Of a DNA stretch of 64,000 bases, positions 1 to 64,000 are shown piece after piece. Position numbers and translations under genes: made by a program. Source of the DNA: Clavelina lepadiformis. Its lineage: Eukaryota; Chordata; Ascidiacea; Aplousobranchia; Clavelinidae. Location of the stretch: positions 4,528,501 to 4,592,500 of the forward strand of contig NC_135243.1 of the NCBI RefSeq assembly GCF_947623445.1. The letters are read 5' to 3'. The stretch's first letter is position 1. The number at the start of each line of letters is the position of its first letter. The notes below the pieces were generated by a model, which was not told where the DNA came from, made no database searches, and saw only the letters and a list, made by a program, of their open reading frames with translations.

Positions 1-2062
1 TACCGTGAGAAACCTCGAGTTTCTAGTTATTTAAGTTGATATTTTAAACGAAATCGTTCTAAGAGATCACCAGGTATTCTGTTGTTAGCTGTTACCGACT
101 TTTAATATTCGGCCTAGCACTGACCATGTTGAGCTTAAAGTAAAGTTAAAGCTGCAAATAGTCTTGTCGCTACTACTTGTATGTGGGGCGGAATCTATAC
201 GTTGGGATTAATTGGGTTAATTCCACTGCAGACTGCATAAATATCAAACGACTTAACGATCGGTTGTTCACTTGCAACCAACAGAATAAATCGCAAAAGA
301 CCACCAAACGGCCCACCCCACGTGGGAAAGTCTTTAATTCATGAGATTACGTCATCTCTGTCACATGTTCTTGTCTTTCAGGTGTTCAGATGTCGTCGCA
401 ACAGTGCCATCTGGCGATCATGAACGTTACATCATTTCGTCGAATGGAATTGAACCTTACCCAAAAATTTGATTTTTTACTGATTTTCCTTGACGAAAAT
501 GAAATCGCTCGATTTTTGCGCAATTGTTGCCCCAATCATTCGGGCAAATTGTTTTACCTAGCCAATTTCTTGCAATGACTATTTTCGCCAAAAAACTATT
601 CTATTAATTGTTAGTTTGGTTGTTGGCTTTGATTTTTCACTCATTTCGTTTATGGGCAATAAAACATTAAATTGCGTTTCGTAACGAAAGAAAAGCTGCT
701 TACAGCAAGGCCACAGAAATGTTAGCGCATTCGCCGAAATTGCACACACACATAACGATTTAATATTTTTTGTAGTCAACGATGTTGTTCCGAAACTATT
801 ATTGCAGTGTTTCCTAAACCTTCGTGAATTGAGCATGTTTGCTTAGTTATGAACATTAAGCAGCCATAAAAGTTACAGCAGCTGAATGGAGTATAGTTGT
901 TTGTTCTTTAGGTTTCAAGTTGTTTTACATATAATTTCGGAGAAGTCATTTCTACAGACACCAAGTTTGTAAACTTGATTCTGTCCAGATTAATGTGAAG
1001 TGATCTCTGCTTAGTGAGATCACGTGTCTGCATCAATAAACTCTGCTTCATGTGAGTTCCATGAAGGCTTCTTCTCTGCCAACACAAATTGTAGACATAC
1101 AGTAAGCTGAAAACTAAAGCGAAACATAAGACATTCTGTCAACACAAGCATTTCTATAGCACGCCAATAATAATTTAATGTGATGGAATTCGCCGAAAAG
1201 TTAAAGGGATAATACCACGTGTTGTTAAACGCCACAAATGCTTTCCAAAAGTCGTAGTTTGTGAAAAATTTATCTGCAGAAACGTATCCATCCGATGAAA
1301 AAAACATATTGATCGGTTTGAGAAAGTTTTATAAAACATGTCACTAAGAAATACATGTTACGGCTGCAGAAATGCCGTTGCCGATATTTGGCCAAACATG
1401 CAACTGAGTTATACGGCTCAATCGAGTTCTATATTAACGCCCGGAATCAGGCTATCGGCATATTACAACCTGAGATACGCAAAAAATATAAAGAATAACA
1501 TATAAGAAAGGAAAAGCCGCGAGATGCAAACGTTATTTCCATCTTGTCTTAAACGTTCCTGATCATAGTTATTTTGTAGTTACAACACTGACTTGGCGAT
1601 GTCTAATTTTAAGAAATAAGGATTAGAAATGTTAATGATCATGTTTTAAGCTAAAAATGCTGTAAGTTTTATGAAAACCATTCTTACGTCGGCGACAACC
1701 GAACAATGTTCTTTTTCTGCTCTAACTTGGGAATTTAAAACATACGGAATATCTTAGGCCTAAATCTCAGGCTAAACCAGCCTACTGGAAAAAGACTTCT
1801 AATTGATGCGAACAACCTTTCCGTTTTGAAAAATTTGTTTATGACAAAAAAGTGTTTATACATTTAGCCAAACAACAGAAAACGAAGTGGCAATAATAAA
1901 ATGTGGTCCATGAAATCCACAAACACTCAACCAAAAAGACATCAGCTAAGAAACTTCCAATGAATTACTTCTTTGAGTAACGTACCACCGACAAATCTTG
2001 CACATAAGTTAATCAACATCTTACACAGTAGTTCGTGTGACCCATTTGTCCGAACAATATGT
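1..2062. other. Intergenic, no gene seen (3' side of first GTPase gene)
   Basis: Only short open frames without recognisable protein features occur here. The part nearest 2062 should contain the 3' UTR of the minus-strand GTPase gene. I see no convincing minus-strand AATAAA hexamer close to its stop. No RNA gene or terminal-repeat element was recognised. Confidence 0.5.
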
Positions 2063-5031
2063 TTAATGAAAACAAAACGGAAGTTTACAACACCAATCCC
2101 TAGCGTGGTCCGCGCACTCTTGCGCCACCTGACCGGTGTTAAATTTCGGCTTGGGTGGCTTCTGTATGCATATTTGTGGTACGCAAGTCCGTGCGGAAAA
2201 CTCCAAAGTTTTTGCGCCTCTCTGCAGACCGGCACCTGCCTGGACGTCACGACGTAGTTCCGCTTTGGTGACTCTCTCAGTGACGCAATCGATCAGCTTG
2301 TAAAAGGCGGTTTTGACGTTTGTGCCTCCGCCTGCGCTCACCTCTGAAAATAAAGCGCCGTATTCCTCGGCTAATTTTTGTCCTCTCTGGAAGGAGACTT
2401 CTCTCTTCTCGCTCAGGTCATTTTTGCTTCCAATCAACATCATCACCGGATTTTCTCCCTGGGTCGTAGTTTTCAGATTCTGCAGCCACACGATGGCGCG
2501 CTCCAAGGAGCGCTTCTCTGTCACGTCATAAACGACAATAGCCCCGTGCGCGTGCTTGATGTAACACTCTGTCGTCGCCCTGGGAGAGCAGGAAATAAAA
2601 TGTTAAAGTTAATTAAGAAGTAAAACATATTCAAACACTTTTACGAATAAATGTGTTGGATGAACGAGGTCACGAAATCGCTGTTAAATATGTTTATGCT
2701 GCGTTAGACGAACGCAGCAATTACGACGCTAAAGCACGCTGTAAAATTGTAACAATAAATGAAAATATGAAGTGTTGTTAGTTTGAACGCGACACTGCGA
2801 TGCACAGCAAATGCTGAGGTGTGCCGCAAACCCTTAAAACTCCGTTATCGAAATATTTTCTTTTAAAGGTCTTGGTTTGGTATTTACGTAAACACATTTT
2901 AAATTTGCTTGCCGTTTTGGATCGATAGATGTCACGTCACATATCGTATTGATTTTTGATAAAAATAAATTAAGCGTAGAAATTTGGCACCTTCGCGTCA
3001 GAACGACGTCAATAAATTGACAAAATGCATGGAGACGGTAGCATACTACTTTATGTATAAAAACTCCAAAAGTGAGCAAATACTCGAGACAGGACCAGGT
3101 ACTACTCTGGTTAAATCACTTAAGGTTGATGGTTGTTCAGCAAGATATTGGCATAAGGAAAAATTGGTTTATCATCTCATGCATTTTGAACAAAAACTGA
3201 TCGGCTTCTCTTTGTCATTATACAAATAACGTTTAATGCTTAAGTAATGTTCGCTAAACCATTTAAAAAACTTGATCTGAAGCAAATTTAATTTCCAATC
3301 AAGCCAATTAGACACAAAATCAAAAAATTCGCCCTATGTGCCATGCCAGCCACTCGAAGAGGGTTGAATTATTCATGAATTGCTTACAGACATAAAGAAG
3401 AAATTTAATGAATACAAAAATGTGCAGAACCACCGAATTCTTCTGAATAGGTCACATTTAAATGTTTGGAATTCAGGTCATTTAATAGGGATTTTGAGCG
3501 CTAAATCTCCCAAATTAGAACATGTTTGATGATTAATGCACAATGATGATCTCATATTCGTATAAGGCATAGCATGTTACGAACACTGACGAATTTTTCC
3601 ATGTTCTCATTTTACCATTAGCAATGGCACTTGAAAAAAAAAAACATGTAAATATCTGGTCATTTCTAATCGACTCTATAATTCTGATACAAGCGTCAAG
3701 GGTTTAAAACTTCCAACGCAATCTGAATTTGAGGGCCCACATAATGTATTGTCAAATGCGGTGTTTACAAAGCAATGCCATTGCATATGCGCCTAAGAAG
3801 TCTTTTATTGGGCCTTTTCTCCCCACAGGACAATTGAAAAATTCTTTACAATAATGTATCGAATGCATTTGCTTAGATCAAATTGCGAAAACAAATAAAA
3901 CCATATTTGGTCATATTACAAACACTGGGACCTACACAAATTTTCCTTTGAAATATCTTTAATTCATACCTTACTTCTCTAAATTTGCCCACGTCTATTA
4001 TGACGACGTTACTACGTATTGGTGACAAACAACCTCTGATTGTTATTTGCGTAGTTGTTATTTACAGATCCTAACTAACTTTACCTGGTACCAATCCAAG
4101 CATTTAAATAGACGATTAAATGTACTGCAGTTGCTATTTTATAGTCGAGGTCAAGCGACAAAGATTAACAAATAGTCATTGTTATACCAGCGGGAAGGCG
4201 GACTAGCGGCCGCATTATGTGATATGAGTTAGCGAAGTTTATCATCAAAGTTGACATTTGCCAAGTTTCGACAACGCCTACTTCATTGCCAATCATGCGT
4301 ATCGTAGGCAAAAAAGCAAGACAGGTTTTTAATTCGAATTTAATTGCGCGTTCAACGCGTGTTTGGGCCACTGAATTTATAACGTGATCAATATATTTAT
4401 GGTCTTTTTCGGCGCGATGTAAATATGCTAAAGCACAGTTGACTTTTTGGAATTATAGTAATCGGTTTGTTAATATTTACATACGATATTGATCACGGCA
4501 TTACAACGTTTGCGAGAATATTTCTACTGCTAAAACATCCTATTTTTCAGTTCAGCTTAAAGCGCTTCAACAAAAGAAACGTTTATTTTCCATTTAGGAA
4601 AAATATTTAAACATCAAAGGTACTAGCAATATAAATCTGAAACTTCGAAACGAATTTTAAGGCTTCGATTGCATCCTCCGGCGTTAAAATTGTAAACATA
4701 CTTGAAACAAACAAACAAACTGCTCGATTCTGTTTCGAGTCAAAAGCGCATTAAAACAATAAAAGCAAACCCTTGAAATTCAAAACCTGCTGTACCTGTA
4801 CATGTCTCTGCCACCCATGTCCCAAATTTGGGCACAGACTCTCTTCGAAGGGACAATTTTTCTCGTGTGTTCCATCACAACGGTCGACCTTGAATTTTCA
4901 TCGAAGGAATTTCGCGCAAACCGAGACACTAATTGTGATTTTCCGGAGCCTGTCTCTCCCACTACTATGATTTTATACACACGATCGTACTTGTCCCGGC
5001 CAGGAACATCCGATAAATAGGGAACCGACAT
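2063..5031 (-). CDS. Ras/Rab-superfamily small GTPase, copy 1 (two coding exons)
   Basis: Model: exon 1 at 5031-4796, exon 2 at 2579-2063, joined through a GT donor after CAG (4796) and an AG acceptor before 2579. Together they give 753 nt, or 250 codons plus stop. G1 P-loop GETGSGKS is at residues 25-32. The G2 threonine is at about 50 in STVVMEH, and G3 WDMGG at 70-74. G4 is SKND, after MMLIG, and G5 is the SA of EVSAGG. Length suits a Ras-like GTPase with an extended C-terminus. The residue after DxxG (Ras Gln61 position) is Arg, so intrinsic GTP hydrolysis may be weak. G4 has Ser for the usual Asn. The C-terminus ends in CCKLPFCFH, which is neither a CAAX box nor a terminal CC/CxC. By family it should be a nucleotide-dependent switch; pathway unknown. 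A paralogue with the same intron phase and position lies at 8921-10818. A leading AG just before the ATG suggests a 5' UTR intron. Confidence 0.88.
2580..4795 (-). other. Intron of GTPase copy 1
   Basis: A 2.2-kb intron between the two coding exons. It holds no recognisable gene. Simple AT-rich sequence only. Confidence 0.75.
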
Positions 5032-8000
5032 GCTGTAGAATTTGGATTATATGAAATAACAAAGGGTCATATATGCAATGTGTCTTAATTTGAGAAATGT
5101 GAAATATTATTACATATACGAAATATGTGTTTAAAATGCCTAATAACTGAATTTAACCAAAGTAACGCGGTTCGTTGGGCTATGAAACAATAGCAACACT
5201 GGTGCTTTAATCATAGGTATTAGGTATAAAGCATAGTGTATGTTTCATGAACATGTTGGTTATAACGTTTAAGGCCAACAATCTTGACCGTTGGGTAATA
5301 GATCTAAATTAGCATATGGTGCTTCTGCAATTATCGCACTTTTATTCACACCGCACCAGCGACATTAAATAAAGTAATATCAAACATTTTTACCTGCTTT
5401 ATTACAAACGCTTCCAATTGAGTTTCCTTCGACGAAATTACATCAGCAGTAACAGAACGTTGCCAGCTGTTAGCAGCAGTAACGATTAACTCAGCCTAAG
5501 AATATGTGAAACAGTACATCGCGTTTTCAGAAGTTCTTAACAAACGGATGCGATTGAATGAACCAGCTGGCTATCGGTTCTCTCTACACCAACAATCTAT
5601 GGAAGGTTTCCCATGTTGCTAACTCCCCGACTACTGATTACAATGTACCGCTACGCTGATTGTACGACCTACCGATCAATGGTTATCGGATTGCAAGGCC
5701 AATTCTATCTGCTGGTTTTGGTTGAAGTATAATGCCTGGCAAAGGTTCAGCTTGGACTATCACGTTTAAGGTGATTATAAACGTGCTGAATCACAATAAG
5801 ACGTATAAGATTGTTGACTTCGCTTTTCTTAAAAGATAATAATCGAAGCACAATAGGTAGGTGACAGCATAACAGGAGAAAACAGATTTCGTATTGTTCA
5901 TTTTTCGCCATCGACTATTGGAGAGCGAAACAATGGTGCTAAGTGTTGTTGCAGTGTTACAGTACGAAAACGTGTCACCAGCATGCAACAAACGAGGAAA
6001 ATAACGGCGAAGTCCCGCGGGCTTAAAACCTAAAAGGCGCTAATTAATTACAGTAGTGCAATAACAATACAATGTCGGCGCAGGTACGAAACTCAATTAC
6101 CTTCGAGTTAAAGCTAGAATAAAAAAGAAACAATTGAATTGTGCCTACAATGAGAACAAGTTCTCCTTCGTCATTACTGACCTACAAATTCAACAAAACT
6201 TTTTGCTGCTGTAATCGCCGTCGCAGATGCTACACTACTTGCAGCTTTTTGCTTTCTTCAAGTAACCAACGCCGTACTGAAAGTAGCGTTTTTCGAAAAG
6301 GCCGCAAATATGTTCAATGGCAAGCATGCTTGAAGCGTTTATCTAAACGGCAATTATTGACTTGGCTTCAAAATTACTTCTAACTAACATACTGACCTAC
6401 TTATAGGCTATAACTTGTCCTGAAACTTTTACAAAAATCCCTAGCTATGTAAATATTGGTAACCTTGTGGCCTACTTCAAGTAATAAACTCAGCGTTCAA
6501 ATAAACCCAGCGTTCCCCAAAAAGGAATCCTGTTAAAAATGCCATCATTAATACATAATGATTAATGACGTAACACTTGGATATGTTTGACAGCCATGCG
6601 CGCGACTTGCATAAACTAAAACCGCAAGCGCGTGCAACTTCAATTCAAGCTTGATAAGACATTGGCATGTCTGATTCTCCAAAACGTATTTCATGTAGAT
6701 TGTAGAAGAATAAGGCGGTATTGATTCGTCTATAAATTAACCTCATGGGTCGAAATGCAGTTCTTCTCTCTGAAGAATTGACTAAATTAGCATTCGTATA
6801 TCGCATCTTGGTTAATTATAAAAGCTTTCGCGTGTTAATTTACTGCGACGCGATCCCGAACGCAAAGCGATTTTCGGGATCGGCGTTCGTTCAGCGGTAT
6901 TTGCCATCTTCAAGCTGCGTATTTACATGAACTCAATGAAAGCTAGACGCTAAATAATGACAACTTTTTCATTAATTTACCTGATGATGGTTTCAGCTTT
7001 CAGTAACCTTGCTGCATTTGACTTTGTGCAGACTAGCAGTCTAGCTCATTACAGCTTCGATACCACTGAAACCTAAAATATGCCTTAAATCTGTCTGTCT
7101 GTAATTTGTTGATCTCAATTCGAATTAGCGACCAAAACGAAACCTTGTCCACGCTTTGAGCATTCAAGTGTGACGACTGACGCGTTGATAACGCATTGTT
7201 AGCAAACATTTTCAAGGTTTTGCGTTTATGCGGTTTATCACATGAGTACGGTGAATTGCGAAACAACAGTAATAAGACTAAACGGTGAACAAGGTTTCAT
7301 TCCCGTGCGTTAGGGTACAAATTAAATGGTAGAACTTGGTAACGACTTGCGGTCATAGATATCTTATATACAACAACAGTTGTTGTAAATAAGATATCTA
7401 TGCTTGCGGTACACTAGTGTTATCAACGGAGTGGTAGCTGTGTTAAATTTTGGTGCTTTGCAACTTTTCGATGTGAAAGCGAAATCCATGTAGGCCTACC
7501 GAGGTTAAGCCAATGTTTTACGTCCAGTGCTCACAGTAACCTGAAGGTTTGAACTGAAAGGAAATATTCCATGTCTAACGCACAGTACCACACGTAATAA
7601 ATTCGAACACTTTAGCACTCTTAGAAAGCTTTTCGATTAAGACTTTGTGGTAAGGGTTATCCAGCCTTGTACTTGGCGGAGAATGGTGAGATTGAGCTAA
7701 TAATATGGAGCTACAAGTTTAACAGCAAAACATTACGTCAAACCTTGCGCATGCGCTGTATGTATCAGTCATTTGCTGTGAGAACTCGCTTGTAACGCAA
7801 TTAACTTAACAAAGTTTAATCTGTCCCGTCTAAAATCGCAATAGTGCTTAAACGCGACACTTTATCTACAGCTGAGCAGTGATGACAGTTACTTCGTATA
7901 AGGTATAAGTTTTTCATGTTTACATAATAACGTATAACTTCCGGGTTAAGACCGTAGTTTGATCATAGCACGGTATAACTACGATTCGTCAGCCTATTCG

Positions 8001-8920
8001 CTGTTTGTGCAGTTCTATAGCCCTAAATTGATATGGGTGAATTTAATGCTAAACAGCATTAAATTGAAGAAATTCTTGTAAATTTGATAAAACGGCGACC
8101 TGAAAAAAGACATAAAATGAATATTGTCAAATTTTGATTGTTGACACATATTCTGAAACAGAAATCTTTATTGTAAAATATGAAACACGGGCGTCTTTAA
8201 CGGAAAGCTCACGAATTACGATGCGTGACATCGCCGTAATTAAAACAAATACGTCACGACATCATTGTTTACATTTTGTTATAAATATGTCGGAAGTCGC
8301 CGAACACTGTTAAGCGAGTCACGTGAAAGAATACCTAAAAACTTAAAATTTGTATTTAGGATTGAATTGAACCAACATTTTAATTTAAAACTAAATTTAG
8401 ATAAGGCAAAAGCTGCTATATGACAACATTTTAAGTTATATAAATTAAAAAAAAACGATAAAAATAGCTTTGAACGTACTTTTTCAGCCGTGAGAAATTG
8501 ACAACCAAATTTGTTTGAGGAAATAGGAGATCCCGTGATAAAAATAAACGTTGCGGTACTTGCACAAAGAAGCAATGACGTCATGGTTATCTTTAGGTGG
8601 CAACAACAACACGAAACAGAAACCAGATTCGTCATTTAAAAAAAAACTCACATTAAAGTCGGTGTACGCGACAGCATTGCAACAACCGATACAAAAACCT
8701 TTGATAAAGGGTTTTGCACAAAATCTACAACAAATAATTTAACATACACTTGTATGTACAGTTGAAGCATATCTGTCGAGTTGAGATCTACGCAATTTAC
8801 AACTTTTCACCTTGATAACCTTTGACCTTTTGTACGTCACAATCGTTGGCAGGCAATAGAACCAAACTTAGATAAGTAATAATATACAACGCGATAAAAA
8901 AGTGGCCGATTCTGTTCGTA
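5032..8920. other. Intergenic between the two GTPase genes
   Basis: About 3.9 kb with no supported coding region. It contains the palindromic insertion at 7346-7410 (listed separately) and a small hairpin near 8040-8065 with 11-bp arms around AATTTAATGCT. The promoter of copy 1 and the 3' UTR of copy 2 must lie at its edges but are not resolvable by eye. Confidence 0.5.
7346..7410. repeat. 49-bp palindrome bounded by an 8-bp direct repeat
   Basis: The core at 7354-7402 has two 24-nt arms around a single A. The arms begin CATAGATATCTTAT and end in CAACAAC/GTTGTTG. They pair with one mismatch. Immediately outside on each side is CTTGCGGT (7346-7353 and 7403-7410), an exact 8-bp direct repeat. 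An inverted repeat inside an 8-bp target duplication is the signature of a hAT-type insertion, here reduced to almost nothing but its ends. It could also be a repair product. It would form a strong cruciform or RNA hairpin. Confidence 0.85.
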
Positions 8921-10818
8921 TTACGTAAAACAAAGCGGTATTTTGGAGCAGCAGTATTTCGTCCCTTCCACGCACAATTCACCCACAGAGTGAACGTTTT
9001 TAGGCTTTTCTCCCGGTTGTTGAATTATCACTGGGGCGTCTGTAAATCTCCCTTTCGCCTGTTTTCCTGTTTTCTTCAGGGTGAAAGAGCCCTTCTCCAG
9101 GTCACCAATGTCCTTTTTAGCGGCTCGTTTTTGATTGTCGTCAAATTTCTCAGTGATGCATTCAATCAAACGATCGAACGCTTTGTCAATATTGGTGGCA
9201 TCACGTGCACTTGCTTCGATAAATAGAGCCTTGTGCTTTTGTGCTAGCTTCCTGCCTTCTTCTGATGTCACCGATCTCTTTGATCTCAAATCAAGTTTAT
9301 TTCCAAGGAGCATTGTGATTGGACAATCCGGTTTCAGAATCTCTTTTAATTGGTCAAGCCATTTCGCGGCGCTTTCGAACGATCTAACTTTTGTGATGTC
9401 ATAAACGACTATCGCTCCCAAAGAGTATCTGTAGTAGCAGCATGAACTCTCCCTAAAGTGAAAGGGTTTTAATTAGAATGTGTTTTCCATTACTTGTAGT
9501 TCAATGTGGCTTTACCAGATTTGTACGACGATAGGATACAATTTTATTATTACATACCAAGAAAACAAAAGCAAATAAGCCTATTTCAAAATTTCTTTCC
9601 AAAAGGTCAAATTTGATTTATGTAGGATGCATATGACGTCATTAAATGTCGTCATTTGTACTAATTTTATTATTAGTTCGCAATGGTTGGCAGTTGGTCA
9701 TTGCCAACAGCTTGTAAAAAATTAAGTCTAAAATATACCTTTCACTGCGGCTTCTGTGTTACCTTTAACAAGAAACCAACGAAAATGCCTGATTATTTGG
9801 TTTTATCGTTTCCCACCGTTATCGCAAAATTTTCATCGTCAGTGAATAAACCTAACGTAGGAAATTTGGCGGGCTATAGGACGTTATTTATTGTTTGCAC
9901 TTGATTTAGAAAAACCGGTTTGGGGCGCGCAGAAAAGATCAAAGGTATCTTTGTGCTGTCATAGATTGTTAAACATTCATCATTGCGTCACTTAATGATA
10001 ACGAAATAAGAACGCTCTTATGACCAAGCGATGAATTTCGCTCGATGTTCCAGGTTTCAACGCCAGCTGCGCGTCATAAATGTTGTTTACTGGTAAAAAT
10101 CTTGGCTGGAATTTTACTTACACAGCAGAAAAGCAAATTATGTTGCATATTTCAGGCACGTTTAATAGCAGCTCTGTTTTCAACTTGTCTCCAAATTTTT
10201 ATTCCGGTTTGTAATGAACGTGCGGAACTGAACGAGTAATACGAACCATAAATTGCGAATAGGACTGTACTTAACGTAAAGTTTTCCGTTGTTTTTGCAA
10301 ACGCAGCTGTTCCTGGGTCGATTTAACTGTGAAACGCCAGACGAGCCCAAGAGCAGGATGTAATCAAACGCTTATAAAATGCGTGCTTATTTTCAGTAGC
10401 ACTTCCTTATGAAATTAGAACTCATTTTTGTATTCGTGCGTTATCGTCAAATAGTTTACGGTCAAATGGTGTTTGCTGCCTTCTACGGTATGAGCTTTTA
10501 ACCGATAAATTCTTTTTTCCGATCTAGTAATTGTTTTGTGGAATCCGGTTTTATAAGACAAACTTCTTCATTAAGAAATAAAATAGCCTCAAAACACGAG
10601 CAATTTAAGAATTACCTGAACAATTCTTTGCCCGCCATATCCCATAGCTGAGCGCAGATTTTTCTTCCTTTCAAAACTTTCCGAGCGTGTTCCATGACCA
10701 CTGTTGGTTTGCTCTCTTCGACAAAGACATTCTGCGTAAATCTGGACACGATTTGAGATTTCCCAGTTTCTGTATCACCGACGACTATGATTTTGTACAC
10801 ACGACTGTATTCCTCCAT
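8921..10818 (-). CDS. Ras/Rab-superfamily small GTPase, copy 2 (two coding exons)
   Basis: Model: exon 1 at 10818-10616, exon 2 at 9452-8921; 735 nt, 244 codons plus stop. The start is the ATG before GAGGAATAC. An AG just upstream suggests a 5' UTR exon. G1 is GDTETGKS (residues 14-21), with Glu in the place of Ras Gly13. The G2 Thr is at about 39 (PTVVMEH), and G3 WDMAG at 59-63 is followed by Lys instead of Gln. G4 GNKLD is canonical. G5 is EASARD. The tail ends YCCSKIPLCFT, matching the unusual CC-x-P-x-CF tail of copy 1 and lacking a CAAX box. The intron interrupts the codon just after the G3 region in both copies, in phase 2, so they arose by tandem duplication. Family role: GTP-dependent molecular switch; the partner is not deducible. 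Confidence 0.88.
9453..10615 (-). other. Intron of GTPase copy 2
   Basis: A 1.16-kb intron with GT donor below 10616 and AG acceptor above 9452. Nothing else is recognised inside it. Confidence 0.75.
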
Positions 10819-13316
10819 GATCTGTGGCGACAAATAAACAAGTTGTAAAACAACCGAAATTAAGTATTACAAGCGCAATAGTTCAATACAACACACGTTT
10901 ATACTCTTTTTGAGCTGAAAATGCTTACAAAAGAGCAGTAATGATTCCACAATATTCTTTAGCATACACACAACCCCATATGACTTACCTTAAACTCAGG
11001 TCAACTACGAGTCACAAGAAATTTTTCATCAAAAATAAATTAAAGTGGGAAGTAACCAGGTCAATTTATAAAACGTTCTGAAACCGAGAATAATCCTTGT
11101 AATAAAGTTCGTTTAATGGAAAAATCGTCCACAAAATAAACCAACTTGTGTACACGAACACAGCTGTGAAATTGGGAGCGTAGACTCGGTCTGACCGACG
11201 CAACTTGGTAAAAGTTTTCTAGCATTATTTCGTCATTTCCGGTTGGTTTAAGGAACTTCCTTGGTCGAAAGTTACACCACCAGCAATCGGTACATGCACA
11301 TAACATTAGGCCTTAGTTGTAAGCCATTTTGGTAATACATACAAGGTCTATCAGTCTGACAGAGGCGCACATAGGCTACGCAAAAACTGGTTGCCTGTAC
11401 CAAGGTATCGTACCTTCTTGTAACAGTAACAAACCTACCCAAAACAAAGATGTTTGGTCAAAGCGTTCATTTTCAATGCAGACGTTCAAGCACAGGTTTT
11501 CTAACGAAGCTGCCTTCACTAACAGAGAATGTCGAATGCGATCGTTGGTGGTAAACAAAGTCGTTTTTTTATCGATCCTGACCGAAATCAACAATGAAGT
11601 CTTATACCCCCGAGAATAAATAGAACGGTATGACATAGGCTTTGGGTCAAAAACGTCGATATCCACACGGCCGATATGTCTTTTAAATATCAGATCTTTT
11701 TCAATAACATCTTCTGAAAACTGCGACACACGCCACCTTGTCAGACGATACCAACGTTAGACTAGAACCTCCCTTTCTTGATTTACCGACGTTTAATTTC
11801 CCTCAGCGAGATACAACTATGAAATACTGGCCCGAAAAAAGATATTTCAGCTCTCTTTGGGAGTTCCCAATAAGTGGGGATGTTCGCTTTTTTATGACAC
11901 CACAGTCTTTGATGTGCTACTCACACTTGGCATCATTACCACCAATTTATCGGTCTACATTGCACGAAAATACGTCATAAGCGAACTAAGAACGGAAATG
12001 TGACCTAACATCATCTGAAAGCGCGCAAGTGACGTGCGCGTAGTGCCGTCATAACGCTAGAAAGCTTCCCGACATTTTTAAACTCATTAATTTTTCATAG
12101 TTCCTCCCTAATTCTATCTATAAACAACATATGAACAAGCAAGACTGAAATGCCAAGTGTGTTTATTTTTGCTTTTTTTGCTTTTCCCCTACATTTGAAT
12201 ATGCTTGAACCTTGTAAGCAAACCTGCGGACAAGACAGAACTTGCTTTGTACGCCCGTGGGTTTTTGTTGTTAAACTGTTTCAAGGGATTCTTCAGTTTA
12301 AACTGCAAAGTAAAAAATGAAGCATTGTGGCGGTAAATCATTGCGGCAGACTGCAGAGGGGCGTTGCGGTTGCTTTGGTTATATTTTTTAATCCTTTTTA
12401 TCTTGTCATAAATTTGCAGGGAGATTTTTTATAATTAAACATCCGTATTGCCTTAGTAGGGTAACTATTTGTTTTCAGATTTAGCAAAATAAGAAGGGAA
12501 AACTCATATACGTAAGACGTAGCTGTCTTCAATCCCAAATCTCTGATTACTCAAAGTAATGTATAACTGGTCCTGACAAAACACTTGTATGCACTAAAAT
12601 GAATCACATTAAATTTGAGTAATTTCAACGTTCTAAAGTCTAAACTAATTTTATCGGTCACGCCAATATGTAGCTCACAATTTACAAATTATGGTGATAA
12701 ATCATTACCGGTAGCCTACATACGTTATGTTCACTTGTAATAATGTAACAACAAACTGAAAACTCAAATTTACAGGCGATTTAAATATTTAAAAATCTAA
12801 CCCAGATTCGTTAACAAGCTATAGTGTAGTCATCTCCCCATAAAAAAAACTGAACTGACATGTAAGAGACAAGATCGCGTGAAAACATATGACTGCGTGA
12901 GTAAGCGTGATAAAAGTTTTCCAATTACGTATCCATCGTGATTTTTATCACAACATGTTACTTCCCCGGAGCGACGTGAGAATTATCTCAGAAAACTGCC
13001 GATTCTTTTGTGGCTCATAACAAGGGGGACAAAAGCAAGACCGTTTGGAAAAGTTTTTAGATTCCAGCAAGCAATCCAATTTGCCTTTTTGTTCTTTGTG
13101 TTTGAGCAGGCTAATTATTTTTTGCACTAAACACGTCATGTAACAAAAGAATTCATTCTAACAAGCTGCGTGTGCATGACATCACAATCATTTCACGTAA
13201 GTTTATTATTTGATTTTGACGACAAACTATCATTCAAAATGTTTCAATACAAATTTTAATTCAAACATCATTTCAAAACTATAATTCATAATTGAAATAT
13301 AGCACTAAGAACTTTT
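10819..13316. other. Intergenic, no gene seen
   Basis: AT-rich sequence upstream of GTPase copy 2. Open frames near 11376-11980 have no recognisable domain or splice partner and are not called. Confidence 0.45.
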
Positions 13317-13319
13317 TTG

Positions 13320-13645
13320 TTGCAGACTACTCAAACCGGTCCCCTAAGCTTAATTTTTCCAACTAAGCAATGTCATTACATCTTCCAAAGTCCATCATCA
13401 CTGTGCATTATTGTTGTACAAACTCGGGCTCGCCAGCAATGTCGTTTACTATTGTTATGGCCACCAGAAACCAGGCTCCTGCCTGACGAAATCGGATTTC
13501 TTTGCCCATCTACTAATGTGCGCATTGACCTTCTGTTATTTGACTTCAATTTCTTAACTTATGTTTTGTGAGTTTAACTAATTATGGGTTTAGTGACCGT
13601 GCTAGCTGTTACCAGTAATGATATTACCTTAATTATTTTTGAGCA
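13320..13645. repeat. Dispersed repeat, copy 1 (partner at 34200-34600)
   Basis: Short blocks match a second copy near 34.2-34.6 kb in the same order: GTACAAACTCGG, a block reading ATGGCCAYCAGAAACC, then a shared stretch with TTTAACTAATT, GACCGTGCTAG/GGCCGTGCTAG and GTTACCAG, ending near TTGAGCA. No terminal repeats were found, so its class is unknown. It is probably a decayed transposable-element piece. Confidence 0.55.
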
Positions 13646-14966
13646 CCGTAAATGGTTCAATGGATAAGAAAAGCGACATCCAGCACCACGGCTGCGGACC
13701 TTGTTGGAAAGCAGGGGATAACATATACAATGTTCTGGTCATTCCACTGCAACTAACGATTCCCTTAAATAGAATACCTTCCACTCCCAGCAAAGTCGTA
13801 CAAGTAGTAAGCTGCTTTCAATGAGTTTAAAAAACGCCTCGGCCCCTACACTCTAACCTCCCTGTACAATCTAAACGCCAAATCTGTCTCTGCAGTATTT
13901 CATACCCAAACTTAATAAATACTGACTGTTTCCGTAAAACGACAGGTGGGTTGAGCGGCTGAAACATTGAAGCAAACTTTAAATTTATTTTGATGGGAGC
14001 TGAATGACAAAGACTGATTTTTGTCTTCATTAAAACGATGCATTTCATTCAAATCGCATCCAGTGTGCAGGCCATAGACATCGGAATAATAAACACTAGA
14101 TGACTAACTAGATTGTGTTGCTAAGGGGAAAAATGAAGCAAGCATGCGATTGACAAAAATCTCAAAAAGCCGCGAAAATGCCTGGGCGTGTTACGTGTTT
14201 ATATATTTGCTTATGGTGCAGGCACATTTAGATCGGCGTTTTTGTATACGATGTCTATGCCGAAAAACAATTGTTACAGAAATTTCACCTGAAATGCGCA
14301 ACCATATGTAAACAAACTGTGTCTTGCCCACTTAGCTGTTTCGTGCCGATAACCATTGCGACATTTTGTTTGCAATAACTGCAAGCGAGGCCAGATAGCA
14401 CCAATCAAGAAATCAGCAGTTATACCTTAATTAGGCCTAGTTGCTAGTTGTATGTGTATAGTTACCATTGTACACGTTTTAGCATCTTTCATGGCAATAC
14501 TTTGTCGCTTCTTTCCTGTACTACCGGTACTACTATACATTGATTGTTATTTGTTTGTTAATATATTTCTTGGTATATTAAGCTATAACAGAGTTTTCAT
14601 TACACTTTTCGCTCACCGCAGTCAATATCGGAAGATGAGTTATAAGATATAGCAATCGAATAATGTTCGAAGATTTTGGGATCTTTTGTACTTTTGCATC
14701 CACACATTAAGACCTGAATAAGACGGAAACAGGATTTAGCTTGTAGCTTGTCAGAACAAATTATGACTTAATAGTTTTCGAACAAAAGATCTTGGTATGA
14801 GTGTACAGCCTAGGCCTATATATAGTGCTAATAACTAGAATTCATGTGAATCAAAATAACTTTGGACATTTTAATTTTCCTGTTTTTAAACATTCGTTTT
14901 CATTTTATAAACAATGATTATTTTCAAAATGTTTTGAAGTAGGCTGCTGAAACATTGCCTATCAAG
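13646..14966. promoter_or_regulatory. 5' flank of the P450 gene, no gene seen
   Basis: The interval should contain the P450 promoter and 5' UTR. TATATATA-like tracts occur near 14818-14823, about 150 bp before the ATG, but a core promoter cannot be assigned by eye. No other gene is visible. Confidence 0.3.
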
Positions 14967-17900
14967 ATGTGGGTGATGGAAATATTCAGTTATACGATTG
15001 TTGATGTGGTTGTGCTTCTTGTGACCATTGTAGTTCTTATCAGGTATAGGCTATATAATAAACATTATTAGGCCTTCATAATAGATTGGTTGCCTACTAT
15101 AAACGTTAGCGCTTTAGGGTAAATACACCTACAATCGAATGATTCTGCTACACAAGAAATAACATTGCGAATAAGAAATATCTTGTTTATTGCTTGCTTT
15201 TTAAGGTACCATACCGAATATTATCAATTGCCATATCGGATTCTTCTTACATGTTTTTGTTTATTACGACATTGGTATTAAGATCAGATACAAATATGTG
15301 TCAAACGTTCTGATTACAAGTTGGAGTGAGCTGAATGGTCTGCTATAAATATTTGCTATTTGAATATCATACCGTTAAAGAACATCGACTTGTGCTGAGA
15401 ATTTAGTTGAAACAAAATGTTTGGTTGTATTGTATATATAAACCATTATATATATGTTTATTGATATATGTTTACTGTGTATCGGTGATATGTGTTTTCA
15501 TACTGACCACAAATCATCAACCTTCCTTGTATATGTGAACATTAGAGAATCACTACTTCATAGCTTATAATTGTTATTTTCTCTGATAAATCTAGGTTGT
15601 ATATTCATCAACAGTGGCAAGTTTTGAATAAGCTGAATATTCCTCACAGCCCACCGACTATCAGTGGATTCGGGAATCTCGGAGAACTTAAGAAGGATCC
15701 TGATTCAGTGAGTTTCTGCATATTATAATATAGTATTATGACCTCTTGTGGTCATTTAGTTGTTTGGTTTGGTCTTATACAACAACAACATCATCATCCC
15801 ACACCATTAACATCTTATACAAAGTGCAGCTAACTTGTTTCATAATAAATTGCCCTTGAACGTGTTAAAAACGTTAGGTTAATGATAAACACATGTTTTT
15901 ATGACATGCAGTCACGTAATGATTATAATGTGTAGATTTTCAAAGGAGACTTGAAAAAGAAAAAGATATTTGGAAAAGTTTATGGGTAGGTGGAATGTTC
16001 ATGCATTAGTAGCCAAGTATATATATATAAGTAAAGTAAAACCAGATAAAACTTTTCTCAAAAAAGTCAACAAATATTGTATCAAATATATGTTTTAGGT
16101 CTTACAATGGACTTCGAGCCGCTGTGACCGTTCATGACCCAGAAATTCTCAAGCAAATTTTTATCAAGGAGTTTCCAATATTTTCCGAACGCGTAGTAAT
16201 TAAATTATCAACATCTTTTGAAATATACTGGATTACTTCTAAACTTGCACTGTAAAACCATATGATAGTGGTAAACCATATTTATTTAATGTAACTCCCA
16301 ATTTGAATTGGAAATTAGACAGGAAAAAAGTAATTTTTGTAAGTATCAAAAACATGTTGATTTTTCGTTTTTCTTGCCAGAGATCTTTTGCAAAAATTAA
16401 TGGCAAAGAATTGAATGATGGACTGAACGTGGTTAAGGGGAAAAAATGGAAGCGTATCAGGTAATTACAGTATACATGCTGGCCCCGAAACATTTACTTG
16501 GACATTTCTGTGTGGATAATATTTGTCACGTGTATTTTATCATGTAGTAACCACAATACATTCACACACATACAGTGATGTTATAAACACTTCATTTGAT
16601 TGAAGCGCAAGTATTAAGGTATCCTGAGAGGCTTAATTCTATAAGAATAAGTTCTCTTAATTCGACGGTTTCTCACCATAGTCGTTGCCTCTTAACTTTC
16701 TTAGCGATCACTAGGGCCAACCTCAAAAAATCTGGCTCTGTGTATCAGCACTAACTTTGTCCGAACTCTTTCATTGTACTGACAGTGCATATTCTACGAC
16801 ACACTTTATAAGGTTATAATGACTATTACTTTGCAAAACAGAAATACCCTTTCACCAAGTTTCTCAGCATCCAAGCTAAAAGACATGCTCGGAATAATGG
16901 AGCACTGCTCAAATACTTTGGTGAAAAATCTCAAGCGATTCGCTCAAAAAGATGAAGGAAGATTTGATACTAAGGAGTTAGTTAAACGCTTTAAATTTGC
17001 TTTTTTTATAAAGAAAATATATTTTTACATATTAGTTATAAAATACTGTGCTTGTAGAATGCACTGCTTGTATTGTGTTTTTAATCATAAATATGTTAGT
17101 TAGTTTTATCCTTATAAAATATATGATACTGTAGTTTAGTATAGTGAAATGCCATAAAGTTTTTTATTAACTAAAAACAAATAATAAAGTCTACACAAGC
17201 TTTTTCAGGACTTAATCCTTAATTTTGGTCTCAATTGGCCCTTTTTCAGCTTTCTTCATTTTTAATTACATAGTAAGTTTCACCTTTAAAAATTTTTTTG
17301 AATGCAGGATGCTTGGAAGGTTTTCTCTTGATGTGGTCTGTGCTGCAGCTTTCGGCACAGATGCTCACACACAGGTATATTTTACTCTCACACATCCCAT
17401 TACAGATTCAGTTAAACAAAAACATATAGGAAATTATACATAAAAGAAGATGACACATAAAATGTATTTGTTTGCTTGAATCTGACTGCGTACTGCGTGT
17501 ACTGTTTCATGGAACAACTATTTTATATATTGTGAGTTACCACCATTAATATTTAGGAATATGAAGATGGGAATCCCCCAAAGATCGTTCAAGTGGCTCA
17601 GAAGACATTTAACTCAACGCTTATTGGCAGCCCTATATTCATTTTAGTTTGTAAGTACTATACCGAAAATATTTTAATTCTCATTTTGTCAGTTCTTTGA
17701 CAAGCTAGTCCGTTGAATAACACTGGATACATTTCACATTTCCATGAATGTGAAGATGAAATATTGATTATGATTTGTACTGTAGTACTCTCATATTTTG
17801 GTATGGTTGATATAACTGAATTGCCTAATATATTTGGTATCTATCGGTGATACTCATTACCATAAAATAAATAAATTCCATAACTTGAAGTTAAAATTTG

Positions 17901-19916
17901 CAGAACGAAATAAATTTTTTATCATAGCATAACTAACTTTTCTTTAAAATTTCTAGTTATGTTTCCATGGGTGGAGCATATTCTAAAGTTCTTCAATTAT
18001 AGCATCTTTCCAACCGAAGTAGTGAAATATTTCTCGTCCCTTGTTGATGTTTTGCTGAAAAGGCGAAAGGCCGGTGAAACAACATCGGTGATCACTTATT
18101 AGTTGACTTTATGTCTTCCTGGTGCTTTTGAGAGCTGCAACAGCTACTGGTTCGTTTTGGGGTTAAAAGATGTTAATGTTTTACAGAGGATCGACATTAT
18201 GCAGATGATGTTAAAGTCGCAGATATCAGAAAGTGAAGCAGTTCATGGCGCACATACCGGTACACTCAAATTTCTCTATGAAAGTCTGAATACTGTATAT
18301 AACAGAGAAACTGCAAACAATTTGGTTGAAGTTGTCCAATTTTATGTTTCTTTGAAATTTCAGGGTTAACACAAAATGAAATTGTCGGCAACAGCATGAT
18401 TCTGATGTTAGCCGGTTATGAAACAACTGCTAACACGTTGATATTTTTATGCTACAACCTGGCCACCCATAAGGACGCCCAAAGAAAATCTCAAAAAGAA
18501 ATTGACGATATTCTTCGTGAGCATGTGAGAAAAAAATAACTGGTACAGTACCCGTAGTTTTCATAAACGCGGAAGCAGAAACTTTTTTTAGCTTTAAAGC
18601 AAAAACAGTCACGATACTTTTTGGTTAGTAAACAAACTTAATTTCTTGCGTTGTAATTTGTACCCAGACAGTACCTTATCTACCTTAGACCGTATCTTAT
18701 TGTATTAGTTACCGACTGTTGTCAAATTTTAGACAGTCAAATTGTGATAATTTTCTGTTCAACAAGTATTGTCTTTAAAAAATAAATAAACTAAATATTT
18801 ATCTACGCAGTTGTTAAGTTTCATTTTTAACAGGGCAGCATGACGTATGAAGCCGTGAACAAACTAAAGTTCCTCACGCAGTGTATCAATGAAACACTCA
18901 GACTTTATGGTCCAATACCGCGGTAGTTAACCTTATCCTAACTGTTGTCAATATTTTAACTGTAATATGACGGATGTGTTACTGTGTTAATTATAAGAAA
19001 ATTTTATTGTAATGTATTGTTTATTTTAGCTATGTAGTGAATGTCAGAGTAGGCTAGTATGATGTTACTGACGTAGGTCTATCATAACATTACTTAAAAG
19101 TCACAATTACATATTTGTATCTGTTTCTAGCAACGCAAGATATTGCAACAAGGATATTAAAATCAACGGGGTTCAATTTCTTAAAGACATGGAGGTAATA
19201 GTGCCAGTGTATAGTCTTAATCATGATGAGGAATTCTGGGACGAACCGTATCAGTTTCGACCAGAGAGGTAATTAATTTGATCCGTGTAGAAATTGGTGC
19301 AATCCTTAACCTCGTAGTCTTTGTGCCGAATTTTCTGCTGCACCATCTAATTTCTGTGCATAGTATAGTATAAACAGTAAATACTGACCCAGTAGGCTAT
19401 AATTAATATGACTTGCTATATAGATAGAAGCGTCTAAGTATGCTTGTTTAGTTGGTACAGGCACGTTTAATGTTAATGTGCTAGGATGCAAGCCAGTATT
19501 TTTTCCTAAGATTTCTCCAATCAAATTAGCTACTTTTGTTTGTTTTTATAGAATGGAAGATATGACTAAAATTGACCCGATAATGTTCCAGCCTTTCGGA
19601 GCCGGGCCACGAAATTGCATTGGTTTAAGGTTTGCAATAACGGAGATGAAAGTAGCGATGTTCCAACTTCTGAAGGAATTTGACTTTGACGTATGTCATG
19701 ATACGCCGGTGAGTATGGAGTGGTCGTACTTTCAAGGCAATGGAACATTGTTAGATGAACAGTATACACGTACAGATAATTTTATAAATTAACAATGTTG
19801 GGTTTAAGAACATCAATTTTTCTGTGTAGTCTCCACCGCTCGAGTTGAAATGTACGTCAAATATGAGGCCTAAGGAAAAAATTTTTTTGAAAGTTTCTCC
19901 AAGAAAATCTGCGTAG
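14967..19916 (+). CDS. Cytochrome P450 (CYP3 / thromboxane-synthase-like clan), 15 exons
   Basis: Exons by my splice reading: 14967-15043, 15596-15707, 15936-15985, 16099-16192, 16381-16460, 16842-16976, 17308-17374, 17557-17650, 17957-18087, 18187-18259, 18364-18524, 18834-18922, 19131-19268, 19552-19708, 19830-19916. All introns are GT-AG and phases join. The total of 1545 nt gives 514 codons plus stop, normal for a P450. The N-terminus has one hydrophobic ER anchor (about residues 8-25), then the PPTISGFGNL proline region. Further on come a WKRIRNTLSPSFS C-helix motif, the I-helix AGYETT (proton delivery), ETLR (ExxR) and FRPER. The heme-thiolate loop FGAGPRNCIG includes the axial Cys. It is expected to be a microsomal monooxygenase taking electrons from P450 reductase. 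Motif wording resembles the CYP3A/CYP5 clan; substrate unknown. No disruption seen, so likely functional. Confidence 0.93.
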
Positions 19917-20236
19917 TTTGGAATGAGATGCATGTATTATTGTATTTACATAAGCGTAATTAATTAACAAGTGCAATTGATCGTGTAATTGTTGAATTTG
20001 GTTTAGGTACTTTATGTGTGTTAATTGCTTTCAGGCGTATTTAGTTTTATTGTTGCAATTCATAACCCACCCACTGTCTTTGTAGTAATTAAGAATGTAT
20101 TTCTGTAAATTGGCTGCTATTTATTTATTTTCTTTTACAATCTTCTTCATTTCAGCGACTTCAATGCTTATTAAATCCACTGTTCCAATTTCTTCAGTAA
20201 TTTTGTCGTTGATTTTATTGTGATATGATTTTAAGT

Positions 20237-20242
20237 AATAAA
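20237..20242 (+). terminator. Candidate polyadenylation signal for the P450 gene
   Basis: AATAAA lies about 320 bp after the P450 stop codon and is followed by a T/G-rich stretch (TGTGATTCTGTTGATG). It is the first clear hexamer in the 3' flank. Confidence 0.5.
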
Positions 20243-20595
20243 TGTGATTCTGTTGATGATTTCTCATGTCCATCATCATTCAGTCAGTATTAAGGCTTGA
20301 TCATCCTTAAAGTCTTCATAACGGCTGCTAAGTTTCACAATTACTTGTTAACTTGCCCTAAATTTTGTAATATAGTAAGGTAAATTTTCAAACAAACCTT
20401 AATAGACAAAACCAATTTTTTGAACAACGGTCTACATCAGAAACCTGAAAAAATAACATTATATGACAGCTGTAATTGGTTTGTTAATATGCTGCGTACA
20501 TTTTCGTGTCGTTTGAAATACGTGCGAACCGGTTTTTCATGTCTTTAATCTTGCAACGAAAGATAAAAACGCTGACAATTGTCATGGCTTAAAAC

Positions 20596-21019
20596 TAGGG
20601 TTGTGCCGCGAGGAAGATTATTCGGGTTCGTGCGAACCCAAATATTATGAAGGTCGACACGAACGAATCCCGAATCTATTCGTATTAGAATGAAATAACA
20701 AAAATTTCCTCCAAAAGTTGTCAAGTCTTGCTTCTAAAATGACGTAATCGATAAACAAGTCGCTTTCTTTCGAAAAATAGTGTTTAAAAAACGATCGAAA
20801 AAGCAAAATCGTTAGGAAACGACCTTCATTGTAAGTACTGCTGACTCTAGTTTAGCATTGTCGGGAAACTAGATCATAATTTTTAACAAAAGTCAGTAAA
20901 TTTATAAGTAATATTGTATTCGGGTTCGCCATTGTTGGTATTCGTGTTCGCCCGAATCTTCCATAAAGGCGATATTCGGCGAATCTATTCGGGTTTGGGT
21001 TCGTATCGGCGCATCCCTA
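20596..21019. mobile_element. hAT-type MITE, 424 bp
   Basis: The ends are inverted: TAGGGTTGTGCCG on the left and the complement of TAGGGATGCGCCG on the right. The perfect 8-bp duplication CTTAAAAC flanks it (20588-20595, 21020-21027). Subterminal TTCGGGTTCG motifs repeat in both orientations. No transposase is encoded, so it must be mobilised in trans. Copy B of the U1 unit lacks it, which confirms an insertion. Confidence 0.9.
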
Positions 21020-21101
21020 CTTAAAACACACAAGTTTAAATGGGAATACTGGCTGTGGTATGCCTGCGAAAAACATCTTGATGTGGTTGCTTCAGCTAGA
21101 A

Positions 21102-23826
21102 CAGTGGTCCCCAACCCCCGGTCCGCGGACCAGTACCGGTCCGTAGGTCAGTTGGTACCGGTCCGCACAGGGTACTGTTAATTAGTGTGGGAACCCCTTT
21201 TGTTGCGTGGGCACGCTTGAGTTCTCGAAATCGATTGTCTGGAGAGGCCATTTTATCGCATAATAACCTTAGTTTATTACATCACAAGCCCTTGTTATGC
21301 TAAAATTCTTGAATTGTTATCTTGAGTGTATCAGCTAGTCTTCCTAATTTAGTATCCCTTGCCCATTCTAACTGCCCGATGCCCTTTAATCAGGAGAGTA
21401 AGTTTGTTACATTCAGTTTTTTAGGAGGCGCGCAAACTTTTATTTTCACAGGCTGGGGTTATTTAGCCAGTATTCAAGAGTATTTTTGCTGAGGTTCAGG
21501 GAGTTTTGATTTTTGCTAGAGTTGAGCTTTGGCATGATCTTGAACCTGGACATTTACGGAGAGCACAGTTTTATTCTTTTTTAGCAGTACAGTTTTAGTA
21601 TCTCAGTTGTTTGTTAATTCTGGTACGTGTTCTGCATTGCAGCTCCAGGATAATTCAGCTTTCTTTTTTTGGTGAAGTTATTCTCATTTTAGCTATTTTA
21701 GTGAAGCTATATCTCATTAAATCTTTATAACAGTCAGTTATTGAGTGTCGAAATTTATCAAACATGAGTACCAAACAGACGTCATTAGAAAGCTTTCTTG
21801 TGAATGGGAAAAGGTCCATTGAAGAGACAGAAGAAGAGTCTTCAACATCAAAGAAACAGAAAACTTTTAACAGACAATACCATGAGTCCTACTTGAAATA
21901 TGGATTTATCGCGACAGGTGATACCCACGCACCAACACCGCTCTGCATACTTTGCGGTAACAGGCTCTCAAATGAGTCAATGAAACCGTCAAAACTGCTC
22001 CGCCACTTGAACAGCAAGCACGCTAGATCAAAAGACAAGCCCCTGGAGTATTTTGAAAGAAAAAAACGGGAACACAATGGACAGGAAAAATTTCTGAGGG
22101 TCACTACAACAATAAATGAGAATGCTTTGAGAGCATCATTTTTGGTGGCTAACCGTATTGCTAAGGCGAAAAAGCCATTCACCATTGGTGAAGAATTAAT
22201 CTTGCCCTCCACTAAAGACATTTGCCGTGAGCTACTAGGGGAGGCTGCTGTTAAAAAGATAATATCTGTGCCTTTGTCAGCGAGCACTGTGACTGGGCGC
22301 ATTGAAGAAATAGCCGAAGACATTGAAGCACAATTGTTGGAGAGGATTAACACATCACCGTGGTATGCACTCCAGGTTGACGAATCTACAGATGTCGACA
22401 ACAACGCAATACTACTTGTTTATGCACGATATCTTTATCAGGAAGATATTCATGAGGATTTGTTATGTGCGCTATCCTTACCAACCAACACCACAGGAGC
22501 AGAACTATTCAAGTCACTGAATGGTTATATATCAGGAAAATTGCAATGGTCTTTTTGTGTCGGCATATGCACAGACGGAGCTGCTGCCATGACCGGACGA
22601 TTGTCTGGTTTAATTTCTCGGATTAAGGAGGTTGCACCTGAGAGTGAATCTACTCATTGCATCATTCACAGAGAAATGCTGGCAAGTCGAAAAATGTCTC
22701 CGGAATTGAACAGCGTATTGACTGATGTCGTTAAAGTTATTAACTACATCAAAGCACACGCCCTTAACTCGCGTTTGTTTGAGCAACTTTGTGAGGAGAT
22801 GGATGCAGAGCACAGACGCCTACTCTTGCACACAGAAATAAGATGGTTATCCCGAGGAAAATCGCTAACCAGAGTGTTTGAACTACGAGAGCCATTGCAA
22901 AGATTTCTTTCAGAAAAGAAGTCACCTCTGGCTGCACATTTCAGTGACAAGGTATGGGTCGCAATACTTGCTTATCTGTGTGACATGTTTAGGCTGCTCA
23001 ATGAACTCAATCTCTCCCTTCAAGGGAAAATGACAACAGTTTTCAAGTTGGCAGACAAAGTAGCTGCATTTAAAGCGAAACTGGAGTTGTGGGGAAGGCG
23101 CGTGAATAATGGTATTTTGGATATGTTTCAAACATTAGCGGGGATGTTGGGCGAAACTGAGCCTGAGCCTTCATTTTCGAAGTTGGTGCACGATCATCTG
23201 TCTTTGCTTTTGAAAGAGTTTGAGCGCTACTTTCCAAGCACAAAAGACCCACGAACTGGTAAAGAATGGATGCGCAACCCATTTGCCAGCAAACTAGGTG
23301 AATCTAGCATGTCTGTGCAAGAAGAAGATCAACTGCTGGAGATTGCAAATGACGCCAGCCTTAAAGCTATGTTCCACACAACAACTCTGCCAGTGTTCTG
23401 GATTAAGGTCATGGCGGAATACCCGGAGATCGCCACCACAGCGCTTAAAAGCCTATTACCATTTCCGACATCCTATATGTGTGAAGCGGGGTTTTCTGCA
23501 ATGGCAGCAACCAAAACAAAGCAACGGAATAACCTGGACGTTAGCAAGACACTTCGAGTGTCATTATCTCCTATTATCCCCAGATGGAATCGTCTCGTTG
23601 CAGAGAAACAAGCTCAGGGTTCTCATTGATTTAACGATGGATTGAAAATTTTGCAAATTTAAATCACTTGATATTCGTTTTAATTCAATTTCAATTTCGT
23701 TTTGAATGCATGTTCAAATACAAGAAAATTAAAAAAAATCTGCGTCTCCCCCACCCTTTTAGTGGGTCGCGGTAGAATTATCAAACGTAGACCGGTCCGC
23801 GGAGACAAAAAGGTTGGGGACCACTG
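21102..23826 (+). mobile_element. hAT-1: full-length ZBED/Buster-like hAT transposon
   Basis: A 2725-bp element with TIRs sharing CAGTGGTCCCCAACC at both ends, each followed within 30 bp by a GGTCCGCGGA-type motif. The 8-bp target duplication AGCTAGAA is perfect on both sides (21094-21101, 23827-23834). It encodes one uninterrupted transposase (21764-23629). Intact ends, intact target duplication and intact gene all point to a recent insertion. Confidence 0.95.
21764..23629 (+). CDS. hAT transposase, intact, 621 aa (ZBED5/FAM200-like)
   Basis: A single uninterrupted reading frame. The N-terminus is Ser/Glu/Lys-rich with KKQK as a likely nuclear signal. A BED-type zinc finger follows, with C61-x2-C64 and H81-x4-H86. 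The RNase-H-like catalytic core carries Asp206 in QVDESTD and Asp271 in CTDGAAAM. The conserved CIIH (299-302) and Trp361 in RWLSRGK follow. The C-terminal hATC dimerisation region holds the candidate third acidic residue Glu574 in MCEAGFSAM. All residues expected for cut-and-paste transposition are present. The nearest known relatives are domesticated vertebrate ZBED5/ZBED8/FAM200 proteins, but the TIRs and target duplication here show it is still in an element. The ATG is preceded by TCAAAC, a tolerable start context. Confidence 0.95.
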   Translation: MSTKQTSLESFLVNGKRSIEETEEESSTSKKQKTFNRQYHESYLKYGFIATGDTHAPTPLCILCGNRLSNESMKPSKLLRHLNSKHARSKDKPLEYFERKKREHNGQEKFLRVTTTINENALRASFLVANRIAKAKKPFTIGEELILPSTKDICRELLGEAAVKKIISVPLSASTVTGRIEEIAEDIEAQLLERINTSPWYALQVDESTDVDNNAILLVYARYLYQEDIHEDLLCALSLPTNTTGAELFKSLNGYISGKLQWSFCVGICTDGAAAMTGRLSGLISRIKEVAPESESTHCIIHREMLASRKMSPELNSVLTDVVKVINYIKAHALNSRLFEQLCEEMDAEHRRLLLHTEIRWLSRGKSLTRVFELREPLQRFLSEKKSPLAAHFSDKVWVAILAYLCDMFRLLNELNLSLQGKMTTVFKLADKVAAFKAKLELWGRRVNNGILDMFQTLAGMLGETEPEPSFSKLVHDHLSLLLKEFERYFPSTKDPRTGKEWMRNPFASKLGESSMSVQEEDQLLEIANDASLKAMFHTTTLPVFWIKVMAEYPEIATTALKSLLPFPTSYMCEAGFSAMAATKTKQRNNLDVSKTLRVSLSPIIPRWNRLVAEKQAQGSH

Positions 23827-24026
23827 AGCTAGAACAGCGTGGTCCAACTTCTTTTCATCGCGGGCCAATGTTTTTAATTAGAACTGAAGAAATGTGAAAT
23901 TAGTACTGTAGAACAATGTGACATTGATATTACAACTGAAATTAGAACTGAAAAAAGGTCTCTTTTTTTATTAAAACTGAAATTAGAATAGTTCAAAATT
24001 TAGCTATTAAAATAATTAAATGCTGA

Positions 24027-25770
24027 TCAATGTGACATCTGCGGTCGAGGTTCTTCCTCGACAATAGCGTTGGTATCCACGGGAATCGTAGTTGTGGCCA
24101 TGCGAAGGCAAGCCTGAAGAGCCTCGTTTCCAAGTTGATTTCGATTTTTAGTTTTAATATTGTTCATTGCTGAAAACGTACATTCACAAATGTATGTACT
24201 TCCAAACATAGAGTACAGCTTCATAGCAGCATCTTTTAAAAGGGGAAACCTCTCCTTTGAGACAAACTTCCAAAAGCTTTCAGGATTTTCCATTTTCTTT
24301 GAAAGCAAAAACTGATCGTTCTGAAGTTCACATATTTCGAGTTGAAGCTCTGGTGGCTGTGTACTAACTCTCACGTTCATGGGATTGTTGAATAGCGAAA
24401 GAGGAATCTTGAGCTTGCAAAAGTCCGCAAACCTGCTGCTAAATTCATTGATCAGCAAATCTATAGTATTTTCGAATTGAGTAAAATCGGCACTTGGGTT
24501 TTCTTCTTTGATGACAGAGCAACAGGAAAAATGAGTCAGATCGTTTCTTTCCAAACAGTCCTTAAACAAGCCCAATTTCGAGCGGAAACCTTCTACATGT
24601 CCCACTAAATTTGAAATGCTCTGCCCTTTCCCCTGCAAACTCAAATTTAGCACATTCAAGTGATTTGTTATATCAGTTAGAAAAGCCAAGCCGCTAAGAA
24701 ATTCATTGCTTTGAAGCTGCGCTTGAAACGCATCTGTGTTTTCGATGCGCTCCTCCTCAAAAAAAGAAAGAATTTCTTTGCGCAGGCCAAAGAAATGTTT
24801 TAACACTTTGCCAGCGCTCAACCATCTGATACTTGTGTATTGAGGAAGGTCGCTGAATTAAGCATCGACTTCGTCCAAGAATGACATGAATCTTCGATGC
24901 CGTTGAGCTTTATTACCACCCCTTATTAGATTAACCATCTTCACAACGCTTTGCATGACGTCCATCATTTTCAAAACTTTTCCGCAAAGTGCTTCTTGGT
25001 GAATTATGCAATGCAGCGTTATGCAATCAACTCCATTTTGTTTCAGCAATCCGACAAGATCAGTTTTGTTTCCCACCATGGCCTTTGCCCTATCCGTTGC
25101 AATACAAGAGCATTTTTTAAAACCTCCATACTCAGAAACAACAGAGTCAAGAGCTGCATATATGTCAGAACCTTTAGTCCCACCACTTAATGGATGAATT
25201 TCAAGCAATTCTTCGTGAACAAGAAAATCCTCGTCTACTATTCGAGCAAATATCAGCAATTGGCTAATATCACTCACATCCGTACTCTCATCCAAAGCAA
25301 TTGAAAAATATCTGCATTTTCCCATTAAGATTTCCAACTTACAAGAAACGTGTCGACTTAAATTGGTCACTCTCCTTGCCATTGTCTGATGCGACAAAGA
25401 CACGGTTTTAAACTTTTCAGCAACTTTTTTTTCGCCAAACACCTCTGCCATTTTGATCGCACATTTCTTAACCAATTCACCTTCTCGAAATGACTTCCTT
25501 TCTTTTGTGAGGATGAGTGCAACTTCATATGAAGCTTCAAGGCTTGTTTTTTGGCGGCTCACAAAAGTATACATCGCTGCCACTTGTTTCTCCTGTTTGT
25601 TCTTGAGATTTTGCAATACGTTCTTTCTTTCATTACCTCCATATTTTTTAAACTTATCTTTGTGAAAAGCCTCATAATGACGCTTGATGTTGTACTCTTT
25701 AGCAGCTGAAACTGTTTTTTTTGCATACCAGACAGAGTGGTTTCCCTGAATTTTCTACGAATAAGTAATC
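24027..25770 (-). pseudogene. hAT transposase of hAT-2, one in-frame stop and lost N-terminus
   Basis: Reading right to left, the frame opens at about 25770 with LFVENSGKPLCLVC. This begins a BED finger (CLVC, then KRHYEAFH). It continues through the catalytic blocks ALDESTDVSD and CIATDRAKAM, then CIIH, IRWLSAGK and the hATC-like tail FGSTYICECTFSAM. The only internal break is a TAA at 24858-24860, after EVDA; sequence on both sides stays in the same frame. No ATG lies upstream of the zinc finger in frame, and a stop precedes LFVEN. Family resemblance is to the transposase fused in vertebrate GTF2IRD2. So this copy is probably non-autonomous now, though only lightly damaged. Confidence 0.88.
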
Positions 25771-25864
25771 TTATTCCCATTTATTTAAAAATGACCTTTC
25801 TTTTTTTACAAGTACTCATTCTGTAGCTTTGTTGAAGTGTTTAAACTGGTAAGTTTTAGGCTAG

Positions 25865-26333
25865 CAGCGTGGTCCAACTACTTTTGACTTACGAGCCACT
25901 TTACAAAAACGTGACAACTTGCAGGCCACTTTGTTCATTCACATCTATAATGCCCACTATTATGACGTAACACACAAATGGATGATGCGATGCAATGATG
26001 CTGTCGCAATTATTGGATTATGCCAAATTTCTGAGTGTTGCGCAATAGCCAGTATTAGGGTTCTAATTTAAAAGATACATAACATGAAAACTGTGGAATA
26101 TTTAAAGGAAACAAAAACGTCCAGAACACTAGGTAGGCTACATATCAGCGTTTAAGAAGCCTAGTTGTACTGACGAGACCTGATAGGTTGAAACAGTATA
26201 GGCCCTGCTGTGTTCAACTTTGAATTAAATTTTTGACATTTTTTATCCAAATGCTATACTTGTTCTAATTGAAATAAATTAAATCAATACTGTGAAAGCT
26301 CGCGGACCGCAGACCTGTAGTTGGACCACGCTG
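25865..26333. mobile_element. 469-bp MITE nested inside its own parent family
   Basis: It begins CAGCGTGGTCCAACT and ends with the complement, the same TIR as the surrounding hAT-2. GGCTAG is repeated on each side (25859-25864, 26334-26339), a partial rather than perfect 8-bp duplication. There is no coding capacity. It sits in the 5' flank of the hAT-2 transposase gene and may separate it from its terminal promoter. Confidence 0.8.
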
Positions 26334-26676
26334 GGCTAGGACAACAAGGCGTGTAACTAAAACCTAAGAGAACTTTTTGGACAAAGTGGTATTGTTACGC
26401 ATTACAAAGGATCATTCACAAAGTTTTTGTCAATTACAATAACAAATAAACAAAATATGAAGTTATGTTGCCAGATTGAATCAAAGCTTACTATCAGTTC
26501 GCGGGCCAACTTTGGCCCGCGGGCCTGCAGTTGGACCACGCTGAGCTAGAAGATCAAAACGCATTAAAGCAATCTTCTACCTGGAGAAACCGCGCGCAAC
26601 AAGCTTGAAGGATCGTATACTTAGTAACTGAACTGTAGTGTACCAGAAAGCTTGTTCAGAATAGATTAGGTATAGT

Positions 26677-26840
26677 TTGGGGATAGCGCGAACGCAGTCC
26701 CCACTAACAGAAATTATACGACCGAGTTACCCACATTTGGGGTAATCGCAGAGGTCAGCTCAGTCGAAGTGCAATGACAAAGCCTCGCCCTGGGCCCACC
26801 GCCTGCCGGATCGCGGTGAAGACCCTCGTCAGGTAAGTAT
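26677..26840 (-). ncRNA. U1 spliceosomal snRNA, copy A
   Basis: The minus strand reads ATACTTACCTG at the 5' end, the sequence that pairs with 5' splice sites. It continues through CCAGGGCGAGGCTT, the stem-loop II loop ATTGCAC (U1A-binding), CCCCAAATGTGGG, an Sm-like site AATTTCTGTTAG, and the 3' hairpin GGGGACTGCGTTCGCGCTATCCCC. Length is about 164 nt, as in animals. Stem-loop I pairs CACCGC with GCGGTG around the loop GATCCGGCAG, which differs from the usual U1-70K loop GATCACGAAG. The gene is identical to copy B. Transcription would be by Pol II from a PSE in the sequence above 26841, not identified here. Confidence 0.95.
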
Positions 26841-27608
26841 GAGTTGGAATTATGGAACAAACCATTTTCAACAATGAAAATAATTTTTTATTTGCAAAAG
26901 ATTTAGAAGCACTTGTTTGCATTAAATTAATTAAAAATTTCAATTATCCAGTAGAATCGGAATATTCTTCTTTTGTAAGTACATTTTCACAAGTTCTTTC
27001 ACATAAAATACGCATGTGATATCTTTTTACAAATATCAAACTTGAACTAAAGCGAAAAATGTTAGTAACTAAATTCAATGTATCATAACATTTAAATTAG
27101 TATGACGTCATCACGCGCCAAACATGGGAAAGTGAAAATTACAACCAGAAGCGTACTTAGCATTGCGTTAAAGACACCAAAAGGTTCTAAAAGCTGGGCC
27201 TAAAATTCCCGTGTTTGTCCACCTCGTCCAAAACACACAAAGCTCAAAACGTTTGTGTGTTTAAGCGTCAAATACCGCTTTCAAACGCCTTGAAATGAAA
27301 TGTATTGTTTTATTTGTATGTACAATAGTTGTCAAATTAATCTGCATGTTTGAAAAGCGATACACAACCTGTGCAGTATCACTGCTTATTACATGTTGTT
27401 CTGTGTAAAACAGTTCCCAACTCATACCAATGTTCGTGAACTCACAGCAAACAAGTCATAACGGCTGCTACGTTTCACAATTACTTGTTAACTTGCCTTA
27501 AATTTTGTGACACAGTAAGCTAAATTTTCAATCAAGCCTTATGAGACAAAACCATTTTTTTAAACAACAGTCTACATCAAAAACCTGAAAATATAACATT
27601 ATACGACA

Positions 27609-28123
27609 GGTCATTAAATCCAATCAGCTGCAATGAGAAAGCTTTGTAACGGTCACAAATGCAGCGCCACATAAAAAATAGTGTGTTAGGTGGGAAATTA
27701 TGAAAATTAAATTTTGCATTACTTCTAAAAATGTTTGTACTTCAGACAAAATAACCTGCTTTGCAAAGACTTGCAACGAATCGCGTAATGACAAAAGTTT
27801 GGTCAACTGGCCTCAACGGTTTAAAAGTGATGAGGGCGGATTCAAAATGAAACAGTTATTTAGAAACCTCCAAACTAGCAAGTAGGTAGCTTGCACATTG
27901 AAGGAAACATGATCGTTTTGGGATTAGAAGCTACTTGGACAATTTCGCAAGCGCTCACTTACAAATGTCATTTGAGAAAACAAATGATTCATCGTTTACG
28001 ACTACTTGGCAGAAAAAAGTGCACTCAAGTGTAAACAAAGCAAATACTGACAGTAAGTAACTAATATGATCATGCATACTGCATGTCTACCCAATATACA
28101 CGACCATTTTCATTTGGAACTTG
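27609..28123. other. Insert in U1 unit B, left part
   Basis: This sequence is absent from copy A. No coding region or terminal inverted repeat is recognised. A short frame at 27700-27885 has no domain. Confidence 0.5.
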
Positions 28124-28484
28124 TGTAACAAAAATATATCACATGTTATTTATAGTATCTTACATTTTACCGTTTTTATGATGTGTTAATTCTCTACTTG
28201 ATGTGCGATGATTACTTCACGTTGGTTTGGTTTTAGTTGATTAATTGCGATTATCCTTGTTTATCTCACGTTTTGTGCGTTCTTATCCAATCAATAGCTT
28301 AAAACCTCACCTTTTGTATTCTATAAAAGCCGTTGTAAAGTGATTTAAGGTCGTCGGTTTGGTTTTGGGTCCTGGGGCAGTTTAATAAAATTAATTGGTT
28401 CCTTGGGTTTTACTGTTGGTGTCGCGGTTCACCGTGAATGTGGGAAGGCAATCTGGCATTCGAAAGCAAGAATTTTCGGTTACA
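28124..28484 (+). mobile_element. Solo LTR of a Ty3/gypsy-type retrotransposon (361 bp)
   Basis: It begins TGTAAC and ends GTTACA, the inverted ends typical of gypsy LTRs. CTTG flanks it on both sides (28120-28123, 28485-28488), a 4-bp target duplication. Inside are a TATAAAAG box (28322-28329) and AATAAA (28384-28389) in the expected order on the plus strand. No internal region or second LTR follows, so it is most simply an LTR left by LTR-LTR recombination. No gene is encoded. Confidence 0.8.
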
Positions 28485-28488
28485 CTTG

Positions 28489-29490
28489 TACTGTACAAGT
28501 TCAAACTAATTGCTGAACATGAAGTCAGAAAGAATACTGGAGTCCGTAATGCTTGTAAATTTTAAAAGATTGCAACGACTTTATGGCTGATTTTGAGATG
28601 CAAATCCCTTTGGAATCGGAAAATTTCCAACGTCGAATACGAAACTTTACAAAGAGCCTACAATGTCAATCGAGGTAAAGTCAGTTGGAGTTTGTTGCCA
28701 AAGTGCTTTGTCCATACATGCTTTTGAGCATTAGAAGCTTGCGCAAAAACCCTAAAATATTTGTTTAGTGCTGTGTACATTGAAGTAAGGATGTTTCTAC
28801 GTATTAACTTTTGTAAAATCTCAATAAATTTCAGTGTAGCAACAAGCAAAGTTCATCTTGGTAACAATTTTCTTTAGTAACATTTCTTCTTCCTTTTTGT
28901 ACGGCAATGGACTTTGCACAATCGTGATTTCTGACACAGAAAGCGATTGGGAGCTTAATTGCCTTGGAGTCAAAGCTAAACTAAAAAATAGTAACGTTCG
29001 GAGTAAATTTAATGAACTAGTTTAAAGTCATTTTGTTACTGACAGTCAAGTTAATACAATTATCTGTTTAACTAGTATTACAAATTAACTAAACGTTCAT
29101 GAACAGTTTATGTTTATCAAAGCAGCTGTTAAAAGACATGAATCTGTGAATAAACAGCTCAAACTACTGTCATATTGCAAATCTGAAGTCAGAAAGAATA
29201 ACTTGAGATTTAAACGATTTTTTGACTGATTATGATATATGGCAACGGACCTCGCACAATCGTGATTTCAGACACGGAAAGCGATTAGGAACTCCATTGT
29301 CAACGTTGATGTTGTCAACTAAAACACTGATAACTTTGGAGTAAATCTAATGAACATAACAATTGAAATCGTTATCAGTAAACCGGTCAGATATCTTAGG
29401 TAATTTGTGTTATGTTGTGCGACCACGAGGCCGAACTAAAACTTAAGGGATTGTAACGTTGAAGGTCTAATAAACACCTAAATCAATGAA
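28489..29490. repeat. Insert in U1 unit B, right part, with internal degenerate repeats
   Basis: The phrase GCACAATCGTGATTTC followed by GACAC and GAAAGCGATT occurs near 28917 and again near 29256. The phrase TGAAGTCAGAAAGAATA occurs near 28520 and 29184. This suggests a decayed internal duplication. No protein or RNA gene is recognised. Confidence 0.5.
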
Positions 29491-29802
29491 GCTGTAATTG
29501 GTTTGGTAATATGCTGTGAACATTTTCGTGTCGTTTAAAATACGTGCGTACCGCTTTTCACACCTTTAATCTTGCAACGAAAGATAAAAACGCTGACAAT
29601 TGTCATGGCTTAAAAAAGAACAAGTTTGAATGTGAATACCGGCTGTAGCGACATCTTGATGTGGAAGCTTCAGCTAGATTGCTAGAAGATCAAAACGCGT
29701 AAAAGCAATCTGCTACTTGGAGAAACCGCGCACCACAAGCTTGAAGGATCGTGTATATCTAAATTGAACCAGAAAGCTTGTCTAGAGTTGATTAGGTATT
29801 GT

Positions 29803-29966
29803 TTGGGGATAGCGCGAACGCAGTCCCCACTAACAGAAATTATACGACCGAGTTACCCACATTTGGGGTAATCGCAGAGGTCAGCTCAGTCGAAGTGCAA
29901 TGACAAAGCCTCGCCCTGGGCCCACCGCCTGCCGGATCGCGGTGAAGACCCTCGTCAGGTAAGTAT
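29803..29966 (-). ncRNA. U1 spliceosomal snRNA, copy B
   Basis: Base-for-base identical to copy A over the whole RNA, including the 5' ATACTTACCTG, the ATTGCAC loop, the Sm-like site and the 3' hairpin. Flanks differ between the copies, for example a CAAC/GAAC difference within 35 bp of the 5' end. Identity limited to the gene implies purifying selection or gene conversion. Both copies could be expressed. Confidence 0.95.
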
Positions 29967-30567
29967 GAGTTGGAATTATGGAACAAACCATTTTGAACAA
30001 TGAAAACAATTTTTTATTTGCAAAAGATTTAAAAGCATTTGTTTGTTATGAATTAATTAAAAATGTCTATTATCCAGTAGAATCGGAATATACTTCTTTT
30101 CTAAATACATTTTTACAAGTGCTTTCACATAAAGTACGCATGTGATACCGTTTTACAAATATCAAATTTAAACTAAAGCGAAATAGGGTAGTAAAGAAAT
30201 ATAATGTATCATAACATTTAAATTAGTATGACGTCATCACGCGCCAAACATGGGAACGCGAGAATCACAACCAGAAGCGTACTTAGCATTGCGTTGAGGA
30301 CACCAAAAGGTTTTAAAAGCTAGGCCTAAAACTCCCGCGTTTGTTCACCTCGTCCAAAATGCACAAAGCTCTAAACGTTGGTTATTTTAAGTGTCAAATA
30401 CCGCTTTAAAACGCCTTGAAATGAAATGTATTCTTCTATTTGTATGTACAATAGTTGTCAAATTAAACTGTACATGTTTGAAAAGCGATGCACAACCTGT
30501 GTAGTATAACCGCTTATTACATGTTGTTCTCTGTAAAACAGTTCCTAACTCATACCAATGTTCGTAA

Positions 30568-31605
30568 ACTCACAGCGAACAAGGGTTTCAGGGTTAATCC
30601 ATCTTTTGCAGCCTGGCATGTTTTTCGCCTCAGGACTGATATGCCGTTTTCTGAGGTATTGTTTCCAGAAAAAGCCTACTGGTTTAGTAACTAGGTTTTT
30701 GTCCAGTCATTTAAGCCACTGCCTAAACTGATTAAAGCGTGTCTTGCTGAGTAACACATTTTCCCATAGATTGTGATGTAATCACATGACAAGTGGAATA
30801 TATACATTAGTAAGCTAGTAGAGATTTGTGGATGTAGAATTTCTGCTTTCAATCCTCGTAAGCAATAATGGTTTTCATGCAAATATTCATTTTTCATTAC
30901 AAACGAGTCTGTGAAAATATAAAGCAAAACCATGACTCTCTCGGCAAGTTGACGCGGGTATCTAGTGGACAGGGAGGTTGCTGCGAATAACACTGTATGA
31001 TTTAACTGCAGTAACTGTATGGAAAAACTTACATACTAACGTTTACAGGTCACAGGGCCAGTATATTCCACAGACAGTAGAAACGAGTAAATGAGTCATC
31101 GATAATGAAAACAAAGTTATCGGTCTTACGCCGGCAACTTAAGACATGTGGTATCCAAAGTATGCTAAAACAAAGAAGTCATCCCGCCAACACCAATAAT
31201 TGAATAAATTCCAGCATTTTCATCATTTTAGCCACGTCATCTACCCTAGTATACCTTTTTTCGGCATGCGGACGCTCCTAAGTTTGTGATGCAATAATAT
31301 ATACTTTATCTATGCGCAAGCAAGAATATAGAAAAGGTTAATAAGCAGGCTTGATAATTATGATGCAATAAAAGCGTAGGCTACTTTGGCTGCTGGGCTA
31401 GTTCTAGGCTTTTTGTTCTTGTGATCTCCGTTCTCTCGGCACAAGCCAGGTTGATTGATCTGTTATAAATTTCTAAGTTTGTACAATGCCTCTAAAGAGA
31501 AGAGCGTATCCGTTGAAGGAAAGACATGAAAGCTGCAGAAAGAGAGCGTAGCAAAAAGTATGTTGCTGACCGCTTGGTAATGCCAAAAAGTTACGTTATT
31601 AAGAT
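30568..31605. other. Intergenic, no gene seen
   Basis: AT-rich sequence after the U1 units. Frames here have no domain. From about 31489 a degraded reading frame starting MPLKRRAYPL leads toward the pogo-type fragment, with stops. Confidence 0.45.
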
Positions 31606-31893
31606 GTGCAAAAACTCGGAGGCCATAAAGATATAGGCCATTATAATTTTGAAGATCTAGACGAGCATCTAATGCAGTGGTTTCGAATGACTACAGATAA
31701 AAAACTAGTTGTGTCTTGCGAAATGCTGCTCAATGAAGCAAAGGAATTTGCTATTGCACTTGAGCATGAGGAAACATGAATATGAACTGGGTTAATCGTT
31801 GGAAGAAAAGAAAGGACGTCACCTGCAAGCAGTTACATGGTGAAGCTGAGTCTGCAGACATAGGCGCCGATTTTTCAAATGATAAAAATGGGG
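31606..31893 (+). pseudogene. Pogo/Tc5-type transposase fragment (CENP-B-like HTH)
   Basis: The frame reads VQKLGGHKDIGHYNF, then LDEHLMQWF, VSCEMLLNEAKEFA, and stops at EHEET. One base shift later it continues NWVNRWKKRKDVTCKQLHGEAESAD. The order LxxxLxxWF ... WxxRWKKR ... GEAESAD is that of the second CENP-B-type helix-turn-helix of Tigger/pogo transposases. The DDE catalytic domain is missing. The frameshift and the stops upstream make it a dead fragment. Confidence 0.7.
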
Positions 31894-32468
31894 GCAAATT
31901 GAAATTTGGAGATCTCCCATTAGGAGGAGAGCTTATCATCAGCACAACGTTTTCGTTGTTGTGTAGTTATGTATCACAATGCGTTTTGCGTATAAATATG
32001 TGACCTTATCAAATATCTTGAAGCAATTTTTAGGAACTTCTTTTTGCATTGGCCTACTGCTAAACTGATTGCCCATAACCGGTAGAGTGACATTACGTCC
32101 GTAAAATAGGACTCGTCCTAACCTTTTCATTTGATACATAGCCTACTTACCACACGTTTTGATTGTATGAAGGGAAAGATGAACACAGTTCTACAGTGTT
32201 AACTAGCGTCATGAAATCAGAAATCAGTCAATGGCCGCTACGAGTTAAAACGATTTAGTTCAAAACGTTGTTTTATGTCATAATTGCATTTATTAAAGAA
32301 TAAGAGAGGGGTATTTTCAAAACAATACCTTTTTTTGTTAGAAATGAAGTCGTTTTCAAATTTACCTACAAAGTTTATATCACGGTTTAGACTTAGAGGT
32401 GAGAAAGTAATTCAATAGAAAAAAGTTATTTCACATCAGTAAGAGTCAGACATCGATAACGGCCTTAA
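31894..32468. other. No gene seen
   Basis: AT-rich spacer between the pogo-type and the LINE fragments. Nothing was recognised. Confidence 0.45.
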
Positions 32469-32735
32469 GCACTACCCGGCTTCTCAACAGCCACACGAAA
32501 AATGTGGTCCACGGCAAACAGAATACAATCAAGACAGGCAAGAACAGCTTCAAATTTATATCGATGGGGCTTACTCGACTCCCCAACATGCCCAGCATGT
32601 AACGAAGCTCCCCAAGATACCGACCACCTCGTGATAAAATGCCCTAATACAAAGTTGACTGGAGGCTACAGCACCGTAAACCAATGCGACCAAAACTTCA
32701 AAAACTGGATTGACAATATGACGGTGAACGTGTGA
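32469..32735 (+). pseudogene. 3' tail of a non-LTR retrotransposon reverse transcriptase ORF
   Basis: The frame includes RTASNLYRWGLLDSPTCPACN, then DTDHLVIKCPN. The arrangement LxRWGLxDSPxCxxC...DHLxxxCP is the zf-RVT zinc-binding motif at the end of many LINE ORF2 proteins. It stops after NWIDNMTVNV. The RT and endonuclease domains are absent upstream, as in a 5'-truncated LINE copy. No poly-A tail was identified. Confidence 0.7.
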
Positions 32736-33079
32736 TGATCGATAACGGCGTTTTTATACGACGAATAAAAAACGGAATGATCTGAAAGCATTGCAACTTC
32801 GTCCACATCGGATGTAGAACCTTCGCTGACTATTGATGATGAAGCTGTCACAGATAGGACGGAGGACATGACCTTTCCAGACTCGCATCCACAAGAATGC
32901 TTGCCACAGTCCATGCCAAAGGATTTCACAGGCAGATCTGCTCAGCGGAAATTATTTCAAACGTACCCTTTTGTACGTATTAATAACGACAGTTCCTTGC
33001 GTTGCATTATATGCCCATAGGCTTTTCAAAATAATCGGTTACAGATAAGGATAGATATATACTGTCCGTTAGTCCTTGG
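32736..33079. other. No gene seen
   Basis: Flank of the LINE tail. It may still belong to the element's 3' region, but no boundary is visible. Confidence 0.35.
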
Positions 33080-33424
33080 GTGAAATCTGTGATTGGATGG
33101 AAAGATTTTAGAAAGGGTGAGTCGTGTATTTCCAATCCGCATCTAAATGCCACTGCAGCGTTGCAGGTACATAAAAGTAACAAAAATGATTTGATTTGCA
33201 ATTCTTGGTTACAATTGGCGAGCGCGCAGTGCATTGCATTGGATCCCGCAGTCACTGAAGTTAATCTTCTAACTTGTGGAATTTCCACGACGGCTATCCA
33301 TTTTGTTATTCCTCCACCAAAGTATAAGTTCAACGAGGATTTCCAAAGTTTTATCAAACGTTTCGAATCTTATTGTATGGCCACTGAAGCGATTTCTGGT
33401 TTGAAGAAGCATCTAATATTCTAA
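33080..33424 (+). other. Unrecognised 114-aa frame, weak gag-like ending
   Basis: The frame ends with IPPPKYKFNEDFQSFIKRFESY, a wording that resembles the start of retrotransposon Gag proteins (P-x-F ... DFxxFxxRFExY). No zinc knuckle, protease or RT follows. I do not recognise the first 70 residues. It could be a retroelement fragment or chance. Confidence 0.25.
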
Positions 33425-34199
33425 TCACTAATTAACAGCTAATGTTTTACCAATTTAGTATCATCAATTAATTTAACTTTTACTCTTTTTCTAAAATTAC
33501 CTATGTATTTTAACAAAGCATTCCAGATTAAATACAGTGATGTGCTTACTTTAGGATTCCGAAAACATCAAGATCACTCCAACCTTGAAATGTTCACCAA
33601 GTTACAAATTTCAAGGAGCTGTCACTTTAACTTTGCCAACCTGCTACATGCCAGACAAATCTACTGTGGAGATGACTGTGAGCGAACACAAATATATAAA
33701 TAAATGGTGCAATGTAGCAGCTTATTCTTGCCCCATATGCTGTTGTACTTCATGCAGGCTCGAACTAACAATGGTAACGACTGGATTCCACTGAACGCTT
33801 ATTTTCTTTGTGCCTGCTTTACTTATTATAAAAAAATGTGCTTCAATATACTGGCACACTTGAACGTACTTCTGACCTTGTGAATGTATGTGAAGTCCAG
33901 ATGTATGCAGTTTTACCGAAATTGAAATAAGTGCTCTTGCACCAGTAAACAACCCAAAAGCCATAATCCTAAAAAGAAATTTACAGGATAGAAGCAAGTA
34001 ATGAAAATCGAGGAAAATGTTCTCAAGACAGTTAACCGGCAATTGAAATGATGAACACCGTTAATGGACGACTCAATTTTTAAAGCCTAACCTACACTTC
34101 GTATTTCGAGCTTTTCTGATTTATCTCACATGTGTGTTGATTGATTTGGGCGCCTTATGGTAATACATTTTCCCTGTTCTTATTTTTCCACGTACCTTT
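33425..34199. other. No gene seen
   Basis: Several short frames overlap on both strands, none with a domain. Nothing is supported. Confidence 0.4.
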
Positions 34200-34600
34200 C
34201 AGCACTACCATCTATTGGACAGCATTGGCATCATTTCCGTACATCATTGTCGATGTACCCGAGAAATTTCAGTCTTGCAACGTTCAGTATTGTCATCACA
34301 TCTTTCTAAGATTGTCATTGGTGTGCATACTTGCCGTACAAACTCGGCTAATCAAATGCCTTTCCTTAGTGCCATGGCCATCAGAAACCGGGCTCTTGCC
34401 CAGGATAGGGTTTCTTTTCCCAACCTCTGATGTACAGCATTGAAGCAATTTTCATTCATCAGTTGCTTGAACTCACGACCTGCTCGTCTGCTTAATTCTC
34501 GCTTTTTCAGCCTCTCTTTTATGGATTTAACTAATTGCAGATTTAATGGCCGTGCTAGTTGTTACCAGCAAATGTTAACGTTATTTCTCTTGAGCAAGTT
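34200..34600. repeat. Dispersed repeat, copy 2 (partner at 13320-13645)
   Basis: Shares ordered blocks with the copy at 13.3 kb (ACAAACTCGG, ATGGCCATCAGAAACC, TTTAACTAATT, GCCGTGCTAG, GTTACCAG). This copy is longer. On the minus strand it keeps an open stretch reading LKKRELSRRAGREFKQLM and then RLGKETLSWARARF, which looks coding and may derive from a transposable-element protein. The class is unknown. Confidence 0.55.
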
Positions 34601-35491
34601 TTAAGCCTTTTTGGGTTTGTCACTTTTTCCTGTTCATTGGCGTGTGTTAGTATGAACTGGCTTGATTTTTCGTCCCCAATGTGCTTTTGGCAAAAAAAAT
34701 GATTGTTTGATGTTTCCACATAACCAAATTCAAGTTGGGACCACTGCTGATCAGGATTGTTATTGCAAAGCAAGACCCATATACTACCATCCATAAATAC
34801 AACTCTAAAACGTTAAACTAAAACCATGGCCAATAAAACTTGAAATTGAAGCTAGACCAAGAACGTGTGATGATACTGTATTTTACGTACCGGCCAGCTA
34901 GCCTACTTGATAGGTTTGCCTACCTGAAGTGAAATGACAACGCGATAGTACTGATTTACTCTTTACCGCTAGAATGTTCCTTAATTTCAAAATAGTTGGT
35001 TTCATAAAGACATTTGCTAGTAATAAATACCTATCGAGTAGTACGTGCAAATCTCTGCATAGTTTTCGGTCGAAAAGAGACAAACTTTTTCGATCACGCG
35101 CTTATTGCGTCCTCGTTAATGACGTGGCTCAGCAGACGAACTAAACTCTTTGCGGGATTGAATTACGCTGGTTGCTTTGTGCGAGCTTCATTTCCATTTG
35201 AAAAAGGCGATGTCCCGCGTTGCTGAAATAATATTATAAATTGCATGAAATAAGAGTTAGCCTGAAAAAACCGCGACCCCCAAGCACAAAGAAACGTAAC
35301 CACAAAATACTTGCCGCAACCCCTGATCATAACCAAGACCAATTGGGGAGAAAACCGCCCAACTGGCAACATTGACTGTTGGGGATATTATTAGGTTCTT
35401 CCTGACAAGTCTCGGACGGAAACACAGATTTAGATTTCCAATAGGTATTCAAAAGCCATCTCTCCCTACGCAATGTGATCCTGATTGCTTA
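34601..35491. other. No gene seen
   Basis: About 0.9 kb without a supported feature. Confidence 0.45.
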
Positions 35492-35499
35492 ATGTAGGG

Positions 35500-35873
35500 C
35501 AGGGGTTCTTAACCTGTGGGTAATTACCCACTAGTGGGGAATTTGAGGATTTCAAGTGGGTAACGAAACACAATGTTAAATCTGGAATCAGATTTGCGTT
35601 GTGCAATCTCAAAAACAGAGCCTGACATTGACTCGATCGTCGCTGAAAAGCAAGAACAAAAATCGCATTGACGTTGTTTGAAACTACGTAAACGTTCTTT
35701 AATGCTGTTCTTCTCATTGAAATTGTTCTTTTTGTTAAATACCATTGTGCTTTGGGATATGTCACACAGGTCACTAGGATTCATTTTGATTTTTCAGTCA
35801 GTTTTAAAAGTATGTGGGGAATATAGGTTTATTAAGTAGCGGAAGTGGGTAATGAAAAGGTTAAGAACCCCTG
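35500..35873. mobile_element. hAT-type MITE, 374 bp
   Basis: Ends CAGGGGTTCTTAACCTGTGGGT and the inverted AAAAGGTTAAGAACCCCTG, which share CAGGGGTTCTTAACCT. The perfect 8-bp duplication ATGTAGGG flanks it (35492-35499, 35874-35881). Terminal wording is like Charlie-type hAT elements. A minus-strand frame inside (35784-35524, starting MNPSDLCDIS) has no clear transposase motif and may be a leftover of an internally deleted parent. Confidence 0.9.
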
Positions 35874-35991
35874 ATGTAGGGAATGACTGAAAATCAAACA
35901 TCCATTGTCTGAAGGTAATTAGCGCGTTTTTTGTCATCCGAGTTGACCAAAATGGGTTGTTTTTTTTACTTTGCTCGTAAGTTAGTTAGGG

Positions 35992-36468
35992 TTGTCAGTG
36001 AAACCCTGGTTAAGATTGAGTCTTGTTTTTATAGTAAGCATTTTAGGCCCAAACCTTCAGTACGTTTTGGGTGTTCATCTGCAAGATCCCTCAGCTGCTG
36101 GTTTTCGTAATGCCGCCTCAGTAGTCTTATTATCGCCGTTGAAATATCAACTGTTCTCCAATGGTTGGCCGGAAAATCCGAAAACGAATCTGGTAGGCTT
36201 CCACCTGCCGACCATAGGCAGATGGTCGAAAATAATCACATTAACAAAGTTTTTCCATCCTGAAGCATCGGTTCTATCAGGAAGTGTAGCTGAACATGCG
36301 TCAAATGATTTGCTTCCAACTTTTTCTTCCCTGTGTGAAAGAATTTATTGCTGTACAATAGGACTCGTTAAGTTACAACACTGTCTTTTTGTGTGTGGGC
36401 TTAGTAACTTTCACTGTGATAATGCGCTATGTACATCCTTACACGAGTTTGTGGAGGCGGGGAAGTGA
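35992..36468 (+). other. Unrecognised 158-aa open frame
   Basis: A long frame for this region. It starts with a hydrophobic stretch (LRLSLVFIVSILG) that could act as a signal peptide or anchor. No domain, splice partner or paralogue is seen in the window. It directly follows a MITE and precedes a degenerate minisatellite, so chance is quite possible. Confidence 0.2.
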
Positions 36469-36502
36469 TCCTTTTATGGCATGCAAGCCAGGCTGCAAAC
36501 TG

Positions 36503-36720
36503 AAAAGCCTGGGTCGAGATTAGAAAGGCCACGGTATAAAATAAAGTCATGTTAGAGATTACAGAGGTTAAGAGTTCTGTAGATTGAAACCTGGGTCGAG
36601 ATTGTAGAGGTCATGACTCATGACTCGTATAAAATGAAGTCTGGGTCGAGATTAGGTTATGGCTTGAATAAGATGAAGCCTGGGTTATATATGACTGGAA
36701 AGGTCACGGCTTATTTTTAC
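36503..36720. repeat. Degenerate minisatellite with GCCTGGGTCGAGATTA core
   Basis: The core recurs at about 36507, 36590, 36640 and (truncated) 36678, separated by GGTCATGGCTT/GTATAAAATGAA-like spacer of uneven length (about 83, 50 and 38 bp). An inverted copy (AATCTCGACCAAGGCTTCAT) lies at 37301-37320, so it may be the subterminal repeat of an element. Confidence 0.65.
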
Positions 36721-36997
36721 TAAAGATTTGATCGACAATTAACAGGTCATACCTAAAAGCCTGATTTGAAATTTAATGGATCATGTTTTTTAATTAAATC
36801 CTGGTTCCCTAAGTTTAATTGAAAACCAACCATTTTTTGTAACGAGGTGGTGTTTTAGTGGCCTACTCCGACCAAAGATTTGAACACAAAAGGGCAATGG
36901 AAATAACTCCTTCTATTTAAGCATTCTTGCTTGCGGCGAAGAATAGAAAAACCTTAACAAATACAAACATATAATTTTATAACAACCTTGCCTAACT

Positions 36998-37201
36998 TTA
37001 CCTTATCAACGTAATTTCAAATTTAGTATTACTTGCACACTTACCCTTTCTACCTTTTATTTCAAATTCTGCGGTACAGTTGAAATGATTTTTTAGTAAA
37101 TGATCCGAAATATTTTCATTAGTAGAAAGAAATTTTTCAGATATTTCATGATTACAAAAAACACAATTTTTTCTAAAACTTCTTCTTTTCGGCCCCAACA
37201 T
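36998..37201 (-). other. Possible zinc-finger fragment, 67 aa
   Basis: The frame has CVFCNHEISEKFL and then ISDHLLKNHFNC. The C-x2-C ... H-x4-H spacing is that of a BED or C2H2-like finger, as found at transposase N-termini. It lies between the minisatellite core repeats and their inverted copy. No catalytic domain follows. Confidence 0.3.
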
Positions 37202-37320
37202 AGTGAAGAGAAATTCTCTTTCGGCTCCATCTATTTAAAATAGGAATGTTTGATAATTTTCAATTTTCTGATAAATATTTGTTCATGTTATGACTTCTGT
37301 AATCTCGACCAAGGCTTCAT

Positions 37321-38039
37321 TTGGTGACGTCTGTCTTTGCGTCGTGGGTTGCAATAGTAACCTGTAAGTTGTGGGCCGTATAGGAAGTGGGTTGGCTCCT
37401 ATGGAACGTGACGTTAGAAAAATGGCGTCTTTTCAAATTTTCATGAGCTGGGTTCGAAGTCATTACATAATCACTTTCCCTATTGAGTTTGTGTGTACAC
37501 CGAGTGTCCTTCCCAACAGTACATAACTGTAAAAGGTCTTACGGAGAGAAAGGTTGGTACAAATTTTTCTCTGCCATTGTTTGCATGCATTACAAACTCA
37601 TCCAGTCCTCAGTAGTTGGCTCTTGATAGAAGAGATCAGGGCGAAATTTGTGAACTTCCTATCTAACTACTCGTCTATGTTGGTCGGTTAGTGTAGCTCG
37701 GACTGCAAGTGAGACATTGAGAACTATTTGAAGGGCGATGAGGTTAATTTTTAATACTTCACCTTTCTTTCCGGGCAGCTGAGTTTAGCATAAGGCAATG
37801 GTGTTGCTATGAATGTAATCGAAGCGCTGCCGCAACTTGTTCATTACACGGCAACGGTTTCATATGCTCTGTAAAAGGAACGTAGGTTCACATGGTGGTT
37901 GTATGCTAGTAAGCTTTTCTATGTCGGATTCAGTTAGACGAGCCAATTGCCCATCTCCTAATTATAAAATATTTGCTTAGGGCAAAAAATGTGTTGTCCA
38001 GTTTGCGAATGAACTGAATACATGATAACACTAGCGAAT
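37321..38039. other. No gene seen
   Basis: Spacer of about 0.7 kb. Nothing supported. Confidence 0.4.
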
Positions 38040-38795
38040 TCACATACAGGTTGTTGACTACTGATAAGCATAACCATTGTGAATGATGCGTGGGGTGGAC
38101 CAGAAATTTGAAGTGAGAAACCAGAAGATGAAGGGAAATGGATCAAAGCTTTCGGATCATGAATTACTACCACCTTGCATCAAATTTTCTCCATCTGAAG
38201 CATATCCAACCACTTGTTGCCATGTGAGTTTGTCTTTAACCAATGCTTATTCCAAGGCAGCAAATAGAGCTTCTGCGTTTCCCCTTTTTAGCCTAATGAG
38301 TTGGAATAACTGTGTTCTTGGTGATCCATTGTGTAAGTAGCGGACGTTTATACAAAAGATTTTATTCATTGATATATCTGATGCTTTATCACAGAGAATT
38401 GAAAAGCCTTTACCTTCTTGTAGCTCTTGAATTAACCTTTCATGAGTATCAACAGCTAGACATTCCGTTAGTAGATATGTTGTTTTTGTCCGACCAGAGG
38501 TCATATCTTTTATTGCTTTGGAATCACTAGGAATATGCTTCAGGGTTGGTACCATGTACGACATGAAATTGAAAGAAATATTGCGTCTTGCAATTAAGGC
38601 CACAGTTTTTAATTCAGCTTTGATGCTGCCTTGACTACTTGTGACAAATTGCTCCATCGATGTGCTTCCAAGAACTTGTGCAGCATTTTGACAATGTTGA
38701 GCAGTTTTTGCATGCCTCATTAGATTTCCCAGCAAGCATGTTCTTGTCACAAAATTGACAAAATGCTTTTGATGCTCCCTGGGACGAAACTTTTA
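38040..38795 (-). pseudogene. hAT-family transposase remnant
   Basis: Right to left: ASKAFCQFCDKNMLAGKS, a one-base frameshift, then NLMRHAKTAQH, together a BED-like finger (C-x2-C, H-x4-H). The uninterrupted block to 38247 includes FMSYMVPTLKHI, then FSILCDKASDISM as a decayed first catalytic block (Asp-x-Ala-Ser-Asp for the usual Asp-Glu-Ser/Ala-Thr-Asp). Next comes FCINVRYL. After a stop it continues WQQVVGYASDGENLM, the second Asp block, then breaks down. The hATC region is missing. Family resemblance is to ZNF862/KRAB-associated hAT-like proteins. Clearly non-functional. Confidence 0.7.
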
Positions 38796-39658
38796 ACCAT
38801 CCTTGTGCCCAGTTTTCCTTTTCTCATCCTTTTCTGTAGCTTTGCGATCGAAACCCAGAATTTTTGGATCTCACCTCTTTGGGCATTACCGTTGTCAACA
38901 ACCACAATTATTGTAATTTAATGATGAAAGTATCGTACTCAATAGTGTTGGCCAAATTGGTATTACTATAAAAAATGTGAAATTAGAAAAAATAGGATTG
39001 AAAAACATTGGTCATTTCAACAGCAGATTAATTTTAAGTTTCTGTAGGCTACAGTAAAAGTACCGGCAATAACTCGTGTAGCCTAATCAGTAGGCTACCG
39101 CAGCTGGTATTGTTACAATTAGCAGTCTACTGTATATCTATTACTTACTAATCTGTGCATTTGTTTGTTTGTAGGTTCTATTTCTAGCTCATACCAGTAC
39201 TTGACTAGGCTACGGTACCCGACACTTAGGCTTTTTTTCTTAAAAATGGTCTACTCTGCACCGACACTACATGCCTTGAGGCATAAGCAAATTAACATAG
39301 TACACACCGCCTACTCCTTTCCACAGTCCATGACAAATTAGACAACTTCATAAGCCCACTGCAACATCCTTGTTGCAAAGATGCATGGATATAATTGGAT
39401 ATCCTATGCATCGTAATGCGCGCGCAACACAAAGTCGAAAATCTACAAAACAAGATCACTTGATTCCTGTTTAATCTGCTGTGATGGAAATGTGTTTTTA
39501 TTGAAATTTGGCAAGAAACGTTTAGACTATGTTTTTGTCATTATTCAGTAAATTTATTATACTTTAAACAAAAGGAAATCTATGAATAAAGGTGAAAAAC
39601 CCGTAGGGTCACCCTACAAGGGGCCAAAAAAATCTACCGTAGGGTAACAACCCTAAGA
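38796..39658. other. No gene seen
   Basis: AT-rich spacer. A stretch near 39600-39655 repeats ACCCTACAAGG/CCGTAGGGT-like words that may belong to the 5' edge of the following element. Confidence 0.35.
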
Positions 39659-40752
39659 GTGGCAACCTTGATCTGCACAGCTTCTAGCGTCAAAATTAAA
39701 GAAAAAGAATCTTCTAGAAAAGGTTTTGCGTGGTACTGCCACAGAGATAAAAAAATTACAGTTTTTTTTAGTAAAGAAAATACTCTGGTTTATTGTAAGG
39801 ATGTTCAGGGTTTAGTTGAAATATTTGGCATATCGTATTCAACAGAAGATTTGAGACTTTTCATAGATTCTTCGAAGACGAGCATGAAAGTTTTGTTGCG
39901 GTACAATGGGCCAACTTTGTCATCAGTACCTGTTGCACATTCTACTGAGATGTCAGAAACGTATGAAAAATAGAAATTCTGTTGCAAATGATAAAGTACC
40001 ATGAGCATAACTGGTTAAAATGTGCTGATTTAAAAGTTGTAGCTAGCATACTTGGACTTCAAGATGGCTACACTAAATTTCCCTGTTTTCTTTGTCTCTG
40101 GGACGGTAGGGCGGATACTTCCCACTATTCGGAAATTGAGGCCAGCAAGAGACGAGTTTCTGCCTGGTTCTAAGAATGTGAAGGCACATCCTCTTGTTGC
40201 TTCAGCAAAAGTTTTTTTTACCGCCCTTGCATATCTAGTTGGATGCATGAAAAACTTTGTGAATGGTATGGACAAATACGTAGAAGGATTTAGGTACCAG
40301 CAAGAAAACTTTTCGTCTTTATCCGAAGCTAAGCTGCAAGCAGGTATTTTCACTGGTCCTCAAATCATAAAACTGTAGAAGGAAGAAAATGTCTGTAACG
40401 GAATTGCAAGCTTGGAAGCGGTTAAAAGCTGTTATCCAGCAGTTCCTTGGAAATAACAGAGCCTCCAATTACAAACAGCTTATTACAGATATGCTAGATG
40501 CCTTTCAAAAACTTGGATGTAGGATGAGCATCAAAATGCACTTTTTACACTCCCACCTAGACTACTTCCCAGATAACTGTGGGAAGTTTAGTGAGGAACA
40601 ATGCAAACGTTTTCACCAGGAGATGATGGTGATGGAGGAATGCTATCGCCTATCAGAGTAAGTGGAATGTCAGCATGATTGCTGGTGTCTTAAAAGAGAA
40701 GACTGTACTAAATATGTGAGAAAATCAGATAGACGCGCATTTTCAATGAAAT
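39659..40752 (+). pseudogene. Frameshifted copy of a widespread multi-copy animal protein family
   Basis: Pieces in three frames follow one another: KDVQGLVEIFG with RLFIDSSKTSMKVLL; then HNWLKCADLKVVASILGLQ and CFLCLWDGRADTSHYS; then DEFLPGSKNVKAHPL with MKNFVNGMD and AGIFTGPQIIKL. Last come RMSIKMHFLHSHLDYFP, EEQCKRFHQ, KWNVSMIA and WCLKRED. I know this order from large families of uncharacterised proteins repeated many times in invertebrate genomes, which behave like mobile-element genes, but I cannot name the element class. At least four frame changes (near 39973, 40140, 40378, 40665) and stops make this copy dead. Confidence 0.75.
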
Positions 40753-41104
40753 AGATACCGATCTAGTGAACCGCTGTGCTTTCAATAATAATTATTTTAC
40801 TGTATTGTATGGCTATTGTTGCCATATTTCAAAAATCTTTGTTGTTTTATCATGAGAAGACAACGATGTGTAACAATTCTGTGCAAACTGTGAAGTTTTT
40901 CGAGTCGAGCTTGTTGTACACCTCACCTTACTTTGCGATTATTCACCAAAAACGCTATATCACGTCTAACAGTAATCTCAAAAACCTGATGTGCTAGAAT
41001 AAAAAGGACCACAGATTCGGAATAAGCGCCACAAAATCAGCTATATTTGCATGTTTTTAGTGAAAAAAAAATTTTGAAGTTGAAAAATGCAGGCCAGTGT
41101 AATA
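40753..41104. other. No gene seen
   Basis: AT-rich spacer between the pseudogene and the 2-kb duplicated block. Confidence 0.4.
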
Positions 41105-43070
41105 GATGGCGCTTCTTAAATTCATTCATTGATTGCGTGATAAATGTCGAAATTTATAGCTTTTCAAGGAAATTTCTGTTTCCAAGATGAAAGGAAATAG
41201 CAACGTTATTCTTGGGAATGTTTGAAATATCATCTTAATATTTATAATTACAGCTTTAGCATATTTTTAGACTTACATCATATCGGCTTATGTGGGCTGG
41301 GGTGTTTTACCTTCGCTATTTTGTCCAGCCATCATGGACTGTGTGGATTGTGGTCATCTGCAACAGGTCGACTTCATTCTATAACAGGCTGGTCCAAAAC
41401 TGCAAGGTTAAGGTTTGGGGAAAACATTGCGAGCCGCAAATAGACGAAACCCCAATATTAGTAAAGAACTGAGTTTGCTGTTCTTATCGACTTGATGCTT
41501 TGCTGCACCACTAATAACGCACTCCTTCATACTTTCTATGTTTATTGACGTGTGTTTAATAACCAAGGTAGAAATTCTCTGCACTTTTAACGAGGCAAAT
41601 TTTCGGACCGCAGTTGGATCTGGTGTTTTCCACGATTTTGATTTACATTATATTGTAAATTCGAAAAAATTGTAGTACATATTATATTTAAATATTGCTA
41701 TATAAACATATATAATGAAATAATTATATCTATACATATCGATTGCTTGTGTCAACCTAGCTAAGTTGGTATTTATTTAAAACACAAAAAGTAAATGGCT
41801 GCGTTTAGTGTAAGACTACAGCAGCTTTTATTACTGAGATAGAGTGAACATTCCAGCAGCGAGATGGTATCCACGCCTGACAAATATACATTGTGTTGTT
41901 TTTGTTAATCATTTATTTGTTTAATTATGCGTGGTGGACAGTTCGCCTTTAAAACGCCGCGATCACGGCGGGGTTAATTATGACGCTAGTATGCGCTTTT
42001 TATTTTCAAACAGTTTGGCCTTGATTCATTATTGTTTTGACGGCCAGACAGAAACCACGGTTTAAAGAGTCCCGGCCTTCACTGATGGAAAGGGACATAA
42101 CCTGGACACAGCTCTGTTGAGCACCAGCCGTCGCTTGACTGAAATGCAGATTTTACATTGTTTGCCATCTCTTCTTTATTTTTGGCTGCCTTTGCTGGTA
42201 TATGAAGGTTGCTTTGGCTGCAGAAATGGGAATCCTTTTTAGAAAGCATAGTTTGAAAGCATTAGTTTATTCACCCATTCAACTCACGAATCCTAATTGG
42301 CAGAAAGCTCACTGATACTTGGTGGACAAACTTTTCCATTTCCAACCTTGCTTTGACATGCTACATCCAATAGCAAAAGCCAAACGAATCTTCATTGGAG
42401 GATGATCTTGATACTCTGTTTTTTCTGTGTTCTTGTCTGGGTTGACCTAATTAAAGATCTTCCGCTGTGGCCAATCCTGCTGCACCAATACAGTCGCAAT
42501 GTTTTCATCATTTGTTGTGAAGCCATTTACTTACATTTTGTCCCTGCAGTGTTTGTTGAAGCCTGATACGCTCAGATTTTTAAGTCCACGTGTTGGCTGT
42601 GGAACCAGTTACATTTAATTTTTTTAAATAGGTCACCCAGCATGTTAAAGATGAGCAGTTACGGGAATTAGATGCAAAAATTGAAGTTGGGTAAGTCATT
42701 CTTAACAAGAAATTTCAAAACCAGCTATTAATTTCAATCATACAGTGGCAAAAGGTTTTCATTCCGTAGACAGTTGCACATATTTCTGTATTTTCCTGTT
42801 TTGCTTGTGGAAACCAGTCACATTCAGATTATCCTGAGAGGAACCGGTTTTGTCGATTGCGGAATACATTTCCAGCAAAATTCTTTTCCCGATGTAATAG
42901 TCCTTATCCGGACAATCCGCAATGTAATAACCGTCCGAATATAACGCGAGCAGATATGCGACCAATAAACCCGCTCTTCCTTGTGTAAAGCACATTGCAA
43001 CAAAACAGTCTATCTTATGTCACTGCAATTACTCAGAAAAATAACAAATTAATAAAATACTGTCCACAAA
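41105..43070. repeat. 2-kb duplicated block, copy X
   Basis: From ATGGCGCTTCTTAAATTC onward this matches 46166-48186 almost base for base in the same orientation, with scattered substitutions and a few small indels. Examples are the 46-kb copy's extra AGCAAGTGAGGAGTCAG-like segment near 47151 and the extra TTACTGTAAGATTAAAATT near 47766. The match ends at CATAAGGT (43070), beyond which X runs into an exon-like stretch and Y runs into the satellite. A plus-strand frame (41290 and 46349) reads MWAGVFYLRYFVQPS in both, function unknown. Confidence 0.9.
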
Positions 43071-43374
43071 TATTAATTACCATAAGGTTGAAAACAATGT
43101 TTAAACGTTTGTCTGCAAAGTTTAACAAGAAATAAGAGCGAAATCGTTCATGATTTCCGAAAGTATCCTGTGAAAGCGTTATCCTTAAGTGCCCACCAAA
43201 AACATCTTTCAGTTCTTCGTAATTACTTAGATGGGCGGGATTAAGGAGCCGTATATGCTGACATTTTGCGATTTCCATGGTTTTCTTGGACTTATTTGCT
43301 GCATGTTTAGATAGATAGTGAAAAATATTTATAATGGACTTGTTTACTGAATGCAGTAACATAACTTGCAACAA
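42759..43374 (-). pseudogene. Two exon-like segments of an unrecognised gene
   Basis: A right-hand segment (43374 to about 43074) reads NYEELKDVFGGHLRITLSQD, then RFRSYFLLNFADKRLNIVFNLM, and ends at a possible donor (ATG|GTAATT). A left-hand segment (about 43011 to 42759) begins after a possible acceptor (ATAAG) and reads IDCFVAMCFTQGRAGLLVAY, then YIADCPDKDYYIGKRILLEM, then SAIDKTGSSQDN. The joined frame is open across a 60-bp intron. I do not recognise the protein. The second segment exists again at 43417-43629 and, with a stop codon, in every satellite monomer. Confidence 0.35.
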
Positions 43375-43416
43375 GAAATATTGAAAAGCTGATATCGAAA
43401 AAAATTGCGAGGTGTG

Positions 43417-43720
43417 TCACATTAAATTTGCTTTTACCTCCGCTACCCCACGCTCCAACAGATTATCCTGAGAGGAACCGGTTTTGTCGATTGCGGAAAA
43501 CATATCCAGCAAAATTCTTTTCCCGATGTAATAGTCCTTACCCGGACAATCCGCAATGTAGCAACCGTCCGAATATAACATGAGCAGATATGCGACCAAT
43601 AAAACCGCTCTTCCTTGTGTAAAGCACATTGCAACAAAACAGTCTATCTTATGTCACTGCAATTACTCAGAAAAATAACAAATTAATAAAATACTGTGCA
43701 CAAATATTCATTACCATAAG
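43417..43720 (-). repeat. Additional copy of the left exon-like segment
   Basis: It repeats 42800-43070 with few changes. In the shared coding-like frame nearly every difference I see alters the amino acid (Gly/Val, Ala/Met, Tyr/Cys, Asp/Gly, Glu/Asp, Tyr/Phe). That is not the pattern of a constrained protein. Homology starts at GATTATCCTGAGAGG and ends at CCATAAGGTA. Confidence 0.7.
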
Positions 43721-43724
43721 GTAT

Positions 43725-43862
43725 TTAATCAAATTGCTTAAGATAGTTTTCGATTTTGTTCATAAACTTCAATAGATTGTTGTTGATTGTTCGCACGCAA
43801 TTAATGATTGAATCAATAGAGTCCCCGCTTTTCACTGCATCTGTCCTAGCAATGAATTCGTT
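43725..43862 (-). other. Possible terminal exon, unrecognised
   Basis: After a possible acceptor (AAGATTTTAG) the minus strand reads NEFIARTDAVKSGDSIDSII and then NLLKFMNKIENYLKQFD, followed by TAA. The last half looks like an amphipathic helix. There is no homologue in the window. Could be chance. Confidence 0.2.
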
Positions 43863-43883
43863 CTAAAATCTTTATAACCACAG

Positions 43884-44143
43884 GCTACCGAAAGTCGAAC
43901 ACTGCCATCGATTTTCACCAAGATGTTTTCCGTGTTGAAATGCGCCCAAATGAGAATAAGGCATTGACATTACTTCTCTGTGGGCCGAGGCCGACATTGA
44001 AACAAGCATTCAAGCTTGTAATTGCTGAAATTACAACTGAGTTGACACCTAGCAAGGCGCGTTGCATTCGTCTTATTATAAAGAAAAATCTCATTCTAAA
44101 GCTGGGAAACGAGGAACGTTCAAGAAATAAACAAAACAAGTGA
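43884..44143 (+). other. Possible terminal exon on the plus strand, unrecognised
   Basis: After ATAACCACAG the plus strand is open for 86 codons to TGA, including SNTAIDFHQDVFRVEMRPNE and PRPTLKQAFKLVIAE, and ends in Lys/Asn/Arg-rich sequence. An acceptor in the right place and a protein-like composition are the only support. No upstream exon was found. Confidence 0.25.
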
Positions 44144-44400
44144 AATATTTCATGGTATTGTAAATGTTTCTGCCAGTCGTTTGTAATTGTTTTTTTTGTA
44201 TTAAATAACACCTTGTTAATTTTGTAATTCTCTTTAACTACAGGTAGCTGCTTTGCACAAGCCACAAAGTATTGTTAAATATAAACCGCTGCAACTAATT
44301 AAGAAATTCTTCTTTAATTGTTTTAGTAGCTCCACTCGGCTAACTATAGATTAAAAGCTATAGCTGGTAATACATAATCACCGGTTTCACCTATCAAGAT

Positions 44401-45485
44401 GGTTTGGTGACACTTAATCACGCGACACTTAATCACGCGACACATAATCACTAGGACATTTAATCACGCGACACATAATCACTAGGACATTTAATCACGC
44501 GACATTTAATCACACATTTACAATGTTTATTTACATTTACAATTTACAGCAATGTTATGCATGGGAAATGTAAGCAACTGCACGAAGATAGACTAAAATC
44601 TCGCTTGACAGATAACGGTCAACTGTGTTTTGCACACGCAGTTTCAGTGCCTTGTACCGCATTGGAATAGAAGGTTGAGTACCAGCAATTCCTTGCAGAA
44701 ACGTTGCACGTTGCATTTGAATGTCTTTTTCAATTCCCTGTATGAAAGTCCGCAATGTCGGGTGGTGGCATTGAAAAAGCACTTGGACACCAAAATGCCA
44801 ACCTTCGACTGCATTTGTGGTTCTTGCAATGCAACCTGCCCCGGCTTCGTAATGATTCCAACTTTCGATTGGAAAGATGGCTGAGCCGTAATTTTCACCA
44901 CGTCCCGGACGTCGTCTGCCTCTGATATATGTGTGTTCGAAATACGAAAGCAGCTCAGGCATCTTCTCGTGATCGGGCATGCTATCAGCTAAGATCAGAA
45001 ATGACTCGACTACGTCAGAGGAAGGGACCATGGCTAAGGCTGGTAAACACCGAACAGCTGTTCTTAATTCGTTATTAGACTCGTAGTCACATTGTTGGTG
45101 TTGATTTGCTGGTGTTGATTTAAAGAAACATTATAGAGAAAGCGGGCGCAACGGAGTCAAAGACAATTGTCGGGGAGTTCTAAAAGAAAGACTAAGAAAG
45201 ACTTTTTCTCTAAGCCTTTGGCTTTAGGCCAACCTTAAAAGCAATCCACATCGCCATCCCCACAGAGAGATGCACACGAGCTTGAATTACTGAATTTTCC
45301 TCACGCTTTTCCGACATCCAAGTGATTATGTGTCGCGTGATTAAGTATCCAAATCGCGTGATTAAATGTCCTAGTGATTATGTGTCGCGTGATTAAATTT
45401 CCTAGTGATTATGTGTCGCGTGAGTAAGTGTCCTAGTGATTATGTGTCGGTGATTAAGCGTCGCGTGATTAAGTGTCGGTACACC
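44401..45485 (-). mobile_element. MULE-type DNA transposon, internally deleted, with repetitive TIRs
   Basis: The ends are GGTTTGGTGACACTTAATCACGCGAC (left, quoted as GGTTTGGTGACAC then TTAATCACGCGAC) and, inverted, GGTGTACCGACAC then TTAATCACGCGAC. ATCAAGAT flanks both sides (44393-44400, 45486-45493); one more base differs (T/C). The TIRs (44401-44518 and 45321-45485) consist of short units such as ACACATAATCACTAGG and ACATTTAATCACGCG in tandem. The element carries the C-terminal part of a MULE transposase. Confidence 0.82.
44555..45130 (-). pseudogene. C-terminal part of a MULE transposase
   Basis: The frame is open from about 45130; the first Met is at 45031. It reads LRTAVRCLPALAMVPSSDVV, then ELLSYFEHTYI, FPIESWNHYE, and the hallmark TTNAVEGWHFGVQVLFQCHH before PTLRTFIQGIEKDIQ. 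The NAVEGWH...HP block is the conserved end of MULE-domain transposases found in many animals. The catalytic DDE part upstream has been deleted, since the right TIR begins within 200 bp, so the copy is non-autonomous. Confidence 0.8.
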
Positions 45486-45493
45486 ATCAAGAT

Positions 45494-46165
45494 AAGCACT
45501 AATTAAGTAATGGTGTATCTGTGCCTGTAGCTGGTAAATGTATTTCAAAGTTACCAGACAATGAAAACCCTTAAAAAGTGCCCCAGCAAATAATTGAGAA
45601 CAGGCAGCCAGATAAATAAATTTTAATACAGTCAAGAAGTACATATCAAGGCTGATCTATACTAAGCTGCAAAACATTTGTTCCAGTGCCTGTGCTTGCA
45701 GAAACGAAAGAAATTGCTTTCTACTGCGCTTGACTCAAACACTGACACTTTTATGGCACGTGTTTAACCTTAACTGGATGATTCTTGTTCTTCGGTTTTA
45801 AGGTTTTCTAAAAAAATGACGCAACTAAATAAAATCTGGTGTCGAGTTGTCAAACGTTGCCAGGTGAGAGTACAGATAAAGAGGTAAATATTCCAAATAT
45901 CCACAGCAGACTTTTTAATAATAAAAACCGGGGTTATCTTTCATGGCTTTCATCTGCCTTCTTAGAGTAAATAGCATTAATATTAAATTGACATTTCAAT
46001 GGAAACTGTGCGCTGTCCTATGACGTAACAACATTTTTATTTTGTCTTTGCTGACGTGTCAGATTTCTTACGTCTAGTTCGAGATGGAATCAGTTTCTTT
46101 TTCAATTTTTCACACAAAGATAGATTTTTGTAACATTGGCCAGATACAAAGATATAAATAATACA
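45494..46165. other. No gene seen
   Basis: Spacer between the MULE and duplicated block Y. Nothing recognised. Confidence 0.4.
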
Positions 46166-48186
46166 TGGCGCTTCTTAAATTCATTCATTTAATGCGTGAT
46201 AAATGTCGAAATTTATAGCTTTTCAAGGAAATTTCTGTTTCCAAGATGAAAGGAAATAGCAACGTTATTCTTGTGAATGTTTAAAATATCATCTTAATAT
46301 TTATAATTACAGCTTTAGCATATTTTTAGACTTATATCATATCGGCTTATGTGGGCTGGGGTGTTTTACCTTCGCTATTTTGTCCAGCCATCATGGACTG
46401 TGTGGATTGTGGTCATCTGCGACAGGTCGACTTCATTCTATAACAGGCTGCTTCAAAACTGCAACGTTAAGGTTTGGGGAAAACATTGCGAGCCGCAAAT
46501 AGAGGAAACCCCAATATTAGCAAAGAACTGAGTTTGCTGTTCTTATCGACTTGATGCTTTGCTGCACCACTAATAACGCACTCCTTCATACTTTCTATGT
46601 TTATTGACGTGTGTTTAATAACCAAGGTAGAAATTCTCCGCATTTTTAACGAGGCAAATTTTCGGACCGCAGTTGGATCTGGTGTTTTCCACGATTTTGA
46701 TTTACATTATATTGTAAATTCGAAAAAATTGTAGTACATATTATATTTAAATATTGCTATATAAACATATATAATGAAATAATTATATCTATACATATCG
46801 ATTGCTTGTGTCAACCTAGCTAAGTTGGTTTTTATTTAAAACACAAAAAGTTAATGGCTGCGTTTAGTGTAAGACTACAGCAGCTTTTACTACTGAGATA
46901 GAGTGAAAATTCCAGCAGCGAGATGGTATTCACGCCTGACAAATATTCATTGTGTTGTTGTTGTTATTCATTTATTTGTTTAATTATGCGTGATGGACAG
47001 TTCGCCTTTAAAGCGCCGCGATCACGGCGGGTTTAATTATGACGCTAGTATGCGCTTTTCTTTTTCAAATAGTTTGGCGTTGAATCATTATTGTTTTGAC
47101 GGCCAGACAGAAACCACGGTTTAAAGAGTCCCGGCCTTCACTGATGGAAAAGCAAGTGAGGAGTCAGGCACATAAACTGGACACAGCTCTGTTGAGCACC
47201 AGCCGTCGCTTGACTGAAATGCAGATTTTACATTGTTTGCCATCTCTTCTTTATTTTTGGCTGCCTTTGCTGGTATATGAAGGTTGATTTGGCTGCAGGA
47301 GTTGGAATCCTTTTTAGAAAGCATAGTTTGAAAACATAAGTTTATTCACCCATACAACTCACGAATCCTAATTGGCAGAAAGCTCACTGACACTTGGTGG
47401 ACAAACTTTTCCATTTCCAACCTTGCTTTGACATGCTACATCCAATAGCAAAAGTCAAACGAATCTTCATTGGAGGATGATCTTGATACTCTGTTTTTTA
47501 TGTGTTCTTGTCTGGGTTGACCTAATTAAAGATTTTCCGCTGTGGCCAATCCTGCTACACCAATACAGTCGCAATGTTTTCATCATTTGTTGTGAAGCCA
47601 TTTACTTACATTTTGTCCCTGCGGTGTTTGTTAAAGCCTGATACGCTCAGATTTTTAAGTCCACGTGTTGGCTGTGGAACCAGTTACATTTAATTTTTTT
47701 AAATAGGTCATCCAGCATGTTAAAGATGAGCAGTTACGGGAATTAGATGCAAAAATTGAAGTTAGGTTACTGTAAGATTAAAATTTAGTTAAGTCATTCT
47801 TAACAAGAAATTTCAAAACCAGCTATTAATTTCAATCATACAGTGGCGAAAGGTTTTAATTCCGTAGACAGTTGCACATATTTCTGTATTTCCTGCTTCG
47901 CTTGTGGAAACCAGTCACATTCAGATTATCCTGAGAGGAACCGGTTTTATCGATTGCGGAATACATTTCCAGCAAAATTCTTTTCCCGATGTAATAGCCC
48001 TTATCCGGACAATCTGCAATGTAATAACCGTCCGACTATAACGCGAGCAGATATGCAATCAATAAAGCCGCTCTTCCTTGTGTAAAGCACATTGCAACAA
48101 GACAGTCCATCTTATGTCACTGCAGTTACTCAGAAAAATAACAAATTGATAAAATACTGTGCACAAATATTAATTGCCATAAGGTA
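46166..48186. repeat. 2-kb duplicated block, copy Y (parent of the satellite)
   Basis: Direct repeat of 41105-43070. It runs without a break into the satellite: its last 390 bp (47795-48186) are the first segment of the first monomer. Pieces at about 47291-47316 and 47505-47695 reappear inside each monomer with the intervening DNA removed. Confidence 0.9.
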
Positions 48187-51100
48187 TTCAATTTTTTGGA
48201 AGTGACTATTTCACCGTATGCAGGACATCTAGCCTGGTTAGGTTAGGAGAATTAAGGTAAGAACTTAGAATTCACATTACTGTTTAAGTTAAGTTAACAA
48301 GGTAGTTTGAACATTAGATTCGAAAGGTTATTTTTCCGGTGAAGTAATGGTAACTCTTTTTTTATCCCCGCATTTGCTGTAGAAGCCAGTTTCTTTCATG
48401 TTTAGTATTTACTGCGTTGATTGTGGAATCAGTTGCATTCAATTATTTTTTCGAAGTAGGTCACTCAGCATGTAAAAGTAGAGCGGTTTTGTTATGAATC
48501 CGGTTACCACTATTGAGATTTCATATAAAACAATTAACACTGGATCACAAACTTTTACATCTTTATGGTTGCAACTTGCAATGCATTTCAAGTCCACTTA
48601 GCATCATATATCTATACACGGTAAAAATACATGGAGCAACTGTGCAACCTAAATGGATGTAGCCTTTGATGTTGGGAGTTTTTTCCATGGCTGCAGGAGT
48701 TGGAATCCTTTTTTTTGTCTGGGTTGATTTAATTAAAGATCTTCCGCTGTGGCCAATCCTTCTACACCAATACAGTCGCAATGTTTTCATCATTTGTTGT
48801 GATGCCATTTACTTACATTTTGTCCCTGCGGTGTTTGTTGAAGCCTGATACGCTCAGATTTTTAAGTCCACGTGTTGGCTGTGGAACCAGTTACATTTAA
48901 TTTTCATTCTTAACAAGAAACTTCAAAACCAGCTATTAATTTCAATCATACAGTGGCGAAAGGTTTTGATTCCGTAGACAGTTGCACATATTTCTGTATT
49001 TCCTGCTTCGCTTGTGGAAACCAGTCACATTCAGATTATCCTGAGAGGAACCGGTTTTATCGATTGCGGAATACATTTCCAGCAAAATTCTTTTCCCGAT
49101 GTAATAGCCCTTATCCGGACAATCTGCAATGTAATAACCGTCCGACTATAACGCGAGCAGATATGCAACCAATAAAGCCGCTCTTCCTTGTGTAAAGCAC
49201 ATTGCAACAAGACAGTCCATCTTATGTCACTGCAGTTACTCAGAAAAATAACAAATTGATAAAATACTGTGCACAAATATTAATTGCCATAAGGTATTCA
49301 ATTTTTTGGAAGTGACTATTTCACCGTATGCAGGACATCTAGCCTGGTTAGGTTAGGAGAATTAAGGTAAGAACTTAGAATTCACATTACTGTTTAAGTT
49401 AAGTTAACAAGGTAGTTTGAACATTAGATTCGAAAGGTTATTTTTCCGGTGAAGTAATGGTAACTCTTTTTTTATCCCCGCATTTGCTGTAGAAGCCAGT
49501 TTCTTTCATGTTTAGTATTTACTGCGTTGATTGTGGAATCAGTTGCATTCAATTATTTTTTCGAAGTAGGTCACTCAGCATGTAAAAGAAGAGCGGTTTT
49601 GTTATGAATCCGGTTACCACTATTGAGATTTCATATAAAACAATTAACACTGGATCACAAACTTTTACATCTTTATGGTTGCAACTTGCAATGCATTTCA
49701 AGTCCACTTAGCATCATATATATATACACGGTAAAAATACATGGAGCAACTGTGCAACCGAAATGGATGTAGCTTTTGATGTTGGGAGTTTTTTCCATGG
49801 CTGCAGGAGTTGGAATCCTTTTTTTTTTGTCTGGGTTGATTTAATTAAAGATCTTCCGCTGTGGCCAATCCTGCTACACCAATACAGTCGCAATGTTTTC
49901 ATCATTTGTTGTGATGCCATTTACTTACATTTTGTCCCTGCGGTGTTTGTTGAAGCCTGATACGCTCAGATTTTTAAGTCCACGTGTTGGCTGTGGAACC
50001 AGTTACATTTAATTTTCATTCTTAACAAGAAATTTCAAAACCAGCTATTAATTTCAATCATACAGTGGCGAAAGGTTTTGATTCCGTAGACAGTTGCACA
50101 TATTTCTGTATTTCCTGCTTCGCTTGTGGAAACCAGTCACATTCAGATTATCCTGAGAGGAACCGGTTTTATCGATTGCGGAATACATTTCCAGCAAAAT
50201 TCTTTTCCCGATGTAATAGCCCTTATCCGGACAATCTGCAATGTAATAACCGTCCGACTATAACGCGAGCAGATATGCAACCAATAAAGCCGCTCTTCCT
50301 TGTGTAAAGCACATTGCAACAAGACAGTCCATCTTATGTCACTGCAGTTACTCAGAAAAATAACAAATTGATAAAATACTGTGCACAAATATTAATTGCC
50401 ATAAGGTATTCAATTTTTTGGAAGTGACTATTTCACCGTATGCAGGACATCTAGCCTGGTTAGGTTAGGAGAATTAAGGTAAGAACTTAGAATTCACATT
50501 ACTGTTTAAGTTAAGTTAACAAGGTAGTTTGAACATTAGATTCGAAAGGTTATTTTTCCGGTGAAGTAATGGTAACTCTTTTTTTATCCCCGCATTTGCT
50601 GTAGAAGCCAGTTTCTTTCATGTTTAGTATTTACTGCGTTGATTGTGGAATCAGTTGCATTCAATTATTTTTTCGAAGTAGGTCACTCAGCATGTAAAAG
50701 AAGAGCGGTTTTGTTATGAATCCGGTTACCACTATTGAGATTTCATATAAAACAATTAACACTGGATCACAAACTTTTACATCTTTATGGTTGCAACTTG
50801 CAATGCATTTCAAGTCCACTTAGCATCATATATATATACACGGTAAAAATACATGGAGCAACTGTGCAACCGAAATGGATGTAGCTTTTGATGTTGGGAG
50901 TTTTTCCATGGCTGCAGGAGTTGGAATCCTTTTTTTTTGTCTGGGTTGATTTAATTAAAGATCTTCCGCTGTGGCCAATCCTGCTACACCAATACAGTCG
51001 CAATGTTTTCATCATTTGTTGTGATGCCATTTACTTACATTTTGTCCCTGCGGTGTTTGTTGAAGCCTGATACACTCAGATTTTTAAGTCCACGTGTTGG

Positions 51101-52220
51101 CTGTGGAACCAGTTACATTTAATTTTCATTCTTAACAAGAAATTTCAAAACCAGCTATTAATTTCAATCATACAGTGGCGAAAGGTTTTGATTCCGTAGA
51201 CAGTTGCACATATTTCTGTATTTCCTGCTTCGCTTGTGGAAACCAGTCACATTCAGATTATCCTGAGAGGAACCGGTTTTATCGATTGCGGAATACATTT
51301 CCAGCAAAATTCTTTTCCCGATGTAATAGCCCTTATCCGGACAATCTGCAATGTAATAACCGTCCGACTATAACGCGAGCAGATATGCAACCAATAAAGC
51401 CGCTCTTCCTTGTGTAAAGCACATTGCAACAAGACAGTCCATCTTATGTCACTGCAGTTACTCAGAAAAATAACAAATTGATAAAATACTGTGCACAAAT
51501 ATTAATTGCCATAAGGTATTCAATTTTTTGGAAGCGACTATTTCACCGTATGCAGGACATCTAGCCTGGTTAGGTTAGGAGAATTAAGGTAAGAACTTAG
51601 AATTCACATTACTGTTTAAGTTAAGTTAACAAGGTAGTTTGAACATTAGATTCGAAAGGTTATTTTTCCGGTGAAGTAATGGTAACTCTTTTTTTATCCC
51701 CGCATTTGCTGTAGAAGCCAGTTTCTTTCATGTTTAGTATTTACTGCGTTGATTGTGGAATCAGTTGCATTCAATTATTTTTTCGAAGTAGGTCACTCAG
51801 CATGTAAAAGAAGAGCGGTTTTGTTATGAATCCGGTTACCACTATTGAGATTTCATATAAAACAATTAACACTGGATCACAAACTTTTACATCTTTATGG
51901 TTGCAACTTGCAATGCATTTCAAGTCCACTTAGCATCATATATATATACACGGTAAAAATACATGGAGCAACTGTGCAACCGAAATGGATGTAGCTTTTG
52001 ATGTTGGGAGTTTTTCCATGGCTGCAGGAGTTGGAATCCTTTTTTTTTGTCTGGGTTGATTTAATTAAAGATCTTCCGCTGTGGCCAATCCTGCTAATGT
52101 TTTCATCATTTGTTGTGATGCCATTTACTTACATTTTGTCCCTGCGGTGTTTGTTGAAGCCTGATACACTCAGATTTTTAAGTCCACGTGTTGGCTGTGG
52201 AACCAGTTACATTTAATTTT

Positions 52221-55200
52221 CATTCTTAACAAGAAATTTCAAAACCAGCTATTAATTTCAATCATACAGTGGCGAAAGGTTTTGATTCCGTAGACAGTTG
52301 CACATATTTCTGTATTTCCTGCTTCGCTTGTGGAAACCAGTCACATTCAGATTATCCTGAGAGGAACCGGTTTTATCGATTGCGGAATACATTTCCAGCA
52401 AAATTCTTTTCCCGATGTAATAGCCCTTATCCGGACAATCTGCAATGTAATAACCGTCCGACTATAACGCGAGCAGATATGCAACCAATAAAGCCGCTCT
52501 TCCTTGTGTAAAGCACATTGCAACAAGACAGTCCATCTTATGTCACTGCAGTTACTCAGAAAAATAACAAATTGATAAAATACTGTGCACAAATATTAAT
52601 TGCCGTAAGGTATTCAATTTTTTGGAAGTGACTATTTCACCGTATGCAGGACATCTAGCCTGGTTAGGTTAGGAGAATTAAGGTAAGAACTTAGAATTCA
52701 CATTACTGTTTAAGTTAAGTTAACAAGGTAGTTTGAACATTAGATTCGAAAGGTTATTTTTCCGGTGAAGTAATGGTAACTCTTTTTTTATCCCCGCATT
52801 TGCTGTAGAAGCCAGTTTCTTTCATGTTTAGTATTTACTGCGTTGATTGTGGAATCAGTTGCATTCAATTATTTTTTCGAAGTAGGTCACTCAGCATGTA
52901 AAAGAAGAGCGGTTTTGTTATGAATCCGGTTACCACTATTGAGATTTCATATAAAACAATTAACACTGGATCACAAACTTTTACATCTTTATGGTTGCAA
53001 CTTGCAATGCATTTCAAGTCCACTTAGCATCATATATATATACACGGTAAAAATACATGGAGCAACTGTGCAACCGAAATGGATGTAGCTTTTGATGTTG
53101 GGAGTTTTTCCATGGCTGCAGGAGTTGGAATCCTTTTTTTTTGTCTGGGTTGATTTAATTAAAGATCTTCCGCTGTGGCCAATCCTGCTACACCAATACA
53201 GTCGCAATGTTTTCATCACTTGTTGTGATGCCATTTACTTACATTTTGTCCCTGCGGTGTTTGTTGAAGCCTGATACACTCAGATTTTTAAGTCCACGTG
53301 TTGGCTGTGGAACCAGTTACATTTAATTTTCATTCTTAACAAGAAATTTCAAAACCAGCTTTTAATTTCAATCATACAGTGGCGAAAGGTTTTGATTTCG
53401 TAGACAGTTGCACATATTTCTGTATTTCCTGCTTCGCTTGTGGAAACCAGTCACATTCAGATTATCCTGAGAGGAACCGGTTTTATCGATTGCGGAATAC
53501 ATTTCCAGCAAAATTCTTTTCCCGATGTAATAGCCCTTATCCGGACAATCTGCAATGTAATAACCGTCCGACTATAACGCGAGCAGATATGCAACCAATA
53601 AAGCCGCTCTTCCTTGTGTAAAGCACATTGCAACAAGACAGTCCATCTTATGTCACTGCAGTTACTCAGAAAAATAACAAATTGATAAAATACTGTGCAC
53701 AAATATTAATTGCCGTAAGGTATTCAATTTTTTGGAAGTGACTATTTCACCGTATGCAGGACATCTAGCCTGGTTAGGTTAGGAGAATTAAGGTAAGAAC
53801 TTAGAATTCACATTACTGTTTAAGTTAAGTTAACAAGGTAGTTTGAACATTAGATTCGAAAGGTTATTTTTCCGGTGAAGTAATGGTAACTCTTTTTTTA
53901 TCCCCGCATTTGCTGTAGAAGCCAGTTTCTTTCATGTTTAGTATTTACTGCGTTGATTGTGGAATCAGTTGCATTCAATTATTTTTTCGAAGTAGGTCAC
54001 TCAGCATGTAAAAGAAGAGCGGTTTTGTTATGAATCCGGTTACCACTATTGAGATTTCATATAAAACAATTAACACTGGATCACAAACTTTTACATCTTT
54101 ATGGTTGCAACTTGCAATGCATTTCAAGTCCACTTAGCATCATATATATATACACGGTAAAAATACATGGAGCAACTGTGCAACCGAAATGGATGTAGCT
54201 TTTGATGTTGGGAGTTTTTTCCATGGCTGCAGGAGTTGGAATCCTTTTTTTTTTGTCTGGGTTGATTTAATTAAAGATCTTCCGCTGTGGCCAATCCTGC
54301 TACACCAATACAGTCGCAATGTTTTCATCATTTGTTGTGATGCCATTTACTTACATTTTGTCCCTGCGGTGTTTGTTGAAGCCTGATACGCTCAGATTTT
54401 TAAGTCCACGTGTTGGCTGTGGAACCAGTTACATTTAATTTTCATTCTTAACAAGAAATTTCAAAACCAGCTATTAATTTCAATCATACAGTGGCGAAAG
54501 GTTTTGATTCCGTAGACAGTTGCACATATTTCTGTATTTCCTGCTTCGCTTGTGGAAACCAGTCACATTCAGATTATCCTGAGAGGAACCGGTTTTATCG
54601 ATTGCGGAATACATTTCCAGCAAAATTCTTTTCCCGATGTAATAGCCCTTATCCGGACAATCTGCAATGTAATAACCGTCCGACTATAACGCGAGCAGAT
54701 ATGCAACCAATAAAGCCGCTCTTCCTTGTGTAAAGCACATTGCAACAAGACAGTCCATCTTATGTCACTGCAGTTACTCAGAAAAATAACAAATTGATAA
54801 AATACTGTGCACAAATATTAATTGCCATAAGGTATTCAATTTTTTGGAAGTGACTATTTCACCGTATGCAGGACATCTAGCCTGGTTAGGTTAGGAGAAT
54901 TAAGGTAAGAACTTAGAATTCACATTACTGTTTAAGTTAAGTTAACAAGGTAGTTTGAACATTAGATTCGAAAGGTTATTTTTCCGGTGAAGTAATGGTA
55001 ACTCTTTTTTTATCCCCGCATTTGCTGTAGAAGCCAGTTTCTTTCATGTTTAGTATTTACTGCGTTGATTGTGGAATTAGTTGCATTCAATTATTTTTTC
55101 GAAGTAGGTCACTCAGCATGTAAAAGAAGAGCGGTTTTGTTATGAATCCGGTTACCACTATTGAGATTTCATATAAAACAATTAACACTGGATCACAAAC

Positions 55201-55552
55201 TTTTACATCTTTATGGTTGCAACTTGCAATGCATTTCAAGTCCACTTAGCATCATATATATATACACGGTAAAAATACATGGAGCAACTGTGCAACCGAA
55301 ATGGATGTAGCTTTTGATGTTGGGAGTTTTTCCATGGCTGCAGGAGCTGGAATCCTTTTTTTTTGTCTGGGTTGATTTAATTAAAGATCTTCCGCTGTGG
55401 CCAATCCTGCTACACCAATACAGTCGCAATGTTTTCATCATTTGTTGTGATGCCATTTACTTACATTTTGTCCCTGCGGTGTTTGTTGAAGCCTGATACG
55501 CTCAGATTTTTAAGTCCACGTGTTGGCTGTGGAACCAGTTACATTTAATTTT
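52221..55552. repeat. Three-monomer block, first copy of a higher-order repeat
   Basis: This block carries private variants in order: CATCACTTG with GATACACTC; then CAGCTTTTAATTTC with TTTTGATTTCG; then a 10-T tract; then GTGGAATTAG. The same series recurs 8881 bp later from 61102. No other monomers carry CAGCTTTTAATTTC, TTTTGATTTCG or GTGGAATTAG. Confidence 0.8.
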
Positions 55553-58500
55553 CATTCTTAACAAGAAATTTCAAAACCAGCTATTAATTTCAATCATACA
55601 GTGGCGAAAGGTTTTGATTCCGTAGACAGTTGCACATATTTCTGTATTTCCTGCTTCGCTTGTGGAAACCAGTCACATTCAGATTATCCTGAGAGGAACC
55701 GGTTTTATCGATTGCGGAATACATTTCCAGCAAAATTCTTTTCCCGATGTAATAGCCCTTATCCGGACAATCTGCAATGTAATAACCGTCCGACTATAAC
55801 GCGAGCAGATATGCAACCAATAAAGCCGCTCTTCCTTGTGTAAAGCACATTGCAACAAGACAGTCCATCTTATGTCACTGCAGTTACTCAGAAAAATAAC
55901 AAATTGATAAAATACTGTGCACAAATATTAATTGCCATAAGGTATTCAATTTTTTGGAAGTGACTATTTCACCGTATGCAGGACATCTAGCCTGGTTAGG
56001 TTAGGAGAATTAAGGTAAGAACTTAGAATTCACATTACTGTTTAAGTTAAGTTAACAAGGTAGTTTGAACATTAGATTCGAAAGGTTATTTTTCCGGTGA
56101 AGTAATGGTAACTCTTTTTTTATCCCCGCATTTGCTGTAGAAGCCAGTTTCTTTCATGTTTAGTATTTACTGCGTTGATTGTGGAATCAGTTGCATTCAA
56201 TTATTTTTTCGAAGTAGGTCACTCAGCATGTAAAAGAAGAGCGGTTTTGTTATGAATCCGGTTACCACTATTGAGATTTCATATAAAACAATTAACACTG
56301 GATCACAAACTTTTACATCTTTATGGTTGCAACTTGCAATGCATTTCAAGTCCACTTAGCATCATATATATATACACGGTAAAAATACATGGAGCAACTG
56401 TGCAACCGAAATGGATGTAGCTTTTGATGTTGGGAGTTTTTCCATGGCTGCAGGAGTTGGAATCCTTTTTTTTTGTCTGGGTTGATTTAATTAAAGATCT
56501 TCCGCTGTGGCCAATCCTGCTACACCAATACAGTCGCAATGTTTTCATCATTTGTTGTGATGCCATTTACTTACATTTTGTCCCTGCGGTGTTTGTTGAA
56601 GCCTGATACACTCAGATTTTTAAGTCCACGTGTTGGCTGTGGAACCAGTTACATTTAATTTTCATTCTTAACAAGAAATTTCAAAACCAGCTATTAATTT
56701 CAATCATACAGTGGCGAAAGGTTTTGATTCCGTAGACAGTTGCACATATTTCTGTATTTCCTGCTTCGCTTGTGGAAACCAGTCACATTCAGATTATCCT
56801 GAGAGGAACCGGTTTTATCGATTGCGGAATACATTTCCAGCAAAATTCTTTTCCCGATGTAATAGCCCTTATCCGGACAATCTGCAATGTAATAACCGTC
56901 CGACTATAACGCGAGCAGATATGCAACCAATAAAGCCGCTCTTCCTTGTGTAAAGCACATTGCAACAAGACAGTCCATCTTATGTCACTGCAGTTACTCA
57001 GAAAAATAACAAATTGATAAAATACTGTGCACAAATATTAATTGCCGTAAGGTATTCAATTTTTTGGAAGTGACTATTTCACCGTATGCAGGACATCTAG
57101 CCTGGTTAGGTTAGGAGAATTAAGGTAAGAACTTAGAATTCACATTACTGTTTAAGTTAAGTTAACAAGGTAGTTTGAACATTAGATTCGAAAGGTTATT
57201 TTTCCGGTGAAGTAATGGTAACTCTTTTTTTATCCCCGCATTTGCTGTAGAAGCCAGTTTCTTTCATGTTTAGTATTTACTGCGTTGATTGTGGAATCAG
57301 TTGCATTCAATTATTTTTTCGAAGTAGGTCACTCAGCATGTAAAAGAAGAGCGGTTTTGTTATGAATCCGGTTACCACTATTGAGATTTCATATAAAACA
57401 ATTAACACTGGATCACAAACTTTTACATCTTTATGGTTGCAACTTGCAATGCATTTCAAGTCCACTTAGCATCATATATATATACACGGTAAAAATACAT
57501 GGAGCAACTGTGCAACCGAAATGGATGTAGCTTTTGATGTTGGGAGTTTTTCCATGGCTGCACGAGTTGGAATCCTTTTTTTTTGTCTGGGTTGATTTAA
57601 TTAAAGATCTTCCGCTGTGGCCAATCCTGCTACACCAATACAGTCGCAATGTTTTCATCACTTGTTGTGATGCCATTTACTTACATTTTGTCCCTGCGGT
57701 GTTTGTTGAAGCCTGATACACTCAGATTTTTAGTCCACGTGTTGGCTGTGGAACCAGTTACATTTAATTTTCATTCTTAACAAGAAATTTCAAAACCAGC
57801 TATTAATTTCAATCATACAGTGGCGAAAGGTTTTGATTCCGTAGACAGTTGCACATATTTCTGTATTTCCTGCTTCGCTTGTGGAAACCAGTCACATTCA
57901 GATTATCCTGAGAGGAACCGGTTTTATCGATTGCGGAATACATTTCCAGCAAAATTCTTTTCCCGATGTAATAGCCCTTATCCGGACAATCTGCAATGTA
58001 ATAACCGTCCGACTATAACGCGAGCAGATATGCAACCAATAAAGCCGCTCTTCCTTGTGTAAAGCACATTGCAACAAGACAGTCCATCTTATGTCACTGC
58101 AGTTACTCAGAAAAATAACAAATTGATAAAATACTGTGCACAAATATTAATTGCCGTAAGGTATTCAATTTTTTGGAAGTGACTATTTCACCGTATGCAG
58201 GACATCTAGCCTGGTTAGGTTAGGAGAATTAAGGTAAGAACTTAGAATTCACATTACTGTTTAAGTTAAGTTAACAAGGTAGTTTGAACATTAGATTCGA
58301 AAGGTTATTTTTCCGGTGAAGTAATGGTAACTCTTTTTTTATCCCCGCATTTGCTGTAGAAGCCAGTTTCTTTCATGTTTAGTATTTACTGCGTTAATTG
58401 TGGAATCAGTTGCATTCAATTATTTTTTCGAAGTAGGTCACTCAGCATGTAAAAGAAGAGCGGTTTTGTTATGATTCCGGTTACCACTATTGAGATTTCA

Positions 58501-61101
58501 TATAAAACAATTAACACTGGATCACAAACTTTTACATCTTTATGGTTGCAACTTGCAATGCATTTCAAGTCCACTTAGCATCATATATATATACACGGTA
58601 AAAATACATGGAGCAACTGTGCAACCGAAATGGATGTAGCTTTTGATGTTGGGAGTTTTTCCATGGCTGCAGGAGTTGGAATCCTTTTTTTTTGTCTGGG
58701 TTGATTTAATTAAAGATCTTCCGCTGTGGCCAATCCTGCTACACCAATACAGTCGCAATGTTTTCATCATTTGTTGTGATGCCATTTACTTACATTTTGT
58801 CCCTGCGGTGTTTGTTGAAGCCTGATACGCTCAGATTTTTAAGTCCACGTGTTGGCTGTGAAACCAGTTACATTTAATTTTCATTCTTAACAAGAAATTT
58901 CAAAACCAGCTATTAATTTCAATCATACAGTGGCGAAAGGTTTTGATTCCGTAGACAGTTGCACATATTTCTGTATTTCCTGCTTCGCTTGTGGAAACCA
59001 GTCACATTCAGATTATCCTGAGAGGAACCGGTTTTATCGATTGCGGAATACATTTCCAGCAAAATTCTTTTCCCGATGTAATAGCCCTTATCCGGACAAT
59101 CTGCAATGTAATAACCGTCCGACTATAACGCGAGCAGATATGCAACCAATAAAGCCGCTCTTCCTTGTGTAAAGCACATTGCAACAAGACAGTCCATCTT
59201 ATGTCACTGCAGTTACTCAGAAAAATAACAAATTGATAAAATACTGTGCACAAATATTAATTGCCGTAAGGTATTCAATTTTTTGGAAGTGACTATTTCA
59301 CCGTATGCAGGACATCTAGCCTGGTTAGGTTAGGAGAATTAAGGTAAGAACTTAGAATTCACATTACTGTTTAAGTTAAGTTAACAAGGTAGTTTGAACA
59401 TTAGATTCGAAAGGTTATTTTTCCGGTGAAGTAATGGTAACTCTTTTTTTATCCCCGCATTTGCTGTAGAAGCCAGTTTCTTTCATGTTTAGTATTTACT
59501 GCGTTGATTGTGGAATCAGTTGCATTCAATTATTTTTTCGAAGTAGGTCACTCAGCATGTAAAAGAAGAGCGGTTTTGTTATGAATCCGGTTACCACTAT
59601 TGAGATTTCATATAAAACAATTAACACTGGATCACAAACTTTTACATCTTTATGGTTGCAACTTGCAATGCATTTCAAGTCCACTTAGCATCATATATAT
59701 ATACACGGTAAAAATACATGGAGCAACTGTGCAACCGAAATGGATGTAGCTTTTGATGTTGGGAGTTTTTCCATGGCTGCAGGAGTTGGAATCCTTTTTT
59801 TTTGTCTGGGTTGATTTAATTAAAGATCTTCCGCTGTGGCCAATCCTGCTACACCAATACAGTCGCAATGTTTTCATTACTTGTTGTGATGCCATTTACT
59901 TACATTTTGTCCCTGCGGTGTTTGTTGAAGCCTGATACACTCAGATTTTTAAGTCCACGTGTTGGCTGTGGAACCAGTTACATTTAATTTTCATTCTTAA
60001 CAAGAAATTTCAAAACCAGCTATTAATTTCAATCATACAGTGGCGAAAGGTTTTGATTCCGTAGACAGTTGCACATATTTCTGTATTTCCTGCTTCGCTT
60101 GTGGAAACCAGTCACATTCAGATTATCCTGAGAGGAACCGGTTTTATCGATTGCGGAATACATTTCCAGCAAAATTCTTTTCCCGATGTAATAGCCCTTA
60201 TCCGGACAATCTGCAATGTAATAACCGTCCGACTATAACGCGAGCAGATATGCAACCAATAAAGCCGCTCTTCCTTGTGTAAAGCACATTGCAACAAAAC
60301 AGTCCATCTTATGTCACTGCAGTTACTCAGAAAAATAACAAATTGATAAAATACTGTGCACAAATATTAATTGCCGTAAGGTATTCAATTTTTTGGAAGT
60401 GACTATTTCACCGTATGCAGGACATCTAGCCTGGTTAGGTTAGGAGAATTAAGGTAAGAACTTAGAATTCACATTACTGTTTAAGTTAAGTTAACAAGGT
60501 AGTTTGAACATTAGATTCGAAAGGTTATTTTTCCGGTGAAGTAATGGTAACTCTTTTTTTATCCCCGCATTTGCTGTAGAAGCCAGTTTCTTTCATGTTT
60601 AGTATTTACTGCGTTGATTGTGGAATCAGTTGCATTCAATTATTTTTTCGAAGTAGGTCACTCAGCATGTAAAAGAAGAGCGGTTTTGTTATGAATCCGG
60701 TTACCACTATTGAGATTTCATATAAAACAATTAACACTGGATCACAAACTTTTACATCTTTATGGTTGCAACTTGCAATGCATTTCAAGTCCACTTAGCA
60801 TCATATATATATACACGGTAAAAATACATGGAGCAACTGTGCAACCGAAATGGATGTAGCTTTTGATGTTGGGAGTTTTTCCATGGCTGCAGGAGTTGGA
60901 ATCCTTTTTTTTTGTCTGGGTTGATTTAATTAAAGATCTTCCGCTGTGGCCAATCCTGCTACACCAATACAGTCGCAATGTTTTCATCATTTGTTGTGAT
61001 GCCATTTACTTACATTTTGTCCCTGCGGTGTTTGTTGAAGCCTGATACGCTCAGATTTTTAAGTCCACGTGTTGGCTGTGGAACCAGTTACATTTAATTT
61101 T

Positions 61102-64000
61102 CATTCTTAACAAGAAATTTCAAAACCAGCTATTAATTTCAATCATACAGTGGCGAAAGGTTTTGATTCCGTAGACAGTTGCACATATTTCTGTATTTCC
61201 TGCTTCGCTTGTGGAAACCAGTCACATTCAGATTATCCTGAGAGGAACCGGTTTTATCGATTGCGGAATACATTTCCAGCAAAATTCTTTTCCCGATGTA
61301 ATAGCCCTTATCCGGACAATCTGCAATGTAATAACCGTCCGACTATAACGCGAGCAGATATGCAACCAATAAAGCCGCTCTTCCTTGTGTAAAGCACATT
61401 GCAACAAGACAGTCCATCTTATGTCACTGCAGTTACTCAGAAAAATAACAAATTGATAAAATACTGTGCACAAATATTAATTGCCGTAAGGTATTCAATT
61501 TTTTGGAAGTGACTATTTCACCGTATGCAGGACATCTAGCCTGGTTAGGTTAGGAGAATTAAGGTAAGAACTTAGAATTCACATTACTGTTTAAGTTAAG
61601 TTAACAAGGTAGTTTGAACATTAGATTCGAAAGGTTATTTTTCCGGTGAAGTAATGGTAACTCTTTTTTTATCCCCGCATTTGCTGTAGAAGCCAGTTTC
61701 TTTCATGTTTAGTATTTACTGCGTTGATTGTGGAATCAGTTGCATTCAATTATTTTTTCGAAGTAGGTCACTCAGCATGTAAAAGAAGAGCGGTTTTGTT
61801 ATGAATCCGGTTACCACTATTGAGATTTCATATAAAACAATTAACACTGGATCACAAACTTTTACATCTTTATGGTTGCAACTTGCAATGCATTTCAAGT
61901 CCACTTAGCATCATATATATATACACGGTAAAAATACATGGAGCAACTGTGCAACCGAAATGGATGTAGCTTTTGATGTTGGGAGTTTTTCCATGGCTGC
62001 AGGAGTTGGAATCCTTTTTTTTTGTCTGGGTTGATTTAATTAAAGATCTTCCGCTGTGGCCAATCCTGCTACACCAATACAGTCGCAATGTTTTCATCAC
62101 TTGTTGTGATGCCATTTACTTACATTTTGTCCCTGCGGTGTTTGTTGAAGCCTGATACACTCAGATTTTTAAGTCCACGTGTTGGCTGTGGAACCAGTTA
62201 CATTTAATTTTCATTCTTAACAAGAAATTTCAAAACCAGCTTTTAATTTCAATCATACAGTGGCGAAAGGTTTTGATTTCGTAGACAGTTGCACATATTT
62301 CTGTATTTCCTGCTTCGCTTGTGGAAACCAGTCACATTCAGATTATCCTGAGAGGAACCGGTTTTATCGATTGCGGAATACATTTCCAGCAAAATTCTTT
62401 TCCCGATGTAATAGCCCTTATCCGGACAATCTGCAATGTAATAACCGTCCGACTATAACGCGAGCAGATATGCAACCAATAAAGCCGCTCTTCCTTGTGT
62501 AAAGCACATTGCAACAAGACAGTCCATCTTATGTCACTGCAGTTACTCAGAAAAATAACAAATTGATAAAATACTGTGCACAAATATTAATTGCCGTAAG
62601 GTATTCAATTTTTTGGAAGTGACTATTTCACCGTATGCAGGACATCTAGCCTGGTTAGGTTAGGAGAATTAAGGTAAGAACTTAGAATTCACATTACTGT
62701 TTAAGTTAAGTTAACAAGGTAGTTTGAACATTAGATTCGAAAGGTTATTTTTCCGGTGAAGTAATGGTAACTCTTTTTTTATCCCCGCATTTGCTGTAGA
62801 AGCCAGTTTCTTTCATGTTTAGTATTTACTGCGTTGATTGTGGAATCAGTTGCATTCAATTATTTTTTCGAAGTAGGTCACTCAGCATGTAAAAGAAGAG
62901 CGGTTTTGTTATGAATCCGGTTACCACTATTGAGATTTCATATAAAACAATTAACACTGGATCACAAACTTTTACATCTTTATGGTTGCAACTTGCAATG
63001 CATTTCAAGTCCACTTAGCATCATATATATATACACGGTAAAAATACATGGAGCAACTGTGCAACCGAAATGGATGTAGCTTTTGATGTTGGGAGTTTTT
63101 TCCATGGCTGCAGGAGTTGGAATCCTTTTTTTTTTGTCTGGGTTGATTTAATTAAAGATCTTCCGCTGTGGCCAATCCTGCTACACCAATACAGTCGCAA
63201 TGTTTTCATCATTTGTTGTGATGCCATTTACTTACATTTTGTCCCTGCGGTGTTTGTTGAAGCCTGATACGCTCAGATTTTTAAGTCCACGTGTTGGCTG
63301 TGGAACCAGTTACATTTAATTTTCATTCTTAACAAGAAATTTCAAAACCAGCTATTAATTTCAATCATACAGTGGCGAAAGGTTTTGATTCCGTAGACAG
63401 TTGCACATATTTCTGTATTTCCTGCTTCGCTTGTGGAAACCAGTCACATTCAGATTATCCTGAGAGGAACCGGTTTTATCGATTGCGGAATACATTTCCA
63501 GCAAAATTCTTTTCCCGATGTAATAGCCCTTATCCGGACAATCTGCAATGTAATAACCGTCCGACTATAACGCGAGCAGATATGCAACCAATAAAGCCGC
63601 TCTTCCTTGTGTAAAGCACATTGCAACAAGACAGTCCATCTTATGTCACTGCAGTTACTCAGAAAAATAACAAATTGATAAAATACTGTGCACAAATATT
63701 AATTGCCATAAGGTATTCAATTTTTTGGAAGTGACTATTTCACCGTATGCAGGACATCTAGCCTGGTTAGGTTAGGAGAATTAAGGTAAGAACTTAGAAT
63801 TCACATTACTGTTTAAGTTAAGTTAACAAGGTAGTTTGAACATTAGATTCGAAAGGTTATTTTTCCGGTGAAGTAATGGTAACTCTTTTTTTATCCCCGC
63901 ATTTGCTGTAGAAGCCAGTTTCTTTCATGTTTAGTATTTACTGCGTTGATTGTGGAATTAGTTGCATTCAATTATTTTTTCGAAGTAGGTCACTCAGCAT
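61102..64000. repeat. Three-monomer block, second copy of the higher-order repeat
   Basis: Same ordered private variants as the block from 52221, at a distance of eight monomers. The window ends before the third monomer is complete. Confidence 0.8.

Follow-up and report, generated by a model that had tools for sequence, protein, structure and literature searches.

Two hAT transposons, hAT-1 and hAT-2, lie side by side in Clavelina lepadiformis with a single copy of their target octamer, AGCTAGAA, between them, in a window of 64,000 nucleotides that comprises the whole stretch of DNA analysed here. We consider it probable that this arrangement reflects the repeated use of one excellent target near a U1 snRNA gene, with the sequence preference of the two families explaining the pair without any guidance of the later element by the earlier one. 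Located downstream of a U1 snRNA gene that has a tandem duplicate, the site TTC-AGCTAGAA-GAT is an exceptional match to the extended TA-centred target of these transposons. Insertion of one element would have doubled the octamer; the second element would later have targeted one of these copies and raised their number to three. In the tandem duplicate of the locus, a further hAT would have entered the same octamer, leaving a footprint upon its later excision.

Anatomy of the pair and its transposases

The three octamer copies reported in the preliminary description are present (Table 1), and all of them abut ends of hAT-1 or hAT-2. Each element has its own 8-bp duplication and the middle copy is common to both, which upholds the earlier reading as two successive insertions at one octamer. 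Two further occurrences of AGCTAGAA in the window, at 6112 (+) and 39182 (-), have no element adjoining them. Since shuffled windows contained 1.98 +/- 1.39 copies each, the number of copies is unremarkable in itself and it is their placement that stands out. In each of the two elements the first 13 bases match the inverted last 13 at 13 of 13 positions. A structural scan with a terminal match threshold of 10/13 returned four elements in the window and between zero and four in each of 20 shuffles, so that the proof lies not in the scan but in the 13/13 termini and in further members of the families found elsewhere. The short element nested in hAT-2 is present in the hAT-2 relative on C4 and absent from those on C6 and C5, and hAT-0 is missing from the second unit of the tandem duplication.

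Table 1. Positions of the elements, octamers, genes and duplicated units in the window
Feature	Position	Strand	Remarks
Unit 1 of tandem duplication	20316..27455		hAT-0, hAT-1 and hAT-2 inserted
hAT-0, hAT-like	20596..21019		74 bp left of the pair; TIR TAGGG...; target duplication CTTAAAAC
Octamer AGCTAGAA, left copy	21094..21101	+	abuts hAT-1 start
hAT-1	21102..23826	+	2725 bp; ends CAGTGGTCCCCAACC / GGTTGGGGACCACTG
hAT-1 transposase	21764..23629	+	open frame, 621 residues
Octamer AGCTAGAA, middle copy	23827..23834	+	common to both elements
hAT-2	23835..26543	-	2709 bp; ends CAGCGTGGTCCAACT / AGTTGGACCACGCTG; transposase on - strand
hAT-2 transposase, broken	24027..25754	-	two stop-free pieces, N-terminal part out of frame
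Nested short element in hAT-2	25865..26333		hAT-2-type ends; flanks GGCTAG / GGCTAGGA
Octamer AGCTAGAA, right copy	26544..26551	+	
U1 snRNA gene, unit 1	26677..26840	-	125 bp from gene 3' end to right octamer
Unit 2 of tandem duplication	27456..30583		different insertion of ~1.9 kb near 27610-29485
Presumed excision footprint AGCTAGAT-TGCTAGAA	29672..29687	+	in unit 2 octamer
U1 snRNA gene, unit 2	29803..29966	-	115 bp from gene 3' end to footprint

The two elements had been described as unrelated and as members of different hAT branches. This does not hold, as their transposases share 30% identity over 587 residues, most of their length, and on this comparison are homologous, though distantly related. 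The hAT-2 transposase, broken in the window, is unbroken in the relatives on C4 and C6 and matches PF05699 (E 3.9e-8 for the window piece, 4e-9 for the C6 relative). The hAT-1 protein gave no Pfam match at the cut-off and a single-sequence PDB search with it had no hAT among its matches; in the C-terminal part, however, a joint hAT-1/hAT-2 profile matched Hermes chains (E 0.0033). Assignment to the hAT superfamily, which calls for the C-terminal dimerisation region or hAT homology, is given by PF05699 for hAT-2 and through the identity to hAT-2 for hAT-1, and the 8-bp duplications of the superfamily are found in both families. In a three-row alignment, the hAT-1 residues D206, D271, W361 and E574 do not vary; D206, D271 and E574 are the putative catalytic D, D and E, and W361 is the putative tryptophan of the inserted domain.

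The preliminary description had also considered that the two elements might be joined at other loci and move as one unit. Across the 209 Mb of genome searched for copies and junctions, a hAT-1 end, 8 bp and a hAT-2 end follow each other in one mismatch-free occurrence, and an exact hAT-1 end followed by N8-CAG likewise occurs a single time. The hAT-1 family has three further copies in the genome that are complete or almost complete (a complete one, on C7, has flanks that do not match), and the three hAT-1 and three hAT-2 relatives inspected are flanked differently from the window pair. Since the junction is unique and the inspected relatives have other flanks, a composite transposon is rejected. 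It is also extremely unlikely that the assembly joined two one-element alleles in series. A serial join precisely at an 8-bp octamer, with both elements correctly flanked, would be an unusual type of error; moreover, the published assembly quality (HiFi, 117-fold coverage, QV 67.4; PMC10884593) and a complete pair on C3, built in the same way but with a mutated middle octamer, count against it.

Target preference of the two families

Tabulation of the target duplications, a check proposed in the preliminary description, gave 29 perfect duplications and one with a single mismatch among 30 hAT-2 family elements fetched by both ends. For motif scoring, 37 distinct perfect hAT-2 sites and 14 perfect hAT-1-type sites were collected by script; one element with a mismatched duplication and loci with unequal flanks or a single end were left out. 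The hAT-1 motif hence has a basis of 14 sites only, two of them from a sister family (L032, L034). TA-centred octamers make up 33/37 of the hAT-2 and 13/14 of the hAT-1-type sites, compared with 7.4% of the window octamers. The CTAG centre is enriched ~177-fold at hAT-2 sites (12/39, in a count that holds one element, C1:10915856, twice and also took a typed list of 14 hAT-1 sites). Both families thus use nnnTAnnn octamers, within a preferred target of ~14 bp, ATR-nTCTAGAn-YAT.

These data bear out the TA-centred target of the Buster kind, and the strong target preference, that had been suggested for the pair. Buster-type hATs such as TcBuster and Mar of Drosophila are described as having an 8-bp duplication with the consensus nnnTAnnn (PMC3517528, PMC3499496), short internally deleted derivatives (PMC3517528) and excision footprints attributed to hairpin formation (PMC3499496), and as far as these descriptions go the elements studied here are alike in all three, the footprint being a presumed one. 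What sets the hAT-1 and hAT-2 families apart are their own ends, their transposases and an extended motif centred on CTAG. For hobo and others in Drosophila, a 14-bp palindromic motif reaching up to 3 bp beyond the 8-bp duplication is described (PMC3276498); the span is similar, but in the hAT-1 and hAT-2 families an outer position disfavours the base of the element's own end.

The inferred empty site TTC-AGCTAGAA-GAT scores 1,069-fold the window mean for hAT-2, which places it in the top 4.7e-5 of positions in the window; for hAT-1 its score is 138-fold. After a first insertion, the two octamer copies score 32 and 72 for hAT-2 and 3 and 10 for hAT-1. C at position -3 is found in 0/74 and 0/28 half-sites of the two families, and it is this base that the CTG/CAG element ends place there. 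A CTG directly outside the octamer was seen at 6 of 1893 counted ends (four distinct places) versus 27 expected, the ends not all being independent. Among the exact hAT-2 ends it was seen once in 449, which is the window pair. The counts of 1444 and 449 ends include copies within larger repeats, several of them with one common flank. Since the ends put at -3 a base that both families avoid, guidance by the first end, which the preliminary description had offered as one of two readings, is disfavoured. We regard it as very unlikely that the terminal sequence of the first element, or a transposase bound to it, draws a later hAT into the neighbouring octamer, even though favoured bases are indeed provided by the ends, namely T at -2 and, in the case of hAT-2, G at -1.

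The duplicated U1 locus

Unit 2 of the tandem duplication contains neither hAT-1 nor hAT-2 and carries at the corresponding site the octamer doublet AGCTAGAT-TGCTAGAA, while two more distant relatives have a single octamer, AGCTATAT (L075) and AGCAACAT (L076). Unit 2 with its doublet is a natural control inside the same window. By column reckoning, the most alike full segment between the two units (5/150) overlaps the U1 gene. When a hAT excises, both copies of the duplication are expected to stay behind, with the element-adjacent bases turned into their complements. The two altered bases of the doublet are those that would have flanked a lost element, each complemented, and the doublet is presumed to be the footprint of a hAT excised from the same octamer.

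Units 1 and 2 differ at 96 of 1087 positions (8.8%), hAT-2 differs from its nearest relative at 21/1997 and 6/679 positions (1.0%) and hAT-1 from its nearest copy at 10/2724 (0.4%). Judged by these divergences, the insertion into the unit 2 octamer was probably independent of the events in unit 1. Its prior chance, 0.1% to 5% for 225 to 10,000 insertions, counts against our preferred explanation. One element might instead predate the tandem duplication, have been copied into both units and excised from unit 2 only, with the other element joining unit 1 later. This would save one insertion, as two would account for everything, and would make it understandable that the two units are hit at the same octamer. 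The distance between the units compared with that between the elements and their nearest relatives speaks against it, and it is tenable only if the window copy stayed put as the donor of its relatives; we therefore consider it unlikely. A transfer of an element from unit 1 into unit 2 by gene conversion was not supported, the 150-column segment of the site differing at 20 of 128 positions.

For the insertions in unit 1, divergence would favour hAT-2 as the first element and the target scores hAT-1. Both may also have inserted separately at the intact site in two haplotypes and then been united on one chromosome when recombination or repair spanned the octamer. Since the intact site scores far higher for both families, each of two such insertions would be likelier than one into an occupied copy. 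Such a history, however, would require misaligned copies to exchange sequence within a span of 8 bp, and would require this anew for each of three like-built pairs, which makes it highly improbable.

At 14 other U1-like loci (3.1-3.3 kb, some overlapping) we found neither a hAT flanked by a perfect duplication nor any of the query ends, in a scan that misses elements too long for the loci or cut by their edges, such as hAT-2 in L072. Hence, a general attraction to U1 genes is not supported. Dada transposons are described as targeting snRNA and tRNA genes (PMC3706591, PMC8869645); the hAT insertions are likewise near an snRNA gene but 115-125 bp outside it, and were not seen at those 14 loci.

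Shared octamers elsewhere in the genome

Together with the window, three shared-octamer pairs were found in the genome. The pair at C3:23213582 reads GTCTAGAC, a 239-bp CAGGGG-type element, GTCTGGAC, a 306-bp hAT-2-type element and GTCTAGAC, and is complete apart from a single substitution in its middle octamer. A partial pair at C2:15639516 consists of a hAT end, CTATAGAC, a hAT-1-like element and CTATAGAC; the start of its left element was not found within ~6 kb upstream. Two other candidates were not counted: C8:2174112 (CTG-CTCTAGCT-CAG) has no matching left-element start within 0.8 kb, and the octamer at C1:22336068 (CTG-CTAAACTG-CAG) is not TA-centred.

The comparison with chance, also proposed beforehand, gave a divided answer. 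With native-site cross-family scores, 0.9-2.7 junctions are expected for 947-1893 insertions, so that the three pairs agree with target preference alone and guidance is not needed for them. They exceed most estimates once the -3 penalty is taken into account: with the lowered scores of occupied sites the expectation is 0.07 to 1.2 and the probability of three or more is 0.0001 to 0.11, where the estimate covers exact ends, a narrower class, as one of the three pairs came from a mismatch-tolerant search. Taken at face value, the occupied-site scores would speak for guidance; alternatively, the penalty is overestimated or there were many more insertions than counted. As the hAT ends of this genome number well over a thousand, preference for the sequence of the site would, we infer, be sufficient. 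In pineapple, clusters of adjacent but non-nested MITEs are ascribed to a common preference for one short target (PMC8449440); they resemble our pairs in the side-by-side insertion, but those MITEs are Mutator-like and lie in (TA)n tracts, whereas the hAT pairs share single octamers.

The same motif may harbor a built-in self-avoidance, a tentative idea that we consider rather unlikely. The extended motif shuns C at -3, the base presented by all CAG...CTG element ends, so that an occupied target would lose ~14- to 45-fold of its attraction, and the U1-linked site would be so good that, counting both duplicates, it was still used three times or more. The titles and abstract openings covered by our literature search contain no report of two hATs with one common duplication or of hAT self-avoidance. 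What was a puzzling coincidence is now quantified in terms of TA-centred hAT site choice, the value of an occupied site and the frequency of neighbours with a common duplication. Should larger data sets confirm that C at -3 is avoided, the target motif in combination with the element end would tend to disperse copies; should they not, hAT-rich genomes would be expected to produce shared octamers regularly.

The pair and its two transposases

The octamer AGCTAGAA had been described at three places flanking hAT-1 and hAT-2, with the two elements inserted one after the other, and both the observation and the sequential insertion were confirmed. In either element, 13 of the 13 terminal bases match between the two ends. 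The hAT-1 frame is open over 621 residues, and that of the window copy of hAT-2 is broken. Among the relatives of hAT-2, the frame runs to 595 residues on contig C4 and to 600 on C6, and the one on C5 is broken. The short element nested inside hAT-2 is also present in the nearest relative (C4), and its site is empty in the C6 and C5 relatives. Its flanks have GGCTAG in common, possibly GGCTAGGA minus two left-hand bases. About 30 additional bases are found near the left end in three hAT-2 relatives (L089, L091 and L093); the window copy (23835-23900) is without them.

Positions of the paired elements, their surroundings and the two further pairs
Feature	Position	Strand	Description
Octamer, left / middle / right copy	21094-21101 / 23827-23834 / 26544-26551		AGCTAGAA
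hAT-1	21102-23826		2725 bp, between left and middle octamers; ends CAGTGGTCCCCAACC
hAT-2	23835-26543		2709 bp, between middle and right octamers; ends CAGCGTGGTCCAACT
Nested short element	25865-26333		inside hAT-2; hAT-2-type ends
hAT-0	20596-21019		hAT-like; TIR TAGGG..., target duplication CTTAAAAC; 74 bp from pair; site empty in unit 2
U1 snRNA gene, unit 1	26677-26840	minus	
U1 snRNA gene, unit 2	29803-29966	minus	
Octamer doublet, unit 2	29672-29687		AGCTAGAT-TGCTAGAA, at place matching unit 1 octamer
C3 pair (L010)	C3:23213582	minus	GTCTAGAC - 239-bp element, CAGGGGTTTCCAACC-type ends - GTCTGGAC - 306-bp hAT-2-type element - GTCTAGAC
C2 pair	C2:15639516		CAGGGGTTCCCAACC-type end - CTATAGAC - hAT-1-like element - CTATAGAC

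The preliminary description called the elements unrelated, which is contradicted by a single comparison in which the hAT-1 protein and the intact C6 relative of hAT-2 align at 30% identity over 587 residues (E = 4e-62). The hAT dimerisation region is present in hAT-2. The hAT-1 protein alone reached no Pfam family at its cut-off and matched no hAT chain in a PDB search; a joint profile of hAT-1 and hAT-2 matches the C-terminal part of Hermes (E = 0.0033). Movement of both elements as one unit was rejected, because among the 209,060,895 bases (95 contigs) searched for junctions only one hAT-1/N8/hAT-2 junction occurs without mismatch, as does one case of N8-CAG after an exact hAT-1 end, and the flanks differ at three further hAT-1 copies, complete or almost so, and at three hAT-2 relatives. 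Within these contigs the window corresponds to C4:4528501-4592500.

Target preference and the end of the first element

A strong target preference had been proposed, and it holds in an extended form reaching outside the octamer. Among 30 elements of the hAT-2 family fetched by both ends from contigs C1 and C2, the 8-bp flanks are identical in 29 and differ by one base in the other. The hAT-2 motif was built on 37 distinct perfect sites from these elements and other loci, 33 of which are TA-centred as counted from the list, and a CTAG centre is enriched about 177-fold (39 sites, one element entered twice). Relative to the window mean, AGCTAGAA alone scores about 100-fold for hAT-2 (39-site count) and 12-fold for hAT-1. 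The hAT-2 motif extends three bases outwards: in 74 half-sites, T occupies position -2 in 82% and A position -3 in 65%, and C is never found at -3. At 14 hAT-1-type sites, T at -2 reaches 75%, with C at -3 in 0 of 28 half-sites. Several hAT-1-type elements (L019, L020, L023, L041) have similar, CTATA-rich flanks. The inferred original site, TTC-AGCTAGAA-GAT, scores 1,069-fold for hAT-2 and 138-fold for hAT-1, and about 5 in 100,000 window positions equal or beat it for hAT-2.

After one insertion the octamer copies read TTC-AGCTAGAA-CAG and CTG-AGCTAGAA-GAT. The element end thus puts the preferred T at -2 but at the same time a C at -3, and the scores of the occupied copies drop accordingly: with the hAT-2 motif they are 32 and 72, with the hAT-1 motif 3 and 10. 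Of 449 exact hAT-2 ends, one has CTG directly outside the octamer, and of 1444 ends matching a wider pattern, five do, in total 6 of 1893 versus 27 expected from the window CTG frequency (Poisson P = 1.3e-6, the ends being partly non-independent); the six represent four distinct places, as the window and C2 pairs are each counted from both sides. This shortage is evidence against attraction of the second hAT by the first element's end, and the guidance proposed earlier is hence disfavoured.

The duplicated host sequence and the order of insertion

The pair sits in the first of two units of a sequence duplicated head to tail, and in this unit 1 the right octamer is 125 bp from the U1 snRNA gene. 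Unit 2 (27456-30583) is without hAT-0, hAT-1 and hAT-2 and carries the doublet, in which two octamer copies have just two inner bases complemented; two more distant relatives possess a single octamer at the matching place. In hAT excision footprints the junction bases are typically complemented. Judged by its sequence, the doublet is presumed to be such a footprint, as repair after excision can leave a sequence of this kind, and hairpin-type excision footprints are described for TcBuster (PMC3499496). Unit 2 also contains an insertion of about 1.9 kb (about 27610-29485), whose matching flanks overlap by 2-7 bases only and revealed no clear target duplication when compared. A further short hAT-like element lies at 35500-35873 (ends CAGGGGTTCTTAA, 13/13; target duplication ATGTAGGG).

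Units 1 and 2 show 96 differences over 1087 aligned positions. Window hAT-2 shows 21/1997 and 6/679 differences to its C4 relative and 11 private changes in 1967 columns, and window hAT-1 shows 10/2724 differences to its nearest copy and 7 private changes in 2690 columns. By these counts the duplication seems far older than either element, and the hit in unit 2 was therefore probably independent, though a copy kept in place as donor may be older than its nearest relative indicates. The larger divergence of hAT-2 (Fisher P = 0.005) favours its insertion first, whereas by target score the better order starts with hAT-1 (138 x 72 versus 1,069 x 3).

Further pairs with a shared octamer

Three shared-octamer pairs were counted, in the window, on C3 and on C2. 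The C3 pair is complete and has the architecture of the window pair with the middle octamer altered by one base; as it was found by a search with mismatches, it falls outside the exact ends underlying the estimate below. The start of the left partner on C2 was absent from the roughly 6 kb searched. The expected number of junctions is 0.07-1.2 with the lowered occupied-site scores. Native cross-family scores yield 0.9-2.7 if 947-1893 insertions are assumed and as many as 7 for 5,000, and with native hAT-2 own scores the figure is 4 to 23. Given the 0.9-2.7 obtained with native scores, three pairs agree with plain target preference and need no guidance; they exceed what most versions of self-avoidance predict, unless insertions far outnumber those counted. 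hAT-1 and hAT-2 are distant families with a like kind of target, and since this genome contains three or more pairs with a shared octamer, the case in the window is instructive but explicable.
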